The translations under genes and the position numbers were made by a program. A stretch of 64,000 nt of DNA from a bacterium HR15. Lineage in GTDB: Bacteria > Armatimonadota > Fimbriimonadia > Fimbriimonadales > GBS-DC. Numbering within the stretch: the stretch's first letter is position 1; every line of letters begins with the position of its first letter. Of the stretch, positions 1 through 64,000 are shown one piece after another. The stretch spans positions 1 through 64,000 of the forward strand of contig BEHR01000012.1 of NCBI GenBank assembly GCA_002898555.1. The letters are read 5' to 3'. The notes beneath the pieces are model-generated. The model did not search any database and had not been told where the DNA came from. It was given only the letters and a program-made list of their open reading frames with translations.

Positions 1-173
1 GTTTCGATCTGTACTGGTTTGCCGTTGCATGTCAGCGGGTGAGCGCGCTGCCCAACGAAATCGGCTCTTGGGGAGTGCAGTTGCTTATCCCTATCGATGC
101 TGCGTCGGTCAAAGCACGCTTTGAGGCGATTGCGGACGAGATAATGATGCGTATCGGCAAAACGCCTCCTTAG
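1..173 (+). CDS. C-terminal end of an unidentified protein (cut by window start)
   Basis: Reading frame 3 is open from the first base to a TAG at 171-173. It encodes 56 residues, beginning FDLYWFAVACQ and ending MMRIGKTPP. The aromatic, Asp/Glu-rich sequence looks like real coding DNA, but I do not recognise the family. Just downstream, frame 2 (about 170-262) reads LAEGKLRTVYRAVVERMRTR and ends VLGG-stop. That also looks protein-like, so the original C-terminus may have extended there before a frameshift. Confidence 0.5.
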   Translation, partial: FDLYWFAVACQRVSALPNEIGSWGVQLLIPIDAASVKARFEAIADEIMMRIGKTPP

Positions 174-296
174 CAGAAGGGAAGCTGCGAACCGTCTATC
201 GGGCAGTGGTGGAGCGGATGCGCACCCGGTTGGTGAAGGCGCAGAGTGTGCTGGGGGGTTAATTGTACGAGGTACAATCTTCAAGAGGTGATTGGG

Positions 297-506
297 ATGC
301 CACACAACTCCCAAGAGTTAGCGAAAATTCAGCGTGAGATAGACATGCTCAGGAAACGCCTGCCGAAGGCGCCGCGCGGCAGTAAAGAAGCGGTGCTGGC
401 GATCGCAGGGCTATGGGCAGGCGAGTCGGAGGAGTTAGAACAACTCCTCCAAAGGGTGTCGCAAGAGCGCGCCGCAAGCCTTGAGGACATATTGTTTTTG
501 CAATAG
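297..506 (+). CDS. Small helical hypothetical protein (69 aa)
   Basis: The start is the ATG at 297, preceded by AAGAGGTG (283-290); a longer in-frame reading from 246 has no ribosome site. The product begins MPHNSQELAKIQREIDMLRK and is predicted almost entirely helical and charged, with a short Pro/Gly turn (KAPRGSKE) in the middle. The size and composition would fit an antitoxin-like or DNA-associated protein, but no toxin-like partner follows: the next gene is a DNA methylase 60 nt downstream. A palindrome containing a possible -10 hexamer (GTACAAT) lies just upstream at 262-278. Function unknown. Confidence 0.5.
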   Translation: MPHNSQELAKIQREIDMLRKRLPKAPRGSKEAVLAIAGLWAGESEELEQLLQRVSQERAASLEDILFLQ

Positions 507-566
507 AGGACAGCAAACACTGCAAAGGTCAGGTACAATCTACGGCACAGGAGGAACCGTCGGCCA

Positions 567-2948
567 ATGGGCAATGAGCAGACACTGCGCAATGCGCTGT
601 GCAACTACTCGCTGGAGCGCGCCATAGCGTTCTGGCAGATGATGGGCTACGGCAACGCCACGCTGCGTGAACCGTTAGAAGCCCCCGAGTTCAAAGATCT
701 CCCCCAAAGCGCGCGCGAACCCCTGCATACCGCACACCTGCTCTACGACGATAAAACGCTGCGCATCTATCACTTGGAACTGCGCCCTACCCCGCGTAGC
801 AAAATTCGCCGCATGCTCGAAACGCTGAGCAATACTTTTCCCCAATATGAGATGCTGTTCACCGCGCATATGGCGGGGAGCAATAACCTACTCTTTATCC
901 ACCCACGCCCTATACCCAAAGATTCGGGACGGATAACCTACACTATCCGCACGCTGGAGGTGCAACCCGATGCACCCACCCGCACCGATTTGGAAATCCT
1001 TCTGGGCATCCAGACCACGCCCGAAGAAGACCCTCACGAACGCGCTGAGAAAATCCAACAGGCGTTCAGCGTGGAAAAAGTCACGGAGCAGTTCTATAAG
1101 GAATTCCAACGCCTTTTTGAACTTGCCGAAGGGGGCATCACGGGCATCACGCATGGCGACGCCAAACGGCTCTTCACGCTGAAGCTGTTCAACCGACTGC
1201 TTTTTATTCGCTTTCTGGAGCGCAAGGGCTGGCTGCGTTTCGACAAGCGACGCGACTACCTGCGCGCCCTGTGGGAAGATTATCAGGCGAATCGCAACGA
1301 GCAAGACACCTTTTTCGACTCGCGCCTGAAACTGCTCTTTTTCAGCGCGTTGAACAACCCGCAGCAGCGCAACCTGATGGCAATTAATCAGGGCGGACAC
1401 CTGCGCGAGCTGATTGGCGATGCGCCCTACCTCAACGGCGGGCTGTTCGAGATGGGCGACGATGACCAGAAGGCTCAAGTGCCCGACGCCGCCCTGAAGC
1501 CCGTGATTGAGGGGCTTATCTACCGCTACAATTTCACCATTACCGAAAGCACACCCCTGGAGATCGAGGTCGCGGTAGACCCCGAAATGCTGGGCAAGGT
1601 GTTCGAGGAGTTGGTGACGGGCAGGCACGAGACGGGCAGCTACTACACCCCGCGCGCGGTCGTGGCGTTTATGTGTCGCGAGGCGCTCAAAGGCTACCTG
1701 CAAGCGGCCACGAGGGAGACGGAAGACGCCATCGCCCGCTTCGTGGACGAACGGGACGCCAGCGCGCTCAAGAATCCCGAAAAGGTGCTGGACGCCCTGC
1801 GCAGTGTGCGTGTGTGCGACCCTGCCTGCGGCAGCGGCGCGTACCTGCTGGGCATGCTGCACGAACTGCTGGAACTGCGCGCTGCCCTGTTCGAACAGAA
1901 GCACCTCGACGCGCATACCCTCTACGAACGCAAACTGGAGATTATCCAGCGCAACCTGTACGGCGTGGACATCGACCCGTTCGCCGTGGAGATTGCCCGC
2001 TTGCGATTGTGGCTCTCGCTGGTGGTGGACGACACGCGCAACCCGCTCGATGACCCCAACGCCGATGTGTCGCTGCCCAATCTGGACTTCAAAATCGAGG
2101 TGGGCGACAGCCTGCTCGCCCCCGACCCCCAAGGCGGACAGCAGCCCGATATGTTTCGTATCCAACAGATTGAGGAGTTTGAACGGCTCAAAGGCGACTA
2201 CATGCGCGCCCATGGCGACGAGCAGAAGCGTATGCTGCGGGAAGAGATCGAAAAACTGCGCGAAGAGATACGCCAATGGGCGAATCCTGAAGGCGATGTG
2301 GAAGGCTTCGATTGGCGCGTGGAGTTCGCCGAAGTGTTCAAAGATGGCGGGTTCGATATCATCGTCGCCAATCCGCCCTATGTGCGTCAGGAGTTGATTG
2401 GCAACACCAAGAGTAATTTGCTCAAAATCTACACCGAAGCGGCGGAGGGGCGCTCCGACCTGTATGTCTACTTCTATGTGCGCGGGCTGCAACTGCTTAA
2501 GTCAGGTGGTATGCATGTGTTCGTCTGCTCCAATAGTTGGTTGGATGTGGGGTTCGGGGGCAAACTGCAGCAGTATTTACTGGAGAATGCGCACATTCAG
2601 GCAATCTACGATTCGGCATTAGAGCGTCAGTTCGCCAGCGCGGATGTGAACACGATTATCAGCATCTTGCGCAAAGTTGTCCCGTCGGAGGACGCCCCCA
2701 CGCGCTTTATTCGGCTTAATGCGCCGTTCGAGCAGGCGATTGCACTGCCTCAATATCGGCGTGTGATTGAGCGTACCCGCGCTGAGTTGTGGCAATCGGG
2801 GCTGAACGAGCAGGGCGACTACGAGGGCGACAAATGGGGTGGCAAGTACCTGCGCGCACCCGATATCTATTTCACCATTCTGGACAAGGGCGAGCGATAT
2901 CGAGTCTTCACTTACAGTAGTGCGCACCTGATCGTCGAAGACATCTGA
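567..2948 (+). CDS. Eco57I/TaqI-type adenine-specific DNA methylase-restriction protein, probably truncated
   Basis: 793 aa. It carries the hallmarks of gamma-class N6-adenine methyltransferases: YTPRAVV (360-366), the SAM-binding DPACGSGAYLLG (418-429), NLYGVDIDPFAVEIARLRLW (about 463-482) and the catalytic NPPY (602-605). The large helical N-terminus (1-350) fits the restriction/helical half of Eco57I-like class II enzymes, which cleave and methylate with one polypeptide. An AGGAGG precedes the start at longer than usual spacing. Relatives normally continue a few hundred residues past the KYLRAPDIY segment into a TaqI-like target-recognition domain. Here the frame ends about 25 residues later in an unrelated tail, next to an inverted repeat (2945-2999). 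The specificity domain therefore seems lost and the enzyme may be inactive or altered. Confidence 0.8.
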   Translation: MGNEQTLRNALCNYSLERAIAFWQMMGYGNATLREPLEAPEFKDLPQSAREPLHTAHLLYDDKTLRIYHLELRPTPRSKIRRMLETLSNTFPQYEMLFTAHMAGSNNLLFIHPRPIPKDSGRITYTIRTLEVQPDAPTRTDLEILLGIQTTPEEDPHERAEKIQQAFSVEKVTEQFYKEFQRLFELAEGGITGITHGDAKRLFTLKLFNRLLFIRFLERKGWLRFDKRRDYLRALWEDYQANRNEQDTFFDSRLKLLFFSALNNPQQRNLMAINQGGHLRELIGDAPYLNGGLFEMGDDDQKAQVPDAALKPVIEGLIYRYNFTITESTPLEIEVAVDPEMLGKVFEELVTGRHETGSYYTPRAVVAFMCREALKGYLQAATRETEDAIARFVDERDASALKNPEKVLDALRSVRVCDPACGSGAYLLGMLHELLELRAALFEQKHLDAHTLYERKLEIIQRNLYGVDIDPFAVEIARLRLWLSLVVDDTRNPLDDPNADVSLPNLDFKIEVGDSLLAPDPQGGQQPDMFRIQQIEEFERLKGDYMRAHGDEQKRMLREEIEKLREEIRQWANPEGDVEGFDWRVEFAEVFKDGGFDIIVANPPYVRQELIGNTKSNLLKIYTEAAEGRSDLYVYFYVRGLQLLKSGGMHVFVCSNSWLDVGFGGKLQQYLLENAHIQAIYDSALERQFASADVNTIISILRKVVPSEDAPTRFIRLNAPFEQAIALPQYRRVIERTRAELWQSGLNEQGDYEGDKWGGKYLRAPDIYFTILDKGERYRVFTYSSAHLIVEDI

Positions 2949-2999
2949 AAATTTTTCTCTGACCCCGCTGCGCTAAGTATCCCAGAGAAAAAATTTCAG
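2945..2999. repeat. Inverted repeat/hairpin at the end of the methylase gene
   Basis: Two 17-bp arms (2945-2961 and 2983-2999; AT-rich, ending CTCTG and starting CAGAG) pair with one mismatch around a 21-nt loop. Arms of closely similar sequence recur at 33765-33825, just before cas6. It could be a terminator or a small mobile repeat; its left arm overlaps the last codons of the methylase gene. Confidence 0.6.
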
Positions 3000-3040
3000 G
3001 ATGGAATAGGGGCGCACCGATGTGTGCGCTCTATTGCCAG

Positions 3041-3096
3041 CCGATTTTCCGAACACCCTCACCCCCTTGACAAACGCGCGAAAAATGTGCTATAAT
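3041..3096 (+). promoter_or_regulatory. Promoter with conserved upstream block, driving the WD40 gene
   Basis: TTGACA (3067-3072), 18-bp spacer, TATAAT (3091-3096): a near-perfect housekeeping promoter. The block CCGATTTTCCGAACACCCTC (3041-3060) directly upstream of -35 recurs at two other promoters in the window (24680-24738 minus, 45522-45577 plus), so it may be a shared activator site or UP-like element. Confidence 0.8.
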
Positions 3097-3162
3097 TAGA
3101 CAGAACTGACGCAATCCAACGGCGTCAGTCATCCACGAAACCAAATGATGGAGGTGAACGAA

Positions 3163-5241
3163 ATGAGACGCAAGGCACTTTGGACTTTAGGCGTTGGCGT
3201 TTGGACTTTGTGGCTGTGCCTGCTGCCGTTGGTGGCGGGGGCGCAGGGCAGACCCGACATCGTGTGGATGGCGGGTGGGCACGCGAGTAGTGTCTTGTCG
3301 GTGTCGTTTTCTCCCGATGGCCGCCTGCTCGCTTCGGCGGGGGGGGACGGCATCAAGTTGTGGCGTGTGTCGGACGGGGCGTTGATCCAAACCCTCTGGC
3401 ACACGGGTGAGGTCTATTCGGTGTCGTTTTCACCCGATGGCAGCCTGCTCGCTTCGGGGAGTTGGGACTACACGGTCAAGTTGTGGCGAGTATCGGACGG
3501 GGCGTTGATAAGAACCCTCACAGGGCACACGGGTTATGTCTATTCGGTGTCTTTTTCACCCGATGGCAGTCTGCTCGCTTCGGGGAGTGATGACACTACG
3601 GTCAAGTTGTGGCGAGTATCGGACGGGGCGTTGATAAGAACCCTCAGGGGGTACGCGGGTTCTGTCTATTCGTTGTCGTTTTCTCCCGATGGCAGCCTGC
3701 TCGCTTCGGGGAGTGCGTACGGCATCCAGTGGTGGCGAGTATCGGATGGGGCGTTGCTCCGAACCCTCAACACGGATGCCTCTTCGTTGTCGTTTTCTCC
3801 CGATGGCAGCCTGCTCGCTTCGGCGGGGAGGTTTGACGACACGGTCAAGTTGTGGCGAGTTTCAGATGGGGCGTTGATAAGAACCCTCACAGGGCACACG
3901 GGTTCTGTCTTGTCGGTGTCGTTTTCACCCGATGGCAGCCTGCTCGCTTCGGCGGGTGGGTATCCTGACACCACGGTCAAGTTGTGGCGTGTGTCGGACG
4001 GGGCGTTGATAAGAACCCTCACAGGGCACACGGGTTCTGTCTTGTCGGTGTCGTTTTCTCCCGATGGCAGCCTGCTCGCTTCGGCGGGTGGAGGTTATGA
4101 CCGCACGGTCAAGTTGTGGCGAGTATCGGACGGGGCGTTGATCCGAACCCTCAACACGAGTGCCTCTTCAGTGGTGTTTTCTCCCGATGGCAGCCTGCTC
4201 GCTTCGGCGGGTGGGTATTGGGATGGTTCCCGATATCAGGGCGAAATCAAGTTGTGGCGTGTGTCGGACGGGGCGTTGATAAGAACCCTCACAGGGCACA
4301 CGGGTTATGTCTTGTCGGTGTCGTTTTCTCCCGATGGCAGCCTGCTCGCTTCGGGGGGTGAGTATTGGGATGGTTCCCGATATCAGGGCGAAATCAAGTT
4401 GTGGCGAGTATCGGACGGGGCGTTGATAAGAACCCTCACAGGGCACTGGGGTTCTGTCACTTCGGTGTCTTTTTCACCCGATGGCAGCCTGCTCGCTTCG
4501 GCGGGTGGGTATCCTGACAACACGGTCAAGTTGTGGCGCGTATCGGACGGGGCGTTGATAAGAACCCTCACAGGGCACACGGGTTATGTCTTGTCGGTGT
4601 CGTTTTCTCCTGATGGCAGCCTGCTCGCTTCGGGGAGTTATGACAACACGGTCAAGTTGTGGCGTGTGTCGGACGGGGCGTTGATAAGAACCCTCACAGG
4701 GCACACGGGTTATGTCTTGTCGGTGTCGTTTTCTCCCGATGGCAGCCTGCTCGCTTCGGGGAGTTGGGGCGAAATCAAGTTGTGGCGTGTGTCGGACGGG
4801 GCGTTGATAAGAACCCTCACAGGGCACACGGATAGGGTCAATTCGTTGTCGTTTTCACCCGATGGCAGCCTGCTCGCTTCGGGGGGTGAGTATTGGGATG
4901 GTTCCCAATATTGGGGCAAAATCAAGTTGTGGCGTGTGTCGGACGGGGCGTTGCTGCAGACTTACGACCAGGAGACCGGCACGGGCGTACGCTCCATCCA
5001 GTTCTCTCCCAACGGCAGGCTGTTCGGCTATGGACGCTGGGATGCCACAGTGGTGGTAGCGCGGAACCCGTTCTGGACATCTGGTGATGCCGATGGCAAC
5101 GGCTGCGTGGATGATGCCGACCTACTTGCCGTGTTGTCTGCTTTTGGCTCGGAGGGTGGCAACGCCGACCTGAACGACGACGGGGTTGTCGATGACGCGG
5201 ACTTGCTGATTGTGCTGTTCAACTTTGGCAGTGGGTGTTGA
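3163..5241 (+). CDS. Secreted WD40-repeat protein with dockerin-like C-terminus
   Basis: 692 aa. The start is the ATG at 3163, seven bases after GGAGGTGA; an upstream ATG at 3145 overlaps that ribosome site. Residues 1-27 form a signal peptide (MRRKALW, hydrophobic core, VAGAQG). Fourteen WD40 blades follow, most reading SVSFSPDGSLLASG ... VKLWRVSDGALIRTLTGHTG. They are almost identical at DNA level, which indicates recent tandem expansion. Fourteen blades would suit two seven-bladed propellers. The last about 50 residues carry two EF-hand-like loops (DADGNGCVDDADLL and DLNDDGVVDDADLL) and end GSGC. The same tail ends two other secreted proteins in this window. Probable role: extracellular binding or scaffolding; ligand unknown. 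Confidence 0.85.
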   Translation: MRRKALWTLGVGVWTLWLCLLPLVAGAQGRPDIVWMAGGHASSVLSVSFSPDGRLLASAGGDGIKLWRVSDGALIQTLWHTGEVYSVSFSPDGSLLASGSWDYTVKLWRVSDGALIRTLTGHTGYVYSVSFSPDGSLLASGSDDTTVKLWRVSDGALIRTLRGYAGSVYSLSFSPDGSLLASGSAYGIQWWRVSDGALLRTLNTDASSLSFSPDGSLLASAGRFDDTVKLWRVSDGALIRTLTGHTGSVLSVSFSPDGSLLASAGGYPDTTVKLWRVSDGALIRTLTGHTGSVLSVSFSPDGSLLASAGGGYDRTVKLWRVSDGALIRTLNTSASSVVFSPDGSLLASAGGYWDGSRYQGEIKLWRVSDGALIRTLTGHTGYVLSVSFSPDGSLLASGGEYWDGSRYQGEIKLWRVSDGALIRTLTGHWGSVTSVSFSPDGSLLASAGGYPDNTVKLWRVSDGALIRTLTGHTGYVLSVSFSPDGSLLASGSYDNTVKLWRVSDGALIRTLTGHTGYVLSVSFSPDGSLLASGSWGEIKLWRVSDGALIRTLTGHTDRVNSLSFSPDGSLLASGGEYWDGSQYWGKIKLWRVSDGALLQTYDQETGTGVRSIQFSPNGRLFGYGRWDATVVVARNPFWTSGDADGNGCVDDADLLAVLSAFGSEGGNADLNDDGVVDDADLLIVLFNFGSGC

Positions 5242-5410
5242 GCGCCAGCGCGTGGTGAGTTGGAGGGCGGGGCGGGAGATAGCCTCTCCCCAACCCTCCC
5301 CACACACGGGGAGGGGACAGGCGCAAAGTGTTTTAGGGCAGACACATAGGTCTGTTCCTACACGCCAAGCGGCTCGCTCTCGATTGTAGGGGATCGACAG
5401 CCACCTGGGG

Positions 5411-5427
5411 TATAATAAGATCGGAGG
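5411..5427 (+). promoter_or_regulatory. -10 box and ribosome site of the matrixin-like gene
   Basis: TATAAT (5411-5416) followed by GGAGG (5423-5427) and the ATG at 5435 gives a very short leader. No convincing -35 is seen. The stretch 5242-5410 holds GC-rich hairpins typical of a termination region. Confidence 0.6.
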
Positions 5428-5434
5428 TTAAACG

Positions 5435-6991
5435 ATGAACAGATACGAAAGGCTTTGGGTTTTTGCAGGGCTGCTGAGCCTATTGGCAGTCGGCTCGCAC
5501 TTACGAGCCGACATCTTCGAGATAGCGGGGTTAAACAATAATCTGCTGCCGCACTGGGCGCCCATCTGGAGCTGGGAAAGTCCAACGCCCTCTTGGGATC
5601 CGAACCGTTCTACGACCGCTATGGCGGCACGGCACGCACTTATCGCTTCGCTGACGGGCGTGGAGCGTGTGGGAACATGCTGCATCGAGGGCATTAATCG
5701 CGAGGGTCTCGCGATGCATGTCTGTTTTGCGCCCGGCACGCCCCAGTGGTATGTGGACTATATTTCCCACTTGATCTTTGGCGACTTTTCGCCTGCCTAT
5801 GACCTCGGTGGGCGATGGAGTTCCACCTCGTATGGGAGCACGGGTTCGCGTGGGAACCCGATCCGCCTGCGCTGGAGCTTCGTGCCTGATGGCACCCTTG
5901 TGCCCGGTATCAGCGGTGGCAGTACCCCCAGCAATCTGATTGCCAGCATGAACAGCAAGTTTGGTGGCAACACCACGCTCTGGAAGAACCAGTTCCGCAA
6001 CAGTTTTGCTCGCTGGGCACAGCTGGCAGGGATACAGTACACTGAGGTGAGCGACGACGGCGCCGCCTTCCCTGACAGCCCTGGCTCCACTACGCGCGGT
6101 GATGTGCGCATCGGCGGACGCAATCTGGATGGTGTAAACGGTGTACTTGCCTTCAACTATCTGCCTAACACGGGCGATATGGTGATCGACACCAGCGAAA
6201 ACTGGCAGAATGGCAGAGGCACCTATCGTTTCCTGCGCAATACCGTAATGCATGAGCATGGGCACGGATTGGGATTGTTGCATGTGATACCCACGGACGG
6301 CACGAAGCTGATGGAGCCGTACTTGAATACCAGCTTCGACGGCCCCCAAGATGACGACATCCGTGCTGCCCAACGCAACTACGGTGACCCGCACGAGGTG
6401 AACAACACCGCACCCACCGCGACACCCATTGATATGACCAATACGAACCTGGTGGTGATGAACACGCCCAGCTTGGACCGCACGGCGGATGTGGACTTCT
6501 ATCGAATCACCGTGCCACCCAGCCGTAAAATCACCATTACCGTCACACCCATCGGCAGCACCTATCAGGTAGGCGGTCAGGATGGCAATCCGCCTCAAAC
6601 AACCGTTAATACCCGCGCCATCCAAAACCTGCAGGTGGAGCTGCGTGCGCCAAACGGCTCCACAGTGCTGGCATCCGCCACCGCCAACGGCACCGGCGTT
6701 GCCGAGCAAATCGCCAACTTCGTGCTCTATCCGGCAGGGGGCAATTTCTATGTGCGAGTCTTTTCAGGCAGCGGTTCGACCGATGATGTGCAGCGCTACG
6801 AGCTACGGCTGCAGACCACTGCCCTGCCGACGGGCGATATTGATGGCAACGGCTGTGTGGATGATGCCGACCTGCTGGCGGTCCTCTTCAACTTCGGCGG
6901 CAGCGACCCGCGCTACGATCTCAACGGAGACGGCATCGTGGATGACGCCGATCTGCTGACCATCCTCTTCAACTTCGGTAACGGCTGTTGA
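5435..6991 (+). CDS. Secreted matrixin-like zinc metalloprotease with dockerin-like tail
   Basis: 518 aa with an N-terminal signal peptide (1-25). The metzincin motif HEHGHGLGLLH (273-283) provides three zinc ligands and the catalytic Glu, and LMEP about ten residues later is the expected Met-turn, so this is an M10/matrixin-type protease. After it come a pre-peptidase C-terminal-like beta domain (about 310-465, DVDFYRITVPP...) and two EF-hand-like loops ending in FNFGNGC. The terminal module matches that of the WD40 protein upstream and of the minus-strand gene at 24871. The gene has its own promoter 440 bp upstream of mid-domain and is not overlapped by neighbours. Substrate is unknown; secretion and surface association are inferred from the signal peptide and tail. 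Confidence 0.88.
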   Translation: MNRYERLWVFAGLLSLLAVGSHLRADIFEIAGLNNNLLPHWAPIWSWESPTPSWDPNRSTTAMAARHALIASLTGVERVGTCCIEGINREGLAMHVCFAPGTPQWYVDYISHLIFGDFSPAYDLGGRWSSTSYGSTGSRGNPIRLRWSFVPDGTLVPGISGGSTPSNLIASMNSKFGGNTTLWKNQFRNSFARWAQLAGIQYTEVSDDGAAFPDSPGSTTRGDVRIGGRNLDGVNGVLAFNYLPNTGDMVIDTSENWQNGRGTYRFLRNTVMHEHGHGLGLLHVIPTDGTKLMEPYLNTSFDGPQDDDIRAAQRNYGDPHEVNNTAPTATPIDMTNTNLVVMNTPSLDRTADVDFYRITVPPSRKITITVTPIGSTYQVGGQDGNPPQTTVNTRAIQNLQVELRAPNGSTVLASATANGTGVAEQIANFVLYPAGGNFYVRVFSGSGSTDDVQRYELRLQTTALPTGDIDGNGCVDDADLLAVLFNFGGSDPRYDLNGDGIVDDADLLTILFNFGNGC

Positions 6992-7122
6992 GCAGACCTT
7001 GAGTCTGTCTTTCTCTGTTGGAGGGTTGGGCTTCTTGCCAAGTGTTTTTGGGCAGACAAAATTTTGCACGCAGGTCTGCCCCTACACATCGGGAGGCTCG
7101 CCCTCCAAGAGTAGCTAATCGG

Positions 7123-7138
7123 TATAATCTCTACACTT
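7123..7138 (+). promoter_or_regulatory. -10 box almost touching the MFS start codon
   Basis: TATAAT (7123-7128) is followed after nine bases by an in-frame TTG (7138). Transcription would begin about 7135, leaving a 0-3 nt leader. This supports a leaderless start at 7138 instead of the far-upstream ATG at 7018. Confidence 0.55.
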
Positions 7139-8424
7139 TGCAGCAGGCAAAGCGGGTTAACTACTGGGCGATTAGCATTTTCTGGCTGGGCGTCAGCGTG
7201 CACTGGGCGGCGTTCTTGACCATCGTGATACAGGTGCGCGTGGCAGCGTTGGTCGCGCCCGAGGTGAAGGGCACCTATCTGGCATGGCTGGCGGCAGCGG
7301 GTGCGTTGCTCTCGACAATCATCGAACTTATCGCGGGCCCCATCAGCGACCGCTGCACCTCCCCGATGGGCAGGCGTCGCCCCTTTATCCTATGGGGCAC
7401 GCTGTTGAGCTTACCGTTCATTCTGCTGTTTATGGTAACTTCCAACTTCTGGGTGTTGGTGTTTCACTTCGTCATGATCCAGCTTTTCCTGAACTGGGCG
7501 AACGGTCCCTATCAGGCGGTCATCCCTGACTATGTGCCTCCCGAACGGCATGGGCTGGCGTCCGCATGGATGGGCATGATGACCTTGATAGGTAATCTGG
7601 TCGGGCTGGCGTTAGCAGGGCTGACACTGAACGAGCCGCCGCTTCTGTTTCATGGCTATCCTCCTCCAACGCGCTTGCTGATTGTAGGTGTGGTGCTGGT
7701 GGGCTTTCTACTCGTCACGATGCTCTGGACTGTACTGGGCATGCGCGAGCCGCGCTGGCAGCCGTCCAACCCTGACGAGAAGCGAATTGACCCTCGCCTG
7801 TTCTTCAACATTTTTCTCCGTGAACATCCGAACTTTCGCTGGGTGGTGCTATCGCGCTTTGCGTTCAATCTGGGCTTTTATACGGTGCTGCTCTATCTGG
7901 AATACTATCTGCGCGATACGATGCGCCTGGGCGATGGCGCCCCAGTGCAGGCGTTCCTCATTATGACCATCGCGACTTTGGCAGGGGTGCTGGGCAACTG
8001 GCTCGCGGGTGTGATGGCGGATCGCACCAGCAAGAAGCGGGTGATGTACTACACAGCGGCGATTATGGGCGTCGGCACGCTGCTGTTCCTGGTGGCGCCG
8101 GAACTGCGTTGGGTCTATCTGCTGGGCGCGATTTTCGGCTTTGCCTGGGGCGCGTTCGCCGCGGTAGACTGGGCACTCGCCAGCAACCTCGTGCCTGTGC
8201 AGGAATCGGGGCGCTACATGGCGATATGGCACATTTCGATGACGGTACCGCAGGTGCTCGCACCTCTGGTTGCGGGACCGTTAGGCGACTGGCTCAATCG
8301 GGCATATGGGCTGGGTGTCGGCTGGCGATGGGTCTTCGCGTTGGTGCCTCTGTATCTCATCTTGGCGGTGCTGCTCCTGCGCCCTGTGCGCGAGCGTGAG
8401 GAGGTGCTGCATGCAGCTCCGTGA
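7138..8424 (+). CDS. MFS transporter
   Basis: 428 aa if started at the leaderless TTG; upstream in-frame sequence is repetitive, GC-rich and not protein-like. About 12 hydrophobic segments are visible. The MFS loop-2/3 signature appears as GPISDRCTSPMGRRRPFI (about 67-84), followed by a second cytoplasmic loop and the repeat half (DRTSKKRVMYY). The DR...GRRRP form resembles SLC45/sugar-cation symporter-like MFS proteins, but the substrate cannot be read from sequence. Its 3' end overlaps the following hydrolase gene by 14 nt, suggesting co-transcription and perhaps transport and hydrolysis of the same carbohydrate ester. That link is inferred. Confidence 0.82.
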   Translation: MQQAKRVNYWAISIFWLGVSVHWAAFLTIVIQVRVAALVAPEVKGTYLAWLAAAGALLSTIIELIAGPISDRCTSPMGRRRPFILWGTLLSLPFILLFMVTSNFWVLVFHFVMIQLFLNWANGPYQAVIPDYVPPERHGLASAWMGMMTLIGNLVGLALAGLTLNEPPLLFHGYPPPTRLLIVGVVLVGFLLVTMLWTVLGMREPRWQPSNPDEKRIDPRLFFNIFLREHPNFRWVVLSRFAFNLGFYTVLLYLEYYLRDTMRLGDGAPVQAFLIMTIATLAGVLGNWLAGVMADRTSKKRVMYYTAAIMGVGTLLFLVAPELRWVYLLGAIFGFAWGAFAAVDWALASNLVPVQESGRYMAIWHISMTVPQVLAPLVAGPLGDWLNRAYGLGVGWRWVFALVPLYLILAVLLLRPVREREEVLHAAP

Positions 8425-9913
8425 CCCCAACACACCCTGTTTGCCTCAAGAAGCGCGGGTGGCGAGTCGAGCGGCGTGGGAGACATTCGCGAAGCGGCTG
8501 CGGATGCATGTGCGTTTTGCCTGCGGGCTACTGCCTGCGTTGCCCCCTGCGCCGTTGCAAGCGCGGTGTGTGCCTGCTTATCAGGGCGAAGGCTTCCGTA
8601 TCGAACGGTTCGCGCTGGAAACGCTGCCCGATTACTATTTGACAGGCAGTCTCTTTTTGCCTGAGAAGCCCGCTGGTAAACGCGCGCCCGCCATGCTGCA
8701 ACCGCATGGGCATTTTGAGAAGGGGCGACTGAATGCGCCCGACATCCTGCGAGCCGTTGCCCTCGCACAGGCGGGCGCATGGGTGCTGATGTACGACATG
8801 GTGGGCTATAACGACCACTTTCAGTTGAGCCATCATGGGGAGGAGCCTGCCGAATGGCACCGCTGGGGTTTCAGTCGCGCAGGCTTGCAAACATGGAACA
8901 GCTTGTGCGCCTTCGAGTGGCTGGCGCGTCAGCCCCAAGTAGACGCGAAACGCATCGGTTGCAGCGGCATCTCAGGCGGTGGCACGCAGACCTTTTTGCT
9001 CGCCGCGGTGGAGCCGCGCCTGGCATGTGCCGCGCCCGTCAAGATGGTCTCCACTACGATGCAGGGTGGCTGTATCTGCGAGAACCCGCCTCTCCTGCGC
9101 CTGTTCGCTTGCAATCCGGAGATTGCCGCGCTTGGTGCCCCACGCCCGATGCTGCTGATTTCCGATTCGGGCGACTGGACCGCCGATAATCCAGAGCGTG
9201 TCGCGCCTTTTCTGCGTAAGGTGTACCAGCTCTACGGAGCGCAGGAGCGGTTTCAGCATGCGCATCTTGCCGAGGGTCATCAGTTTGGCGAGGGTGCGCG
9301 AGCCATCTACTACCGCTGGGCAGCGGAAGTGCTGAAGCTGAACCACCTGCCGCGCGATCCGAACATAGAGATCGACGCTCTGTTGCCTGCGTTGCGCGTG
9401 TGGAGCGATGAGCTACCGCGTCCACAGAGTGTGCCAGCAGGCGCAGGTGTGTTTGAGCGATACAAAGCGGCGGCGCAAGCAGGGCTGCAACGCTGGCGAC
9501 GGAGCCGTCGGTTTCGGCAGGAGGCACACGACGCGCTGCTTTCGATGCTGGGATTGCCTGAACCCCACGCTTCAACCCGCCTCCACGCCATAGGCGGCGA
9601 GCAGGTGCTGTTTATCTCGCCCAAACTTGCGCCCATGCCGGAGAAACGCCCTCCGTTCTATGCTACCTACAACCTGATGCCGATTGCCGCCGCGGCGCGC
9701 GACCTGCTGGAGCAGGTGCAAGCGTTGCAGGCAGCAGGGTCGCCGGTGCACTTAGTGGCGGATGCAGCGGGCGCAGCGGTCGCAGGTATCGTTGCGGCGC
9801 TGGCACAAGTGCCTTGCCAATTCGAGCCACCTTCAGAGCCTGTCGATCTGCCCGGTTGGGAGCGTATTGGTGGCTTCGAAACCCTGCGCACCCTTCTGCT
9901 GCGTTCACGCTGA
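8411..9913 (+). CDS. Alpha/beta hydrolase (acetyl-esterase/dienelactone-hydrolase-like)
   Basis: 500 aa. The start at 8411 (MQLRDPNTPC) overlaps the MFS gene end. The nucleophile elbow GCSGISGGGTQT (about 179-190) holds the catalytic Ser. LLISDSGDWT and HLAEGHQFG further on fit the Asp and His positions. Residues 80-100 (PAMLQPHGHFEKG) match the oxyanion-hole region of large acetyl-xylan-esterase-like hydrolases. There is no signal peptide, so it acts in the cytoplasm. The C-terminal about 110 residues form a separate alpha/beta region without a known motif. Overlap with the transporter suggests uptake coupled to de-esterification; the substrate is not known. Confidence 0.78.
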   Translation: MQLRDPNTPCLPQEARVASRAAWETFAKRLRMHVRFACGLLPALPPAPLQARCVPAYQGEGFRIERFALETLPDYYLTGSLFLPEKPAGKRAPAMLQPHGHFEKGRLNAPDILRAVALAQAGAWVLMYDMVGYNDHFQLSHHGEEPAEWHRWGFSRAGLQTWNSLCAFEWLARQPQVDAKRIGCSGISGGGTQTFLLAAVEPRLACAAPVKMVSTTMQGGCICENPPLLRLFACNPEIAALGAPRPMLLISDSGDWTADNPERVAPFLRKVYQLYGAQERFQHAHLAEGHQFGEGARAIYYRWAAEVLKLNHLPRDPNIEIDALLPALRVWSDELPRPQSVPAGAGVFERYKAAAQAGLQRWRRSRRFRQEAHDALLSMLGLPEPHASTRLHAIGGEQVLFISPKLAPMPEKRPPFYATYNLMPIAAAARDLLEQVQALQAAGSPVHLVADAAGAAVAGIVAALAQVPCQFEPPSEPVDLPGWERIGGFETLRTLLLRSR

Positions 9914-10029
9914 GGCGGCGTGGCACTTCGGTTCGGGCATCGGATATTTTGGTCTGACTCACCGCTTTAAGATACGGTGGCGCACTTTCGCCCATTTGCT
10001 CATTTTCAGGCGTGTACCTCTGGCGAGGG

Positions 10030-10047
10030 TATAATCTATACAGGTGG
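10030..10047 (+). promoter_or_regulatory. -10 box and ribosome site deciding the LON-domain start
   Basis: TATAAT (10030-10035) and AGGTGG (10042-10047) precede GTG at 10052. The promoter lies inside the longer open frame from 9977, so GTG 10052 is the likely start. Confidence 0.6.
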
Positions 10048-10051
10048 TATC

Positions 10052-10714
10052 GTGAGCGAGCTAAATCGGGTACCGCTGTTTCCGCTGGAGACGGTGCTCT
10101 TCCCGCACACGATGATCCCGCTCCATGTGTTTGAGGCGCGCTACAGGGAGCTGGTACTTTACTGCCTGGAGCACGATTCGCCATTTGGAGTGGTGCTGAT
10201 TCGGGAGGGGGAGGAGGTGGGCGGCGAGGTGGAGCCGTACGAGATAGGCACTTTGGCGCGTATTGGGCGTCTGCGCCGCCTGGAGGATGGACGATTTCAA
10301 CTGTTAGCGTTAGGAGAGGAGCGATTCCGCATTCGGCGGCTCCATAGGGGCTTGACCTCCTATCTGCAAGCCGATATTGAGCCGTGGCGCGACTTTCCCC
10401 CCTTTTCCCCAGAGGAGCAGCAGGCACTGACGCAGGCGGTCGCCGACGCCTTCACCGAGTTCCTGCGCGCCGCGCTGGAGCCTTATGGCTTGCGCACCAG
10501 CGAGATTCGGCTGCCCGACGACCCCGTGATGCTCTCCTTCGCGGTGGCGGGCACGCTGCAGGTGAGCCTGCCATTCAAACAGTACCTACTGGAGCTGCAA
10601 GATACCTGTGAGCGGCTGCGCTTGCTTCATCTTGTGCTGCAGGAAGTGGCGCACGCCTACGAGACCACTCCCTTCGACCCTGACCACTGGCCAGGCTTCT
10701 TCTCCAGCAACTAA
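10052..10714 (+). CDS. LON substrate-binding-domain protein
   Basis: 220 aa. The opening RVPLFPLETVLFPHTMIPLHVFEARYRELV is the classic N-terminal fold of the Lon protease substrate-binding domain; GTLARIGRLRRLEDGRFQLLALGEERFRI continues it. There is no AAA+ or Ser-Lys protease domain, so it belongs to stand-alone LON-domain proteins found widely in bacteria, of unclear role (proposed peptide or misfolded-protein binding). The C-terminal half is helical. It has its own promoter. The stop codon overlaps the left arm of the inverted-repeat element at 10714-10955. Confidence 0.88.
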   Translation: MSELNRVPLFPLETVLFPHTMIPLHVFEARYRELVLYCLEHDSPFGVVLIREGEEVGGEVEPYEIGTLARIGRLRRLEDGRFQLLALGEERFRIRRLHRGLTSYLQADIEPWRDFPPFSPEEQQALTQAVADAFTEFLRAALEPYGLRTSEIRLPDDPVMLSFAVAGTLQVSLPFKQYLLELQDTCERLRLLHLVLQEVAHAYETTPFDPDHWPGFFSSN

Positions 10715-10955
10715 GAGACTGTTTAAAAACAGGAGTTCAAGGAGATGGGCAGGCACTCATGCTTGGGCATTTTGGAGGGCGAGGCTCCCGCCGAGCCGAA
10801 TCTGGAGGGCGAGGCTCCCGCCGAGCCGTTCCAACCGACGCCGCACTAAGACAGGACCGTCTTCATCAAGCATGTCGGCTCGCGGGGACGCTCGCCCTCC
10901 AGTGTGAGTTTCGGGCAGATGCACCGGTCCGTCCCTACCATCTTAAACAGTCTCT
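10714..10955. repeat. MITE-like element with 13-bp terminal inverted repeats
   Basis: Perfect arms AGAGACTGTTTAA (10714-10726) and its complement (10943-10955) bound about 240 bp without a convincing gene. Inside are two tandem copies of a 25-bp dispersed repeat beginning GGAGGGCGAGGCTCCCG (about 10776 and 10805) and a partial inverted copy near 10880-10900. No transposase is present. It may be a non-autonomous element or a large hairpin between the convergent LON and purE genes. Confidence 0.55.
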
Positions 10956-10990
10956 AAGACCGGCAGCCTGTTTAGCAGCAAGGTGCCGAT

Positions 10991-11482
10991 TCAGCTGGAG
11001 CGCGGGTCAGATTGTTCCAGCACGGCTTGCGCCTGTGCCTCGCGATAGGCACGCAACGCCTCGCGATAGTGAGGGTGCTTATTCGCGAGGATCGCGATGG
11101 CGAACAGCGCTGCGTTCGTCGCGCCTGCTCTGCCAATAGCGAAGGTTGCCACCGGCACGCCCGCCGGCATCTGCACAATGGAGAGTAGGGAGTCAAGACC
11201 ACCCAGCGCGCGCGTCTCCATCGGCACGCCCAGCACGGGCAGTGTGGTGTGAGCGGCAATCACTCCTGGCAGATGCGCTGCACCACCTGCACCTGCGATA
11301 ATCACCTCCACGCCCCGCGATTCCGCATCGCGGATATACTCAAGGAGGGCATCGGGTGTGCGATGTGCAGATAGCACGCGTGCCTCGCACGGCACGCCGA
11401 ACTGCTCCAGCGTCTGTACTGCATGCTGCATCGTCTCCCAATCGGAACGCGAACCCATCATCACAACGACGAGAGGATTCAT
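10991..11482 (-). CDS. purE: N5-carboxyaminoimidazole ribonucleotide mutase
   Basis: 163 aa, the usual PurE length. It converts N5-CAIR to CAIR in purine synthesis, in the cytoplasm. Conserved blocks are GSRSDW (11-16), SAHRTP (39-44), the phosphate-binding [11 protein letters not shown] (62-72), LGVP, and [14 protein letters not shown], whose residues line the active site. The expected partner purK is not adjacent. A rhomboid gene lies 37 nt upstream on the same strand and may be co-transcribed. Confidence 0.96.
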
Positions 11483-11519
11483 GGCACGAAGGATACCTCG
11501 CTGTTCACCGCTCGCCCCT

Positions 11520-12647
11520 TTAGGATCGCTGTTGCAGGCGCACCAGATCCGCCTGCAGCGAATCGGGGTACTCGTGCAGGAGCTGCTGCCGTATCTGTTG
11601 TGCCTGTTCGTGTTGTCCGTTGAGGTCCAACAAGCGTGCGTAGCGCAGCATCAGTTCGGGGCGTCGTGGCAAGGTGGGGTCCTTCAGCAGTGTTGCCAGC
11701 CAGCGCACCGCGCGCGGCGTTTCACGATAGCGCTCGGCAAGTTGCAGCAGCGTGTCCAGCTGTGGCTGGGAAACGCGGTTCAGCGCGTTGAGTTCACTCA
11801 GCCGGTCCACTATCGTGCCCAGCAGGTTCCAGTCGTTTGGGGCGGCATTTAGCCCTTGCAGCAAATGGTCTATGGCAGCCTCTGGATCGCCCAACAGCTG
11901 CCAAATTTCTGCGGCGCGTAGCAGAGCAAGCGGGTCGGGTTGCGGGCGTTGCAGCAGCGGTTGTAGCCAGCGCAATGCCTCATCGGGTGCGCCCTCGCGC
12001 AGACAGGTATCGGCATTCTGTAAAAGGTGCTCGCGTTCGCCCGCTGCGCCCGCGCCCCACCACAGCGCAAGAATCAGCCCAAACGCGAAGCCGCCCAGAT
12101 GCGCCCAGTAGCCGATCTCGACGGGGTGTGCCGCGCCCGCGCTCCAAATCGCGCCTATCCCTTGCCACACCACCCACAACAAAACAGACACCCACATCGG
12201 CACCATCAACCCCCAACGGCTCAGCTGCGACCAGACCAGCCGCACGCGCACACGGTAGAAACGAAGGGCGAAATAGCCTACCAGCGCGGAGATCGCCCCC
12301 GAAGACCCTACGAGCGATTCGCGATAGAGAGTAGGTTGCAAAAGGAGAGTCATCAGCCAATGGGTCAGTATTGCTGCGAGACCGCCCAGCAGATAGAGCA
12401 TCAGGAAACGTGCTGGCGAAAGCACCCGCTCCACATACCAGCCAAAAAACGCCAGAAAGAGCATATTGCGTATCAGGTGTGGTAGGCTCGCATGCACAAA
12501 CAGGCTGGTGAACAAGTTCATCAGGGTGGGATGAGCGGGCGTGAAGCCCAACGCTTCCACACGCTGGGCGTCGTCCATCACCAGCAGGGTGGCACCGCTG
12601 GCAATGCAAAGCAACAGGAGGGTTCCCAAGGGCAAGCGCGCACGCAT
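11520..12647 (-). CDS. Rhomboid intramembrane serine protease with TPR tail
   Basis: 375 aa. About six membrane segments occupy residues 5-200. The catalytic pair is visible: Ser in GSSGAIS (114-120) and His in GYWAHLGG (about 183). [12 protein letters not shown] supplies the HxxxxHxxxN-like segment of TM2. A helical region from 210 to 375 ([18 protein letters not shown]..., [17 protein letters not shown]) forms TPR-like repeats facing the cytoplasm, a common fusion in bacterial rhomboids. Substrates unknown. The gene lies between YebC and purE with short gaps, so it is probably in one transcript. Confidence 0.92.
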
Positions 12648-12659
12648 GGGCAGTCAGAG

Positions 12660-13406
12660 CTATGACAGCCCTGCTAACACCTCGTCTGGGATATCGAAGT
12701 TGGCGTAGGTGTGCTGCACATCGTCATGTTCTTCCAAGGCTTCCAGCAAGCGCATGAGTTTCGTTGCCGTTTCACCCTCTACGCGCACGGTCGTGGTCGG
12801 TGTGAGTTCCAGCTGTGCTTCTGCGATGGAGACACCGTGCGCCTGCAAATAGTCGCGCACCGCGTGGAACTGTTCAGGCGTGGTGATGACGCGATAGAAC
12901 TCATCCTCGGTCACCACATCCTCCGCGCCCGCCTCCAGTGCCCGCTCCAGCAGTTGCTCTTCGCTGATTGAGTCGGTGGGCACCATGATGACACCTTGTC
13001 GCTTGAACTGCCAAGCGACGCTGCCTGCCTCGCCCAAGTTGCCGCCATGTCGGGAAAAGAGGTGGCGCAGATCGGCAACGGTGCGGTTGCGGTTATCGGT
13101 CAAACATTCGACCAGAATCGCCACTCCGCCCGGACCATAGCCTTCATACAACACCTCTTCATACTGAGCGCCTTCCAGTTCGCCTGTGCCGCGCTGGATA
13201 GCGCGTCGGATGTTCTCGGCAGGCATATGATGTTCCCGTGCCTTTTCGATGGCGAGGCGCAGGCGCGGGTTAGCCTCCGGGTTGCCTCCGCCCAGACGCG
13301 CCGCCACGATAATCTCGCGCGCCAGCTTGGTGAACAGCTTGCTACGCATCGCGTCCTGCCGCGATTTGCGAATGCGGATATTGTGCCACTTGGAATGTCC
13401 AGCCAT
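12660..13406 (-). CDS. YebC/PmpR-family protein
   Basis: 248 aa, the normal length. The N-terminus MAGHSKWHNIRIRKSRQD followed by KLFTKLAREIIVAARLGG is diagnostic. The middle block YEGYGPGGVAILVECLTDNRNRT and the C-terminal DDVQHTYANFDIP complete the three YebC domains. Family members have been described as DNA-binding regulators and, more recently, as factors helping ribosomes through proline-rich stretches; this sequence does not show which applies. It is the first gene of a minus-strand group with the rhomboid gene and purE. A hairpin terminator at 13446-13476 separates it from the small genes upstream. Confidence 0.95.
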   Translation of the reverse strand: MAGHSKWHNIRIRKSRQDAMRSKLFTKLAREIIVAARLGGGNPEANPRLRLAIEKAREHHMPAENIRRAIQRGTGELEGAQYEEVLYEGYGPGGVAILVECLTDNRNRTVADLRHLFSRHGGNLGEAGSVAWQFKRQGVIMVPTDSISEEQLLERALEAGAEDVVTEDEFYRVITTPEQFHAVRDYLQAHGVSIAEAQLELTPTTTVRVEGETATKLMRLLEALEEHDDVQHTYANFDIPDEVLAGLS

Positions 13407-13445
13407 CGCTTCTCACTCCTTTGAAAATATACCCGATTTAAAGGG

Positions 13446-13476
13446 GGCAGCGCCGGAGGTGGGCGGCTCCGGCGCT
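13446..13476 (-). terminator. GC-rich hairpin terminator
   Basis: CAGCGCCGGAG and CTCCGGCGCTG pair perfectly (11 bp) around an 8-nt loop. Read on the minus strand it is followed by CCCCCTTTAAAT. It ends the two small genes at 13512-13911 before the YebC gene begins. Confidence 0.6.
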
Positions 13477-13511
13477 GCGTGTGAAGGGCGCGTGCGTGGG
13501 AGGGGAAAAGC

Positions 13512-13700
13512 TTAGGAAGATGCTTCCGAAAGGCACTGGGCGAATCGACGCCCCGCTTCGCCGATCCGCACCAGTGCCTGCTGGAGCACGACTGGCACCG
13601 ATAGAGTGGCTTCGGCACGAGAACGCCAGACCGATTCTGCCCTCACCAACCCCACCACAGGCGGTCCAGACACGCTCGCCGCGCACCTTTTAAGCCTCAT
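13512..13700 (-). CDS. Small hypothetical protein (62 aa)
   Basis: It starts with an ATG at 13700 that overlaps the 3' end of the upstream small gene by 11 nt, so translation is probably coupled. The product begins MRLKRCAASVSGPPVVGLV and ends RRFAQCLSEASS. It is predicted largely helical and amphipathic (VPVVLQQALVRIGEAGRRF). It is followed by a terminator hairpin. No family recognised. The evidence for it being a gene is its linked position, clean end and codon use, so confidence is moderate. Confidence 0.35.
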   Translation of the reverse strand: MRLKRCAASVSGPPVVGLVRAESVWRSRAEATLSVPVVLQQALVRIGEAGRRFAQCLSEASS

Positions 13701-13911
13701 CGTCCCAATCCTCGATACCATTAGACAGGTGCACCCGCTTCGCGGGTTCCGCAGAGGAGTAGTCCCAGTTATCGCAGTCCAGTCGCCGGCAATAGAGCAT
13801 TCGCTGCACCCGCCCATCCGCCATCTCCACATCGGCAATATCGGCGAATCGGCAACGCATGCAAAGCTCCGGCTCCAGCAAACGCACCACTTTGAGTTCT
13901 CGTCCTGGCAT
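13690..13911 (-). CDS. Small Cys-rich (zinc-ribbon-like) hypothetical protein
   Basis: 73 aa from the ATG at 13911 (AGGCGA seven bases upstream), beginning MPGRELKVVRLLEPELCMRC. Two cysteine pairs, CMRC (about 17-20) and CRRLDC (about 40-45), could bind one zinc ion; between them ADVEMADGRVQRMLY resembles the beta-hairpin of zinc ribbons. The C-terminus is acidic (NGIEDWDDEA). A longer open frame extends upstream but contains promoter-like sequence (GATAAT near 13955). The function is unknown; DNA or RNA contact is possible. Confidence 0.5.
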   Translation of the reverse strand: MPGRELKVVRLLEPELCMRCRFADIADVEMADGRVQRMLYCRRLDCDNWDYSSAEPAKRVHLSNGIEDWDDEA

Positions 13912-14030
13912 GGTCAATCGCCTCACTCGCTGGTCTGGGAGGTCCCTCTCCCATAAGAGATTATCGGCTATTGGACAATAACCATGCAGGGCGAGGTTCC
14001 GCGTAGAATTGCGGGATTTTTGCCGGAGGT

Positions 14031-14054
14031 GGGGAGAGAGGAACCTCTCTCCCC
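14031..14054 (-). terminator. Perfect 11-bp hairpin downstream of the zinc protease
   Basis: GGGGAGAGAGG, AA, CCTCTCTCCCC form a perfect stem-loop 27 nt past the stop of the minus-strand protease gene. No strong T run follows, so it may act as a transcript-end stabiliser. Confidence 0.45.
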
Positions 14055-14080
14055 AAGGAGAAAGCATGGGAGATAAGCGG

Positions 14081-16627
14081 TTAAGGACACACGATGCGTC
14101 GAATCACCACATGGTCTACGCCCGCTTCACAGATGGAGTCGTTTGGGTTATCCATCGTGCCGAAGCGGACGCGCACCTGTGCCGTCGGCGTTACATAGTC
14201 GCCCACGCGGAAACTGCGACGCATCCACTGATTCTCGGTGCCCGTGAAGGTCACCGTCTCTACGCGCACCCAAGTGGCGCCGTTGTTGTTGGAGACCTCC
14301 ACGAAGAAGGTGTCGTTGATAGTCGTGCCGTTGTAGAACCAGCGGTAATATTCGACAATCGCGTCGCTACCTTGCAGATTGATCACGGGTGAGATGAGGT
14401 AGGTGGGTCCACCGTCCACATCCGCTTCGCCCACCGAGCCACCCACGCTGCCCTGCCCCGTGAAGAAGCAGCGCGAACCCGCGTCGGGCGAATCGCTGCC
14501 GGGGTTGGCAGGCAGACCGTCCTGCGTGGTGCCACGCGGGATGTCGCGGGTCCATGCGCCCGCCGTCAGGCTCACATTCTGCACGGTCCAGCCCAGATCG
14601 GTCTCGGCGGTGTCCTCAAAGATGGTGGTTAGCCCGGAGGCGACCAGCACCCGATTGGCATCGCTTTGCCCGCCGCGTGGGTAGTAGGTCACGCGCCCCT
14701 GCGTGTCGAACGCCTCGATATAGTAGCGCACTGTGCTGCCGCAGGCAGGCACCGGGATGGCCGCGATGAAGCGGTCGCCCCGCATCCAACGCATCGGGAT
14801 TTGCTGAAACGCGCCCTGATTGATGGAGTAGCGTAGAAACACCCGATTGCGATCCAGCTGCCCCACTAACTCGGAGACGCGCACTACGAACCGCATCAGC
14901 GGTATCAGCGTACCCTGAGGCGGCGCTATCAGCGCATCGGGCAACTGCGCTGGCTCGATACGCAGCCAGTCGAGCTGCGGTGCGGGCAGGTTATGGCGCG
15001 AGAAGCCCTCGTTAATCTGGAAGTAGTGCGGTGTGCCGTTGTAGATGTTGTTATCGTCGTCGTCCAGTGTCAGCACATCGATGGTAATCTGGGGCGAGAT
15101 ACCACTGGGGCGCAGCAGAATGCTGTTCAGATACCATTCACGCACTTTCTGCAATGCAAAGGCGGGATCGTTGTTGTATCGCTGAAGCATCGAGAGGTAG
15201 GTCTGCCAGAATGCACCGCTAATCACCTGCCCGCAATAGTGCACCTCGCCCGAACAGGGATAGCGCACGCTATTGACCGCATTTCGAAGGCAGCCCGTGC
15301 CGATACCACGGAACTCGATTGCCAAACAGGGATCCGCCGTCAAAAAGGCCGCCGTCACATCCGCCATGCCTTCGTGATAATCGCCGGAAGCGTTTGGATG
15401 ACCCATCGAGATGATGAAATGCCCGTACTCATGATAAATCACGGTGGAATACGCCGTGTTCACACAGCCGCCGCCCGCGCGATAGAAGTTGATAGTGCGA
15501 TTGCTGTAATAAGCGTTGCAGGTCTGCCCGATGTTCACATTACAGGGGATGGCGTAATCGATGCCCGGATAACTGGGGTTAATCGCTTTGGCGAAGTTAT
15601 GTACGATTGTTGTCTGCAGGAAGCCGTTCACCTGCGCGGTGTTGAGTTCCACTCGCTCCGTGTTGAAGGTGAAGTTTGCAGGTCCAGGGGGCGTTACCGT
15701 CTGCTGCAGCGAGAGTGTCGTGCCTGCCTGGTTGACAACCTGCACCCAGGGCCCAATCAGGTTCGCCTGGACAGTCACCTGGTTCGTACCGCTAAAGGGC
15801 AGGGTGAAAAAGCCCTGCGGGTCGGTGAATACGCTGGAGCCACCCACCAGAGTCACACGCAGTTGGGGCAACGGCTGCAGCACGGGCGGATTCTGGCTGT
15901 GGTCAGGACGTAAGCCGGGCGTTGCATAGCCTTGCACTTGCCCCGTGATATCCACAAAGTAAACTTCCGAGCGCCATTCCAGCGGCACGCCTGTGTGCGC
16001 ATCGATGAACACGCGATACCGCTCCGGCTGTTCTGGACGATGCGCGTCGACGGTCAGCACCCACGCCAGATGCGTGCGCTCCTCGCCAGGATAGATAATC
16101 AGTTCAGGCTTCGTTTCTTGATGCAGATCGGGGCGGAGTTTGCGCACCAGCTCGCTGACCTGCTCGGCGCTCCAGCTCGGTTTGAGCGAGACAGGCTCCA
16201 CAAAGCGCACTGAGTTACTCGCCAGCACCAACGGATGGTCGGGGGTATTCCGCACCAGCAGGGTCAGCTCGCCCCGATCCACAGGGATGCCCTGCACCTG
16301 CTGCTGGAAGTAGACGGCAGTAAAGCGAGGGGGCATGACTTCCTGCGTGCCAGCCAACACCAGTTCGCTTGCACCGGGAGTGAATAGCCCACCATATCGA
16401 GCGACAAAGGCGAGTGCCGAGTCCACGGGGGAGGAGCCGTACCCAAAAGGCACGCCCCATATACGCCGAATCACCATGCCTTCTTCATAGAGCAGCACGC
16501 CGGGCGCCTCCTTCTGCAGCTGCGCTGCCAGCTGCATGCGCAACTGCACTGCTTCGGGCGTTTGGGTCCACACCATCGTGCCCAGCCATAAACTGCTCAG
16601 CGCCACGATCAACCATCGTTTCACCAT
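14081..16627 (-). CDS. Secreted zinc metallopeptidase (fungalysin/thermolysin-like)
   Basis: 848 aa from ATG 16627, which has AAGGAGGG just upstream and a TATAAT -10 before that. Residues 1-22 form a signal peptide (MVKRWLIVALSSLWLG). The propeptide-like region (to about 225) contains a PepSY/FTP-like stretch (ILVLASNSVRFVEP-type). The zinc site HEYGH lies at about 399-403, with the third ligand in HEGMADV about 20 residues on, the gluzincin arrangement. A carboxypeptidase-regulatory-like beta domain (about 250-310) precedes it and a MAM/jelly-roll-like region ends the protein. Exported and self-processed by analogy; target unknown. It diverges from the rpmH cluster, sharing an about 135-bp intergenic region. 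Confidence 0.82.
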   Translation of the reverse strand: MVKRWLIVALSSLWLGTMVWTQTPEAVQLRMQLAAQLQKEAPGVLLYEEGMVIRRIWGVPFGYGSSPVDSALAFVARYGGLFTPGASELVLAGTQEVMPPRFTAVYFQQQVQGIPVDRGELTLLVRNTPDHPLVLASNSVRFVEPVSLKPSWSAEQVSELVRKLRPDLHQETKPELIIYPGEERTHLAWVLTVDAHRPEQPERYRVFIDAHTGVPLEWRSEVYFVDITGQVQGYATPGLRPDHSQNPPVLQPLPQLRVTLVGGSSVFTDPQGFFTLPFSGTNQVTVQANLIGPWVQVVNQAGTTLSLQQTVTPPGPANFTFNTERVELNTAQVNGFLQTTIVHNFAKAINPSYPGIDYAIPCNVNIGQTCNAYYSNRTINFYRAGGGCVNTAYSTVIYHEYGHFIISMGHPNASGDYHEGMADVTAAFLTADPCLAIEFRGIGTGCLRNAVNSVRYPCSGEVHYCGQVISGAFWQTYLSMLQRYNNDPAFALQKVREWYLNSILLRPSGISPQITIDVLTLDDDDNNIYNGTPHYFQINEGFSRHNLPAPQLDWLRIEPAQLPDALIAPPQGTLIPLMRFVVRVSELVGQLDRNRVFLRYSINQGAFQQIPMRWMRGDRFIAAIPVPACGSTVRYYIEAFDTQGRVTYYPRGGQSDANRVLVASGLTTIFEDTAETDLGWTVQNVSLTAGAWTRDIPRGTTQDGLPANPGSDSPDAGSRCFFTGQGSVGGSVGEADVDGGPTYLISPVINLQGSDAIVEYYRWFYNGTTINDTFFVEVSNNNGATWVRVETVTFTGTENQWMRRSFRVGDYVTPTAQVRVRFGTMDNPNDSICEAGVDHVVIRRIVCP

Positions 16628-16735
16628 AGGAAAGCCCTCCTTACAGGGATTATACATCACTTCGACAGATGGCGGGTAAAATCCTCTCGCGGGTTTTGCA
16701 GAGACGCATGATCCCCAGCGCGGTTTCGTATCGGG

Positions 16736-16757
16736 TACAATCTGGACGGATGGAGGA
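16736..16757 (+). promoter_or_regulatory. Promoter and ribosome site for rpmH-rnpA
   Basis: TACAAT (16736-16741) with preceding GGG, then GGAGG (16753-16757), then ATG 16766. Confidence 0.55.
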
Positions 16758-16765
16758 AACAGCGT

Positions 16766-16903
16766 ATGAAGCGAACTTATCAACCGAACAATCGGCATCG
16801 CCACAAGGTGCATGGCTTTCGGCGGCGCATGCGCAGCAAAGATGGGCAGAATGTGCTGAAGCGACGACGGCTCAAAGGGCGCTGGCGACTGACGGTCGAC
16901 TGA
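16766..16903 (+). CDS. rpmH: 50S ribosomal protein L34
   Basis: 45 aa, [18 protein letters not shown]..., rich in Arg and Lys, matching the L34 consensus in length and sequence ([21 protein letters not shown]). It is a component of the large ribosomal subunit. Its TGA overlaps the ATG of rnpA by one base, giving tight coupling. This start of the conserved rpmH-rnpA-yidD-yidC-jag block often lies near the origin of replication, but no dnaA gene or clear DnaA-box cluster is visible here. Confidence 0.97.
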
Positions 16904-17265
16904 TGTTGCCCCGCACCGCGCGACTGCGCAAACGCCACGAGTTCGAACGAGCCTATCAACAGGGGAGACGGGTACGCATGGCGACCTTTACCATTTATGT
17001 CTATCCACGGCGAGATGAGCAGCCGACACGCATCGGCATCGTAGCTGGACGACGATTCGACACGCATGTGCGTCGCAATCGGGTGAAGCGTCGGCTGCGC
17101 GCGGCTTGTCGTGCCCTCCTACCGCATCTGCCGATGGGCTACGATATGGTGCTGGTGGCGCATCCGTCCGCGCTGAACGCGCCCTTCGAACAGATTCAGC
17201 GCGAGCTAAGCCTCGCGCTGCGCCAACTGCACATCCTGAAGGCAGAGGGAGGCACTCCGTTATGA
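16903..17265 (+). CDS. rnpA: Ribonuclease P protein component
   Basis: 120 aa. It starts at the ATG sharing a base with the rpmH stop. The signature [13 protein letters not shown] (about 57-69) is the RNR motif that contacts pre-tRNA and [27 protein letters not shown] is the usual N-terminus. With the catalytic RNA (rnpB, not in this window) it trims tRNA 5' ends. The 3' end overlaps yidD by 4 nt. Confidence 0.96.
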
Positions 17266-17603
17266 GCGGGCAACCTCAACTCGGTCTCGCAGCGCGTATG
17301 CTGATGGGCACGATCCGCTTGTACCAACGGGTATCGCGTCTAACGCCATCCGTCTGCCGCTTCTATCCAAGCTGTTCGCAGTATACCTATGAGGCAATCC
17401 AACGGTTCGGGGCGCTGCGCGGGCTGTGGTTAGGGCTGAAGCGCGTCCTGCGCTGCCATCCCTTCCATCCGGGCGGCTATGACCCCGTGCCCGATTTGGA
17501 GGGTGAGCCTCTCGGCGAGCCGAAATCCATTGGTGAGACACCAACCCTCCATTTGGGGCTTCGCATGCGCCTCGCCCTCCTTTCGCCAAGAAAAAAGAAA
17601 TGA
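17262..17603 (+). CDS. yidD: Membrane protein insertion efficiency factor YidD with repeat-derived tail
   Basis: 113 aa. The core (1-80) has the family motif [19 protein letters not shown] and ends [15 protein letters not shown]. It is thought to assist YidC-mediated membrane insertion. After residue about 80 the sequence [17 protein letters not shown]... is not YidD: it is encoded by a copy of the dispersed GGAGGGTGAGCCTC-type repeat seen elsewhere in the window (10776, 10805, 21780), and it ends in a lysine run. The repeat has been absorbed in frame as a C-terminal extension. Confidence 0.93.
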
Positions 17604-17619
17604 AGCGAGGGATTCCCTA

Positions 17620-18789
17620 ATGGCACAGGAACCTGTAGATCAGAAAAAACTATTTATTCAGACGATGCTCATCGCGATGATGCTGTGGCTGCTGTTGCTG
17701 ATGGGCTGGAGCTATTTCACGCGTGCACCCGTTAGCGACAAGAAGCCGGAGCAGATTGTCGCGGAAATCGAGAAACTGCGTGCCGACAAAGATTATGTGG
17801 AGGCGATACGGCGCTGCCAGGAGCTGGTAAATCGCTTCCAAGGCACCGAATATGGCGCGCTTGGCTTGCTGCTCGAAGCACGAATCTATTACGAGGATAA
17901 AAAGGACTCGCGTGAAGCGTTTAATGCACTGCGCCGCCTTGAGGAGTTCTATCCGCACACGCAGGTCTATCGTACGCAGGGGCGCGCCCTGCAGGAGAAG
18001 GTGGAGCAGGAAATCGACCAGCATAACCGCCAGTTCCTGTCCTATCAAATTATTCATCAACTGGTGAGCCTACTGGGGCGTTCCGATGCGAGTTATGTGC
18101 TGGCAATTCTGGCAATTGCCGTCGCAGTGAGGCTGCTTCTGCTCCCGCTTTCGAACAGGCAGTTCGCCAGCATGCGCAAGATGGCGCAAATCGCGCCGAA
18201 GCTGCAGGAGCTGCAAGCGAAATACACGGGCGAGGAGCTGATGCGCCGCCAGATGGATCTCTATAAGCGGTACGGGATTAACCCCATGTCGGGCTGCCTC
18301 TACGCGCTGCTGCCCATTCCCTTCCTGATCTGGGTCTATAATATGATCCTGCTCTATCAAGTGCAGTTCAAGCAGGGGCATCTCCTGTGGATTAATCCAG
18401 AGCTGGGCGCGCGCTTTCCGGGATTGATTGGCTCTCATCTGGCGCAGTTCGATGCGCCGCTAATGATCCTTTACGCTATCAGCATGTATGTCAGCAGCCG
18501 TTTAATGGTTACCGACCCATCGCAAGCACCGATGCAGAAGACGATGGCGCTGGTGACGACCGCGATGCTGGTCATTTTTTCATGGCAGTTCCGCTTCCCT
18601 GCCGCTTTCATTCTCTACTGGATGCTCACTAACATTCTCTACACGCTCCATTACAAGCTCTATATGAGTCACCCCGCGCCGGCGTTGGAGGCTTTGGAGC
18701 CGGCGACGCGCGAGAGCACGAACAACCTTGTGCAAGATGGGCGCAAACCCCGCTATCAGCCGCCCAAGAAGCGTTCCAAACGCAAATAA
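17620..18789 (+). CDS. yidC: YidC/Oxa1 membrane insertase with extra helical-repeat domain
   Basis: 389 aa from ATG 17620 (MAQEPVDQKKLF). TM1 lies at 15-30. Residues about 40-140 (IEKLRADKDYVEAIRRCQEL..., LLLEARIYYEDKKDSREAFNALRRLEEFYP) form TPR-like helices in the position where Gram-negative YidC has the periplasmic beta domain. The insertase core follows: VLAILAIAVAVRLLLLPLSNRQ, the cytoplasmic coiled hairpin KMAQIAPKLQELQAKYTGEELMRRQ, then NPMSGCLYALLPIPFLIWVYNM and two more TM segments. The tail RKPRYQPPKKRSKRK is basic, as in ribosome-binding YidC tails. It inserts inner-membrane proteins with or without SecYEG. Confidence 0.95.
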   Translation: MAQEPVDQKKLFIQTMLIAMMLWLLLLMGWSYFTRAPVSDKKPEQIVAEIEKLRADKDYVEAIRRCQELVNRFQGTEYGALGLLLEARIYYEDKKDSREAFNALRRLEEFYPHTQVYRTQGRALQEKVEQEIDQHNRQFLSYQIIHQLVSLLGRSDASYVLAILAIAVAVRLLLLPLSNRQFASMRKMAQIAPKLQELQAKYTGEELMRRQMDLYKRYGINPMSGCLYALLPIPFLIWVYNMILLYQVQFKQGHLLWINPELGARFPGLIGSHLAQFDAPLMILYAISMYVSSRLMVTDPSQAPMQKTMALVTTAMLVIFSWQFRFPAAFILYWMLTNILYTLHYKLYMSHPAPALEALEPATRESTNNLVQDGRKPRYQPPKKRSKRK

Positions 18790-18803
18790 GGAGGGAGCCA
18801 TTC

Positions 18804-19505
18804 ATGACATCGGTCGAAGCAACAGGCAATACGGTAGAAGAGGCAAAGCGCAAAGCGTTGGAGCAGTTAGGCGTGCAGGACGCGAGCCGCGTGCAGTTCG
18901 AGGTGCTGGATGAGGGCAAGCGGAGCCTGCTGGGTATCGTGGTCACACCGGCGCGTGTGCGTGCCGTTCTGATGGAACCGATCGAGAGCCTATCATCCGC
19001 CGAAACTATCTCCCAAACCCAGCCACAGGAGGAAAGCCTCCCCCCTGAGGTAGCGCGTCAGGTGACCGACGAGGTGGACAAGCTACTACGCCGGCTGCGC
19101 CTGAATGTGCAAGCGGTGTTGCGCGGTACGCATGGACGCTATGTCGAAATCGAGATGGTTGGACGCGATGTGCCCGTGCTAATCGGCAAAAACGGGGAGG
19201 TGCTGAACGCGCTCCAGTTCCTGCTCAATTTGATAGTGCCAAAAACAACGGGGCTGGACGCGCGTATCGTGCTCGATGGCGCGGGCTGGCGGCGACGGCG
19301 TACCGAACGCCTGCGCAATCAGGTGATTGCCATCGCGAACGAGGTCAAAAAACGGCGCGAGGAGGCGGTGCTACCTCCAATGCCGCCCCACGAGCGACGC
19401 ATCGTGCATCAGGCGCTCAAAGACGACCCGGAGATCATCACCTACAGCGAGGGCGAGGAACCGAACCGTTATGTGGTCATCTCACCACGCGAACCTTCGT
19501 CCTAA
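18804..19505 (+). CDS. jag: Jag/KhpB RNA-binding protein
   Basis: 233 aa with the three Jag parts: an N-terminal Jag_N domain (TSVEATGNTVEEAKRKALEQLG), a KH domain (about 108-160, VLIGKNGEVLNALQFLLNLI holding the GxxG-type loop) and a C-terminal R3H domain (about 165-232, RIVHQALKDDPEIITYSEG). It follows yidC by 14 nt with GGAGGGA before the ATG, the standard gene order. KhpB proteins bind mRNAs and influence cell-division and envelope genes in Gram-positive bacteria; the role here is inferred by family. Confidence 0.95.
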   Translation: MTSVEATGNTVEEAKRKALEQLGVQDASRVQFEVLDEGKRSLLGIVVTPARVRAVLMEPIESLSSAETISQTQPQEESLPPEVARQVTDEVDKLLRRLRLNVQAVLRGTHGRYVEIEMVGRDVPVLIGKNGEVLNALQFLLNLIVPKTTGLDARIVLDGAGWRRRRTERLRNQVIAIANEVKKRREEAVLPPMPPHERRIVHQALKDDPEIITYSEGEEPNRYVVISPREPSS

Positions 19506-19517
19506 CAGCCCCTCGCC

Positions 19518-20825
19518 CTACTTCAGCCAAACGGGGGGACACAGCCGCTGTCCGCTGTTTTGATGGCGAAGAGATTTGGGCAGCGGCCGTCGCACAGGTA
19601 TTAAATCGCCCTCCGAGATCGCAACGCTCCGATAGGGTGACCAGCCACCGTCATCCACCCGATTCGCGCTGACCGAATAGAGCAGGAAACCCTTTGCAGG
19701 GTGGGTTCGGTAGATAAATGGCTTGCCCGAATAGGGGTCGATAATCATCTGACCCAGTTGCAACTCGTCTAAGGTGGTGGGATAGCGACCAGTGCGCTGC
19801 TTGAAAAGCCTAATCGCCGCTGCACAGCCCAGCAAGCGCATCAGGGCAAGCTCGTGGACTTCTTTCAAGCTTGCCTGTGAAAACACGGGCAGCAGCAGCG
19901 CATTCAAGGGATGTTTTGGGCTTGGCTCAGTGCGTGAGCGTGCCCAGCAAGGCTTTTTGAATTCATCTATCACTTGCTTCATCAGCTGACGATATTCGGG
20001 CAGGGCGGTGTTGACCATGATCCGTGTCGATGGGAGAAACCAGGCTGATGAGGAAGAAAGGGGGTTGTCCGCTGGTTCACTCTGTGCAAGCTGGTCATAC
20101 GAGAGGCGTCCCGTAGCCAGGTCGCGATAGACGGAAAGCCCAAAGTAATACTCGTGCTGTATGGAGCGTAACATCGGGGTACGATGCTTTTCATAATCGC
20201 GCACCATCTGTACAATGGCGCGCAACGCCTTCGAGTCCCTCAAGTTGGGAAGCTCCTTACGCAGGGAATCTATAGCGATGGCGTTAATGGCTATCCCCAC
20301 CAGATAGTGGATCAGAGCGCCGTCGTTACGTATCTGCTCGGCAAAGCGTGTGAGACGACGCGCACGCTGCACCGCCGCCGCAGACTGACCACGCCGAAGC
20401 TCCTCTTCCATAAGAAGCGCTTCCGCACGCGCAATACGCCGAAAATGGACCATCTCCGGCATTAACCAGTTCGCATCGTACTCGAACACAGCCACACTGG
20501 GGGAATCCAGATAGAGGGTGTATTCCTTCAAGTAGGGCGACATGCGTTGTAAGTAGTAAGCGCGATCGGCTGCATCGGCTGTCGGCGACCCACGCATAGG
20601 GAAAAGTCGCTGCTCCACTTCGTTGAAAAATCCGTCTGCTCCTAAATCTGCACTCATTCGTTGGGCAAGCGCACGGTACGACTCATAGGCGTTGTTCGGT
20701 GGGTACTTTCGGGGCGGGATTTCAATGACTGGCACACGCAGCCACCGAACCGCTCCTCCGGTACATAGAACGCCACTGATTAATCCCAGCAGCCCGAGGC
20801 AGCCAAGCACATACTTTGTGCGCAT
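19518..20825 (-). CDS. Membrane-anchored hypothetical protein
   Basis: 435 aa. MRTKYVLGCLGLLGLISGVLC is a single N-terminal membrane or signal segment; a Cys at 21 makes a lipoprotein possible but the context is weak. The rest is helical and soluble (e.g. YRALAQRMSADLGADGF, VQRARRLTRFAEQIRNDGALIHYLVG), with a C-terminal segment RTGRYPTTLDELQLGQMIIDPYSGKPFIYRTHPAKGFLLYSV. That last block resembles the C-terminal region of pseudopilin-like or DUF-type planctomycete/armatimonadete envelope proteins. No clear ribosome site precedes the ATG. Function unknown. Confidence 0.7.
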   Translation of the reverse strand: MRTKYVLGCLGLLGLISGVLCTGGAVRWLRVPVIEIPPRKYPPNNAYESYRALAQRMSADLGADGFFNEVEQRLFPMRGSPTADAADRAYYLQRMSPYLKEYTLYLDSPSVAVFEYDANWLMPEMVHFRRIARAEALLMEEELRRGQSAAAVQRARRLTRFAEQIRNDGALIHYLVGIAINAIAIDSLRKELPNLRDSKALRAIVQMVRDYEKHRTPMLRSIQHEYYFGLSVYRDLATGRLSYDQLAQSEPADNPLSSSSAWFLPSTRIMVNTALPEYRQLMKQVIDEFKKPCWARSRTEPSPKHPLNALLLPVFSQASLKEVHELALMRLLGCAAAIRLFKQRTGRYPTTLDELQLGQMIIDPYSGKPFIYRTHPAKGFLLYSVSANRVDDGGWSPYRSVAISEGDLIPVRRPLPKSLRHQNSGQRLCPPVWLK

Positions 20826-20882
20826 AGCAAAAGGGTTCTAAGCCCCGCTGTGGATTCCTGCAAGTCTCTTCATGGGGAATGC

Positions 20883-20904
20883 GCGGGCGGCCGCGGCCGC
20901 CCGC
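20883..20904 (-). terminator. 22-bp perfect GC palindrome
   Basis: GCGGGCGGCCG paired with CGGCCGCCCGC. It sits directly after the stop of the tiny basic gene (20909) and before the 19518-20825 gene, so it is probably a bidirectional terminator-like hairpin. Confidence 0.5.
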
Positions 20905-20908
20905 ATGG

Positions 20909-21154
20909 CTAACTCATTCGTCGCAGTGCTTCGACCACCGAGTGGTAGGTCTCCGGGCTCCACTGACGACGCTGGTTGATCAGTTCCTGTTCCAGCCGTT
21001 TCAGTCGCTGTTCGTAGCGATCCTGACGAGTTCGAAAGTATCGCTGGCTCGCGTTCTTACCTGCACGGCAGTGCGAGCGATGTCCCAGATAATGTCCAAA
21101 CGCACAAGCAACCTTATCTCGCGCACGACGCTTTCGCTTCCGCTCTTTTTTGAT
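20909..21154 (-). CDS. Small basic protein (81 aa) with apparent ATC start
   Basis: An open frame of 82 codons encodes a highly basic product starting KKERKRKRRARDKVACAFG, with GHYLGHRSHCRAGKNASQRYF and a helical C-terminus (RYEQRLKRLEQELINQRRQW). No ATG, GTG or TTG lies near the 5' end in this frame. An ideal AGGAGG lies nine bases before an ATC at 21154, and another frame opens with ATG at about 21216 (MKKESKQTVPLQPIGIHSIE), so either an ATC start or a one-base frameshift is possible. Nucleic-acid binding is likely from charge. No family recognised. Confidence 0.45.
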   Translation of the reverse strand: MKKERKRKRRARDKVACAFGHYLGHRSHCRAGKNASQRYFRTRQDRYEQRLKRLEQELINQRRQWSPETYHSVVEALRRMS

Positions 21155-21244
21155 CGCGACGCACCTCCTCGATAGAGTGAATTCCGATGGGTTGGAGTGG
21201 TACTGTTTGCTTAGACTCCTTCTTCATTCAAAAAGTTCCCGTGT

Positions 21245-22816
21245 CTATCGATAGCGGGCGACCAATAGGTAGAAAGTGCGCCCTGCTGCCCGCCGATGTT
21301 CCAGCAAGAGGAGTCGTGGATGGGTTGTCAAGGTATCGTCCGTTGTCAGGCAGTATGCGCCCTGGCTCTCCATCTGCTGGAGGAGGGCATTCAGATTGTC
21401 CACTGTTGCTGTGCGCCCACGCCGATAGAACTGCAGACTCGGATAGCCTGGATGCACCCGATAAAGAATCAGCGTGCGATAAGGGGGTACTGCCTGTGCC
21501 AGTTCCCGCACGGGTGCAAGCATCAGCCGATCGTAGCCACGCAGCGCACCGTTCAGCCCCAACAGCAGCGTGAGGATGCCCAGCCACAACGGCACTGCCC
21601 AGTGTTGCCCACTTGCCAGCCAGAGCGCAACCATGCTCAATCCGATACCCAGAAGTCCTGCCTGCCAGACCCCGCTCAACTGCGCCACCACCATTCCAAG
21701 CAGTGTCCAGATTGCCAGCGCCAAGCCGCCAAGCGCGAATGGCAAATAGCGAGTGGCAAACAGCGAATGGCGAAAGGTGCCTGGAGGGCGAGGCTCCCGC
21801 CGAGCCGTAAGCGAGAAGGCAACCAGCAACGCAAAGGCAGGCAGCATCGGAAAGATATAGGCGGGCAACTTGGTGAAGCTCACTGTGAATAGCCCGAACA
21901 CAAGCCACGCCCAACGACGCAGATAGCCAGCCACAGGAGGCTCCTCCAGCTCCCGATGCCAGAGCGCGCCCGCCCAGAGCGACATCGGCAGCGCACCCAG
22001 CCACAGCACGACCCCGTAAAAGAGCAGGTAAATTGCAATGCCTGCGGCGATATTGCCTGCACCGCCTCGCTGAATCAGGGGCAGCACCGAGTGTGCTGTG
22101 TCGCCTCCTGCAAAGCGCATGAGGTTCTGGCGCAGCACAAACTCCTCAAAAAACGCGCGCCCATGCTGCACATAGACGCCCAGATACCAGGGGACAGCCG
22201 TCGCCACCGCTGCAATCAGCGCAAACAATACCCAGCGCAGGCGCAAGCCTTGTGCGTGTAGGGCACGCGCGTTCAGCAGATAGTGCAACCCGATCAACCC
22301 CAGCCCGACGGGACCTTTGGTCAGGATCGCCAACCCCAGCGCGACACCTCCCAGCAAACTCCAAGGCAACGGGCGCTCGCGTGCCTCCCACAGGGCAATC
22401 AACGCGAGGGTCAGCCAGCAACAGAGTGCCATGTCGGTCAGCGCGAGGCGCGTCAGCAGCAGACTCAGCGGCGCCAGAGCAAACAGCAGTCCTGCCAGCG
22501 CACCGACACCCACTCCCAGCCGTCGCTCGCCCCATGCCACAATCAGAATCAGCGTCAGCCCAAACAGCAGCACCGATGGCAGGCGCAGCGCGAACTCGCC
22601 CTCGCCAAAAAGGCGCATGCTGAACATCATCAGCCAGTAGAGCAGGGGCGGCTTTTCGAACCACGGCTCGTGGCGAAAGCGGGGCGTCCACCAATCGCCC
22701 TGCTGCTCCATCTCCCACGCGACTGAGGCATAGAACCCCTCGTCCAGATCGGTCAGCCCGAACGCCGTAATATCAATCAGGGCGACAAGCACAAGCAGCC
22801 AGAGCAGCACACGCAC
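21245..22816 (-). CDS. PMT/ArnT-type membrane glycosyltransferase
   Basis: 523 aa with about ten TM segments. The GT-C signature is in the first periplasmic loop: FGLTDLDEGFYASVAWEM (about 20-37) with the DE pair, then WWTPRFRHEPWFEKPPLLYWLMM. This is the pattern of ArnT and other glycosyltransferases that use polyprenyl-phosphate sugars to modify lipid A, glycans or proteins outside the inner membrane. The C-terminal about 100 residues form the soluble periplasmic domain. A dispersed GGAGGGCGAGGCTCCCG repeat is embedded in frame (21780-21806) and encodes RREPRPPG in a loop between membrane segments. Acceptor unknown. Confidence 0.85.
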   Translation of the reverse strand: MRVLLWLLVLVALIDITAFGLTDLDEGFYASVAWEMEQQGDWWTPRFRHEPWFEKPPLLYWLMMFSMRLFGEGEFALRLPSVLLFGLTLILIVAWGERRLGVGVGALAGLLFALAPLSLLLTRLALTDMALCCWLTLALIALWEARERPLPWSLLGGVALGLAILTKGPVGLGLIGLHYLLNARALHAQGLRLRWVLFALIAAVATAVPWYLGVYVQHGRAFFEEFVLRQNLMRFAGGDTAHSVLPLIQRGGAGNIAAGIAIYLLFYGVVLWLGALPMSLWAGALWHRELEEPPVAGYLRRWAWLVFGLFTVSFTKLPAYIFPMLPAFALLVAFSLTARREPRPPGTFRHSLFATRYLPFALGGLALAIWTLLGMVVAQLSGVWQAGLLGIGLSMVALWLASGQHWAVPLWLGILTLLLGLNGALRGYDRLMLAPVRELAQAVPPYRTLILYRVHPGYPSLQFYRRGRTATVDNLNALLQQMESQGAYCLTTDDTLTTHPRLLLLEHRRAAGRTFYLLVARYR

Positions 22817-22840
22817 AAAAAGAAGTCTACCTGACCCATG

Positions 22841-23845
22841 CTACCGCCACAGATAGTAGAAGGTCGCCTTCAGAAAGAGGGCATCCTTCGGCTTTGTGCC
22901 ACCGCCCGGTGGATTGCCGTAGGTTACCCACTCCACATTGGGCGCGATGTAGAAGTCCTTTGCCACCTCATAGATGATGCCGAGCTGATAGAAGGTGGGG
23001 CGCGCATTATTGGCAAGGGCAAAATAGGTGATTTTGTCTGCGTCGGGCACAGGGTTGTTCACCCAATCGGCGCGGGCAAACAGGCGCGTGCGCTCTGCCA
23101 CCTGCGTCTCAGCATAGACCGAAAAGACCGCTAAGTCGCGCTGATTCTGGCGGTCTTGGTGCGCATACTGAAGCCCCACCTTAGTGCGGTCGGTGCGGTA
23201 GACCAACAGCCCCTGCAGCGTGCGCCAATCGCTATCGGCAGGGCGGTCATAAATATCGCCATACACTTCCAGCGTCCACACCGCGGTCAGGGGATGCTGG
23301 AGCGAGAGGTAGACCGCTTTGCCACGATTGGTCTCCGATTGGGTATGGCTGCCGTTGCCTACCATGAAGTAGAGAAGCGTCTTGCCAAAGGTGGTCCTGA
23401 TGCCCACTCCGCTGTCGCGTGAGTTGCCCATGCGCCACAGATCAATGGGCGTCTTCTCGTAAGGGCGATAGCCCAGCAGTGTTTCCACGCCTTCCCAGGT
23501 CGGTGTCGGGATCACCCCCAGCAGATATTGCGTTTTGCCCGCCGTGTATTGCACATAGGCATCTTTGATGTAAGGCTTCAGTGTATCGGCGGTCTTGAAG
23601 TCGCCAGGGCTGTTCATTTCCAGGCGGAAACGGATCGCGGTCTGGTCGGTGGTCTTCTGGTCATAGGTGAAGTAGATTCGGCGGAACCAGAAGCCGTTCA
23701 TCCCCTTGATAGAGGGGTCATGATGCTGGGAGACAAGGTAGTAGTCGCCAAACACATAGCCGGAAAGCTTGCCGCTTCCCTGCTGCGCCTCGCTGCTTCC
23801 CATGAGCAAGGCAGTCAGTAGCCCAAGTAGTCCGATGTATCTCAT
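22841..23845 (-). CDS. Porin-like outer-membrane beta-barrel protein
   Basis: 334 aa from the second in-frame ATG (23845, [20 protein letters not shown]), which gives a clean signal peptide. The mature part alternates aromatic and polar residues in many short strands ([49 protein letters not shown]). The ending resembles the aromatic C-terminal beta signal but is displaced by one residue (W then R). It lies directly downstream of a decayed molybdopterin-oxidoreductase gene on the same strand, so it may once have supplied that respiratory system. Its specificity is unknown. Confidence 0.72.
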
Positions 23846-23861
23846 CCCTGTATTTCCTCCT

Positions 23862-24620
23862 ATCCTGCTTTTCAAGCTTCACCCGTGTGTCATAGAAAAC
23901 CACGCTGGCACCGACTGGGTCGGTGAGGGCTGTGTTTTTAAGCACGGGGTCGGTGCGCATGGCGGCATTCAGGTGTGTCCCCTTTGCGCGCCGTTATGCG
24001 CCTTGGGTCGTAGCTCCACTGTTCGCTCATGGCTTTCCCCGTGAAGTAGAGGCTGCCTTGGCAGACGGTGGTATGCCCATGGGCATTCACAGAGCCGAAA
24101 GCGTCCACTACAAAACGGCGGATCAGATGCTCGCGTCCACCTTTCACACGCCCCCAGTTGAACACCAGCTGGTTGTTTTTTGGGCCCAGATCGGGATGGT
24201 TTGGGTCGATGAGCGTATGCAGATGTTCACGATACTTCTGCTGGAAGGCGCGGATAGCGTCATGAAGCGTGCTTTCGGGTTGTTTACCCTTGCGCACCGC
24301 TTTAATCACCTTTTTCAAGTTCGCCACATCCTCTGCCATCGCTTTGGCTATCTTCGGATCGCGTAAAGCCCAGAGTTCACGCAGACCGGGCACATGGCGG
24401 TTCTCCTCACCAGGCACATGTTTGAAAAGGGCCCCACCCTCCACAATCTCCTGAATCGCTTGCTCGAAGGGGATGGTTATCCATTTGTTCTCACCACGCT
24501 TGCCCGCGCGTTTAAGCACCGTCCGCAGGCATATTGCCTGTAAGAGTCAGTCGCTTCACCTGTGCCTCCATGGTCTGTCCTCCCATCTTCGTCGTCTCAT
24601 CCGGCGACCACCGATTCGAT
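23862..24620 (-). pseudogene. Molybdopterin oxidoreductase alpha-subunit remnant with internal deletions
   Basis: An ATG at 24519 opens [20 protein letters not shown] and runs 193 codons to a stop at 23938. Its sequence ([38 protein letters not shown]) is the N-terminal third of tetrathionate/arsenite/polysulfide-reductase-like catalytic subunits. The preceding motif ([13 protein letters not shown]) only reads through if a shift near 24530 is allowed, and a short start ([13 protein letters not shown]) lies upstream. After SEQWSYDPR the frame jumps to unrelated residues. In another frame, 23862-23960 reads [20 protein letters not shown] and DTRVK, which is the typical C-terminus of the same family. 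So most of the roughly 900-residue enzyme was deleted. The intact promoter at 24680-24710 survives. Confidence 0.72.
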
Positions 24621-24679
24621 TTTGCCGTTCATCATCAACTCCTTCTTTAGTGAATGAACCAACCTGCTTCAGTGGCTCT

Positions 24680-24738
24680 ATTATACCATGAACAGGGTAG
24701 GCTTTGTCAAGGGGGGTGTGAGGGTGTTCGGAAAATCG
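24680..24738 (-). promoter_or_regulatory. Promoter with conserved upstream block, in front of the oxidoreductase pseudogene
   Basis: On the minus strand: CGATTTTCCGAACACCCTC, then TTGACA (24710-24705), a 19-bp spacer and TATAAT (24685-24680). It has the same layout as 3041-3096 and 45522-45577. The spacer is longer than ideal, but TGG precedes the -10. Confidence 0.7.
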
Positions 24739-24870
24739 TGGTGCAGGGAATATAAAATGCTGTCTGCCCTTTGAAAAGGGGAATTTTCGAACCTCCCTCA
24801 TATTCCCTGAGGGGGCTTCCTGGAGGGGATACAAGGGTGAGGTTGAAAAAGACTGAAATTTCATCGTGGT

Positions 24871-25815
24871 TCAGCATCCGCCGCCGAACCCAAACAGTAC
24901 GCCCATGAGGTCTGCATCGTCTACTATCTCATCGCGGTTGATATCCTCGGGTAGGTCGGATCCTGTCTGTCCGAAGGCGAGCAGCACCGTTAGGAGATCC
25001 GCATCATCCACGCAGCCATCCGCGTTTGTATCGCCGTAGCGACGCACGAGGGCAATCGCGCTAACCTCCGTCGAGGAGCGACCAAAAGGAGCCAGAGAGG
25101 CGTTCCCTGCGTGGCTAATGCGGATGAAGTGCGCCTCTGCAAGAGGCACAGGTTGACCTGTCTGCCAATCGATCGCCCACTCCAGTTTGAAGGCGTCGCC
25201 GCCTGCTGAAAGTCCCTGAATACCGGGCACCATGGGGTCATCCGGCACGAGCGGATGCCCCTGATTGGTGATGGGGGTGATATCGGCATAGCCTACAATC
25301 GGTGTGGGGCATATTGTGAGGCTGCCGAACCATTCGGAGGAGAGCGGAAAGCGTGGAATGCCTTGCGCGTCGCGTGGGTCAGGATGAGGCGGCAGCAGCA
25401 GATACCAATCATCCTCTGAATCGGGCACTCCGTTGCCGTTGCGGTCGATGCCCACCTCCACATAACCCGGCTCACCCCACACGCGGCATGGGTCGCCACC
25501 CACATAGAAGGCGTTCCCGAACACAATCAGGTCATAACCATCGGGATTGTGCGGATCCACCCCTGAAGGCAGGTTCTGAATCGGTCGGACGAAACCCACC
25601 TCGATGAATCCGCCCCAGCCGAAGGAGAACACCTTGCTATTGTCGGGCGCGGTGGGTGTGGAACCGGGTGGTGGGAAACCCAGCACCTGCGTGGGATCGG
25701 TATTGAAACCCGGCGCGCCGTTGACCCCACTCCAATGGAACACGCGCGTGGCGAAATCCCGTTCCGTAAAATGACCCCTGTATTGCGCTTGCGACAGGCT
25801 CATTAGGAGTGCCAT
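24871..25815 (-). CDS. Secreted protein with dockerin-like tail, in the cobalamin-riboswitch transcript
   Basis: At least 314 aa; the first ATG is 25815, but a better signal peptide (RIKAIGWLMALLMSLSQA) needs a non-ATG start near 25848, so the 5' end is uncertain. The body contains PTQVLGFPPPGS, SFGWGGFIEVGF, GYDLIVFGNAF and EPGYVEVGIDRNGNGVPD. This pattern recalls the surface proteins that accompany cobalamin-uptake genes in other phyla (inference). The C-terminus has two EF-hand-like loops and ends GFGGGC, like the proteins ending at 5241 and 6991. It is second in the riboswitch-controlled transcript after the PEP-CTERM gene, about 245 nt downstream. Confidence 0.72.
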   Translation of the reverse strand: MALLMSLSQAQYRGHFTERDFATRVFHWSGVNGAPGFNTDPTQVLGFPPPGSTPTAPDNSKVFSFGWGGFIEVGFVRPIQNLPSGVDPHNPDGYDLIVFGNAFYVGGDPCRVWGEPGYVEVGIDRNGNGVPDSEDDWYLLLPPHPDPRDAQGIPRFPLSSEWFGSLTICPTPIVGYADITPITNQGHPLVPDDPMVPGIQGLSAGGDAFKLEWAIDWQTGQPVPLAEAHFIRISHAGNASLAPFGRSSTEVSAIALVRRYGDTNADGCVDDADLLTVLLAFGQTGSDLPEDINRDEIVDDADLMGVLFGFGGGC

Positions 25816-26010
25816 GAGCCACCCTATTGCTTTTATCCTGAAGCCCAGAAAATGCGCGCCGTGGGCATCGACGCAACGCCCGTGGTTGCAGGCAAGAAGC
25901 AATAGGCGAACGGCAAAGTGCGCGACCTGGCACAGGCGCAGGGTGTGGAATGGATGATTGGCAACACACCCACCGCCGGGATGATCGAGTTCCGGCGCAT
26001 GCCGGCATAG
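25813..26010 (+). pseudogene. Possible gene remnant of unknown family, one in-frame stop
   Basis: The plus-strand frame reads HEPPYCFYPEAQKMRAVGID and ATPVVAGKKQ, a TAG at about 25915, then ANGKVRDLAQAQGVEWMIGN and TPTAGMIEFRRMPA-stop. The composition is very protein-like but I cannot assign it. It fills the gap between the two minus-strand secreted-protein genes and overlaps the likely signal-peptide codons of the downstream one. It may therefore be an inserted fragment. Confidence 0.3.
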
Positions 26011-26059
26011 GGGAGGGGCGCTCCCCTCATCCCATGCACGGGGAGCCACCCCTATCAGG

Positions 26060-27079
26060 TCAGATATGCCCATCTGAACCTCTCCAGCGTCGCAGCAGCA
26101 GAACGCAGCCCCCAACGAGCGACCACAGCGCACTCGGCTCGGGCACAGGGGTAATGGCAAATAGCCGACCCACCGCGGTGAAGCTACCGTCCACAATGAG
26201 TAGCCCATCGCCATCGAACGGCTCGAAGCGCGTGCCGAAGTAGGCAAGGCTCGACGGGAAGGGGAAGACGCCGCTGAAGGTTCCAAATGGTGTTGCCGTA
26301 GTGCCGCGCAAATGGGTCAGGCTGCGTCCCGTGCTGGCGATGAGATCGCCTTCGGAATCGAAGATAAAGGTCGCCAGCCCCGAGCCGTTCCCACCCGCAA
26401 GCGAGACCGTGTCGATAAGATTGGCTCCAACAAGCCAGCCGCTGGGGTCGAACAGTGGCTCATAGCGGAACACCTGTCCCGGATTGCCGGCAAAGTTCGG
26501 GTCGTTTGTATCGCCCAGATAGAGCTGCCCGTTGTGCAGTCCTATCCCGCCCGCGTAGCCGTTGCCATAGCCGTCGACCACAACGGTGGCTGTGCCGCCT
26601 GCGACGCGATAGAGCTTGTTCGCATGAGAGCCATCCGCGCCCAATACCAGCACCTGATTGCCCAGCACAAATACATCGGCTGCGTTTGGAATAGAGCCTT
26701 CAGGTGCGAGCGGGGCGACACCGATGCCGATTCGCCATTCCAGCACCGTGTCCAGGTTGCCGTTCTCGCTGAACACCAGCGTGTTCTCGTCGCGCCAAGA
26801 CAGCCCGCCAAAGAACTGGTAGCGGCTATCGCTGAGTGTGGCAATCACCTGACGCCCTTCGGGGCGGATACGATCATAGAGCGTGATTTCCGCGCCGCCG
26901 CCGAATCGACCCCGCGCGACTGCCAGTCGCCCTGAGGGGCTTACAGCGACCACGCCCCCGCTCAGCTCCAAAGAGAAGGCGCGATAGCCTGTGGGGGGTG
27001 TGTAGCCCGCCACCTGCGACCAAGCATGCGGTATCCACAACAGCGTCACTAACCCGATAGTCATGGGTGTGCCCTTCAT
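26060..27079 (-). CDS. PEP-CTERM-anchored secreted protein, first gene behind a cobalamin riboswitch
   Basis: 339 aa. A signal peptide (1-21, MTIGLVTLLWIPHAWSQ) precedes a region of short beta-rich repeats (GGVVAVSPSGRLAVARGRF, LSWRDENTLVFSENGNLDTV, GGIGLHNGQLYLGDTND) that reads as a beta-propeller. The C-terminus is the full PEP-CTERM sorting signal: VPEPSALW, a hydrophobic helix (SLVGGCVLLL) and RRWRG. Such proteins are cut and anchored by an exosortase. GGAGG precedes the ATG. Control by cobalamin suggests a role in binding or uptake of corrinoids at the cell surface. That role is inferred from regulation only. Confidence 0.8.
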   Translation of the reverse strand: MKGTPMTIGLVTLLWIPHAWSQVAGYTPPTGYRAFSLELSGGVVAVSPSGRLAVARGRFGGGAEITLYDRIRPEGRQVIATLSDSRYQFFGGLSWRDENTLVFSENGNLDTVLEWRIGIGVAPLAPEGSIPNAADVFVLGNQVLVLGADGSHANKLYRVAGGTATVVVDGYGNGYAGGIGLHNGQLYLGDTNDPNFAGNPGQVFRYEPLFDPSGWLVGANLIDTVSLAGGNGSGLATFIFDSEGDLIASTGRSLTHLRGTTATPFGTFSGVFPFPSSLAYFGTRFEPFDGDGLLIVDGSFTAVGRLFAITPVPEPSALWSLVGGCVLLLRRWRGSDGHI

Positions 27080-27137
27080 CGCATAACCTCCTTTGCTGGG
27101 CGGACCTGCAGGTCTGCCCCTCTATGCAGGTGCGGGT

Positions 27138-27174
27138 TTAAAAACAACACGCGCCCGACACCATGCCGGGCGCG
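27138..27174 (-). terminator. Intrinsic terminator of the riboswitch
   Basis: On the minus strand CGCGCCCG, loop, CGGGCGCG is followed by TGTTGTTTTTAAA. It lies between the riboswitch core and the PEP-CTERM gene start (58 nt further), the usual place for ligand-dependent termination. Confidence 0.8.
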
Positions 27175-27475
27175 TTCAGGGACATCTGGCCAAGGCACGC
27201 TTTGTGTGCCCAATCCCTGACCGCACCCTGTGCTCGCAGGGTTGCTCCTGATAGGAGCGCGGTCGACCGTGGCCGGGCATTCGGGCTTGTCCCCATAAGA
27301 GGGGCTTACCGCTGCGGCACAGCGCCGGACTCTCACCGGACTTCCCCCGATGTTGCCTCGCAATATTGCCCAAACTTTTCTTACGAGGCTCAGCCCCGGC
27401 ACGACCCGGGGCGCACACGGTCTACCTTTTCTGAGGGACACGGCAACCGCGTCCCTACTGGGACCTGCAATACGA
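27170..27475 (-). promoter_or_regulatory. Cobalamin (B12) riboswitch
   Basis: The minus strand carries the conserved core GAAGTCCGGTGAGAGTCC then GGCGCTGTGCCGCAGCGGTA (27307-27347 region), which is the GGGAA..GGTG..AATCC..CNGCCCCGCAACGGTA pattern of cobalamin riboswitches. It is followed by AAGCCCGAATGCCCGGCC (about 27270-27290). A -10 box TATAAT (27489-27484) gives a start near 27475. A terminator follows (27138-27174), so cobalamin would switch the downstream surface-protein genes off. Confidence 0.88.
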
Positions 27476-27553
27476 GCGCAAACATTATACCCCACCGCTC
27501 TCCTCGCTGGATGGAACGGGACGAGCAATAGAGGGGCGAAAGGTTTGTTGTCC

Positions 27554-28393
27554 CTACTGCACATCCCGCCGCTGGAAAATGAATAACCCTACCAGCAGCC
27601 AGAACAACAGATAAGCCCCCACATAGACCAGATCAAGCAAGTGGACGGGTGGATTCAAAAAATGCAGCACCACCTCGCTGCCGACAGGCGGCGCATCGTT
27701 CATACCAGGGGGCACCAGCGTGTCCACGCGCGCCTGCACCAGCCGCTTCAATACCGCCATCGGCACCACCCACTCCGACAGGGATACCAGCTGCTGAAGC
27801 AGCTTCACATCGAAAAATGCGGCGATGGGGCGCAGAAAGTGGTCCGCAAAGTAGGCGAATGCGCCGGCCGCCACCGTGAACATCGAGGCAATCGGGGCAC
27901 TGCTGAAACTGGAGAGCGCAAGCGCAACCGTGCCGTACATCATCGGATAGAGCAGCACATAGGGCAGCGCATGCCACATCTCAGCACGCGGTTTTGTCTG
28001 CAAAGCGACCGAAACCCATAGCAGCGTGGTCCAGACCAGCGCGTTCGCCACACAAAAAAGCATCACACCCAGCCATTTGCCTAAAAAGATTTCGAAACGG
28101 TGCAAGGGTCGTGGGAGAATGGCTGCTAAGTAGCCCCGTTCGATCTCACTGGTAATCGCGCCTGCGCACAACAGTATGGCAAGCACCGAGGAGAAAAACT
28201 TGATGATATCCACCCCAAACAGAATCATCAGGTTGACACCCAGCTCGAAGCTTTTGGGGCTGCCACCGAGCGCTTGCTGGAACGCTTTGGGCAGGAAAGT
28301 CAAGCCATAGAGGGCAGCCAGGATAATCAGCGTGCCGAGAAAAGCACGCCGCCGCATCGCCTCCTGCATCGTAAGCATCACGATAGTCCACAT
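27554..28393 (-). CDS. ABC-2-type transporter permease
   Basis: 279 aa with six hydrophobic segments. It begins MWTIVMLTMQEAMRRRAFLG followed by TLIILAALYGLTFLP, the typical start of ABC-2/NatB-like permeases, and ITSEIERGYLAAILPRPLHRFEIFLGKW matches the intracellular coupling region. It starts 4 nt after the end of the ATPase gene, with which it forms the exporter. Cargo unknown; such pairs often act on lipids, antibiotics or ions. Confidence 0.85.
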   Translation of the reverse strand: MWTIVMLTMQEAMRRRAFLGTLIILAALYGLTFLPKAFQQALGGSPKSFELGVNLMILFGVDIIKFFSSVLAILLCAGAITSEIERGYLAAILPRPLHRFEIFLGKWLGVMLFCVANALVWTTLLWVSVALQTKPRAEMWHALPYVLLYPMMYGTVALALSSFSSAPIASMFTVAAGAFAYFADHFLRPIAAFFDVKLLQQLVSLSEWVVPMAVLKRLVQARVDTLVPPGMNDAPPVGSEVVLHFLNPPVHLLDLVYVGAYLLFWLLVGLFIFQRRDVQ

Positions 28394-28397
28394 CGCC

Positions 28398-29327
28398 CTA
28401 CTTACTCTCTCCTTCGATGGTCTGGATGAAGAGGTCTTCCAAGCTCTCGCGCTGCGCTTGAAAGCTAATTAATTCGCCCCCTGCCAAGATGACTGCTCGC
28501 GCCAGCTCCGGCACCTGCCTCTCCTGCTCTACTTCCACCACGATGCGCCGCTCATCGATGGGCTGAACCTTCTGCGCGATGCGCCCTAAAGCCTCCCGTA
28601 TGGTGGGGGTGACCTGACTTAGCTCGATGGTGACCACAGAGCGATTGACCAGCAGTTCATCCAGGGTACCCTGTTTGACGATACGCCCCTTGTTCAAAAT
28701 CGCCACATAATCACAGCTGCGCTCCACCTCGGACAGCAGATGCGAATTGAGGAACACAGTTTTGCCCCGTTGCTTGAGGTATTGAATGACCTCGCGCACG
28801 CGCCGTCGCCCCAGCGGATCCAGCGCGGAGGTCGGCTCATCCAGAATCACCAGTTCCGGGTCGTGCAGAATCGCTTGTGCCAGCCCGATGCGCTGCTGCA
28901 TGCCTTTAGAGAACTCGCGGATCTTGCTTTTGCGTCGTTCCATCAGCCCGACCAGCTCCAACACTTCGTCGATGCGGCGGTTCAGCGTGGCAGGCTCCAT
29001 GCGTGCCAATCTGCCGTGTAAGCGCAGCAGCTCCTCGGCGGTGAGGAAGTCATGGAACTGGAACTTTTCAGGCAGGAATCCCAGCCGTTTTTTCGCCTGA
29101 ATGGAACCAGCGGGATAACCCAGCACCCATGCTTTGCCCGCTGTGGGGTACACATTGCCAATAAGCATCTGGATAGTGGTCGTTTTGCCTGCCCCGTTGG
29201 GCCCCAAAAAGCCGAATACCGTTCCAACGGGTACTTGTAAATCCAGGTGATCCACCGCCACAACAGGGTTGCCCCCCATGAGCGGGCGGAAGACCTTGCG
29301 CAGTCCGCGCGTCTCAATCGCCCACAT
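28398..29327 (-). CDS. ABC transporter ATP-binding protein
   Basis: 309 aa. Walker A GPNGAGKT (42-49), a degenerate signature FSKGMQQR (in place of LSGGQ), Walker B LVILDEP, and the switch His in FLNSHLLSEVE are all present. The C-terminal about 90 residues form the extra domain of NatA/CcmA-like subunits that pair with ABC-2 permeases. A -10 box TACAAT (29341-29336) ends only 8 nt before the ATG, so the mRNA is probably leaderless. It is the first gene of a two-gene operon. Confidence 0.92.
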   Translation of the reverse strand: MWAIETRGLRKVFRPLMGGNPVVAVDHLDLQVPVGTVFGFLGPNGAGKTTTIQMLIGNVYPTAGKAWVLGYPAGSIQAKKRLGFLPEKFQFHDFLTAEELLRLHGRLARMEPATLNRRIDEVLELVGLMERRKSKIREFSKGMQQRIGLAQAILHDPELVILDEPTSALDPLGRRRVREVIQYLKQRGKTVFLNSHLLSEVERSCDYVAILNKGRIVKQGTLDELLVNRSVVTIELSQVTPTIREALGRIAQKVQPIDERRIVVEVEQERQVPELARAVILAGGELISFQAQRESLEDLFIQTIEGESK

Positions 29328-29342
29328 AGAAAATTATTGTAC

Positions 29343-31055
29343 CTACCTCAGCCGAAAACCGTAGAATCGCCCGCGATTGCCTTCGCCCCCGCTCCAACAC
29401 CAGACGAGCATCAAGTCGCTCGCGCCTGCACCCGTGAACAGAAGTGCATCGCCCAAAACAGCGCCGTCCATAACGGAGGTGCTGTAGAAGCGGTTGAAAG
29501 GATTGAAAGCGGTTACTTGCAGCACGCGAGTGGTCAAAATGCCCCCGGTATCGAGCTGTGCCGCGAGATACACATACGGCACCTTGCGATCCGTGCGGGT
29601 GAGTACTCTGAGAGCGGCTTTCACCACGGGCGCGTCCGCAATGAGCCGTTGCGGATAGAACGACAACGGGGTACCCGTGGCGGCGTCGAATGCATAGAGC
29701 CAGCCATCGCTTGTCAGTGCATAGACCGCATCGGTTGTGGGGTCATAAGCAGGCGAGCCAATAATTGGCGCGTGAGCCGATACACTCCACAGCCACTGGC
29801 GTTGTATCGGACGATAACATCCAATGCGCACACCGCGCACAATAAAAAGGGTACCGCGGCGATCATCCAACGCAGCACCCGTCAAAGCGCCTGTGCCACT
29901 CATGCTCGCACCGCTCTCCAGCAACATCCCCCACCAGACCAGATCGAATCGCCCATCCTCGCGCCCGACAAACAGCACATTGTTCGGCAATAACTGCATC
30001 GATACAATTGGGGCGGGATTCGCAACGCGCAGCGTATCGAAGGCGTTCGACGCGGGGGTGTAAATGCCTATATGATGGGTGGGAAGCGCGAAATAGAGGC
30101 GGGTTCCATCTGAGAGCAGGGGCAGATTCGGGTTCACGGCGAGTCTGTCTATGAAGAGCCACTGAGGGTAAACATTGGCGCCCCCTGTTGCCTGCGTCCA
30201 GTCAAAGTAAGCAATATAACCGAATGAAGTGGATAGGTACCAGTGATTGCCGACGACAGCTCCCTGTCCGCTGGGAAGCAACCCGTTCAACTTAGCCTCA
30301 TACCGAATATTGTTCTGAAAAGTCGTGTCAGCGTTCAGTGGCTGAGGTGTGGAAAAGAGGCGCATATCGTTGCCGTTCGCGACGATCCAGAACAGCCGCC
30401 CGTTGAGCAATTGAGGAGGCGCAGCCAGAGGATAGCTCGCCCATGTGGAGGTACTGGTGTGTGAGCCAATGCGGATTTCCGCTCCGGCGATGAACTCGGC
30501 AGGCGTGAGCGACTGCTCGTTAGCAACCGAGCTCATTTTGAGTGTCAGGAAGATGCCATCTGTGTTCCGATCAGACGGTGGGCGCGCTTGGATGAACAGG
30601 CGACGGCTCTCCGACGGCATAAAGGGGGTTGTGTACTCATTAAGCGGGCTGGCATCGCCAAATAGCCGGCTGGCGTCTACTTGCTCAAAAAGGCTGATCT
30701 GCCACGGGGTCGTGTTGGGACCTTCGCTGGCGGCGGTTTTCAGCCGCAGCGCGTCCACCCCATTCCCCTTATTGCGTAAGAGGAGGGAGAACCAACCATC
30801 GCCCGCAGTGACGGTAAGATACGGTAGGGTCTCGTATTCCCACTGCCACCGTACAACCTGACCGACACGCACCTGCGCCTCGTTGGAGAGAGCGGTTGTT
30901 CGCCCAGCGGTGTCGGTGACCATTGCACGCAAAGTCAGGGTCGTTCCTGCCCACAATGTGCCATCGGGCGTGCGCGTCGTCTGCGCAAGGAGAGGCGCAG
31001 GCCCCACATTCATCATAACCAGCACGACCGCGCCTTTCCTAATCAGCCCGATCAT
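29343..31055 (-). CDS. Secreted PQQ-like beta-propeller protein
   Basis: 570 aa from the ATG at 31055 (GGGAGG just upstream); an ATG at 31088 is also possible. MIGLIRKGAVVLVMMNVGPAPLLA is a signal peptide. After an Ig-like or coiled region (about 20-200) come repeats typical of quinoprotein-like propellers: GRLFWIVANGNDMRLFSTPQ, GNHWYLSTSFGYIAYFDW, GTLFIVRGVRIGCYRP and DAVYALTSDGWLYAFDAATG. No PQQ-binding or catalytic residues can be named, so a structural or binding role is as likely as an enzyme. Periplasmic or outer surface. Preceded by about 345 bp of non-coding sequence with repeated motifs (31352-31385). Confidence 0.75.
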   Translation of the reverse strand: MIGLIRKGAVVLVMMNVGPAPLLAQTTRTPDGTLWAGTTLTLRAMVTDTAGRTTALSNEAQVRVGQVVRWQWEYETLPYLTVTAGDGWFSLLLRNKGNGVDALRLKTAASEGPNTTPWQISLFEQVDASRLFGDASPLNEYTTPFMPSESRRLFIQARPPSDRNTDGIFLTLKMSSVANEQSLTPAEFIAGAEIRIGSHTSTSTWASYPLAAPPQLLNGRLFWIVANGNDMRLFSTPQPLNADTTFQNNIRYEAKLNGLLPSGQGAVVGNHWYLSTSFGYIAYFDWTQATGGANVYPQWLFIDRLAVNPNLPLLSDGTRLYFALPTHHIGIYTPASNAFDTLRVANPAPIVSMQLLPNNVLFVGREDGRFDLVWWGMLLESGASMSGTGALTGAALDDRRGTLFIVRGVRIGCYRPIQRQWLWSVSAHAPIIGSPAYDPTTDAVYALTSDGWLYAFDAATGTPLSFYPQRLIADAPVVKAALRVLTRTDRKVPYVYLAAQLDTGGILTTRVLQVTAFNPFNRFYSTSVMDGAVLGDALLFTGAGASDLMLVWCWSGGEGNRGRFYGFRLR

Positions 31056-31401
31056 TATCCTCCCTGCCAGGACTCGCTTCGCTCTCATTGTCTTCCCTGC
31101 CGTACCGCCAAGTTCAAAGCAAGAAAATGGATTAGCGCATGAGATTTCAGGCGAGTAGCGAATGATGAGCAAAATTTTTTTCCTCTTAGTGGCGCGTAGG
31201 GACATGGCGTTACCATGCCACGACCCACTCGCTGCTCGCCAATTGAAGGGGCCTCAGAGCGACAACCTTTCATAGCAGATTGCCAACCATTCGAACCACA
31301 TCATCATCGCCCCGTCGCACCTTCTCTATAGAGAATACCCCTTCGCAGCCTCGATTCCTGCTTAATTGCCCGATTCCTGCTTAATCGGATGAATCCCTTC
31401 G
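31056..31401. other. Non-coding stretch upstream of the beta-propeller gene with a repeated motif
   Basis: It contains two direct copies of CGATTCCTGCTTAAT (31352-31366, 31371-31385), a 14-bp version of which recurs at 60581-60594 upstream of cas10, and a palindrome CTCTATAGAG (31325-31334). Both features lie upstream of minus-strand genes, suggesting an operator. No gene is supported here. Confidence 0.4.
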
Positions 31402-31905
31402 CTACTCACCCTCTGCTCCCTGCAAAATTGGCTTCTCCATCAACCATTCGGCAAGATGCAGGGCGCGAATGAGCAGCCCGGCGCGTTTCGCGTGATTTGC
31501 GAACCAGCGTGTGCCCCAGCGGACGACCCGCGTCCATGCTCCGGGATGGCGAGCGACCCAGCCATAGAACTTCAAAGCCACCCGTTCCCACCAGGGCAAG
31601 CAGCGTTTGACTGCCATCGCACGCCAACGCACCAGCAGATCATGCAGCGGGATGCCCACGGGGCAGACTTCCGTGCATGCTCCGCACAGCGTACTGGCAT
31701 GCGCCAATTCTGCTCGTTGCCCATTCGTGAGCATCGGTGTGACAATCGCGCCAATCGGACCGGGATAGACCGAATCGTAGGCATGCCCCCCGATGGCTTG
31801 ATAGACAGGGCATACATTCAGACATGCGCCACAGCGAATGCAGCGCAGAGCATCCTCCATCGGTGTGCCCAGCCAGCGCGATCGCCCATTATCCACAATC
31901 ACCAC
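31402..31905 (-). pseudogene. lutB: lutB-like iron-sulfur protein, 5' half replaced at a CRISPR repeat
   Basis: The remaining 167 codons match the C-terminal third of LutB/YkgF-type lactate-utilisation proteins: VDNGRSRWLG, then two ferredoxin clusters CIRCGACLNVCP and CGACTEVCPVGIPLHDLL. The reading continues a few codons upstream (APPELHV) and then runs into the TAA of a CRISPR repeat on the same strand (31926-31955). The N-terminal LUD domain (about 300 residues) is absent. A GTG at 31905 could still start a short ferredoxin-like protein, but the lactate-oxidation function is most likely lost. No lutA or lutC lies nearby. Confidence 0.8.
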
Positions 31906-31925
31906 ATGGAGTTCAGGAGGCGCAT

Positions 31926-32037
31926 GTTTTTAGCCTACCTGTGAGGGATTGAAACGTGAGGGATTGAAACTTGCGCTGCGCGGCAGCACGCGCATGAGAA
32001 TCTCAGCGTTTTTAGCCTACCTGTGAGGGATTGAAAC
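31926..32037 (+). CRISPR. Two-repeat mini-array with duplicated partial repeat
   Basis: Two full 30-nt repeats (31926-31955, 32008-32037), identical to those of the main array (GTTTTTAGCC...GGGATTGAAAC). Directly after the first comes a 15-nt copy of the repeat's 3' half (31956-31970), then a 37-nt spacer (31971-32007). The left edge abuts the truncated lutB; the right edge runs into the 5' region of a membrane-protein gene. It is probably a recombination remnant of the main array at 42233-45388. Confidence 0.9.
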
Positions 32038-32090
32038 GCAAATGGCGAGTAGCGACAGGAAAATGGCTCGCCGAGGCGAACTACTTCTCT

Positions 32091-33728
32091 ATGCTCAAAC
32101 GGGAAGTTTGGCTGATCCCCATAGGGATATGGGTATTGTGCGTTGGTTACGCACTGCTCACTATCGTGCTCCGTGCCTACTATGTGGATGCGGAGGGTGT
32201 TCGCCAAGCAGCGCTGCTCGCCGTCGGGCCTGAGCGAAGTGCGCTCGCCTTCTGGAACGGCCATGCCCCTCTCGGCATGCTCTTAATGTGGTTGCTGGTG
32301 AAACCACTGACCTGGCTAATGCCCCTTGAGGAAAAAATTTTGGAGGCGACTCAGCTGATAGGTGCCATTTCCATCGCGCTGACAGGGTTAGTGTTATTTC
32401 GTCTGCTGCGCCTGACAGGGCTTGCAGTGGGATTGTGCGGCTGGCTCACTTTTCTGTTTCTGACCGCGAATGTTGCCTGGGTGGGAGCAACGATGCTCGG
32501 TTTTGCCTCGCTTGCGTTGCTGCTGATGGCATTGTGGGCGCGCGCGGCGGTCAGCTTCTTGATGCAGCGCGAGATTGAGACGAGTGTGGCGGTACGTATG
32601 GGGCTGATCGGCGGACTGCTCGGTGCCGTTAATCTGTTTGCGCTGCTGCCGGCACTGGTGCTGGGTGCACTCAGCGCACGACAGCGTGGTGTAGGTGGCT
32701 ATTGGATAGCGATGCTGATGACAGTGCTGATTCTTTATCTCGGAGTCTATTTTGCGGTGCTGCCTGCCCAGGTGCAGCGGGGAGGAATAGAACAGCCGAA
32801 GCCCTCGCTGATCGCTTGGCTCTGGACAGGAGACGGAGGCTCCCCGCTGGAACCATCTCCCTGGTCTGGTCTCTACTGGCAGGCAGTGGGCGAGCAAGTA
32901 CAAAACGCCTTGCTGGCGCTGGGGCGACCCTTCCGCGTGCGCGATGTGTATCAATACTTTCTGAGCGGTACCTTCGTCACCTTACTGAAGGGCGCGTTTC
33001 TGCTCCTGCTCATGATCCTGATTATCACGCTGTTCACCCTCCGAGCAGGGGGCGAATGGCTGCCGCCTGACCGTGCCACGCGGACACTGCGTCAGCTCAC
33101 GGGCTGGAGCCTGCTGCTGATGGGGCTGGTCTTACTGCTCTGGCAGGGTGATAGGCAAGCGTGCTACCTGTGGACCTATTTCTGGGCAATAGGTGCGCTG
33201 GGTGGCTGGCTCGCCTGCTATTCAGAAGCGGATACACAGCGAATCGGCTATGTGCTGCCGCCACTGGTGCTGGTGATGGCGCTGTTCGGCTTGATGAAGA
33301 TCAGCTCGTTGCGCTTGCCCGAACACGATTCGGAGCGTCAAGAGGCAGAAGCGGTGCAAACAGGCATCCAGAAAGGCGATATCTTGCTTGCTGCGGGTCG
33401 CCTGGCAGATCTGCTGCGCTACTACACAGCGGGGCGTGCGCAAGTGGTTGCCGCGGAATATTGGCGCATGCCCGACAAAGAGTTCCAACAGTTGCTGGAG
33501 CAGGCACGAAAGCAGAAACGACGCGTGATTATCTGGGAATATGCGTTGAACCCCGATTATTATCGGCACGCCCATGCCAATATGCCTGCTGAATGGCTGA
33601 CCGCCATGGAACGCGCTCAACAAGCTTGGCGCGAGCGTGGCGGCGCCTATCTGCGCCGCTATACAAAGTTGGTCGCCTATCCCACGCTGATCGAATGGAA
33701 CGGCGAGGTGCAAACCTTTGAGCCATAA
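32091..33728 (+). CDS. Multi-TM membrane protein, glycosyltransferase-like layout
   Basis: 545 aa from ATG 32091 (MLKREVWLIPIGIWVLC). A longer frame begins inside the CRISPR repeat but has no ribosome site. About eleven membrane segments span 5-385, with VLRAYYVDAEGVRQAALL in the first outer loop, similar in position to the acidic loop of GT-C enzymes. A soluble C-terminal domain of about 140 residues (RQEAEAVQTGIQKGDILLAAG..., RRVIIWEYALNPDYYRH) follows. It is not a known Cas protein. It is trapped between the mini-array and cas6. Function unknown. Confidence 0.65.
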   Translation: MLKREVWLIPIGIWVLCVGYALLTIVLRAYYVDAEGVRQAALLAVGPERSALAFWNGHAPLGMLLMWLLVKPLTWLMPLEEKILEATQLIGAISIALTGLVLFRLLRLTGLAVGLCGWLTFLFLTANVAWVGATMLGFASLALLLMALWARAAVSFLMQREIETSVAVRMGLIGGLLGAVNLFALLPALVLGALSARQRGVGGYWIAMLMTVLILYLGVYFAVLPAQVQRGGIEQPKPSLIAWLWTGDGGSPLEPSPWSGLYWQAVGEQVQNALLALGRPFRVRDVYQYFLSGTFVTLLKGAFLLLLMILIITLFTLRAGGEWLPPDRATRTLRQLTGWSLLLMGLVLLLWQGDRQACYLWTYFWAIGALGGWLACYSEADTQRIGYVLPPLVLVMALFGLMKISSLRLPEHDSERQEAEAVQTGIQKGDILLAAGRLADLLRYYTAGRAQVVAAEYWRMPDKEFQQLLEQARKQKRRVIIWEYALNPDYYRHAHANMPAEWLTAMERAQQAWRERGGAYLRRYTKLVAYPTLIEWNGEVQTFEP

Positions 33729-33764
33729 TCTTTCTGCCCCGCCGACAAGCCTGACTGTAAAGTC

Positions 33765-33825
33765 AATTTTTTTTTCTCTGATGAAGAAAATTTTGCTCGC
33801 AGCTGGGTCAGAGAAGAAATTTCAG
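33765..33825. repeat. Inverted repeat upstream of cas6, related to that at 2945
   Basis: AT-rich arms (TTTTTCTCTGA and TCAGAGAAGAAATTTCAG) flank an about 26-nt centre. The right arm ends just before GGAGGGAGGG, the cas6 ribosome site. It may be a terminator for the membrane-protein gene or an attenuator of the cas operon. Confidence 0.5.
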
Positions 33826-33839
33826 GAGGGAGGGAAACC

Positions 33840-34631
33840 ATGCGACTGAAACTTTTATTGGGCAAGCGGAATAAATCGTTTGCTGTGCCCACGCACTATA
33901 ACTACTTTCTGCAATCGCTCATCTACCATCATTTGGATGCCCATTTGGCACAGCAACTGCATGATGAGGGCATTGGCGAGGGCACCAAACGCTTTCGCTA
34001 CTTCACTTTCTCTCGCCTGATAGGTCATTTCCAGCGACAGGGCGAGCAGCTCATCTTTCCGCGCGGCGCGATTCTCTATATCGCTTCGCCCAACCATGCC
34101 TTCCTCGAATCGCTGGTGCTGCGCTTGCTGGCGCAGGGCGAAATCGTTGTGGATGAACAATCCATCCCATTGTACAAAATTGAGGTGCTGCCGCAGCCTG
34201 CGTACCAGCCCGAAGTCATCCTGAAAGCGCTCTCACCCATCACCTTGCGTGAGACGCTGCGCCAGCCCTCTGAGAAATACACCTACTACTACACCCCTCA
34301 CGAGCCCGACTTCAGCGAGCGAATCATCAGCAACCTGCGCAGTAAAGTGCGCTTTTGGTACGGGCGCGATATTCCCCCCGGCGATGCCTACTGCCTACCG
34401 CATGCGGTGGATCCGCAGAAAAACTACCATGTGATTAACTTCAAGGGCACATGGGTCAAAGGCTGGAGCGGGCTGTATCGGTTTCATGCGCCGCCGGAAT
34501 ATTTTCAGATGGCGATCGAAGCGGGTATTGGTGAGCGCAACTCTGGAGGCTTCGGCTGTGTGGAAGTGTATCAACCAGTGCGCAAAAAGCCCCGCAAGCA
34601 TCCCTCCGAACAGGAACTAAATGGTGTATAA
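33840..34631 (+). CDS. cas6: CRISPR endoribonuclease Cas6
   Basis: 263 aa with the tandem ferredoxin-like fold pattern of Cas6: MRLKLLL... at the first strand, THYNYFLQSLIYHHLD, where a His could be catalytic (about 19 or 30), and the C-terminal Gly-rich loop AGIGERNSGGFGCVEV (about 234-249). It cuts pre-crRNA within the repeat, leaving the ATTGAAAC 8-nt tag seen at the repeat 3' end. It is the only cas6 here, so it probably serves both the type I-B and type III-D systems. A TATAAT (34626-34631) at its 3' end may start a second transcript for the effector genes. Confidence 0.92.
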   Translation: MRLKLLLGKRNKSFAVPTHYNYFLQSLIYHHLDAHLAQQLHDEGIGEGTKRFRYFTFSRLIGHFQRQGEQLIFPRGAILYIASPNHAFLESLVLRLLAQGEIVVDEQSIPLYKIEVLPQPAYQPEVILKALSPITLRETLRQPSEKYTYYYTPHEPDFSERIISNLRSKVRFWYGRDIPPGDAYCLPHAVDPQKNYHVINFKGTWVKGWSGLYRFHAPPEYFQMAIEAGIGERNSGGFGCVEVYQPVRKKPRKHPSEQELNGV

Positions 34632-34661
34632 TTCAGTATCCACGGTTTGTAGGAGGTCTCT

Positions 34662-36119
34662 ATGAGCTTACTGGACAAAGCGACAGGGAACTTCTGGATC
34701 GATAATGGGCTGGTGATGCTACATCAAGTCTTGCGAGGTGGCAACCTGCCTGAGGATGTTAACTCAGTGGTTCAGCGGATAGTTCAGCGCATCTATGTGG
34801 AGACGGGTAAAACGGCGGAGTACTTGGATTCGCAAACGCAACAGATTAAAACATACAAAAAGCGTAATTGGAAAGAGCCAATCGGTTTGTTTATCAGTGT
34901 GGTGGACCAGGTGCCTAAGCAGAAGGTGGGTGATAAAGAGTATTACACACGCCCCCCAGAGCCAAGAATCGCGATTCAGCCCGCTGGTAATCAGCGATGC
35001 GACTTTTGCGGCGAGAAAGGCAAAGTGGTGAGCGCTAAGCTTTATCTGTTTCCTTTTGTGATCGATCCGAACAAATTCGCCAACTTTTATTCGCATGCGC
35101 GGCGCGGGCTAAAGATGTGCGCCCGCTGTGCGGTGGCGGGCTTTGCAGCATTTGAGAGCTGGCTCTGGCGGCGTCAAGGGAAGACCTTTCACTTTTTCTT
35201 GTTCCACACCGACTTGGATCGCCTCCATGCGCTCCACAACAGCCTCATCGCGCAGATCCAACTGTCAGAAAGCACATCGGGCGGCAACTTCGAGGCTCCC
35301 TTTTTTGGCGAATATCCCTTCGAGAATCTGTTCGCGCTCCTTTTGCGTCTGTTCGAGTGGCTTCATCATCGCGAGCCTGAAGGGGAGCTGGATCCCATAC
35401 TTGCTGAGCTAACAGGAGCGTGTCCTGTAGCTGGCAATCCCATCGTTATCTATGCGATCAGCGGTATTGATAGTGGCAAGAGCTTCTCGATGCGCGCGCT
35501 GAACCAGTTTGACCGATTCCAACCTTTCTATCGTCTCTATAAGAGCTGGCTTGAAGGGCTTGCAGGACTGTCGGCGACACCTCCCCATCAGGCTCTCATC
35601 CAAGTCTTTCGGCAGTTTCAGCATCGTCGCCAACAATCCACGGAAACGCTTTGGCGCGAGCAAATTTGCCGCGCCATTCTGCAGCAGGCAGACCCTGCTC
35701 CCACCGTCGAGCGCTTCCTCTACGAAGTGAGTACCGACACGCGAAAGCCAGCTGTATACGGCACGCGGGAAGTGCTGCACATCTACCTAAGGGAGGTCAT
35801 GAAGATGGATGAAAAACTGCTCAACATTCTCAGTGGCTTTGGCTATCACCTCGGCAGTCAGGCTGCCGATAAGCAAGAGATGGGGCTGTTGTATGCCCTG
35901 CGCAACGCGAAAAATCTCGACCAGTTCATGGAGGTGCTTAACCAGATCCAGTTCACCCTTGGTCTCACAATCAACCCAGAGCTGCTACGCGTAGAGCCGG
36001 GCGAGCGCATTGCAGGCGCGCCGTGGAACCGCGTCAAGACACTGCTGGCAATCCATGCGATGAACGCCTACCTGCGTAAGCAGCAAGGGTCAACCACGAC
36101 GGAAGGAGGAGAGCAATGA
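34662..36119 (+). CDS. cas8b: Type I-B large subunit Cas8 (Cst1/CXXC-CXXC family)
   Basis: 485 aa. It carries the two cysteine pairs that name the Cst1 family: CDFC (about 112-115) and CARC (about 149-152), probably one zinc site. The rest is mainly helical, with a C-terminal helical bundle that may act as built-in small subunit. As the Cascade large subunit it recognises the PAM and recruits Cas3. GGAGGTC precedes the ATG. Its stop overlaps the start of cas7 by 4 nt (ATGA), showing coupled translation. Confidence 0.88.
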   Translation: MSLLDKATGNFWIDNGLVMLHQVLRGGNLPEDVNSVVQRIVQRIYVETGKTAEYLDSQTQQIKTYKKRNWKEPIGLFISVVDQVPKQKVGDKEYYTRPPEPRIAIQPAGNQRCDFCGEKGKVVSAKLYLFPFVIDPNKFANFYSHARRGLKMCARCAVAGFAAFESWLWRRQGKTFHFFLFHTDLDRLHALHNSLIAQIQLSESTSGGNFEAPFFGEYPFENLFALLLRLFEWLHHREPEGELDPILAELTGACPVAGNPIVIYAISGIDSGKSFSMRALNQFDRFQPFYRLYKSWLEGLAGLSATPPHQALIQVFRQFQHRRQQSTETLWREQICRAILQQADPAPTVERFLYEVSTDTRKPAVYGTREVLHIYLREVMKMDEKLLNILSGFGYHLGSQAADKQEMGLLYALRNAKNLDQFMEVLNQIQFTLGLTINPELLRVEPGERIAGAPWNRVKTLLAIHAMNAYLRKQQGSTTTEGGEQ

Positions 36120-37042
36120 GCAAAGCGATAACCATAACCTATCTGGTCAAGGTCTCAGCAGCGAATGTGAACGCCTCCCACACAGAGGGGAATATCCAGA
36201 CCATCAAGCGCGTGACCCTGCCCGATGGGGGTGTGCTACCCTATATTTCGGGGCAAGCGGTGCGGCGCATGTTGCGCGACCGACTGGAAGATCTGGGGTG
36301 GGTGCTCTCGGAACCCTTCGCACGAGTCAGCGGGCAAGAGGTTACTCCCCCTGTGGAACCCGACAAATATATCGACGAAGACCTGTTCGGATACATGGAT
36401 GCCAGCGGCGCGAGGCGTAGAACCTCACCCACGCGCGTTTCCGCGTTGGTTGGGCTGTTCCCCTACTGGGGCGATCGCGACCTGGGCACACGCTCCTTTG
36501 AACGGTTCACCGGTACCCCTGCCGAAGGGGGCAACATGTTCGAAACGGAACTGTATCACAACCTGTTTTGTGGCACGATGCTGGTGGAGCTGGATCGTGT
36601 GGGTATTATTCCGGGCAACGAGCTGGGTAGAAATGCTTCTCGGATTGAGCTGCCCATCGAAGAGCGTCGAAAGCGCGTACAGGCTCTTGTGCAGGCGTTA
36701 AACCTGCTCTGGGGTGGTGGGCGTACCGCGCGCATGCTGACCGATCTCTCACCACGGTTCCTCGCCTACGCTCGCCTACAAGTCAAAACACCGCTCTTTC
36801 TGGAATCGGTGCGAGCCTTCTATCAACAAGGGGGCTATCTGCTGCAGACAGAGCCGATTCTGCACGCCGTGAGTCGCCTACCCGTGGACTGGCGCCAGAA
36901 GGTGTTGTTCGGCTACGAGCCGGGCTTTTTCGCCAATGAACAGGAGCTACGCAACGCGCTCCGCGAGGTGGGAACCGTGATGCCCATAGCGGAGTTAATC
37001 CCCACGGTCCAAAACGACATCGCCGAGGGAATGGTGGAATGA
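36116..37042 (+). CDS. cas7: Type I-B backbone protein Cas7 (Cst2/DevR family)
   Basis: 308 aa. The opening ITITYLVKVSAANVNASHTEGN and LPYISGQAVRRMLRDRL match Cst2/DevR, the Cas7 RAMP that polymerises along the crRNA. GGRTARMLTDLSPRFLAYARL is the second conserved block. It overlaps cas8 and cas5 by 4 nt each. Confidence 0.93.
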   Translation: MSKAITITYLVKVSAANVNASHTEGNIQTIKRVTLPDGGVLPYISGQAVRRMLRDRLEDLGWVLSEPFARVSGQEVTPPVEPDKYIDEDLFGYMDASGARRRTSPTRVSALVGLFPYWGDRDLGTRSFERFTGTPAEGGNMFETELYHNLFCGTMLVELDRVGIIPGNELGRNASRIELPIEERRKRVQALVQALNLLWGGGRTARMLTDLSPRFLAYARLQVKTPLFLESVRAFYQQGGYLLQTEPILHAVSRLPVDWRQKVLFGYEPGFFANEQELRNALREVGTVMPIAELIPTVQNDIAEGMVE

Positions 37043-37755
37043 CGCAAGTGCTTGCTGTACAGGTGGAGGCGCCGGTGGCGTCGTTTCGGCGTCGGCTGGA
37101 TCATACCTATCAGCGCACTCTGCCCCTGCCACCCCTCACCACACTGATAGGACTGGCAGGGGCAGCCCTCGGGAATGATGTCGCGACTCTCTGGAGCGAT
37201 GCCAGCCCACTCAAAGAGCTAAAGGTGCAAGTACTTGCCCAAAATCAGCCCGCCCGCGCAATCGATGTATGGACGCTGCTCAAAATCAAGGCGGGTAAGA
37301 TGGAACGCTCGCCCTACCTACGCGAACTGCTCTTTGATGCCCGATTTACCCTGCTCTATGGTGGGACACAGGAACAACTTTCGAGGCTCTACGATGCCTT
37401 CTTGCAGCCCGTCTATCCGCTTTCGTTGGGACGGGAGGACGAGCTGCTGCGCGTCACCTCATGCGAGATTCTGGAGTGCCCGCCCGCTTCCAGTCCCTTT
37501 CTGTTCTATGGAACCCTCTTGCCGGGCGACCTGCGCTTGCTGAACGCTCGACCTATTCTCCAAGAGGGTCTTGTGCTGGAACCCGCTACGGTGGAGCGTC
37601 TCCCCACACGCTTTGAGGTGGACCCGAACGGCGTTCGCCATCCCGCCGATGAACAGACCTTTACCTTCTTACCTTACAATGTTCACATCGAAATAGAAAC
37701 TCTTAACCGCCCTGTTTATCGATATGACGAGCGATGCTTTGTCTGGCTCCCGTAA
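37039..37755 (+). CDS. cas5: Cas5 (Cas5t-like)
   Basis: 238 aa. The N-terminal strand-loop VQVEAPVASFRRRLDHTYQR followed by TLPLPPLTTLIGLAGAALG is the Cas5 core, where the crRNA 5' handle is bound and capped. It has the expected length for Cas5t and the expected place between cas7 and cas3. Confidence 0.92.
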   Translation: MTQVLAVQVEAPVASFRRRLDHTYQRTLPLPPLTTLIGLAGAALGNDVATLWSDASPLKELKVQVLAQNQPARAIDVWTLLKIKAGKMERSPYLRELLFDARFTLLYGGTQEQLSRLYDAFLQPVYPLSLGREDELLRVTSCEILECPPASSPFLFYGTLLPGDLRLLNARPILQEGLVLEPATVERLPTRFEVDPNGVRHPADEQTFTFLPYNVHIEIETLNRPVYRYDERCFVWLP

Positions 37756-37806
37756 ACGAGTAGCAGGGGCACAACGCCGCTGTGCCTCGACATGAAGGAG
37801 GGTCAT

Positions 37807-39999
37807 ATGGAGCTGTTGGCGAAGCCGGACGAAACATTAACAGATCATACGAAGCGTGTGCTTAAAATCGCGCAAGAGATAGGGAAGCGGCTCCGAATCC
37901 CTGAGACATTAAGGGAGCGCATCAAGCTGGCTTGCCTAATGCATGATGTGGGCAAAGCGACTCGTTCGTTTCAGAAGCGCATTTGTGAGGCGCAGCAGCT
38001 TTCCGAGCGACCATCCACCGCCTATCCACACGCGCTCGCCTCATTTCTCCTTACCTTCGCGCTGGAGAGGAAGCAATTCGGGCAGTCGTCTGCTCCACTC
38101 GCAGCAGCAGCCGTCCTCAGTCATCACTCGCCTTTGCACCCTACTCTCTATCAGGGATTGAAAAGCCCCGATTGGATTCGTGACGCACTGCAACAGTGGT
38201 TGGAACGGTGGTTTCCATCACCAGACATAATAGCGCAGCTTCAGCCTCTGCTTGACAGAAACCCTTCGGAATGGCTCCATCAAGAATTCAACTATCCCGA
38301 CGGAAGCCGCACCCTGATGGAGCAACTGCAACGCTTACCTGTCCAGGATTTCTCCACCGTGAAAGCGGTTCTCTGCCTTGCTGACTGGCTCACTTCCGGG
38401 GGGCATCCCAGCGCGGACATGTTGTTCTTGAATGGGGGAGCGCAGCTGCTTCAACGGCATCTACGACGCAAAAGGTTTTCGCTCTACAGCTATCAACAGC
38501 GTGTGCTGGAGGTGGACACTCCGCGCCTCTATCTCCATGCACCCACGGGGTCAGGGAAGACGGAGGCGCTGCTCCTGTGGGCAGGCGAGACAGAGCGCAT
38601 TCTCTACCTGCTTCCCACGCAAGCAACGGTGAACGCGATGTATAAGCGTCTCCAGCGCATTTATGGCGAAGCGGTGGTTGGCATTGCGCATTCACACGCC
38701 TTACTGGAAATCGCTCGCGATATCGAAGAGCCGCCCCTCGACGCGCGACTGTTCAGCCATGTCTTTGCCAAACCGATCACCATCGCTACCTTAGATCAGT
38801 ATCTTTTGGCGCACTTGCACGGACGCCACTGGGAGATTCGGCGTGCCTTGTGCCGAAACGCCACGGTGCTGATGGACGAGATTCATGCCTACGAGCCTTA
38901 CACGCTGGGGTTGCTACAAGCCGCGTTAGAGAGCGATCCCCCCGCACGCTTCGCCGTCGCCAGTGCGACGCTCCCTTCGCCGCTGCGGCAAACACTGGGC
39001 GAGGCGTCCCTCATCACCGCGGAAAACCCTCTTTGGCACCAACAACGCCACCGCTTGTGTCTGGAAGACCAATCGCCCAGCGATGCCCTGCAAGAAGCAC
39101 TTCACCATGCAGCACGCGGCGAGACCGTGCTCTTTGTGGTGAACATCGTGCCACTGGCGCAGCAACTCTATCAACAAGCGCAGGCAATAGCACAACAGAT
39201 GCGGGTCGGAGAGATAAATTTTGTCGCACCTACTGTGAAACTGCTGCACTCACGGTTTATCTATCGGGATCGCCGTCAGAAAGAACAGACAATCTCCACC
39301 CCGTCTACAGGCACGCTGCTCATTACCACGCAGGTTGTCGAAGTGAGTTTGGACATTTCCTATCAACGGCTCTACACAGAACTCGCGCCGCTCGATGCCC
39401 TTGTGCAACGGATGGGGCGTGTGAACCGAAAAGGCGAGCAAACTCGCCCTGCACCAGTGCACATCTTGTGCCGCTATGACGGTCGCTCGGAATACCTGTA
39501 TGGAGCCAACACCCTGCAACAAACCCTGCAGCTGCTACAAGCACTTCCTGAAACCCCCACCAATCAAGACTTATCGGAAGCCACGGACCAGTTGTATCGA
39601 TCTATCTGGCAGTCTGATGAATTCCAACGCGAACGGCAGCAGGGATATGAAACGCTAAAGGCAGTGCAACGGATTTGTGGTTGCTACACCATTGATCTGG
39701 CAGATGAGCAGATGCGCCAACGATTTGCCACCCGCAAGGGTGAAGTCCAGATAGAGGTGCTGCCTCAGATGTTTCAGCAAGAAGCCTATCGGCTGCGTGA
39801 GCAGAAATCGCTCTGGCGATTGCCGGAGCTGCTGGTGCCCGTACCTTACTGGTGGCTGATTCGGTTTGCGGAGCGATTCGAAGTCCCGCGCGATCTGGGT
39901 GTGCCCATCACGAGCCTCCCTTACGATTCTGAAATAGGGCTGGCGCATCCCTTGCAGGAAGAAGGGCAGCCCGCCGATGTCTTGATGGAGTGGATCTAA
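37807..39999 (+). CDS. cas3: Cas3 nuclease-helicase (HD plus SF2)
   Basis: 730 aa from the ATG at 37807, whose AAGGAGG lies just upstream (an ATG at 37792 contains that site). The HD nuclease comes first: LACLMHDVGKATRSF holds the HD pair (about 46-47), and SHHSPLH the later His residues. The SF2 helicase follows: Walker A APTGSGKTEALL (about 245-256), DEIHAY (DExH box, about 356), SATLP, and motif VI QRMGRVNRKG. It degrades target DNA recruited by Cascade. It follows cas5 after a 51-nt gap. Confidence 0.96.
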   Translation: MELLAKPDETLTDHTKRVLKIAQEIGKRLRIPETLRERIKLACLMHDVGKATRSFQKRICEAQQLSERPSTAYPHALASFLLTFALERKQFGQSSAPLAAAAVLSHHSPLHPTLYQGLKSPDWIRDALQQWLERWFPSPDIIAQLQPLLDRNPSEWLHQEFNYPDGSRTLMEQLQRLPVQDFSTVKAVLCLADWLTSGGHPSADMLFLNGGAQLLQRHLRRKRFSLYSYQQRVLEVDTPRLYLHAPTGSGKTEALLLWAGETERILYLLPTQATVNAMYKRLQRIYGEAVVGIAHSHALLEIARDIEEPPLDARLFSHVFAKPITIATLDQYLLAHLHGRHWEIRRALCRNATVLMDEIHAYEPYTLGLLQAALESDPPARFAVASATLPSPLRQTLGEASLITAENPLWHQQRHRLCLEDQSPSDALQEALHHAARGETVLFVVNIVPLAQQLYQQAQAIAQQMRVGEINFVAPTVKLLHSRFIYRDRRQKEQTISTPSTGTLLITTQVVEVSLDISYQRLYTELAPLDALVQRMGRVNRKGEQTRPAPVHILCRYDGRSEYLYGANTLQQTLQLLQALPETPTNQDLSEATDQLYRSIWQSDEFQRERQQGYETLKAVQRICGCYTIDLADEQMRQRFATRKGEVQIEVLPQMFQQEAYRLREQKSLWRLPELLVPVPYWWLIRFAERFEVPRDLGVPITSLPYDSEIGLAHPLQEEGQPADVLMEWI

Positions 40000-40002
40000 A
40001 CA

Positions 40003-40587
40003 ATGGAAGTGCAAGCACCCGTGGAACTGGACCTGCCAGAAGAAGGCTGGGATGAGCGGGCAGTACGCGGATATGAACTCAACGCATGGGTCGTCTGCCC
40101 CCGTAAATGCTGGTTCCTGCAACGCCAGCTGACGATGGAAGCCCACTCGCCCTATGTCGAATTAGGGCGCCTAATCCATCAGGAGGCGTTAGCCGCACCG
40201 CCTCAAGGCAGTTTTAGGGAGGTCCCTATCGAGGGCTTCGCCCGTATCGATAAAATCGCAGGGGAACTGGTGTACGAAATCAAACGCAGTCCGCGCAAAC
40301 AGGAGGCACACCGCCTGCAACTGCTCTACTACCTCTACCTGCTGCGCGAACGCGGGCTGAACCTCAAAGGCGTGCTCCTCTATCCCGAACAGAATCGGCG
40401 CGAAACCGTGACCCTGGACGAAGTTGGGCTGCAACAGCTGCAGCACGCCCTCGATGCCATAACGCAACTGCGCCAGCAACCCCTGCCACCCCATGTGCCC
40501 AAACCCATGAGCATCTGCCGTACTTGCGCCTATCAGGAACTCTGCTGGTGCGACGAGAACCCAAGCGAGAAGGAGGAACAGCCATGA
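40003..40587 (+). CDS. cas4: Cas4 exonuclease
   Basis: 194 aa. The first Cys of the iron-sulfur cluster lies in NAWVVCPRKCWFLQRQ, the RecB-like nuclease in LVYEIKRSPRK (Glu-x-Lys) and the last cysteines in CRTCAYQELCWC. It trims prespacers and helps select the PAM. It overlaps cas1 by 4 nt. Confidence 0.95.
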   Translation: MEVQAPVELDLPEEGWDERAVRGYELNAWVVCPRKCWFLQRQLTMEAHSPYVELGRLIHQEALAAPPQGSFREVPIEGFARIDKIAGELVYEIKRSPRKQEAHRLQLLYYLYLLRERGLNLKGVLLYPEQNRRETVTLDEVGLQQLQHALDAITQLRQQPLPPHVPKPMSICRTCAYQELCWCDENPSEKEEQP

Positions 40588-41576
40588 AAAAAAGCCTCTA
40601 TATCAACAGCCACTGCACCCTACAACGCGACCAGAACACCCTGCTGCTCGAAATGGACAACGGCGAGAGACGCTATCTGCCCATCGAAAGCGTGCGCGAA
40701 CTGCATGTGTTCGGCGAAGTGAACCTGAACAAGCGCGTGCTGGAGTTCTTAAGCCAGAACCAAATCCTCGTGCATTTCTATAACTACTACGGCTACTACA
40801 CCGGCAGCTACTACCCGCGTGAACACTTCAACTCCGGTTACATGCTGCTCAAACAGGTGGAACACTATTTGGACGAGGCGCGCCGCCTGGACCTGGCACG
40901 ACGCTTCGTACAAGGCGCACTGACCAACCTGCAGCTCGTGGCGCGCTACTACCATAACCGCCAGACGCCTTTAGACGATACCCTGCACACATTGCAGACC
41001 CTGCACGACACCGCCACCCACTGCACCCAGATCGAGGCGCTGATGCAGATCGAAGGCAAAGCACGCGAGGCTTACTACACCATCTTTGACCGAATCCTGC
41101 AACATCCCGATTTCACCTTCGGTAAGCGCACGCGCCGTCCCCCACGCAACCGCTTGAACGCGCTCCTCTCCTTCGGCAACAGTCTGCTTTATACCGTTGT
41201 CCTCTCCGAAATCTATCAAACTCATCTCGACCCGCGTATCGGCTACCTGCATACCACCAACTTCCGCCGCTTCACCCTGAATCTCGACATCGCCGAAGTG
41301 TTCAAACCTGTGCTGGTGGATCGAACCCTCCTCACCCTCATCCAGAGACGCCAGATCCGTGCCGAGCATTTCGCTGAGGAGACCGCCGGCATCTACCTCA
41401 ACGAAGAGGGGCGCAAGATCTTTCTGAAAGCATGGGAAGAACGCCTGCAAAGCACTTTCCAGCACCGCACGCTCAAACGCCATGTTTCCTATCGTACCGC
41501 CATTCGCCTCGATCTGTACAAACTGGAAAAGCACCTGATGGGTGAGAAGCCCTATGAACCGTTCAAGCTGAGGTGA
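40584..41576 (+). CDS. cas1: Cas1 integrase
   Basis: 330 aa from ATG 40584, preceded by AAGGAGG. Catalytic residues fit Cas1: Glu in QIEGKAREAYYTIFD (about 157), His in GYLHTTNF (about 222) and Asp/Glu in DIAEVFKPVLVD (about 234-245). The N-terminal beta domain (SLYINSHCTLQRDQNTLLLE) is present. It is the subtype I-B form of Cas1, forming the integrase with Cas2. Confidence 0.97.
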   Translation: MKKSLYINSHCTLQRDQNTLLLEMDNGERRYLPIESVRELHVFGEVNLNKRVLEFLSQNQILVHFYNYYGYYTGSYYPREHFNSGYMLLKQVEHYLDEARRLDLARRFVQGALTNLQLVARYYHNRQTPLDDTLHTLQTLHDTATHCTQIEALMQIEGKAREAYYTIFDRILQHPDFTFGKRTRRPPRNRLNALLSFGNSLLYTVVLSEIYQTHLDPRIGYLHTTNFRRFTLNLDIAEVFKPVLVDRTLLTLIQRRQIRAEHFAEETAGIYLNEEGRKIFLKAWEERLQSTFQHRTLKRHVSYRTAIRLDLYKLEKHLMGEKPYEPFKLR

Positions 41577-41580
41577 GCCG

Positions 41581-41844
41581 ATGTATGTGATCATGGTCTA
41601 TGATGTGAATGTGGCGCGTGTGCAGAAGGTGCTCAAGACGGGGCGCAAATATCTCACTTGGGTGCAGAACTCGGTCTTTGAAGGCGAGTTGACGGAGGCA
41701 CAATTCGCTCGCCTGCAGCGCGCACTGCAGAAGATCATCGACCCGGAGGAAGATAGTATTCTGTTTTATCTGTTGCGTACCACCGCCTATTTAGAACGCC
41801 AGACACTCGGCGTCATCAAAAATGAACCCACCCAGTTCCTCTGA
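41581..41844 (+). CDS. cas2: Cas2
   Basis: 87 aa with the first strand MYVIMVYDVN (catalytic-position Asp8) and the dimerisation strand TAYLERQTLGV. It is the structural partner of Cas1. It starts 4 nt after cas1. Confidence 0.97.
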   Translation: MYVIMVYDVNVARVQKVLKTGRKYLTWVQNSVFEGELTEAQFARLQRALQKIIDPEEDSILFYLLRTTAYLERQTLGVIKNEPTQFL

Positions 41845-42232
41845 TAGGCAAGCGGTCCGGGGACATCCCCGATTTGTCGGGGCAGAAGGGCATAAGGAGC
41901 GCGATGCAAGCGAACCACTCCCTCCAAATGGCTCAAATTTTGAACCTGTTTTTGACTAACCAGTCGTTCGACGACATTTTCACCCACCACCCACTACATC
42001 CTGTATCCCTATCCCCAACAAAAACCCTACCCCTCGTATGACAAAAACCCGCTTGTCGTCGATCGCCGACTTTCTGCCCTCTGAGTTCAAATCGCCACCC
42101 GATCGACGACAGGACTTGACTTTGTTGTCACCGATAGGGTATAGTATGGTCGCCAACGGGCAAAGTGCGTGCACCTTGACAATCGGGCTTTTTTGAGTTC
42201 AGCGGGATGGCTGACCCCCCGCGTGGGGGTTG
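41845..42232 (+). promoter_or_regulatory. CRISPR leader with promoter
   Basis: Non-coding. It contains a hairpin CCCCGA-TTTG-TCGGGG soon after cas2 and a 12-bp inverted repeat (TGTCGTCGATCG at 42054-42065 and its complement at 42100-42111). A promoter follows: TTGACT (42116-42121), 18-bp spacer, TATAGT (42140-42145). Transcription would run into the array about 80 nt later. The degenerate last repeat at the far end agrees with this being the leader side. Confidence 0.75.
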
Positions 42233-45200
42233 GTTTTTAGCCTACCTGTGAGGGATTGAAACTTCGCGTATTCGCGCGAAAGGCGTAGGGCTTGTATTGT
42301 TTTTAGCCTACCTGTGAGGGATTGAAACGGGAAGTATACGCAGGCTGAATTGTTGTTGCTTCGTTTTTAGCCTACCTGTGAGGGATTGAAACGGGATTCT
42401 TGGTAACGGGCGATATATCTCGCACGTCGTTTTTAGCCTACCTGTGAGGGATTGAAACTCATAATTCTTATGAGGGAGGGAATGGAAATGTCTCCGTTTT
42501 TAGCCTACCTGTGAGGGATTGAAACAGCGTTTGTTGTCGCTGCGCGATGTAATCTTGTTCTGTTTTTAGCCTACCTGTGAGGGATTGAAACTCCTGCTGT
42601 GCCAGTCCCAGCGCGCGGCATAATCCGGTTTTTAGCCTACCTGTGAGGGATTGAAACGTCGCAAGCAGCGGAGGTACTACTGGATCGAGGCTAGTTTTTA
42701 GCCTACCTGTGAGGGATTGAAACCCAGCAGAGGGCTGCCCATGCGGCGATGTACGCTACGTTTTTAGCCTACCTGTGAGGGATTGAAACAAGAGGTAATA
42801 ATCGGTATCGGGCGTCGCTGCGGGCGTGTCGAACAGTTTTTAGCCTACCTGTGAGGGATTGAAACCGCGCACGACCACTTCCGCCCCCCCCTGGTCCAAT
42901 TCGTTTTTAGCCTACCTGTGAGGGATTGAAACTGCTTTTGTTCAGGGGGGGGCAGTGGGTGAAAGGGTTTTTAGCCTACCTGTGAGGGATTGAAACTGGG
43001 GTGGCGTTGTGGTTTTGCATTCCCACGCCACCGTTTTTAGCCTACCTGTGAGGGATTGAAACTTCGCCATCGAGGTATCGTCGGGCGGCAAGGAGGGCAG
43101 TTTTTAGCCTACCTGTGAGGGATTGAAACTTTCATATCCAATCCTTACCAGACGAACTTTCATGTCGTTTTTAGCCTACCTGTGAGGGATTGAAACGGGG
43201 CAAGTACTTGCCCTGGTGTTACGACAAAACTCGTTTTTAGCCTACCTGTGAGGGATTGAAACGGGCGAAAAGAGGAGGAGAATGATGATGGGAGACATGT
43301 TTTTAGCCTACCTGTGAGGGATTGAAACCAGGGGGGGGCGGGGGGATTAAAGCAGTTTCTGGAGGTTTTTAGCCTACCTGTGAGGGATTGAAACCGCAGG
43401 GGGGCGGGCACGAGGCGACCCTGCGCGGTTGCCCGTTTTTAGCCTACCTGTGAGGGATTGAAACAAGAGGTAATAATCGGTATCGGGCGTCGCTGCGGGC
43501 GGTTTTTAGCCTACCTGTGAGGGATTGAAACACTGGTATGCTGAACGCGGGTGCGGTCTCTATGCGGGTTTTTAGCCTACCTGTGAGGGATTGAAACAAA
43601 GGCTCAAACAAACTCACCACGCCGTTGTTCTCCGTTTTTAGCCTACCTGTGAGGGATTGAAACTGCCTTGGTCCGAACTAATTCACCGTTCGGACCAAGT
43701 TTTTAGCCTACCTGTGAGGGATTGAAACCTCAAACGGGGTTGGGGGTTGGATAGACGGTGGTCGGTTTTTAGCCTACCTGTGAGGGATTGAAACTCGCAC
43801 CTCACGCAACAGCACCTGCTGCGGATAAGTGAGTTTTTAGCCTACCTGTGAGGGATTGAAACGTGTGCCCGCTTCCCTGCGCGGCGTGGCGGGCAGCCGT
43901 TTTTAGCCTACCTGTGAGGGATTGAAACGTGGTGCACCGTGTGCCCGCAAGCGGCGCACACGGTGTTTTTAGCCTACCTGTGAGGGATTGAAACTTGTTT
44001 GACCCCCCCCAACACCCTGTGGTGCACCGTGTTTTTAGCCTACCTGTGAGGGATTGAAACACCGGCTGCAAGATGGAGACGGTATAGATAGCCGGTGTTT
44101 TTAGCCTACCTGTGAGGGATTGAAACCCAAGCCGAGAATTTGGGTGGAATCTTATTCCACCCGTTTTTAGCCTACCTGTGAGGGATTGAAACGCGATCCT
44201 TTACAAGAGGATCGCCCTCAGCACCACGAGTTTTTAGCCTACCTGTGAGGGATTGAAACAGCGCTGCGGGCTGCGCTGGAGGCGCTGGGGCGCGTGTTTT
44301 TAGCCTACCTGTGAGGGATTGAAACGACCTACAATCGCATCGAACCCTTGTTTCTGGTAAGGTTTTTAGCCTACCTGTGAGGGATTGAAACCACGCGCCA
44401 CCCCAAGCAGGGGGGGGGTTAGCGATGTTTTTAGCCTACCTGTGAGGGATTGAAACGCAGAGTCAGTTGTGAAAAAAAGTCCCCCGGCGGTGAAGTTTTT
44501 AGCCTACCTGTGAGGGATTGAAACGCATTGTCCTGCGCGGCACTGCGGATGGCGATGGTGTTTTTAGCCTACCTGTGAGGGATTGAAACGCGGCGGAAGC
44601 GGGTGCGTAACGCAGGAGACCACTCCGAGTTTTTAGCCTACCTGTGAGGGATTGAAACGGGCCTGCGTGGCAGGCTACAGAGCGCCCGCAGCAGGTTTTT
44701 AGCCTACCTGTGAGGGATTGAAACCATCGTTGTATTGCCGTGTATTCAGGGGGCCGGCATAGTTTTTAGCCTACCTGTGAGGGATTGAAACGCTCCTCCA
44801 ACAGAGGCTGGCAGAGCCGTAGACCCCGTTTTTAGCCTACCTGTGAGGGATTGAAACGGCCCGCATGGCCCGGGCCAGCCCCGCTGTAGAGAAGTTTTTA
44901 GCCTACCTGTGAGGGATTGAAACATGTCCCGCTGCAGCTGTTTCAGCTGCTTTTTGCTGGTTTTTAGCCTACCTGTGAGGGATTGAAACCCTCAAACGTA
45001 CAGTCGTACCGTCGGTGGATGAGCCAGGTTTTTAGCCTACCTGTGAGGGATTGAAACGGAGGCGAGCCTCCAGGGCGGCGGCCGCCGCCTCGAGTTTTTA
45101 GCCTACCTGTGAGGGATTGAAACAATATGGGGCAAAAATCGCAAAATTGAGGCTAAATTGTTTTTAGCCTACCTGTGAGGGATTGAAACTCACCACCGCC

Positions 45201-45388
45201 AGATCAGATTGGGGGTCAAACTTTTGTGTTTTTAGCCTACCTGTGAGGGATTGAAACACTGGCTGGAAGCGCAGAGGCGGGTGGCGGACTACGTTTTTAG
45301 CCTACCTGTGAGGGATTGAAACGCTGCTGGAAGATTTATCCATTCTTACACCTCCAAAGTTTTTAGCCTACCTGTGAGGGATTGAAAT
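42233..45388 (+). CRISPR. Main CRISPR array, 48 repeats and 47 spacers
   Basis: The 30-nt repeat begins GTTTTTAGCCTACC and ends GGGATTGAAAC; all copies I checked are identical except the last (45359-45388), whose final base is T, marking the leader-distal end. Spacers are mostly 35-38 nt (one of 46). The ATTGAAAC end is the 8-nt crRNA handle of I-B and type III systems. Spacer 9 (42790-42835) and spacer 19 (43465-43501) share 37 nt. Spacers 26 and 27 (43929-43964, 43995-44030) share GTGGTGCACCGT. Several spacers form hairpins or contain runs of eight or more G or C. Confidence 0.99.
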
Positions 45389-45521
45389 GTTCGACGCGTC
45401 GGATGGATCGGGATAGTGTTTGGAGGCGTTCGAGGGAGTGGGTGTTTGTGTGGTGGAACATGGTGTGTTTGGTGCAGGTGCTTGGGGGGTGTTTTTTTGT
45501 TGGGTGTGGAGATGGGGCTAC

Positions 45522-45577
45522 GCGATTTTCCGAACAGCCTCTCTACCTCTTGACAACGGTTGCCGATATGGTATAAT
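45522..45577 (+). promoter_or_regulatory. tRNA promoter with conserved upstream block
   Basis: GCGATTTTCCGAACA, then TTGACA (45550-45555), 16-bp spacer, TATAAT (45572-45577), then tRNA-Ser at 45591. The block matches the two other promoters at 3041 and 24738. The 140-bp stretch before it (45389-45521) is strongly G/T-rich on the plus strand and holds no supported gene. Confidence 0.8.
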
Positions 45578-45590
45578 AGCTATGTAAGGC

Positions 45591-45686
45591 GGAGGGTTGC
45601 CTGAGTGGTCGAAAGGGGCCGCCTGCTAAGCGGTTGTAGGGGGGTCATGCCCTCTACCCCGGGTTCGAATCCCGGACCCTCCGCCA
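45591..45686 (+). tRNA. tRNA-Ser(GCU)
   Basis: A 7-bp acceptor stem (GGAGGGT with ACCCTCC) closes the cloverleaf. The anticodon loop CTGCTAA gives anticodon GCT for AGC/AGU serine codons. A long variable arm (GTAGGGGGGTCATGCCCTC) is typical of tRNA-Ser, the T loop GTTCGAATC is standard, and the CCA end is encoded. tRNA genes are frequent integration sites, but no direct attachment repeat was seen next to it. Confidence 0.97.
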
Positions 45687-45716
45687 TTCCTGTTTATATC
45701 AGGGGACTTAGGGGAG

Positions 45717-47108
45717 ATGACACGCTCGGCACGGTTTGCATGGTGGCTCATGATTCTACTATTTAGCCTGCTTATCTTCTTCAACAATTTGGTGTTTCTA
45801 TCGCTGTTTTTCTACAAGCGAGGTTCCTCGCTCACCCAGGCAGACCTTCGTTATGAGCTTGACTTCCAGATGCGCTATGTGCTGTCCTTTGCTGGCTCGT
45901 CGATGCTGCGTCAGGGGTTAAAGCCCGCGGCAAAAGGGGTGGTGGATGCCCTTCGGAAGGAGCTGTATGGCACGGAAGGCGAGTGGGAGGCGCGTCTCTA
46001 TGTAGCGCTGATGGAGCAGCTAACCGGCGTGGGCGATCCCGAAAAAACGCTGAAAGGGTTAGCGAATGCTTCTTCGGTTGAGCTGGAGCCGCACGAACGG
46101 CGCTGGTATGCGCCCCTGTGGCACATCGCGTTGCAGGGGCAGTTGAGCCGGGAGCAGGTGCCGCGGCTGCGGGATGCCCTCTCACTCAGCGCGCCACCCC
46201 TTGCGCTTCAGATTGCCGAGAGCGTGATGTGGCAACGAGCAGGTGACGCCCAACGCGCCCGGCAACTGCTTCACAAACTGGAGCGCGAGAGCCAACTGCG
46301 CTTAAGCCTTCTCGTGGCGGTTGGCTGCTGCGGACTGTTCTGGGGCATTGTGGGTGTGGGATTGTTGCTATGGTATCTGGTGCAGCCTTTTCCACTTGCC
46401 CAGCGACCGCTGCCGAACGCCTCGCCCTTTGTGTTGGATCGCATGCTGTGGGCACCTGCCCTGTTCCTGCTACTACTGCTGTATAGTCAGGTACTTCTGG
46501 TAAGCTGGCAAGGGCGCGATGTCGCCCCGACAGACCCGCTCTTTGGAATCGCCTACGCCATCGCGGCATTTGTACCGCTGCTCTTTCTTTGGAGCTGGTC
46601 GCGCGAGCCGGGCAACCCGTCGGGCATCTTGCGCTTCCAGGGCAGTGTCTGGCGGCAGATAGGAAGCGCACTGATGGGCTTTGGCATCTATTTACCGATC
46701 ATGCTGTTATCGCTGCTGTTGACCATATGGTTGGCGCCTGCCCTGCCAAGCGAACAGACGAGCCCCATCGCAGAGACTCCACTGAGCGAAATGGAAGCCT
46801 GGATGCGGTTCTGGACGATTCTACAGGTGGTGGTGTTGGCGCCGATGGTGGAGGAGGTGCTCTTTCGGGGAGTGCTTTTTCAGGTGCTGTGGCAGCGCAC
46901 GGGGCGTGTCTGGCTTAGCGCGTTCGCAAGCGGTTTCTTGTTCGGCGTGATCCACCCCCAGTTCCTGGGCGGTATCTTGGTAGTGACGATTTTGGGTGTG
47001 ATTCTGGCGATGGTCTATGCCCATACCCGCTCACTGTTGCCCTGCATCCTGATTCACATGCTCAACAACGGTATGGCGATGCTGTTTTTCTGGGTGTTCA
47101 CAGGCTGA
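45717..47108 (+). CDS. CPBP-family intramembrane metalloprotease
   Basis: 463 aa, with an N-terminal TM (10-33), a soluble helical domain (about 40-190) and then about seven TM segments. The Abi/CPBP motifs are intact: EEVLFRG (379-385), FGVIH (His about 413) and HMLNN (about 447-451), residues that bind zinc and form the active site. Related proteins process prenylated proteins or act in bacteriocin immunity, but the substrate here is unknown. It follows the tRNA and may share its transcript. A hairpin (AGGCTCTT/AAGAGCCT, about 47109-47140) ends it. Confidence 0.85.
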   Translation: MTRSARFAWWLMILLFSLLIFFNNLVFLSLFFYKRGSSLTQADLRYELDFQMRYVLSFAGSSMLRQGLKPAAKGVVDALRKELYGTEGEWEARLYVALMEQLTGVGDPEKTLKGLANASSVELEPHERRWYAPLWHIALQGQLSREQVPRLRDALSLSAPPLALQIAESVMWQRAGDAQRARQLLHKLERESQLRLSLLVAVGCCGLFWGIVGVGLLLWYLVQPFPLAQRPLPNASPFVLDRMLWAPALFLLLLLYSQVLLVSWQGRDVAPTDPLFGIAYAIAAFVPLLFLWSWSREPGNPSGILRFQGSVWRQIGSALMGFGIYLPIMLLSLLLTIWLAPALPSEQTSPIAETPLSEMEAWMRFWTILQVVVLAPMVEEVLFRGVLFQVLWQRTGRVWLSAFASGFLFGVIHPQFLGGILVVTILGVILAMVYAHTRSLLPCILIHMLNNGMAMLFFWVFTG

Positions 47109-47143
47109 GGCTCTTTGGGCAGAGCTTTCGAAGAGCCTGACCT
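47109..47143 (+). terminator. Hairpin after the CPBP protease gene
   Basis: AGGCTCTT pairs with AAGAGCCT around an about 15-nt loop, followed by a T-rich tail (TTTACTTGTCTC). It lies between convergent genes. Confidence 0.4.
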
Positions 47144-47247
47144 TTACTTGTCTCATAAACACTGCGAACACCTCTGAAAGGGTGTTCAGGACATCGCAGG
47201 CACGGTAAACGCACGCGCAGATGCGCCTCTGCATCGCATCCCGAACC

Positions 47248-50136
47248 TCATCGCGACAGGCGCCGCCGCTTGATTTCCAGCAGGCGGCTGGTGGTATCCC
47301 CTCCGGTAGCCGGGGTGCTGGAAGGAGGGGCAGCAGAAGCGGTAGTGTCAGTCGAAGGCACTGCTTCTGGCGTGGGCGACGGTCGCGCTGTCTTTGCTTC
47401 TTGAACAGAAGCAACTATAGGGTGTCCAGTTGGTTCGGCAGGTGTTGTGGTCGTCGCGCGCACCCTGCCCTTTACATTCAGCAAGCGTGCCGTCGCAACC
47501 GGCTGCGGGGCACGGCGCGGCAGGCGTCGCCCGCGTAGCCAGCGCCATGCTTGACCCAGCAGCGCGAATGCCTCGCCCACAGGCAGCGCGACGCGCCGTA
47601 GCGTAATGTCCAGCAGCAGAAGCATTAGCGCCAACCAGAGGCACTGTCGCCACAGGTCAGACACCGACGCGCCTCGCTTGGCCACTGGGCGAAATGCCTG
47701 CGATGGTTCAGGATTCAGCTTGCCACCCGTGATTTCCGCAATGCGCGTCAGCAGGGGCAAATTGGCGCGGCTGAAGCGATATTCAGGCGGGTAAGGCAAA
47801 GCATAGCCGCGCGTGGCGGTGCGAATCGTGCCATCAGGCTGCTTTTCCACTATCGTTAGCAGATAATCGCCCACCTCACGCAGGGGGAACCGCCCCGTGT
47901 AATGTCCCGGCGCCTCTTGTTGCAGAGTGATAGTTTGTCCCTCGCCGTTGGGGAAGCTCACCCGCACCTCCGGCTGCAGAAAGTTGATTGGCTCACCTTC
48001 GGGAGTAAACGCTTGCATCTCCACGATGGCTTGCCCCCCTTCCTGGCGCACCGTTACCTGATAATCCTGACGGCTGCTTTTGCGCAGGATGGAGCGCGAG
48101 ACTTGTGTCCAGAACGGGGCGAACTCGCTCCAGCCGACCCAACGCTGTGCCCATTTCGGCTTCGCGTCGGAAGTAAAGGCGAGCGAGATGCCCAATCCAT
48201 ACTGCCAGACGGCAAGTAGCGGGTCATTTTTGTGCGTGCGCATCAGCGTACGGGCAAGCGGGCGGTCAGATGTCAAATCGTAGGCGAGCAGGGGTGGGGT
48301 CGCGTTCCAGTTGATGCCTTCCAACATTTCATCGCTGCCTGTGATTTTAGGGATAAACGCGCCCTCCTCAATTGCGGAACGGGTCATCAGGCTCACATCG
48401 GCGGTGAACAGGCGGGGCAGGTCGCGTGCACGAGTGGTCAGATAGAAGTTGCCGCCTGCTTCTTTTGCAAGTTGCTGCAGGAAACCTACATCTTTTCCTG
48501 CCCCCATCGCGACGACCGACATCGTGACGCCCTGCGCACGCAAGTGGCGGGCAATCTCGAAACAGCCCTCCTGCTCGTCGCAGTCGTCGCCATCCGCCAG
48601 CAGGATGAGATGTTTGACGCGCGTATTTTGTGCCAGCATCGCCTGCGCGGCAAACTCCAGCGACGGTCGGCAATAGATGCCGCCACCCCCCGCATAGATG
48701 CGCGAAATCTGGTCAATCACGCGCTCTTTATTGCTCGCAGGTTGAATCGGGGCGAGCCAGTCAGCTCCGGTGCCGCTGACAATCACGCCGAACTGATCCA
48801 TCGGACGCAACATTTTGAGCGTCTCGATGGCGGCACGCCCCGCCAACTGCACCTTTGGGATGCCGTCTTCCGGCACCCCCATACTACCTGATATATCGAT
48901 AATAATCACCACCGTAGCAGCGGGGAATACCTTGCGCTGGCGCACATTGAGATCAACAGGCAATATTTCAGCGATGGGTGTTTCGTAGTAGCCGCCGGGC
49001 AGGAAGGAGTTCTCACCGCCAATCATGGCGAAGCCGATACCGGTGTCGCGCACCGCGCTTTGAATGGTGAGCATCTGTTGAGGTGAGAGGGCGACGGCGG
49101 GGAAATCATGGAATAGAATAGCATCGTAGCCTTGCAGCTCGTCGGCGCGGGCGGGGAAAGTATCTGGCGTTGCACGCACCACCTCCAAGTTGTTCGCCTT
49201 GAGGGCGCGCTCCAGCGAGCGGGTTGGGTCGGGCGTGCCTTCGGCAAGCAGCACGCGCGGTTTGCCTCGCACTTGCACGAAGGTGCGCCCCACATTATTG
49301 CGCGGATCCTCATCCGGCTGCACCTCCAGGGTAGCACGATAGCGATTGAAACCTTCCTTCTCGGTGCGAATGGGCACAACCACCACATTTTTGCCCGGTG
49401 TGAGCGACACGGGCACGCTTTTGATGGGTTTGCCATCGCGGTCGATGTGCAACACGCCTGTGGCATGCTTGCGGGCTTCGATCACCACGCGTAGGTTGAA
49501 CGGCTCTCCGATTTTGACCTCGCTGGGCGCTTGCGTCTCCAGCACCAGCGTCTCCGATTCGGGTGTGGCGGAGGCGAGTTGCACCGTGTCGATCTCGATA
49601 TTTTCGGTGGCGGCGACGGCAGCGGCGTCCAGCGCGTTGCCCTCCGTCTCGTTGCCATCAGACAATAGCACGATGCGCTTATCTTTTCCATCGGGGAACA
49701 GTGCGCTGGCGAGGCGAACAGCCGCTGCAATGTTCGTGCCCTGTCTGTCGGGCGCGGATAATATTGGGGGCAGTTCACGCGTGTTGGTCGGAGCGAAATC
49801 GATAAGCGCGTCGCGCCCAAACACAACGAGCGCGGCTTGATCCTCCTCCCCGATGGCTTTCAGCGACTGTTGGAGATACGCGCGCGCTGCCTGCTTGCCT
49901 TTGTCGGGAATGCTGTCGGAGGCATCCAGTAGGAAGATAGTGCAGATACCCCGATTCTGGCGCACTGCTTGCAGCCCGGCGAGCGCCAGCACTATCAGAA
50001 GCACCACCAGCGAACGCAGCACCAGCACGACCCGCTTGCGTGCGCGACTGATGCCGAGCATGCGTCGCCCGCTCCACCACACCCCCGCAATCAGCACGGG
50101 GAGCAACAGCAGATAGCTCGGCTCCACGAACCGCAT
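47248..50136 (-). CDS. Large membrane protein with two VWA domains (BatA/GATase-like)
   Basis: 962 aa. Two TM segments near the N-terminus and RARKRVVLVLRSLVVLLIVLA give the layout of BatA/aerotolerance-operon-like proteins. The first VWA starts IFLLDASDSIPDKG (about 69-82), the second VVIIIDISGSMGVPEDG (about 405-421) with an intact DxSxS metal site. A glutamine-amidotransferase-like domain (VLLAEGTPDPTRSLERAL..., GENSFLPGGYYE) lies between. The C-terminus has a further TM and a Pro/Thr-rich tail. The -10 TACAAT (50151-50146) is 9 nt from the ATG, so translation is near leaderless. Independent of the CRISPR operon ending just upstream. Confidence 0.85.
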   Translation of the reverse strand: MRFVEPSYLLLLPVLIAGVWWSGRRMLGISRARKRVVLVLRSLVVLLIVLALAGLQAVRQNRGICTIFLLDASDSIPDKGKQAARAYLQQSLKAIGEEDQAALVVFGRDALIDFAPTNTRELPPILSAPDRQGTNIAAAVRLASALFPDGKDKRIVLLSDGNETEGNALDAAAVAATENIEIDTVQLASATPESETLVLETQAPSEVKIGEPFNLRVVIEARKHATGVLHIDRDGKPIKSVPVSLTPGKNVVVVPIRTEKEGFNRYRATLEVQPDEDPRNNVGRTFVQVRGKPRVLLAEGTPDPTRSLERALKANNLEVVRATPDTFPARADELQGYDAILFHDFPAVALSPQQMLTIQSAVRDTGIGFAMIGGENSFLPGGYYETPIAEILPVDLNVRQRKVFPAATVVIIIDISGSMGVPEDGIPKVQLAGRAAIETLKMLRPMDQFGVIVSGTGADWLAPIQPASNKERVIDQISRIYAGGGGIYCRPSLEFAAQAMLAQNTRVKHLILLADGDDCDEQEGCFEIARHLRAQGVTMSVVAMGAGKDVGFLQQLAKEAGGNFYLTTRARDLPRLFTADVSLMTRSAIEEGAFIPKITGSDEMLEGINWNATPPLLAYDLTSDRPLARTLMRTHKNDPLLAVWQYGLGISLAFTSDAKPKWAQRWVGWSEFAPFWTQVSRSILRKSSRQDYQVTVRQEGGQAIVEMQAFTPEGEPINFLQPEVRVSFPNGEGQTITLQQEAPGHYTGRFPLREVGDYLLTIVEKQPDGTIRTATRGYALPYPPEYRFSRANLPLLTRIAEITGGKLNPEPSQAFRPVAKRGASVSDLWRQCLWLALMLLLLDITLRRVALPVGEAFALLGQAWRWLRGRRLPRRAPQPVATARLLNVKGRVRATTTTPAEPTGHPIVASVQEAKTARPSPTPEAVPSTDTTASAAPPSSTPATGGDTTSRLLEIKRRRLSR

Positions 50137-50154
50137 TGCAGGTGTATTGTACCT

Positions 50155-51189
50155 CTAATCAAATGGCAAGCGTCTCTCGATCCAGCTGAGGTTTACCACA
50201 GGCATATACTGTGCACCCATCCAGTGGCATACGCGCAGATGCGCACTGCGCGAGAACGCCATTCCCAGTGCAAACGCCAATGCATCGGGACAGATGAGGC
50301 AGATATCCACTTGCTTAAACGCGTTGACCCACGGCTTTGCCCATCGATAGAGTGTTTGAACATACGAGAGCCAGTCGTCTTGAGGCAGGGCGGATGAGTG
50401 ATAGAACGCTACGCTGGTTGCTGTCGAATAATCAGGATGGGCATTTAGGTCGGGTTGATGGCGATCGGAGAAAATCCAGTGCAGAATTAGGTGGTCGCCC
50501 TTGTCAGCCGGGGGGCGGATGTCAGGTGGTTGCTGTTCAAAATCGATGGGCTGCTTAGGTTCTTCGAACAGCACACGCGGATGGGTCAAATCCATCACTT
50601 GGTAAGGCGCACCCTCCGCTGCCTGATGATAAAGAATAACAGAGCGGCGTAACCCGACGGCTGCGCCCAGCCCGAACGCCAGCGGCAACACGATATTCGG
50701 GCGAATGTGATAGATGATGCCTGAGTAGTGAGCAGGTAGCCAGCGCTGAAGTCGTGCATCGACCTCCTTATCCCACTCGTGGATAAGCTGTTTCAGCGCT
50801 TCCTGCCAGTCCGTCTTTTTCGAGGAGTAACGAACCGCCGTATCGAGCCGAATAACTAATTCCTGACGATGAACAGGGGCATGAGCATCTATCACCTTCA
50901 CGCTCTTTTCAAGGCGAAGCGATTCGACCAGCCGCTCAAACTTCGTGTGTGCCAGCTCGCTGTTGTCTTCCTCTACAAAGAGCAGAGGCACTCTTAAGGG
51001 CGAAGGGCGCTGCCAGAAGCCTAAAATCAATACCCCGATGACAATGATTATCCCGACGAACCGTATAACAGCAGCAAACTCGCTCCGACCCATATCCACA
51101 CTCAGATCAGCAATCATCTGTGCCAATCCGAACGTACCAATCGTGATCAGCAGCTCCCACTCAACAAGCAAAAGTTTAAGTTTCTGCAT
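50155..51189 (-). CDS. Two-TM SAVED-domain protein, putative type III CRISPR effector
   Basis: 344 aa. Two N-terminal membrane segments (about 11-28 and 40-60) lead to a soluble domain with the SAVED pattern: GIIYHIRPNIVLPLAFGLGA, then VILYHQAAEGAPYQVMDLTH, VAFYHSSALPQDDWLSYVQT and VDICLICPDALAFALGMAFS. SAVED domains are CARF relatives that bind cyclic oligonucleotides; TM-SAVED fusions are known among CBASS effectors. It starts inside the upstream gene (14-nt overlap), so it is translated with the HEPN-like gene as the last gene of the type III-D operon. Likely role: membrane disruption or signalling after binding cyclic oligoadenylate. That role is inferred. Confidence 0.75.
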   Translation of the reverse strand: MQKLKLLLVEWELLITIGTFGLAQMIADLSVDMGRSEFAAVIRFVGIIIVIGVLILGFWQRPSPLRVPLLFVEEDNSELAHTKFERLVESLRLEKSVKVIDAHAPVHRQELVIRLDTAVRYSSKKTDWQEALKQLIHEWDKEVDARLQRWLPAHYSGIIYHIRPNIVLPLAFGLGAAVGLRRSVILYHQAAEGAPYQVMDLTHPRVLFEEPKQPIDFEQQPPDIRPPADKGDHLILHWIFSDRHQPDLNAHPDYSTATSVAFYHSSALPQDDWLSYVQTLYRWAKPWVNAFKQVDICLICPDALAFALGMAFSRSAHLRVCHWMGAQYMPVVNLSWIERRLPFD

Positions 51190-52435
51190 CGATGCTCACC
51201 TCTTCCTTGAGGAAACCATGTTCCTCAAGGATTCTGAGATCCAGTTCCAATTCTTGAGGTAGTAAGTGGCGTACAATTTCATCGTCGTGTGGCACTACTA
51301 ATATCGCATTTAATTTATGATTATTGTTATTAATATCCGACATGAAAAAGCAGATTTTGCCAAGATATGCTTCAAATTTTGTTATATTAGAGTATATATT
51401 TATATCAGTAAAAACAAGTTTTACAAATTGTTTATTCTCCGAAGCTATCTCCACCTCTTGACGCCCATAAACATCGCTGCCAGCACGGCAAATAACACCA
51501 AGCAAAGGTATTTGTTGCAATTTAGTCCATCCTTCATGCAGCTTCTTTAGTGCTTGCACAAGGTTTTCGATCTGTTCACGATAAACTTCTGGTAGCGCTG
51601 TGCCAGAAGTGAAGGTTCTAGTAGGGTGGCGTACAGCGTTTCTATACTCTCTAATTTTATTTAATTGATCTGATATTTCTTTATTAACAAAATATAAAAA
51701 TTGATATAAATACCCTTTATAATTTGTGCTTATTCGATCGCATCTATCCAATTGCTCCAATATTTTTGTTGATATGTCTTTTGCTAATTTTATTTTGTCA
51801 TTCCATGAAGAGTTGTTTAATTTTTTACTATATTGATTATCAGTGAATCCCATCAATTCATGAGATATTTCTGATAGAAAAATAATAAGAATATCGTTAA
51901 ATTTCTCTAATAGAACTAACGCACGATCAATACTCTCATGTATTACTTGTATACATTCACTGAAATCAAGAGGATTGGTGAATTGTGTATAAAGGTAGCA
52001 AGCAGATTGCGCTTCCTGTGCCTTGCGAATAGCTTCGTCCAACACTATCTGTAGTCCCATATTAGGGTAAGGAAAGTGCGAAAAATGAGAAAGCAATAAC
52101 GCCCTGAGGTTTGCACAATTCAGAGATTGATCTCCCAGTAGTAAATCATCAATCCTGGCGTTATCCAATTTACTTTCAATAAAGGAAGCAAAGTCCCCTT
52201 CGCTAAGTTGGCTTATTAATGTTTTATAATCAAGGCTTTTTAATAAATCAAATATATCAATATCACTATCACTGAACAATAAGCCATGTTCTCGTAATAA
52301 CTGCTTGAGATTATTCCGGGTGTCAGGGGAAAGCTCTCGGCGTTCCCAGGCTTCAATTAGCCATGGTATGAGGCTTTGAGGCCCAAATTTATAAATGCTT
52401 ATCTTTTTACTCTGATTGCTCTGAGCTTGGCTCAT
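51176..52435 (-). CDS. AT-rich protein with HEPN-like RNxxxH motif, candidate type III effector
   Basis: 419 aa. It is much richer in AT than its neighbours (many AAT, ATA, TTA codons), so it is probably recently acquired. The product is mostly helical. Residues 263-271, EYRNAVRHP, follow a long helix (YLYQFLYFVNKEISDQLNKI), the usual place of the Rx4H active site in HEPN ribonucleases. The last about 110 residues are beta-rich (GRQEVEIASENKQFVKLVFT), perhaps a second domain. It overlaps the small gene upstream by 4 nt and the SAVED gene downstream by 14. No CARF or SAVED domain of its own is visible, so it could be regulated through the TM-SAVED partner. I find no known family by eye. Confidence 0.6.
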   Translation of the reverse strand: MSQAQSNQSKKISIYKFGPQSLIPWLIEAWERRELSPDTRNNLKQLLREHGLLFSDSDIDIFDLLKSLDYKTLISQLSEGDFASFIESKLDNARIDDLLLGDQSLNCANLRALLLSHFSHFPYPNMGLQIVLDEAIRKAQEAQSACYLYTQFTNPLDFSECIQVIHESIDRALVLLEKFNDILIIFLSEISHELMGFTDNQYSKKLNNSSWNDKIKLAKDISTKILEQLDRCDRISTNYKGYLYQFLYFVNKEISDQLNKIREYRNAVRHPTRTFTSGTALPEVYREQIENLVQALKKLHEGWTKLQQIPLLGVICRAGSDVYGRQEVEIASENKQFVKLVFTDINIYSNITKFEAYLGKICFFMSDINNNNHKLNAILVVPHDDEIVRHLLPQELELDLRILEEHGFLKEEVSIDAET

Positions 52436-52752
52436 AATCTAACTCCCGCCCGAAGCGCTTTGGCCAATCTCACTGCCCAACCCCAGGCGCGGGCTTTGTC
52501 GACGCCCGTCAGTGAGGTGTTCCAGCGATTCCAGATTTCGCGTAGGTTCCGAAAGTGACGCTGGCTGCGCCGGCTGCGTGGTGGTGGATTATGGGCAAGT
52601 GTCTCCAGATAGCGCGCCATTGCCTCCTCACTGCAGCCTTTGAACAGATAGTGGTCGACCAGCTTTTCTGATTCGGCGAGGTCAACTTCTAATCGCACCA
52701 ATTCGCGTGCAACCCATTCTGCCTGTTTGCTGATGCTCTCCCAGTCGGGCAT
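52432..52752 (-). CDS. Small helical protein of the type III-D accessory tail
   Basis: 106 aa with AGGAGG before the ATG. It begins MPDWESISKQAEWVARELVR and is entirely helical, with a basic centre (PPRSRRSQRHFRNLREIWNRW). The size and charge resemble type III small subunits (Cas11), but a separate Cas11-like gene exists at 56041. It may therefore be a second small subunit or an adaptor for the downstream effectors. It overlaps the HEPN-like gene by 4 nt. Function not assigned. Confidence 0.5.
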   Translation of the reverse strand: MPDWESISKQAEWVARELVRLEVDLAESEKLVDHYLFKGCSEEAMARYLETLAHNPPPRSRRSQRHFRNLREIWNRWNTSLTGVDKARAWGWAVRLAKALRAGVRL

Positions 52753-52763
52753 GTCTGCACCTC

Positions 52764-53792
52764 CTAATAGGGGTCAGCAGGCGCCTGATTATGTTCCAGC
52801 CCACTTTCCTCGAGAATCTGCGCCAGTTCCTCCAGAAGCGTTGTCAGCAGCACCTCGTCCCTTTCGGCTTGGTTCACCCATTCGTTGATATGCCTGTCGA
52901 GTTCCTCGCCCTGCAGCAGGGATGTCTGCCCACCAAGCCGTCCCCGATGCCGCACACTCGAGCTGCCTTGCATCAAGTGAACTGTTTTAAGTTCGATCTT
53001 CACGGAGCCAAGTCCGGCGGGTTTGCCGCCGCCCAGTTTGATGGGAAAGGGATATTGTGGGTGCAGCCCGAGCGCTGCCAGCAGCAGTCCCAGTTCCGCT
53101 TTGGACAAGTTTAAAAAGTGCACGCGCGTGGAGATGCGAGTACCTGTTCTGATTGCCACACGCAGGTCGGCTCCTTCTGCGCGTCTGGCATGGAAATAGA
53201 ACTTGCGCCCTATCGCTTCGCCGCGTTGGTTCAGATAACGAGGGGGTAGCCCGCGATTGCTGCGCGCAGGCGTCCAGAGCAGAGGTGAACCAACCAGCAC
53301 AAGCGAGCCAGGAGGGATGAGCGCGTCTTCAAAGCTCAGCTGTCCCTGATAATTTTGTGCGCCGAACAGGCGGCAGGCAGGGCAGAGCGCGCTGGCATTA
53401 TTGCAGGGGTTGAGCCGCGAGGGCACATGAGGGCGTGAGTTGCGCCCTGCAAGGCGCAGGCAAGAGGGCGAAATCGCCTCCAGAAGGGAGCGCACTGTGC
53501 CTTTGAAGGAGGCACCCGGAATCACCCCCACACGACGCGGTGCGCCAGCCTGATCGCGCGTAGGGTTTGTCACCTGCAGCGCAGCTAATGATTCCTCACC
53601 CGCGGCGCGCACAAAGTCAAGCCTGCCAGATGCCACATGCACTGGGGTCAAGGTCTTCAGCTCCAGTTCCAGCCAGCCAGTGAACTGCTCGCGGTTTATC
53701 GTTGCTTGTCCGGCAGGCTTCTCACGACTCGGCGACTGGCTATGGAAAGGAACAAATGCATATGGTTTCTCCGAATCGTTCTCGTATCGCAT
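52764..53792 (-). CDS. RAMP-superfamily Cas7-like protein, type III
   Basis: 342 aa. RAMP features: LELELKTLTPVHVASGRLDF, PGASFKGTVRSLLEAI, CPACRLFGAQNYQGQLSFED and the Gly-rich GGGKPAGLGSVKIELKTVHL. CNNASALCPACRLFG carries the cysteine pair seen in Csm3-like subunits. It is longer than the other Cas7s of the operon and could sit at the 3' end of the backbone. AGGAGG precedes the ATG and 11 nt separate it from the next gene. Confidence 0.8.
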   Translation of the reverse strand: MRYENDSEKPYAFVPFHSQSPSREKPAGQATINREQFTGWLELELKTLTPVHVASGRLDFVRAAGEESLAALQVTNPTRDQAGAPRRVGVIPGASFKGTVRSLLEAISPSCLRLAGRNSRPHVPSRLNPCNNASALCPACRLFGAQNYQGQLSFEDALIPPGSLVLVGSPLLWTPARSNRGLPPRYLNQRGEAIGRKFYFHARRAEGADLRVAIRTGTRISTRVHFLNLSKAELGLLLAALGLHPQYPFPIKLGGGKPAGLGSVKIELKTVHLMQGSSSVRHRGRLGGQTSLLQGEELDRHINEWVNQAERDEVLLTTLLEELAQILEESGLEHNQAPADPY

Positions 53793-53794
53793 CG

Positions 53795-54343
53795 CTATCT
53801 ACCTCCTGATTCTACCATAAGAATCTGTTTGGCTACTGCCTGCAAGGCACAGTAGCGAGTGTAGCGTCGCCTCCCCAACGGGTCGTAATAATGACGCACT
53901 TGTACGACCGCGACTTGCCCCTTCTGGACAGGAATGCCGTAACAGAAGCGGCGCGGGAAGGCTATTTCCACCAGTTCATCCGAGGGCGTACTACTTTTTG
54001 CCGACGGTTCGCCCAGCAGAATATGCTGTGATTCACGCACCTCAAAGCCCTCTGCTATACATTGCCAGTCCTGCCTGCTTGCCAGAGTTTCGGTTTGTTC
54101 GGTCAGTAATAGATATTCAATGGTTGATCCTGTCATCAGTGCACGCAACTCAGCGTCTGGCGAAAAGATTCGCAACTGTTCCCACTCAGCGCTGGGCAGC
54201 GCAGGAGGCAGTCGCTGAGGTAGTTCGATATGGCTGATGTGCCATCCGAACCACCATGCACTCTCGGCGGGCAGATTGAGCGCGTTCCAGAGGCTCAGCG
54301 CGTCGGTTGGCTCGCCTTCCCATCGCCAGATAGAGCCTTTCAT
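53795..54343 (-). CDS. csx19: Csx19-like protein (type III-D)
   Basis: 182 aa from ATG 54343, which overlaps the upstream stop (54340) as ATGA. The C-terminal strands FPRRFCYGIPVQKGQVAVVQ, VRHYYDPLGRRRYTRYC are like the VR-x-Y-x-D-x-G ending of Csx19 (TIGR03984) proteins that mark subtype III-D. The N-terminus (MKGSIWRWEGEPTDALSLW) also fits a short beta-rich domain. The role of Csx19 is not known with certainty; it is probably a component of the III-D complex. Confidence 0.55.
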   Translation of the reverse strand: MKGSIWRWEGEPTDALSLWNALNLPAESAWWFGWHISHIELPQRLPPALPSAEWEQLRIFSPDAELRALMTGSTIEYLLLTEQTETLASRQDWQCIAEGFEVRESQHILLGEPSAKSSTPSDELVEIAFPRRFCYGIPVQKGQVAVVQVRHYYDPLGRRRYTRYCALQAVAKQILMVESGGR

Positions 54344-55260
54344 GGGGAGATGCCTCCCTGTTCGATCTCCTCTACCCATAGCGGCGCAAGCGTTTCGAAC
54401 CACCGACGGATGTCGGCGTCCTCCCTGCTTATCACAGTGTGGTAAAGCCCCTCATGCTGCGCCTGTGGAAAGCCATCCAGCGCATGGTGGTCGGGTGAAG
54501 GCAGGTTGTAGCGGCGCCGTATTTCCTCGCTGGCAAGTGCGCCGATGCCGACGATGCCATTGTTGCCATCTGGTGGGAGTTGCATGAAGCGAAAGCGCGC
54601 CCAGTTAAAGTTCAGGCGCACTCGTCCAAGCCCACGCGACTTAGCGTGTCCCAGGGCGACCAGCCCATCCGCTATATCAAGGAGCGCAGCGCCCAACAGA
54701 CCCAGTTGCCCCACCGTGAAGTTGCGCAGCACCAGCCTGCCCAGAAAAAGCGCGCTGGTCACAGTCTCCATCTGGAATGGACCAACCGCCACAGCGCCCG
54801 TCACGCGGTCGATGGCGACGCCATAGCGTGTCTCTGTGAGCGGTTCTAGCTCCCTGTGGGGATACAGGTCTCCGATCTGCAGGCGTGACGCAATTGCGGT
54901 GTTGCCGAACAGGCGACAGGCATAGCATGCCTCGCGATAGGCTCGGGCTCCGCTGATCTCGCTCTCCTTCAGGTCCTTGCGCTTGATGCAGCTCTGGTCG
55001 GTGATTTGGCAGGCAAGGTCATCCCGAAGGGAGCGTAGCAACCTTTCTGCGTGAGCGCGCAGCACGCCTCTCAGGCTGGAACCAGGGATATATAAGGTAT
55101 CCTCTGGCTCGCCGTGCGCGTTGCGTCGTGTTGTGCGCACGAACTCCATATCGGGGCGCGCGGGGTCAATCCCCGCTTTCTCGCCTGACTTAATAATCAG
55201 TGGGGTGCGCGGGCTAATGGCTATCTCCAGCACCAGCTCATTATAGAGTCGTCCATGCAT
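54340..55260 (-). CDS. RAMP-superfamily Csm3-like backbone protein (third copy)
   Basis: 306 aa from ATG 55260 with GGAGGGAG upstream. Hallmarks are TPLIIKSGEKAGIDPARPDM, YIPGSSLRGVLRAHAERLLR (the Cas7 helix after the Gly-Ser loop), CYACRLFGNTAIASRLQIGD and GHAKSRGLGRVRLNFNWARF. Csm3-type Cas7 subunits bind the crRNA and cut target RNA at six-nt intervals with an Asp in the thumb region; here the Asp in SGEKAGIDPARPDM is a candidate. Confidence 0.88.
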   Translation of the reverse strand: MHGRLYNELVLEIAISPRTPLIIKSGEKAGIDPARPDMEFVRTTRRNAHGEPEDTLYIPGSSLRGVLRAHAERLLRSLRDDLACQITDQSCIKRKDLKESEISGARAYREACYACRLFGNTAIASRLQIGDLYPHRELEPLTETRYGVAIDRVTGAVAVGPFQMETVTSALFLGRLVLRNFTVGQLGLLGAALLDIADGLVALGHAKSRGLGRVRLNFNWARFRFMQLPPDGNNGIVGIGALASEEIRRRYNLPSPDHHALDGFPQAQHEGLYHTVISREDADIRRWFETLAPLWVEEIEQGGISP

Positions 55261-55262
55261 GC

Positions 55263-56039
55263 TTACTCCCTCCTCAGTTCGTCGAGGAATGCGCGAATGC
55301 ACCCCTGTTGAAAGGATTCGCTCAGGGATTCCGTTGTGCCGTTCAGCAAGTACTGCTTCAGGTTTTCATGTGTGAGCCACTCGTACTTTATCTTCTGGAG
55401 GCAGACGCGCCCCAGCCCGCGCCCTTTGAAGCCTCCCAGCAGGATCTCGCCACGCTCCAGTTCGCGTATTGCCACAAGAAGCAGCCCCAGCTCGGCTGGG
55501 TTTAAATTCTCGGCGACGATCTCCATATGAAAGCGTGCGCCTGCGGGCAGCGCTTCGAAGTCGAACTTGTTCGCGACGCTTTCCTTTTCCCGATCGATGG
55601 CAACGCTATCGCGCAGTTCTGGCTTCAGATCCGCCACGCATTCGGCAAGGTAAAGGTCGCGTAGACGCACACGCGATGCCAGCCATGGCGAGCCGAACAC
55701 ACGGCAGACGCGACATGAGCGTTCATACACTTGCGCGTCTTCCAATCGTTTGCGCTCTTCCGATGGAAGACACCATTCTTGAGGACGAGTAGGATTGCAT
55801 GCGCCCTTACCATTGCCTGCATCAGGTTCAAAGGTACGCACGATGCGTTCGATATGGCTGCGCAAGGCACCGCGCAGGCTGGAGCCGGGAATAAAAGGCT
55901 TCCCTTCGGGCGTGCGCATTACGGGCAGGTCGGTCGCGGTGGGCAAGGCGGTTTCCCCTCCGGCACCTATCCGTAAGCCTGTCTCCGCCACAAGCTCCGC
56001 GCGAATATACAGACGATTCTCGAAACACTGCCAGACCAT
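55263..56039 (-). CDS. RAMP-superfamily Csm3-like backbone protein (second copy)
   Basis: 258 aa from ATG 56039 with AAGGAGG upstream. The same signature appears: LVAETGLRIGAGGETALPTA, TDLPVMRTPEGKPFIPGSSL, RGALRSHIERIVRTF, CRVCRVFGSPWLASRVRLRD and GGFKGRGLGRVCLQKIKYEW. The cut-site Asp could be that in TATDLPVMRT. It follows the Cas11-like gene by one base. Confidence 0.9.
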   Translation of the reverse strand: MVWQCFENRLYIRAELVAETGLRIGAGGETALPTATDLPVMRTPEGKPFIPGSSLRGALRSHIERIVRTFEPDAGNGKGACNPTRPQEWCLPSEERKRLEDAQVYERSCRVCRVFGSPWLASRVRLRDLYLAECVADLKPELRDSVAIDREKESVANKFDFEALPAGARFHMEIVAENLNPAELGLLLVAIRELERGEILLGGFKGRGLGRVCLQKIKYEWLTHENLKQYLLNGTTESLSESFQQGCIRAFLDELRRE

Positions 56040-56040
56040 T

Positions 56041-56436
56041 TTATGAACCTCCTTGCCTAGTTTGAGGTGGAATCCTATCAAGATATTCGAGAGCGACAAG
56101 AGCACGGCGCATGAAGCCCAACAGCAGCACCAGTTTCTCCATCCCAAGTTCACCCTCCGGCTGGAGTCGCTTTTTTACATAGTCAGCAACCTGCTCGCCC
56201 AATGTTCTGTTTGCCGAATCTTTTGCTCCCCAGAACTCTTGCGACTCCTTGCGTGCCATCTGATAGCGCAGCCAGTTGAGGAACATGGCGAAGGAGCGTG
56301 TTTGCTGGGCGGCGTCGATCGCGTTAGACATCTGAGTGCGTCCTGTCTCGCCGCCCTTTAGATGCTGGCGCCGGCTCTCTATGATTCGCTCGGCTTCGAC
56401 CACCAGTTCATCGATCTCCTCAGGTTTCAGTTTCAT
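56041..56436 (-). CDS. Cas11-like small subunit of the type III-D complex
   Basis: 131 aa, helical throughout and basic in the centre (RSFAMFLNWLRYQMARKES, QVADYVKKRLQPEGELGMEK LVLLLGFMRRALVALEYL). The size, helicity and place between csx10 and csm3 fit the small subunit that lines the complex opposite the backbone. No sequence motif proves it. Confidence 0.65.
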   Translation of the reverse strand: MKLKPEEIDELVVEAERIIESRRQHLKGGETGRTQMSNAIDAAQQTRSFAMFLNWLRYQMARKESQEFWGAKDSANRTLGEQVADYVKKRLQPEGELGMEKLVLLLGFMRRALVALEYLDRIPPQTRQGGS

Positions 56437-56442
56437 CGTTCA

Positions 56443-57627
56443 TCACCTGCCTTCAGAAAGGGACGGTGTTTCAAGGGGAAAGGACGGGCAGAGGGTGAAC
56501 TGCCCGTAGCCTTCCCCTGTGCGTTCACCAATGCCCTGTTCCTCCAATCTCTGCAGCCATTGGGTCAGGGCATCGAAATCGTCCTGATCATAGATAAAGG
56601 TAAAGATGCTACCGGGCGCTATCGCTGGGGTGAGAGGTTTGGGAAGCCCCCATGCGGGTGACCAGCCACTCACCAATTCACATTCCACACGCGTGGCGTT
56701 TTCGTGGGGCTGTACGCTGTTTGGCAAATCGGGAAGATAGCGGCGAAGCGTGTCTGGCGTGAGCGCGGATGTGGTGCTGCCTGCCTCGCGCACAATCACG
56801 GGGCTGAACGCTGCCAGCGTTATGACAGGCCTATTCAGGTGTTGCTGGTAGGCTTTAAGCCGTTCGGCGATGGAGGTAGGCTCACACGCGCGCCACTCGA
56901 TGTCGATCAGCCCGAACCCACGCGACCGCGCACTGCCGATTCGCAGACTGAGTCTGTTTTCATGAGCCCCAATGGCGTTCATCAGGCGCATGAACGCCTC
57001 CCAGTGCTCGTCGGAGGCGAACCGCCAAATGCCAGAGAACAGCTGGGGGAGTATCTCGTTGCCATGCATCGAAGGCGACTCGATGGCTTCGATCACATAG
57101 AGAATCGCAGTCTCTGCGGTCTCGGTAAGGCGGCTTAGCCCCACACGCACATATTGTCGCTTTGGGGGCATTTCTACTGGTTGCCAGCCGTTGCTGGTGC
57201 GGACAAGGTAGCCGCGCGCTCGCTCCAGTCGCCCACCGCAACAAGGGCATTCCATGCCCCAGCGTTCGCCTCGGATGAGATGCGGAAGCGTATCAAAAAG
57301 ATGGTTGCTATTCTGGCGACAGCGAAGTGCGGTGGTGGGGGCAGGAATTGTTTCGCCCTCACCTGGATAGAGAAAACCGAAGCGAACTCCATCTGCCCGC
57401 AGGAAGCACTTTTCGAAATCCCCTTGTAGGGTTGGCGGGAGATCGTTCAGGGCGCGTCCACTGGTACGATGGGTACCGAATCCTTCAAGGATCCGCTGGG
57501 CGATAGCGCCGCGGATGATGCCGCCCGGAATATAATCCAGCGAGCGTCGCACATTTTGGCGACCGATCATTCCATCTCCCAGCACCAGCGATTGCTGAGC
57601 GCGAACGATAACTTGCACACGCTTCAT
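56443..57627 (-). CDS. csx10: Csx10 (Cas5-like RAMP, type III-D)
   Basis: 394 aa. MKRVQVIVRAQQSLVLGDGM, YIPGGIIRGAIAQRILEG and the C-terminal Gly-rich EEQGIGERTGEGYGQFTLCP match Csx10, which occupies the Cas5/Csm4-like end of type III-D complexes and holds the crRNA 5' handle. MECPCCGGRLERARGY contains a zinc-binding-like CxxC. It overlaps the upstream Csm3-like gene by 4 nt. Confidence 0.86.
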   Translation of the reverse strand: MKRVQVIVRAQQSLVLGDGMIGRQNVRRSLDYIPGGIIRGAIAQRILEGFGTHRTSGRALNDLPPTLQGDFEKCFLRADGVRFGFLYPGEGETIPAPTTALRCRQNSNHLFDTLPHLIRGERWGMECPCCGGRLERARGYLVRTSNGWQPVEMPPKRQYVRVGLSRLTETAETAILYVIEAIESPSMHGNEILPQLFSGIWRFASDEHWEAFMRLMNAIGAHENRLSLRIGSARSRGFGLIDIEWRACEPTSIAERLKAYQQHLNRPVITLAAFSPVIVREAGSTTSALTPDTLRRYLPDLPNSVQPHENATRVECELVSGWSPAWGLPKPLTPAIAPGSIFTFIYDQDDFDALTQWLQRLEEQGIGERTGEGYGQFTLCPSFPLETPSLSEGR

Positions 57628-58259
57628 GGCGATAACACCTCCTTTAGCAGCGCACGATGGTCTATCTCGGTGTTAGGCGATGGATAGAGCAGGCGAGTAA
57701 TCTCCACCTGCACACGCCCCAATCCACGCGCTTTGTTCCCGCCCAAATGTGTGATAAGCCCTATTGCACCGATAAGCCAGCCCAGCTGATCAGAGAGGAG
57801 CCAGCCTTCGACGGTACCGACGAACTCAACATCGCTGACGGGTACGGTTTCCAACAGGAAAAGCCTCTGCGCTTCCACTGTTTGCAAATCGCGATTAATG
57901 CCGATGCCGACGCGCACCGGTAGTTCAGGAACCGCCTGCGCAGGTTTCAGATCTGAGAAGTGAATGGCACTTTGGCGTGATGGGTTGCCAAATATCTGGC
58001 ATGCGAGACAGAAGGTTCCATCTTCCAACGGACACATGCGCGCAGGGTTGGGCGGTTGGCAAACTGGATGTCCTAATGCAGAAAGTAATCGCTCAAGGTG
58101 GGCGCGCACACGCCCACGGAAGGAGGATGCGGGAATGAACGGTTCGCCACGCGCATCCACCTCCACGCAACGATCCACCAAGGGCACGCTGCGCCCAGGA
58201 CCCGCCGTATGCAGGTCGGCTAATAATCTCACTTTGAGCTCCATCCAAAACGGTTGCAT
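57624..58259 (-). CDS. RAMP-superfamily Csm3-like backbone protein (first copy)
   Basis: 211 aa from ATG 58259 with GAGGTAG upstream; a second Met at 58244 is possible. VRLLADLHTAGPGRSVPLVD, FIPASSFRGRVRAHLERLLS, CLACQIFGNPSRQSAIHFSD and GGNKARGLGRVQVEITRLLY give the Csm3 pattern; the Asp in VPLVDRCVEVD is the candidate RNA-cleaving residue. It sits 13 nt after cas10. Confidence 0.88.
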   Translation of the reverse strand: MQPFWMELKVRLLADLHTAGPGRSVPLVDRCVEVDARGEPFIPASSFRGRVRAHLERLLSALGHPVCQPPNPARMCPLEDGTFCLACQIFGNPSRQSAIHFSDLKPAQAVPELPVRVGIGINRDLQTVEAQRLFLLETVPVSDVEFVGTVEGWLLSDQLGWLIGAIGLITHLGGNKARGLGRVQVEITRLLYPSPNTEIDHRALLKEVLSP

Positions 58260-58272
58260 CGGTCTACCTCGC

Positions 58273-60540
58273 TTAGCGTAAGGTCTTGGCGATCTCCAGC
58301 AGATCCCACAAGGGAGCGAACCAATGTTTCTGATTGGCAGTTTCACCTGTCAAGGCACGCGCCAGCTCGCTAACAGGTAGCAAAGGCTGGGCACTGTTCG
58401 GGGTAGCTCCTGACTCAAAAAGAGCGCGTTGCAGCTGATTCAGCACAGTGAAGAGCGTTGTACGCTGGTCATGTTCATCCCTCCGATCGACACGGGTTTG
58501 CTGATAGAAATAATGGAGCATGGCAGCCAGCAGCGGTTGATTGACGAAGGGTTCGGTCAGTCGTTGAAGGTTGCCCAAATAGTTCTGTCTGACAATCTGT
58601 TGGGCGCACTGGAGTAGTGCGTCCAGCTCAGTTGCTGTGAGGGGGCGCAAGGAAAGACTGACCGTAAGCGCGGGTATGGCTTCATGGCTGACGGTGTGCC
58701 TGCGATAGTGTGTCTTGCGATAGACCTCCATATCGGCAGGTATCTGTTCCGCCGTAGGCGCGACGAGGAAGTCGACGACGCCGCGCCCGCGCGGCTTGAC
58801 CAGCTTCTTTGCGCTTTTCATTAGCTCGCTCTCGGTAAAGTGTACCGTGCGATGCACGGGGGCTTTCTCGTCACTGATTAAACAGCCCACCCCAAAGCAG
58901 ATGGGGGTGTCCTTTGGGATAAAAGCCTCGCCGTTGCCCTTCTGGAACTCAAGATCAGTCAGCTCGAGAAAGTGCTGGCAGAAACGGAGCGCAATCCCGC
59001 CCCAGGCAAAGAGGGCAAAGTCATCGCCTCCCATTACCAGCACCTCGAAGGGCAAATGTTGAAAATTCGCTTCCGATTCGCTGATGCCTTTGCCAAGGGC
59101 AAGGGCGGTAGCTGCTTGCACCAGCAGGCGCGCCCGGTGGGTCCATTGCAGACCATGTGCCAGCGAGCGAAGCTTCCTGACAATTTGTCCAAAATTACTG
59201 CCATCGCCGTAGATAAACGCAATCAGTTTATGCTCGCGCGTGGCGGGAACCAGTGCGTTGAGGCTTGGTGCGACCGATAGATTCAGTTTATTGCCCAGCC
59301 ATTGCTTAATCTGGTGGGCTTTTTTTACTCGCTCGGCTCGACCGGTCTGGCGTTTTTCGTTGCAGGCGGGGCAGGCTGGTTCCATTTCGCCATCGGGCGC
59401 ATATACATAATGTTCTGCAGGACGAGTTTTGCAGAAGGCGCAACGCAACTCGAACGGCAGCGTTTCAAAAGCGGGTTGTTCCGCATGGTAGCGGTCGCGT
59501 TCGATCGCTTGAAGGAATGTGCTCATCGCGCCGCTGTAATCATTGAGCAATTGGGCCAGTGGCGTTGGTTGCACTGCGGCGGCAAAGAAAGCGATGTGGG
59601 TCTTGCGATAAGCCTCCGCTTTTAGCCGTTCCTGCCAGTGCATGCCCTGCTCGGTTGAATGATCCGCTTTTAGCCGTCCCTGCCAGTGCATGCCCTGCTC
59701 GGTTGAATGAGGCGCCAGAAAAATGAGGGTGGATGCAGCCGCTTGCAAGATGACCTCCGGACCGAGTTTTTGTGCGATCTGGTCAGCAAGCTTCTCCATC
59801 AGGTCGTCCAGCAACTCCGATGCACCGCGGATTTCAGGTAGCCCTGGCGACTCAAACACATATTGCTTGATGCGCTGCGCTGCCAACCCGACAATATAGA
59901 TAAGAGGTTCCTCACCCAGAGAGGCTGCGTCGCCTGAGTGAATCGCATCGATAAGGGTTTGATAAGGCTGAAACAGATCGGGGCAGCTCCCACCCTCAAG
60001 CAAATAGCGGGCTAAGTTATGTGCAGGTTCTGTCAGTTGCGCCTTCACATCGGGTATGTTCAGAAGTTCGTGCACCAGTGCGCCGAGACGCGCCTCATGC
60101 ACCAGCTCATCGGACGCACCTTGAGCGCGGAGCGCAACATTTAGTAGGGCAGCGACCGCCAGATGATGATCGGAGATAAGCACCGCCGGGTCTGTTTGCG
60201 ATGGTAGCAGCGGAGGGTGTCGCATCTCGTCCAAAAAGTGACTGCGCAATGGGTTGTGACGCAGCACGATAACACCGGGCTCACTTTGCTCGAACAGCGG
60301 CGCCCCTCCAATGATGAGCTGCTCCTCTCGCGTTTGCTCCTCCCGCCCGAATCGAAGAGGGAACACGCGTTCATAATACCTTTGCCAGAAACAGGCTGCG
60401 GCGTCTGCTTTGGCTCTGACATCGTGAGCTTGAGCAATCTCTGTACCCAACTCTGCTGCCAACTGCCCACGCACAGCCTGGTCCCATGCCGAATCCCAGC
60501 GGTAGATAATTCCTGTGAACCGATCTGTCCACTCTGACAC
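58273..60540 (-). CDS. cas10: Cas10, type III-D large subunit with active cyclase motif
   Basis: 755 aa from GTG 60540 (AAGGAG upstream). Palm 1: KLIAFIYGDGSNFGQIVRKL (about 438-457). Zinc finger: CAFC and CPAC (367-370, 390-393 region). Palm 2: the GGDD cyclase motif at 504-507, MGGDDFALFAWGGIA, intact, so cyclic oligoadenylate synthesis from ATP is expected when target RNA is bound. No HD nuclease motif is seen in the N-terminus; the closest segment (LGALVHELLN, about 152-161) has HE. DNase activity is therefore doubtful. A 48-bp tandem duplication (59618-59713) repeats HSTEQGMHWQ-RLKA within the protein. Confidence 0.93.
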   Translation of the reverse strand: MSEWTDRFTGIIYRWDSAWDQAVRGQLAAELGTEIAQAHDVRAKADAAACFWQRYYERVFPLRFGREEQTREEQLIIGGAPLFEQSEPGVIVLRHNPLRSHFLDEMRHPPLLPSQTDPAVLISDHHLAVAALLNVALRAQGASDELVHEARLGALVHELLNIPDVKAQLTEPAHNLARYLLEGGSCPDLFQPYQTLIDAIHSGDAASLGEEPLIYIVGLAAQRIKQYVFESPGLPEIRGASELLDDLMEKLADQIAQKLGPEVILQAAASTLIFLAPHSTEQGMHWQGRLKADHSTEQGMHWQERLKAEAYRKTHIAFFAAAVQPTPLAQLLNDYSGAMSTFLQAIERDRYHAEQPAFETLPFELRCAFCKTRPAEHYVYAPDGEMEPACPACNEKRQTGRAERVKKAHQIKQWLGNKLNLSVAPSLNALVPATREHKLIAFIYGDGSNFGQIVRKLRSLAHGLQWTHRARLLVQAATALALGKGISESEANFQHLPFEVLVMGGDDFALFAWGGIALRFCQHFLELTDLEFQKGNGEAFIPKDTPICFGVGCLISDEKAPVHRTVHFTESELMKSAKKLVKPRGRGVVDFLVAPTAEQIPADMEVYRKTHYRRHTVSHEAIPALTVSLSLRPLTATELDALLQCAQQIVRQNYLGNLQRLTEPFVNQPLLAAMLHYFYQQTRVDRRDEHDQRTTLFTVLNQLQRALFESGATPNSAQPLLPVSELARALTGETANQKHWFAPLWDLLEIAKTLR

Positions 60541-60649
60541 TGCTTTTCTCCTTGCAAATAAGGTTTCGACGGAGTGGTGCCGATTCCTGCTTAAAGTAGT
60601 GGGGATCTGTCTCTATAAACGCCCGCATACTGGGTATACTGCCGCTGAA
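60541..60649. promoter_or_regulatory. Divergent promoter region between cas10 and the beta-CASP gene
   Basis: It contains CGATTCCTGCTTAA (60581-60594), shared with the region before the beta-propeller gene (31352, 31371), lying 41 nt upstream of cas10. The plus strand has TATACT (60635-60640) nine bases before the ATG of the nuclease. The shared 14-mer may be an operator. Confidence 0.5.
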
Positions 60650-62032
60650 ATGGCGAGCCAATTGACTTTTCTGGGCGCGGCGGGTACGGTGACGGGCAGT
60701 AAGTACCTGCTGGAGGTGGATCATACGCGCTACCTGATCGATTGTGGGCTGTTTCAGGGTGAACGCGAATGGAAGGAGCGCAACTGGGAACCGTTTCCGG
60801 TTGAGCCTGCCTCTATCGACGCCGTGCTGCTCACCCATGCCCACCTCGATCACACCGGATATTTACCGCGGCTGGCGCAGCAGGGCTTTGCTGGACCCAT
60901 TTATGCGACCGAAGCCACCTGTGCCTTGCTTAAAATTCTGCTGCTGGATGCTGCACATCTGCATGAGCAGGATGCCGAATATGCTAATCGCAAGGGCTAT
61001 AGTCGCCATCAACCCGCGCTGCCACTCTACACGGTGGAGGATGCAGAAGCTACGCTCGCCTTGTTGAAGCCCGTTGATTTCCATACCATGCTGGAGCTGG
61101 GTGGTATCCGTGCCTTCTGGTTCCCGATGGGGCACATCCTTGGCTCAGCTGCTATCGAGATCCAGCTTAATTCGGGCAGGCATATCCTGTTTTCCGGGGA
61201 TATCGGCCGTTATGAAGACCCCATCATGCGCCCGCCAACAGAACATTCAGGCGCAGATATCCTGCTGATGGAATCGACCTATGGGGATCGTCTGCACAGT
61301 GTCACCCCACCTGAACAGACGTTGCTTGAAGCCATTGGGTACATTTTGCGTACACATGGCGTGCTGCTGATCCCTGCCTTTGCGGTAGGACGCACGCAGC
61401 AAGTGCTTTACCACATCCGCAGGCTTCAAGAAGCAGGGCGCATCCCTCCACTTCCCGTTTTCGTGGACAGCCCAATGGCACAGGATGTCACCGCGCTCTA
61501 TTGCCGCTTTCGGGACGATTTGAACATGGAAACAAGCCCCGGCGGTGATTGCGAAGGCACACTCCCTCTTTATTGCTACCACACGAACTTTGTTCAATCG
61601 GTCGCCCAGTCGAAGGCGTTGAACACGCGCGAAGGACCGATGATTATCGTGGCGGGAAGTGGAATGTGCACGGGCGGGCGCATTTTGCATCATCTCAAGT
61701 GGCGCCTGCCTGACCCAGCAAATGCGGTGCTATTTGTTGGCTTTCAGGCCCAGGGCACACGGGGACGACTGTTGCTGGAAGGGGCAACAGAGGTCACCAT
61801 TCACGGAGAAACTATCCAAGTTAGAGCCAGAATCTTAGAAACAAGCGCGCTTTCCGCTCACGCAGATCAGCATGATTTGCTGCGCTGGGTGCGGGCGATT
61901 CGTCAACCCCCACAGACGCTCTATCTGGTGCATGGTGAGGAGGAACCACGCAATGTTTTGCGCGACCTCATCGTTCAAAACCTCGGCTGGCAAGTTGCCC
62001 TACCCGAATATCAGGAGCAGGTTCCTCTGTAG
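60650..62032 (+). CDS. MBL-fold beta-CASP ribonuclease-like protein
   Basis: 460 aa from ATG 60650, nine bases after a -10 box (near-leaderless). The metallo-beta-lactamase motif HAHLDH is at 63-68; the preceding DCGLFQGEREW, FPMGHILGSA, SGDIGRYEDPI and MESTYGDR, and the beta-CASP block VDSPMAQDVTALY, GSGMCTGGRILHHLKWRL and SAHADQ are all present. Such proteins are RNA-processing endo/exonucleases (CPSF73-like, without KH domain). It has no strand or operon link to the CRISPR genes other than the shared promoter region. Confidence 0.92.
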   Translation: MASQLTFLGAAGTVTGSKYLLEVDHTRYLIDCGLFQGEREWKERNWEPFPVEPASIDAVLLTHAHLDHTGYLPRLAQQGFAGPIYATEATCALLKILLLDAAHLHEQDAEYANRKGYSRHQPALPLYTVEDAEATLALLKPVDFHTMLELGGIRAFWFPMGHILGSAAIEIQLNSGRHILFSGDIGRYEDPIMRPPTEHSGADILLMESTYGDRLHSVTPPEQTLLEAIGYILRTHGVLLIPAFAVGRTQQVLYHIRRLQEAGRIPPLPVFVDSPMAQDVTALYCRFRDDLNMETSPGGDCEGTLPLYCYHTNFVQSVAQSKALNTREGPMIIVAGSGMCTGGRILHHLKWRLPDPANAVLFVGFQAQGTRGRLLLEGATEVTIHGETIQVRARILETSALSAHADQHDLLRWVRAIRQPPQTLYLVHGEEEPRNVLRDLIVQNLGWQVALPEYQEQVPL

Positions 62033-62051
62033 TATCGAGTAAAATGAGGCT

Positions 62052-62342
62052 GTGAGGCGTGAGATTGCGAACAGCCTGGCGGAGACCTATCGACGCCTGA
62101 CCCTGCTGAGCGCGGCGCTGATGCTGCTCGGCTGGTTGTGGCATCTGTGGCGGCATGATACGCAGAATAGTGTTATTGCATTGGGTATCGGAACGCTGCT
62201 CGTCACGCCGCTATTCACGCTGTTCCATTTGGCATACCTGACCCGACACACCGACAGGCAAGTGGCACGCTACAGCATAATTGTTATTGCACTGGTTGGG
62301 TTGGCGCTCCTCACGGGACTGTTGATGGGAGGGATACAATGA
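62052..62342 (+). CDS. Small membrane protein (96 aa)
   Basis: GTG start at 62052, six bases after a TAAAAT (62040-62045), so it would be leaderless. Three hydrophobic segments: about 15-33 (LTLLSAALMLLGWLWHLW), 42-63 (VIALGIGTLLVTPLFTLFHL) and 74-93. It overlaps the FAD-oxidase gene by 4 nt. The composition is like small DUF1634-type proteins. Function unknown. Confidence 0.65.
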   Translation: MRREIANSLAETYRRLTLLSAALMLLGWLWHLWRHDTQNSVIALGIGTLLVTPLFTLFHLAYLTRHTDRQVARYSIIVIALVGLALLTGLLMGGIQ

Positions 62343-63775
62343 CCGAGCTGACCGCCCTTGTACGCGACCTGCAGCCCATCGTGGGTATCGATGCCGTTAT
62401 CACCGATCCGACGGAGCTGGCGACCTACGATTGTGATGCCTACACCATCGAGAAGTCGCTGCCGACAGTGGTGGTGTTGCCTCAGACGACGGAGCAGGTG
62501 GTGCAGGTGGTTCGCTATGCGAATCGCGTTGGGCTGCCGATTGTGCCACGTGGGGCAGGCACGGGGCTATCGGGAGGCGCGCTTGCCGTAAAGGGCGGGA
62601 TTGTTATCGCCACCACCCGCATGACGCGCATCCTGTGGGTGGACACTCGCAACCGACGCCTGAGAGCGCAGGCAGGCGCGGTCAATATTCAGCTCACGAA
62701 AGCAGTGCAGCATGCCGGGCTCCACTTCGCCCCAGACCCCTCCTCACAAGGTGCATGCACCATTGGTGGCAATGTTGCCGAGAACTCCGGCGGACCGCAT
62801 ACCCTCAAGTATGGCGTGACGGTGAACCATGTAACGGGGCTTCAGGTGGTGCTGCCTGATGGTGAAGTGCTGGAACTGGGTGGGGTGGAGGACGAGCCAT
62901 TCGGCTATGACTGGGTCGGCCTGATGGTGGGCAGCGAGGGCACGCTTGCTCTCATTACCGAGGTTATGGCGCGCCTAACACCTCTCCCACAAGGGGTACG
63001 CACCCTATTAGCGGTGTTCGAGACCTTAGAGGACGCCACACAGACCGTTTCAGATATCATCGCAGCGGGTATCATCCCCGCTGCATTGGAGCTAATGGAT
63101 GCGCTGACACTGCAGGCGGTGGAGGCAGCCTTTGGCTACGGCTTTCCGTTGGATGCGGAAGCGGTGCTGCTGATCGAGCTGGATGGGTTGGAGGTGGAGC
63201 TGGACGAGGAACGGGAGCGTGTGGAGGCGATTTGTGCGCGCCATCGCGCCCGTGAAGTGCGTCGTGCGCAGACCCCGCAGGAGCGTGCAAAATTATGGGC
63301 AGCACGCAAGAAAGCTATTGGGGCGCTCGGACGGCTTGCTCCCTCATGCGTCACGCAGGATGGTGTCATCCCGCGCTCTAAACTGCCCCAGGTGCTGCGG
63401 GAAGCGTTCCGGATAGCCGCACGCTATCAGCTACAACTGGCAAATGTGTTCCACGCAGGCGACGGCAATCTCCACCCTGTGCTGCTGTTTGATGACGCTG
63501 ATCCGGTGCAAGTGGCACGCGTGGTGGAGGCAGGAGAAGCCATCTTGGAGCTATGCCTGCGTGAGGGTGGGAGCCTCACAGGTGAGCATGGCATCGGAGT
63601 GGAAAAATGCGCCCTGATGCACCAGATGTTCAGCGCAAGCGACCTGGACACGATGAAGCGAATCAAAGCGATTTTCAACCCGCACGATACGCTCAACCCC
63701 GAGAAAATGTTTCCCGACACGCGTTACTGTTATGAAATTAAACGCAAACTGCGCCGCGCCGCCGTTGGGTTGTAA
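62339..63775 (+). CDS. glcD: FAD-linked oxidase, glycolate-oxidase subunit GlcD-like
   Basis: 478 aa. FAD-binding PCMH domain: VPRGAGTGLSGGALAVKGGI (about 78-97), CTIGGNVAENSGGPHTLKYG and MVGSEGTLALITEVMARLTP. C-terminal FAD-oxidase domain: NVFHAGDGNLHPVLLFDD and SLTGEHGIGVEKCALMHQMF. It oxidises 2-hydroxy acids (glycolate or lactate); glcE and glcF do not follow within the window. The overlap with the small membrane gene suggests shared translation. Confidence 0.88.
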   Translation: MTELTALVRDLQPIVGIDAVITDPTELATYDCDAYTIEKSLPTVVVLPQTTEQVVQVVRYANRVGLPIVPRGAGTGLSGGALAVKGGIVIATTRMTRILWVDTRNRRLRAQAGAVNIQLTKAVQHAGLHFAPDPSSQGACTIGGNVAENSGGPHTLKYGVTVNHVTGLQVVLPDGEVLELGGVEDEPFGYDWVGLMVGSEGTLALITEVMARLTPLPQGVRTLLAVFETLEDATQTVSDIIAAGIIPAALELMDALTLQAVEAAFGYGFPLDAEAVLLIELDGLEVELDEERERVEAICARHRAREVRRAQTPQERAKLWAARKKAIGALGRLAPSCVTQDGVIPRSKLPQVLREAFRIAARYQLQLANVFHAGDGNLHPVLLFDDADPVQVARVVEAGEAILELCLREGGSLTGEHGIGVEKCALMHQMFSASDLDTMKRIKAIFNPHDTLNPEKMFPDTRYCYEIKRKLRRAAVGL

Positions 63776-63801
63776 TTGCAGCATGATTATGTTCGCGGGC
63801 G

Positions 63802-64000
63802 TTAATCCGTGCCCGACTGGTACGCCGCAAGCCGCTGCTGGAACACCTCAATGCTGCCTGCCCGCACCGCCTCCGTGTAGAGCGAGAGCAATTGTTCAGC
63901 ACCCGAAACTTGCTGCAGGGCTTCTACTAATGTCCCTGGTATTTCCCCATACAGATCCTGCAGCAGTTTCAGCAAGCCTTCACGCAAGCCCTTCTCCTCC
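63802..64000 (-). CDS. C-terminal end of a Rpn/PDDEXK-transposase-like protein (cut by window end)
   Basis: The minus-strand frame enters from beyond the window and ends at 63802. The visible 66 residues, EEKGLREGLLKLLQDLYGEI, PGTLVEALQQVSGAEQLLSL and YTEAVRAGSIEVFQQRLAAY, match the helical C-terminal tails (REGLREGL-type) of Rpn-family nuclease/transposase-like proteins. The catalytic part is outside the window. Confidence 0.55.
   Translation of the reverse strand, partial: EEKGLREGLLKLLQDLYGEIPGTLVEALQQVSGAEQLLSLYTEAVRAGSIEVFQQRLAAYQSGTD

Follow-up and report, generated by a model that had tools for sequence, protein, structure and literature searches.

The window analysed here, a stretch of 64,000 nt, carries a type I-B cas operon and a 48-repeat CRISPR array within 14 kb of a two-repeat mini-array that abuts a truncated lutB gene. 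Along the plus strand, the lutB remnant is followed by a repeat, a 15-nt half-repeat, a 37-nt spacer, a second repeat, 53 bp and a membrane-protein gene; the mini-array lies ~1.8 kb upstream of cas6. That lutB is cut exactly at a CRISPR repeat had been proposed in an earlier note, and direct reading of the sequence bore out its coordinates, frame and in-frame TAA. The probable derivation of the spacer from lutB, the LutA tail and the nearby cas operon with its 48-repeat array go beyond what that note had described. The features are listed below, with cas1 and cas2 assigned by position and direct reading.

31402..31925, minus strand: lutB remnant, a pseudogene comprising the C-terminal 4Fe-4S part of LutB from about residue 283 (Thermoflexus numbering), with a LutA-like tail RAGLLIRALHLAEWLM
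31889..31925, plus strand: hypothetical former second lutB spacer of 37 nt, postulated because the junction coincides exactly with a repeat edge; the CCA in front of it would be compatible with a CCN PAM
31926..31955, plus strand: CRISPR repeat 1, perfect, abutting lutB directly, without a leader
31956..31970, plus strand: tandem duplicate of the repeat's last 15 nt, directly after repeat 1
31971..32007, plus strand: 37-nt spacer whose reverse complement encodes AEILMRVLPRSA, corresponding to LutB residues ~249-260
32008..32037, plus strand: CRISPR repeat 2, perfect; the DNA beyond it is not lutB
32091..33728, plus strand: membrane-protein gene with an intact 5' end, the right border of the fused locus; family homologues align from ATG 32091
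33840..41845, plus strand: type I-B cas operon with cas6, cas8b, cas7 (Cst2/DevR), cas5, cas3, cas4, then cas1 and cas2
42233..45388, plus strand: main CRISPR array, 48 repeats, with a leader; repeat and orientation as at lutB

A profile search with the ORF at 31402-31925 (minus strand) gave a match to TIGR00273, the LutB model, over positions 269-425 of 432 (E=7e-49), and a Fer4_8 domain was also matched in a Pfam search. Full LutB consists of a LUD domain followed by an Fe-S domain; the ORF holds the Fe-S part only, and its 166.8 bits lie below the TIGR00273 cut-off of 444.8 bits. Its reading frame is open up to the exact edge of the repeat, which itself supplies the in-frame TAA (TAA AAA CAT GCG), and its closest homologue is Thermoflexus LutB, with 65% protein identity. 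The LUD half is indeed missing, as the earlier note had stated, and no PF02589 domain was found in the 98%-complete assembly. The lutB 5' half that was suggested to survive next to a repeat elsewhere did not turn up, no second lutB fragment adjoining a CRISPR repeat being found in the genome. A true stand-alone ferredoxin-like gene, the outcome that had been named as speaking against truncation, is contradicted by the comparison with relatives: the genomes of the same family returned weak, generic ferredoxin matches only and the remnant gene was absent from all that were searched, while LutB is full-length in Thermoflexus and in those relatives of the order that gave matches. No lutB relatives were found in viral contigs.

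The last residues of the remnant belong to LutA and not to LutB. Thirteen of 16 residues of RAGLLIRALHLAEWLM are identical to Thermoflexus LutA RQGLPIRAMHLAEWLM, with an alignment score of 67 vs a maximum of 53 in 2000 shuffles. Because the gene order in Thermoflexus is lutB-lutC-lutA and the remnant ends in a LutA tail, lutC and most of lutA must also have been lost here. The lut operon in this genome is an eroded relic, and it was perhaps acquired horizontally.

The two copies of the 30-nt repeat GTTTTTAGCCTACCTGTGAGGGATTGAAAC at 31926-31955 and 32008-32037 are perfect (0 expected from shuffles), both match Rfam CRISPR-DR2, and they are identical, in the same orientation, to the repeat of the array at 42233-45388. 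By this identity to an array beside type I-B cas genes the mini-array belongs to type I-B, but it lacks the leader that such an array should have, only lutB lying to the left of 31926. The eight other arrays of the genome comprise four large and four small ones, and in each the first repeat is preceded by a leader with the ending CAGCGGG(A/G)TGG(C/T)TG...GGGGG, the exception to this rule being a degenerate pair on contig C22.

The arrays showed several further features. Three large arrays have leaders that are identical over 280-400 nt (window 41860-42232, and L051 and L055 on contigs C15 and C16), and one spacer (TTGCGTGCATAAGG...) is common to contigs C15 and C7; leader-plus-array units thus seem to have been duplicated recently in the genome. 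Mini-arrays with a leader, comprising one or two spacers or just one repeat, occur dispersed in genomes of the family (L052 on G000:C19, L053 on C53, L050 on C15, L098 on G004:C12 and L101 on G007:C186). In the other mini-arrays (on C53, C19a, C15 at 59.8 kb and C22), where the remnants at the flanks are very short or the adjoining gene is intact, no DNA match between spacer and flanks was found. Some spacers hold pieces of repeat (AAAATCCCTCACAGGTAGGCTAAA; TTAGCCTGCCTGTGAGGGAT), at oriented positions 2983-3018 and 3248-3283 of L051 (C15) and before 3778 in L055 (C16), and look as though they had been taken from arrays or from repeat-bearing foreign DNA. One spacer is present twice in the main array, as 46 nt at window 42790-42835 and as 37 nt at 43465-43501. 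In several genomes of the family, array ends have an additional half-repeat resembling GTGAGGGATTGAAA next to a repeat (window 31956-31970; L050, reverse complement, 2052; L094 and L095, after terminal repeats).

Judged from its sequence, the 37-nt spacer very probably derives from lutB. Its peptide AEILMRVLPRSA agrees with Thermoflexus LutB AEILLRVLARSATGQ (residues 249-263) in 10 of 12 residues, and 27 of 37 nt are identical, with a single in-frame place. The protein score of 44 was reached by none of 5000 dinucleotide shuffles and by none of the 133 other spacers of the genome, the best of which scored 36. This comparison was made with the lutB of Thermoflexus, at 65% protein identity, the spacer's own target being gone, and the spacer had no other match in the genome. 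The matched segment belongs to the half of lutB that is missing here, has the same reading direction as the remnant, and would lie 63 nt from the remnant's first base if the Thermoflexus spacing holds. Addition of the spacer peptide to the remnant brought no material gain in the TIGR00273 score (167.6 vs 166.8 bits), and the alignment extended in register over the added peptide, from model position 236 on. The length of the spacer is normal, nearly all others having 34-41 nt.

CCN-type PAMs are typical of type I-B systems. The CCA that precedes position 31889 is likely a chance match among the possible spacer lengths and carries little weight. A PAM search in which three spacers were scanned against viruses yielded no matches, and overlapping spacers in the arrays, read directly, suggest the flanks TTT, CAG and CCG, with no consensus motif.

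On the right of the fused locus, homologues of the membrane-protein gene from the family start aligning at about residue 20 of the TTG-started ORF, that is, at ATG 32091. The gene has no Pfam match and is present in 16 of the 17 family genomes searched. In these genomes the tested neighbours from the window were not found next to it, save for short partial matches to one ORF's end, so these relatives do not show the ancestral arrangement. Nor was a strain with both an intact lutB and the array found in a comparison set that included one genome of the genus.

We consider it reasonably likely that the lutB locus is a fossil of CRISPR autoimmunity, in which a neighbouring array took up self spacers and a deletion removed the targeted half of the gene together with the array's leader. 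A CRISPR (mini-)array, of the dispersed kind with a leader that is seen elsewhere in the genome, would have been a neighbour of lutB and would have acquired spacers from it, of which the 37-nt spacer would be the survivor. A deletion between the array and lutB would then have taken both the LUD half, which contained the spacer's target, and the leader. The survivor, left with neither a target for the spacer nor a leader to express it, would have escaped autoimmunity, and self-targeting may have been the selective force. In the proposed deletion step, a second, leader-proximal lutB spacer, represented by the 37 nt that now stand left of repeat 1, would have recombined with its own protospacer. 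The position of the junction, exactly at the 5' edge of the repeat, would be accounted for if the recombining homology was the spacer adjoining that repeat. Such a specific crossover between spacer and protospacer can be offered only tentatively; we count against it that the second lutB spacer is not visible as such. In addition, the LutB-LutA fusion implies that the operon decayed by other deletions too, and self-targeting may be incidental.

The arrangement recurs at two other loci. On contig C19 of the genome that carries the lutB locus (G000), a unit of leader, repeat, spacer and repeat adjoins a DUF488 gene without its N-terminus, which begins no more than 2 nt beyond the repeat end; the remnant covers PF04343 positions 30-117. 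The spacer encodes ERFLELLRLHG, where the best homologue has MRFIRLLQLHS, 18 residues before the start of the remnant. Its score was reached by 2 of 5000 shuffles, and adding the spacer peptide to the remnant gave no material gain against Pfam DUF488 (48.4 vs 49.3 bits). In a genome of a second genus (G004:C12), the leader, repeat, spacer and repeat come first, then the beginning of the spacer in a second copy of 21 nt, and then the C-terminal remnant of a helicase-like protein that has ~900 aa in relatives; the junction falls inside this second, 21-nt copy. The spacer's other strand encodes PRIITFANAQF, as compared with PQIITFANARF, which lies ~160 residues upstream of the remnant in that protein, and neither any of 3000 shuffles nor any of 134 control spacers reached its score. 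This case is somewhat weaker because the motif resembles one that we take to be common in superfamily 1 helicases.

Every one of the three arrays abutting an identifiable gene remnant hence carries a spacer matching a stretch that the gene has lost, in a set of loci that was found by inspection and is not a blind count. Such fusions are not a feature of all array ends, since in G007 a solo leader-repeat abuts an apparently intact methyltransferase gene. The DUF488 and G004 loci carry private repeat mutations, which argue that they are real and old; the lutB repeats are unmutated. At lutB the deletion would have started in the gene and extended up to the 5' edge of repeat 1, with loss of the leader, and at DUF488 it would have begun at the 3' end of repeat 2 and reached into the gene, while the G004 junction inside the spacer copy fits end joining better. 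It is possible, although we would not call it probable, that CRISPR autoimmunity repeatedly destroys array-adjacent genes in this family and is resolved by array-target recombination that fuses the array with the remnant.

One concern is a chimeric assembly, in which a real array with lutB spacers was joined in silico to a real lutB at their common spacer/protospacer sequence. The genome is a 72-contig draft, the junction falls at the very point at which an overlap of spacer and protospacer would lead an assembler astray, and the perfect repeats at lutB are no safeguard, as a chimeric join would give the same sequence. However, the pattern is seen at three loci in two independently assembled genomes, a false join would not have made the private repeat mutations of the other two, and the lut operon became a relic through another deletion as well. 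The site is moreover in the middle of a 73-kb contig, in which the 48-repeat array was assembled through. We therefore regard a chimera as unlikely. Distinctly unlikely, in our judgement, is a half-site integration by Cas1-Cas2 that attached lutB, as a broken chromosome end, to the leader-repeat junction of an array and displaced the leader. In its favour, the lutB junction coincides with the Cas1 attack site on the leader side, and the DUF488 junction is no more than 2 nt away from the second such site, but the G004 junction lies inside a spacer copy, away from the repeat edge, and we know of no precedent for chromosome ends being used in half-site integration.

The earlier note had read the breakpoint as CRISPR DNA inserted or recombined into lutB, and as a view of a CRISPR locus on the move. 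Recombination with CRISPR DNA remains the best account. Insertion is very unlikely, even though the breakpoint falls exactly on the repeat edge and arrays do duplicate in this genome, as the matching leaders described above show: the DNA between the repeats, of spacer length, is in all likelihood lutB itself, the leader is absent, the right flank is not lutB, and the 5' half of the gene was found nowhere in the assembly. Instead of a locus moving in, the arrangement looks like a deletion that joined an array to its own target gene. Off-target (neo-CRISPR) integration was also considered and rejected; it would duplicate the host target as repeats, and the repeats here are letter-perfect canonical copies. 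A functional CreA-like regulatory mini-array would explain an ectopic repeat-spacer-repeat unit ~1.8 kb upstream of cas6, as CreTA modules use one or two extra-array repeats near type I-B cas genes (PMC9458426). The repeats of CreTA are degenerate and go with a toxin gene whose promoter holds a partial match, whereas those at lutB are perfect and no toxin gene was noticed; no promoter above chance level was found at the mini-array; and the best spacer matches within the window (23/37 nt or a 9-nt seed) include no notable target and none at the cas promoter. The spacer, moreover, very probably comes from the broken gene, and lutB already accounts for it. We consider this reading extremely improbable.

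The favoured reading, a deletion following self-targeting, is in line with experimental work in which CRISPR self-targeting was accompanied by deletion of the targeted chromosomal region (Vercoe et al. 2013, PMC3630108; review PMC6990116). The likeness lies in the self spacer and the loss of the targeted region; in those studies, however, the spacers were engineered or the array was distant from the deletion, whereas lutB is a case from a natural genome with the array joined to the remnant of its target. In the type I-B system of Haloferax volcanii, self-targeting led to new spacers centred on the target and to deletions by microhomology-mediated end joining (PMC7521656), so that spacers from the vicinity of the self-target and breaks repaired with deletions are shared with our proposal; the array structure there stayed intact, unlike at lutB, and we found no report there of array and target being fused. 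Recombination between a spacer and its cognate protospacer has been described in staphylococcal phages (Varble et al. 2019, Nat Microbiol, as cited in PMC10434264). As far as that citing text conveys, it likewise proceeds through spacer/protospacer identity, but it takes place between phage and chromosome and results in transfer, whereas the event at lutB would have been intrachromosomal and would have resulted in deletion.

Deletion of targeted regions by CRISPR autoimmunity is known from the laboratory, and its natural traces are hard to find, as the target vanishes. Here, a spacer presumed to be guilty lies next to what is left of its target, at three loci in two genera. Fusions of this kind can be searched for systematically, by looking for array ends that lie at a truncated gene and comparing the spacers with the missing part of that gene, and such a search would show how frequently self-immunity shapes genomes. 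If autoimmunity does act repeatedly on array-adjacent genes in this family, it would be a recurrent natural way of losing genes and disabling arrays.

What the first reader, a model, noticed from the sequence alone, without database searches (positions are those of the whole stretch)
50155..52752. Accessory tail of the type III-D operon: small helical protein + HEPN-like protein + two-TM SAVED protein
Three overlapping genes extend the type III-D operon beyond its core subunits. One has two membrane segments and a SAVED-like cyclic-nucleotide sensor, one an RNxxxH motif, one is small and helical. The 4-nt and 14-nt overlaps indicate coupled translation. Cas10 keeps GGDD, so a cyclic oligoadenylate signal is expected. 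A split effector (membrane sensor plus separate soluble RNase) would differ from the usual single CARF-HEPN proteins such as Csm6.
Basis: partly seen in the sequence, partly recalled or inferred. Interest (0 to 1): 0.85.

Follow-up and report, generated by a model that had tools for sequence, protein, structure and literature searches.

The report
Modular accessory tail of CRISPR III-D
At the end of a type III-D CRISPR operon of a bacterium related to hot-spring Armatimonadetes sit three accessory genes: a known small helper, a very fast-changing protein that probably cuts RNA, and a membrane alarm sensor. Comparison with relatives shows that the last two come and go separately, so they are unlikely to be the two halves of one split weapon.

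Summary
The three genes, their coordinates and their 4-nt and 14-nt overlaps are real. The 106-aa gene is the known family Csx21 (PADLOC 1.6e-39). The 344-aa gene is a CalpL-type SAVED protein without Lon, with one strong and one borderline membrane segment. The 419-aa gene matches no curated family. It has a conserved RNxxxH motif and two relatives score weakly against HEPN-type models across that motif, so HEPN is likely but unproven; its AlphaFold model failed (pLDDT 50).

A split SAVED + HEPN effector is not supported as a conserved unit. Three of five full-length copies of the middle gene lie in genomes without any SAVED4 match; in one (phylum of Ammonifex) complete CARF-HEPN effectors follow instead. 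SAVED relatives lie beside Cas10 without it, and SAVED is broken in three loci. The host already has a CARF-HEPN in a separate III-A locus.

Unexpected: the middle gene was found only behind Csx21. It is the most AT-rich stretch of the window (GC 0.36; other operon genes 0.53-0.60), and its alleles are barely alignable where neighbouring genes are 37-62% identical. Csx21's confident model resembles type III small subunits (Cas11), suggestively only. New variant of a known kind.

The parts
52432..52752 (-). Csx21, 106 aa, five-helix protein; conserved basic and Trp residues
   Evidence: PADLOC PDLC01524 1.6e-39; model pLDDT 89; VIA-align rows rich in type III small subunits and Cas10 C-terminal ends, Z up to 8.1
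51176..52435 (-). 419-aa putative HEPN protein: helical N-terminus, central helices carrying RNAVRH (residues 265-270), C-terminal region with predicted strands (low confidence); AT-rich (GC 0.356, GC3 0.31)
   Evidence: no curated family; relative in G562 E 8e-9; invariant R, N, H in five members; HEPN-type hits in two relatives; GC
51626..51643 (-). RNAVRH motif (R265-H270) of the 419-aa protein
   Evidence: alignment A3
50155..51189 (-). 344-aa membrane SAVED protein (CalpL-type SAVED4, no Lon domain)
   Evidence: PADLOC SAVED4 1.3e-16; PDB 8b0r/7qda 2e-5 over residues 56-331; hydropathy
52764..53792 (-). last Cas7-like (Csm3-type) core gene, directly upstream of Csx21
53795..54403 (-). Csx19 (III-D marker)
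   Evidence: PADLOC 5.3e-16
54340..55302 (-). Cas7-like (Csx7/Csm3) core gene
55263..56153 (-). Cas7-like (Csx7/Csm3) core gene
56041..56436 (-). Csm2-like small subunit (Cas11)
   Evidence: PADLOC Csm2 3.8e-20
56443..57627 (-). Cas5 of III-D (Csx10 family)
57624..58346 (-). Cas7-like RAMP core gene
   Evidence: Pfam RAMPs 1.9e-19
58273..60540 (-). Cas10 with GGDD at residue 504; no typical HD-nuclease motif seen by eye (bare HD pairs at 39 and 690)
   Evidence: PADLOC Cas10 9.9e-43; motif scan

Best explanation
The tail is modular. Csx21 is a standing accessory subunit of this III-D lineage, possibly a Cas11-like protein that sits on or near the effector complex. The 419-aa protein is a fast-evolving HEPN-type protein, probably an RNase or abortive-infection effector, tied genetically to Csx21 and not to the SAVED protein. 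The SAVED protein is a separate, optional alarm responder: on target-RNA recognition Cas10 (GGDD) makes a cyclic oligoadenylate, most likely cA4 by analogy with CalpL; the SAVED domains bind it and stack, and the membrane segments are driven together to disturb the membrane. Shown here: gene order, overlaps, families of Csx21 and SAVED, the conserved motif, independent occurrence, AT-richness and divergence. Inferred: RNase activity, membrane damage, the nature of the signal, and docking of Csx21 on the complex.
For: Csx21 hit. The middle gene follows Csx21 on the same strand in 7 of 12 Csx21 loci readable downstream: 5 full length, 1 whose two ends lie at two contig ends, 1 remnant; over 291 genomes of the phylum its profile gave full-length matches in 4, all at Csx21 loci. 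The G562 copy behind Csx21, E 8e-9, is followed by two complete CARF-HEPN proteins. No SAVED4 match in G003, G004, G008, G562. SAVED relatives lie about 100 nt before a cas10 in G181 and G183, genomes without a match of the middle gene. SAVED aligned to CalpL keeps counterparts of H345, H474 and R361 (H188, H322, R205), residues described in PMC11417357 (passages). HEPN support: invariant R, N, H; weak hits across the motif in G011 and G004. GC 0.356 against 0.529-0.602 in the ten other operon genes; lowest of the operon genes compared in 5 of 5 loci.
Against: The 419-aa model is poor (pLDDT 50) and no HEPN chain is among the rows shown by its fold searches. No member passes a curated HEPN cut-off, three of five members have no HEPN-type hit at all, and G011 has an unrelated hit (DUF643, 8.4e-4) as strong as its HEPN_Swt1 hit. 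'Only behind Csx21' is partly circular: the members were found through Csx21, and a profile of such divergent proteins can miss alleles elsewhere (it missed G010 and G012). H188 is Q in two SAVED relatives and H322 is D in one. In the four loci of this family where both genes or their remains are seen (window, G010, G011, G012) SAVED does follow the middle gene, so a local link is possible. In G562 a CARF-HEPN gene is even more AT-rich (0.331) than the slot gene (0.354). CalpL and AcrIII-2 SAVED domains are ring nucleases, so this one may remove the signal. Broken SAVED frames could partly be assembly errors.
Confidence: 0.5

Rival explanations
1. Split effector: the membrane SAVED protein senses cOA, and on oligomerising recruits or activates the separate soluble HEPN protein as its RNase.
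For: Adjacent, overlapping genes in the window; the same order in G011, G010 (SAVED remnant) and G012 (remnants of both). No sensor domain was recognised in the 419-aa protein.
Against: Three of five full-length HEPN-slot carriers lack SAVED4 genome-wide. SAVED occurs without the slot gene. In G562 the slot gene precedes self-sufficient CARF-HEPN proteins. SAVED is frameshifted in G011 while the slot gene is open.
Confidence: 0.15
2. Complex-docked HEPN: Csx21 is a Cas11-like adaptor that places the HEPN protein on the III-D complex, so that it is activated by target binding and not by a cyclic nucleotide.
For: Csx21 model pLDDT 89; 15 of the top 21 VIA-align rows come from type III complexes or Cmr5-type crystals and fit small subunits or the C-terminal end of Cas10, Z 5.1-8.1 over 86-101 of 106 residues (chain identities inferred from size and range, rank 21 least certain). 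Slot gene seen only with Csx21.
Against: Foldseek alone is insignificant (best E 2.4); Z below 13 is common for helical bundles and unrelated rows reach 7.4; profile comparison of Csx21 with the operon's own Csm2-like protein and with the Cas10 C-terminus finds nothing. Five of 12 readable Csx21 loci lack the slot gene, so Csx21 has a role without it.
Confidence: 0.2
3. Toxin-antitoxin-like pair: Csx21 or another operon product restrains an Abi-type HEPN toxin, released when the system is damaged.
For: Weak Abi-type and HEPN-type hits in two relatives (PHROG 2158 'abortive infection resistance protein' 0.0016; HEPN_Swt1 7.6e-4); AT-rich and fast-changing, as many toxin genes are (recalled).
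Against: Csx21 persists without the slot gene in G003, G104, G291, G555 and G591.
Confidence: 0.1
4. The SAVED protein is a membrane-held ring nuclease (Crn5-like) that clears cA4, and not a killing effector.
For: CalpL SAVED and viral AcrIII-2 SAVED are ring nucleases (PMC11417357, PMC12751052, passages read); the counterpart of R361 is invariant in the six aligned sequences and those of H345 and H474 are kept in the window.
Against: The described stand-alone SAVED ring nuclease (AcrIII-2, 9r8s, 243 aa) is shorter; a membrane anchor is not obviously needed for cA4 clearance. Both activities may coexist, as in CalpL.
Confidence: 0.15

Closest known systems
CalpL (Lon-SAVED protease, with CalpT/CalpS)
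   Same: SAVED half aligns over residues 56-331 (PDB 8b0r/7qda 2e-5); PADLOC SAVED_LON_TM 1.3e-16
   Different: No Lon domain (the alignment starts at CalpL residue 216); CalpT/CalpS were not searched for by profile, and nothing like them was recognised among the adjacent genes
SAVED4--SAVED_TM class of PADLOC; 'transmembrane SAVED effectors' predicted in the review PMC9704534 (passage)
   Same: Membrane segments plus SAVED4, no enzyme domain found (3.7e-15)
   Different: No difference found; this looks like a member
Csx21 (PADLOC PDLC01524, 'CAS-III-A; associated'; PDLC01083 'Unknown function')
   Same: 1.6e-39 over residues 3-99
   Different: Here in a III-D operon (another PADLOC Csx21 model is labelled III-D too)
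Csm6/Csx1 CARF-HEPN ribonucleases
   Same: HEPN-type motif; type III accessory
   Different: No CARF or SAVED in the 419-aa chain; the host has a separate CARF-HEPN in a III-A locus
Cas11 small subunits (Csm2, Cmr5; SsoCsm chain 8bmw_B)
   Same: Model of Csx21 aligns at Z up to 8.1
   Different: No detectable sequence-profile similarity; the operon already has a Csm2-like gene
Abi-type / Swt1-like / DUF4145 HEPN proteins
   Same: Weak hits in relatives G011 and G004, all spanning the motif
   Different: The Pfam hits are below curated cut-offs; flanking regions unmatched

Membership tests
SAVED4 / SAVED_TM class | SAVED domain alignable to CalpL | tested here: met
   (Pfam SAVED stays below its cut-off: 15.1 of 26.2 bits; NCBIfam SAVED 30.5 of 33)
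SAVED4 / SAVED_TM class | N-terminal membrane segments | tested here: met
   hydropathy 2.91 and 1.64; the first segment is borderline; no dedicated membrane predictor was run
SAVED4 / SAVED_TM class | binds cyclic oligoadenylate | not testable with these tools
   only residue conservation
CalpL | Lon protease domain | tested here: not met
   344 aa; matches start at CalpL 216 and at profile position 196
HEPN superfamily | R-x4-6-H motif at a conserved place | tested here: met
   RNxxxH in four of five members; the fifth (G008) has R-x6-H there; R262, N266, H270 columns invariant
HEPN superfamily | four-helix HEPN fold | tested here: inconclusive
   pLDDT 50; motif predicted at the end of a helix before a last long helix; no HEPN chain among the rows shown
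HEPN superfamily | curated profile match | tested here: not met
   best 20.2 bits of 27.5 (HEPN_Swt1, G011) and 19.2 of 23.1 (DUF4145, G004)
Csm6/Csx1 | CARF and HEPN in one chain | tested here: not met
   no CARF hit in the 419-aa protein
Csx21 | profile match and type III operon | tested here: met
Cas11 small subunit | fold | tested here: inconclusive
   Z up to 8.1, 15 of top 21 rows, but a helical bundle
Cas11 small subunit | sequence-profile relation to Csm2 or the Cas10 C-terminus | tested here: not met
   hhalign probability 0.2 and 0.07, in percent

The most novel reading that the evidence does not exclude
Csx21 is a Cas11-like docking subunit that holds a hypervariable HEPN RNase on the III-D complex, giving a type III RNase arm switched on by target binding itself, beside and independent of the cyclic-nucleotide arm (SAVED or CARF). 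The extreme divergence of the HEPN alleles would reflect an arms race with phage inhibitors or exchange of alleles at this one slot.
Probability: 0.15. Interest if true: 0.85.

Novelty: new variant of a known kind. Interest (0 to 1): 0.5.

Why it matters
It replaces an attractive but unsupported 'split effector' by a testable picture: a little-known small Cas protein (Csx21; no paper in the held library contains the name) marks a slot for a fast-evolving, AT-rich, probably HEPN gene without any recognised cyclic-nucleotide sensor. If that protein works on the complex, type III systems would have an RNase branch outside cOA signalling; if it is an Abi-type toxin, it would be a second, independent suicide layer within one operon.

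Tried and rejected
Fold searches of the 419-aa model gave mainly long-helix matches (pore-forming toxins, BAR domains, S23-type bundles, 14-3-3) and are disregarded because the model is poor; no HEPN row was among the 50 shown in either, which excludes nothing. Profile search of PDB with five members: best E 0.073, a designed protein. Plasmid records: no match for any of the three proteins; phage records were not searched. Viral contigs: no relative of Csx21 or SAVED; the 419-aa protein was not scanned there. A Csx21 search of 199 relatives of G562 found only G562 itself. Pfam Biopterin_H hit of the 419-aa protein (0.012) rejected as a chance helix match. Weak partial matches of the slot-gene profile in G019 and G044 and in G206 and G229 rejected as short pieces in frames of unlike length. 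Pairwise scores between slot proteins against shuffles: window-G562 z 20 and window-G008 z 10.4 are clear; window-G004 z 3.8 (1 of 200 shuffles reach it) is borderline; window-G011 is not significant (z 0.8, 35 of 200), nor are most of the six pairs among the others (best z 3.1). G011 is tied to the window only through the G012 remnant (z 30.9 to G011, z 7.0 to the window). Global identities of slot proteins (22-25%) are no better than shuffled sequence (mean 22, max 26 in 50 shuffles), so I rely on scores. The scan of genome contigs for Csx21 used two narrow patterns (8 loci), so the taxonomic range is a lower bound. Frames read by eye as Cas10, Cas6, CARF-HEPN, Csm2 and Csm3 in the first round were checked by profile afterwards.
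Full report
Observation. The three minus-strand frames are as reported: 52432-52752, 51176-52435 and 50155-51189. The junctions read ATGA (4-nt overlap) and ATGCAGAAACTTAA (14-nt overlap). They follow a III-D operon: Cas10 with GGDD, Cas7-like genes, Csx10-type Cas5, a Csm2-like small subunit and Csx19. Near relatives found by the searches bear titles such as Fimbriimonadales or Armatimonadetes bacterium, so the host is most likely of that group; that they come from hot springs is recalled.

Small protein. It is Csx21 (PADLOC PDLC01524, 1.6e-39); no paper in the held library contains that name. It occurs in 9 of 291 genomes of the phylum, in 4 of 398 genomes drawn from the phylum of Ammonifex, and in 1 of 199 relatives of G562, namely G562 itself. 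An AlphaFold model from 8 sequences is confident (pLDDT 89). Foldseek finds nothing significant (best E 2.4), but in the structural re-alignment of 213 of its candidates 15 of the top 21 rows come from type III complexes or a Cmr5-type crystal, and fit small subunits or the C-terminal end of Cas10 by chain length and range (Z 5.1-8.1; these chain identities are inferred or recalled, rank 21 least certainly). Unrelated rows reach Z 7.4 and 6.6 in the same list, Z below 13 is common for helical bundles, and profile comparison with the operon's Csm2-like protein and Cas10 C-terminus is negative. So 'Cas11-like' is a lead, not a result.

Middle protein. P0001 matches no curated family (PHROGs) and no structure by sequence. 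A single-protein search over 101 related genomes finds only itself. Yet a gene of 397-431 codons sits directly behind Csx21 on the same strand in G004, G008 and G011, and in G562 of the Ammonifex phylum. The G562 protein is a clear homologue (22% over 358 columns, E 8e-9). Scores against shuffles: window-G562 z 20, window-G008 z 10.4, window-G004 z 3.8, window-G011 z 0.8. G012 keeps an N-terminal remnant that ties G011 (z 30.9) to the window (z 7.0), and G010 carries the two ends of a G008-like copy at two contig ends (z 12.8 and 5.0). Of 13 Csx21 loci, one (G009) ends inside Csx21; of the 12 readable, 5 have a full-length slot gene, 1 its two ends on two contigs, 1 a remnant, and 5 none by reading the frames behind Csx21 (G003, G104, G291, G555, G591). 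A profile of the five full-length proteins over 291 genomes matched 6 at E 0.01: the 4 full-length copies at Csx21 loci, and two weak partial matches that I rejected. This profile missed the G010 and G012 pieces, and its members were found through Csx21, so copies elsewhere cannot be excluded.

Is it HEPN? R262, N266 and H270 are invariant in the five aligned members; RNxxxH is literal in four, and G008 has R-x6-H at that place; in three of five it is the only R-x4-6-H of the protein. Two relatives have weak hits, all spanning the motif: G011 to HEPN_Swt1 (7.6e-4), G004 to DUF4145 (0.0012), RiboL-PSP-HEPN (0.1), a CARF-HEPN-Csx20 model (0.002) and a PHROG 'abortive infection resistance protein' (0.0016) (that DUF4145 is HEPN-type is recalled). 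Against this: the Pfam hits are below cut-off, the window, G008 and G562 proteins have none, and G011 also hits DUF643 at 8.4e-4. The AlphaFold model failed (pLDDT 50, four sequences) and its fold searches cannot be used. I put HEPN at about 0.75.

Composition. The gene has GC 0.356 against 0.529-0.602 for the ten other operon genes, GC3 0.31 against 0.56-0.67, and holds the most AT-rich 1-kb stretch of the window. In the other four loci it is again the lowest of the operon genes compared (0.387, 0.430, 0.433, 0.354), although in G562 the CARF2-HEPN gene further on, not part of that comparison, is lower still (0.331). Core genes, Csx21 and SAVED of the Fimbriimonadales loci are 37-62% identical to the window's, while slot proteins are barely alignable; among the four full-length relatives the best match of the window's slot protein lies in another phylum. 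This fits fast evolution or allele exchange at one slot.

SAVED protein. Its residues 56-331 align with CalpL (8b0r/7qda, 2e-5) and with PADLOC SAVED4 classes (1.3e-16 and 3.7e-15), without Lon. From the alignment, CalpL H345, H474 and R361 correspond to H188, H322 and R205 (my reading; residues checked). R205 and H244 (a possible counterpart of H392, not aligned to it) are invariant in the six aligned sequences; H188 is Q in two, H322 is D in one of the five that cover it. PMC11417357 (passages) describes those CalpL residues. Relatives occur in 10 of 291 genomes, the window's included: in this III-D slot in the window, G010, G011 and G012; about 100 nt before a cas10 in G181 and G183 (profile hits 1.2e-19 and 2.4e-122; the SAVED gene is truncated in G183); beside a cas6 in G164 (3.7e-76); and without recognised Cas neighbours in the stretches fetched for G006 (at a contig end), G015 and G179. 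SAVED is split over two frames in G011, ends after some 40 codons in G010 and is cut after about 64 codons in G012, where a second fragment lies at another contig's end. Membrane SAVED effectors are already predicted in a review (PMC9704534, passage).

Split effector? A SAVED4 profile over seven whole genomes matches G000, G011 and G012, and not G003, G004, G008 or G562; G004, G008 and G562 carry the slot gene. In G562 it is followed by two complete CARF-HEPN proteins. In G008 the next gene is on the other strand; in G004 the contig ends. A CARF-HEPN profile matches 6 of the same 7 genomes (not G011), the host included, at G000:C15, beside Csm2 and Csm3 of III-A type. A split SAVED-HEPN effector is therefore not a conserved unit; a local link in some Fimbriimonadales remains possible.

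Mechanism. Most likely there are two arms: cOA from Cas10 activates the membrane SAVED protein (by analogy with CalpL and membrane CARF proteins), and the HEPN-type protein acts as an RNase or Abi-type effector associated with Csx21. How it is triggered is not known; docking on the complex through Csx21 is the boldest reading that I cannot exclude.

Literature. Searches for Csx21, SAVED + type III + HEPN + transmembrane, CalpL, new cas families, HEPN + III-D + Cas11, membrane SAVED and the III-D complex showed in their listings no title or abstract start describing this trio or a Csx21-HEPN pair. I read passages of PMC11229360, PMC11417357, PMC9704534, PMC12669027, PMC12751052 and PMC9945777; the others only in listings. 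Most subscription papers, among them the 2019 survey of accessory type III genes that I recall, are not held.

Noticed in passing
window 59615-59710: 48-nt tandem duplication (98% identical, 16 codons) inside cas10.
   Followed up: no
window 60515-62032 (+): Divergent frame next to cas10 whose translation looks like an MBL-fold/beta-CASP RNase; no profile was run.
   Followed up: no
window 34662-45600: A second Cas operon with Cas3-, Cas1- and Cas2-like frames (read by eye, type I) and a CRISPR array of at least 48 repeats; one 68-nt repeat-spacer unit occurs twice (42759-42826 and 43434-43501).
   Followed up: partly
window 47248-50136 (-): A 962-aa frame with VWA-like sequence (by eye) starts 18 nt after the SAVED stop on the same strand, so it could be co-transcribed; the frames behind SAVED in G011 look different.
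   Followed up: partly
L055 3701-5290: In G104 a longer Csx21 variant is followed not by the slot gene but by a protein with a CARF-PD-(D/E)XK-type hit over its nuclease part (2.7e-7): the slot behind Csx21 may take other nucleases.
   Followed up: partly
L082 5117-9809 (G000:C15): A separate III-A-type locus in the host genome with Csm2, Csm3 and a CARF-HEPN protein.
   Followed up: yes
L026 9582-10745, L033 391-513, L031 7006-7197: SAVED gene split over two frames, ended early, or cut off in three relatives of the same family, while the Csx21 frame is open in all three genomes.
   Followed up: yes
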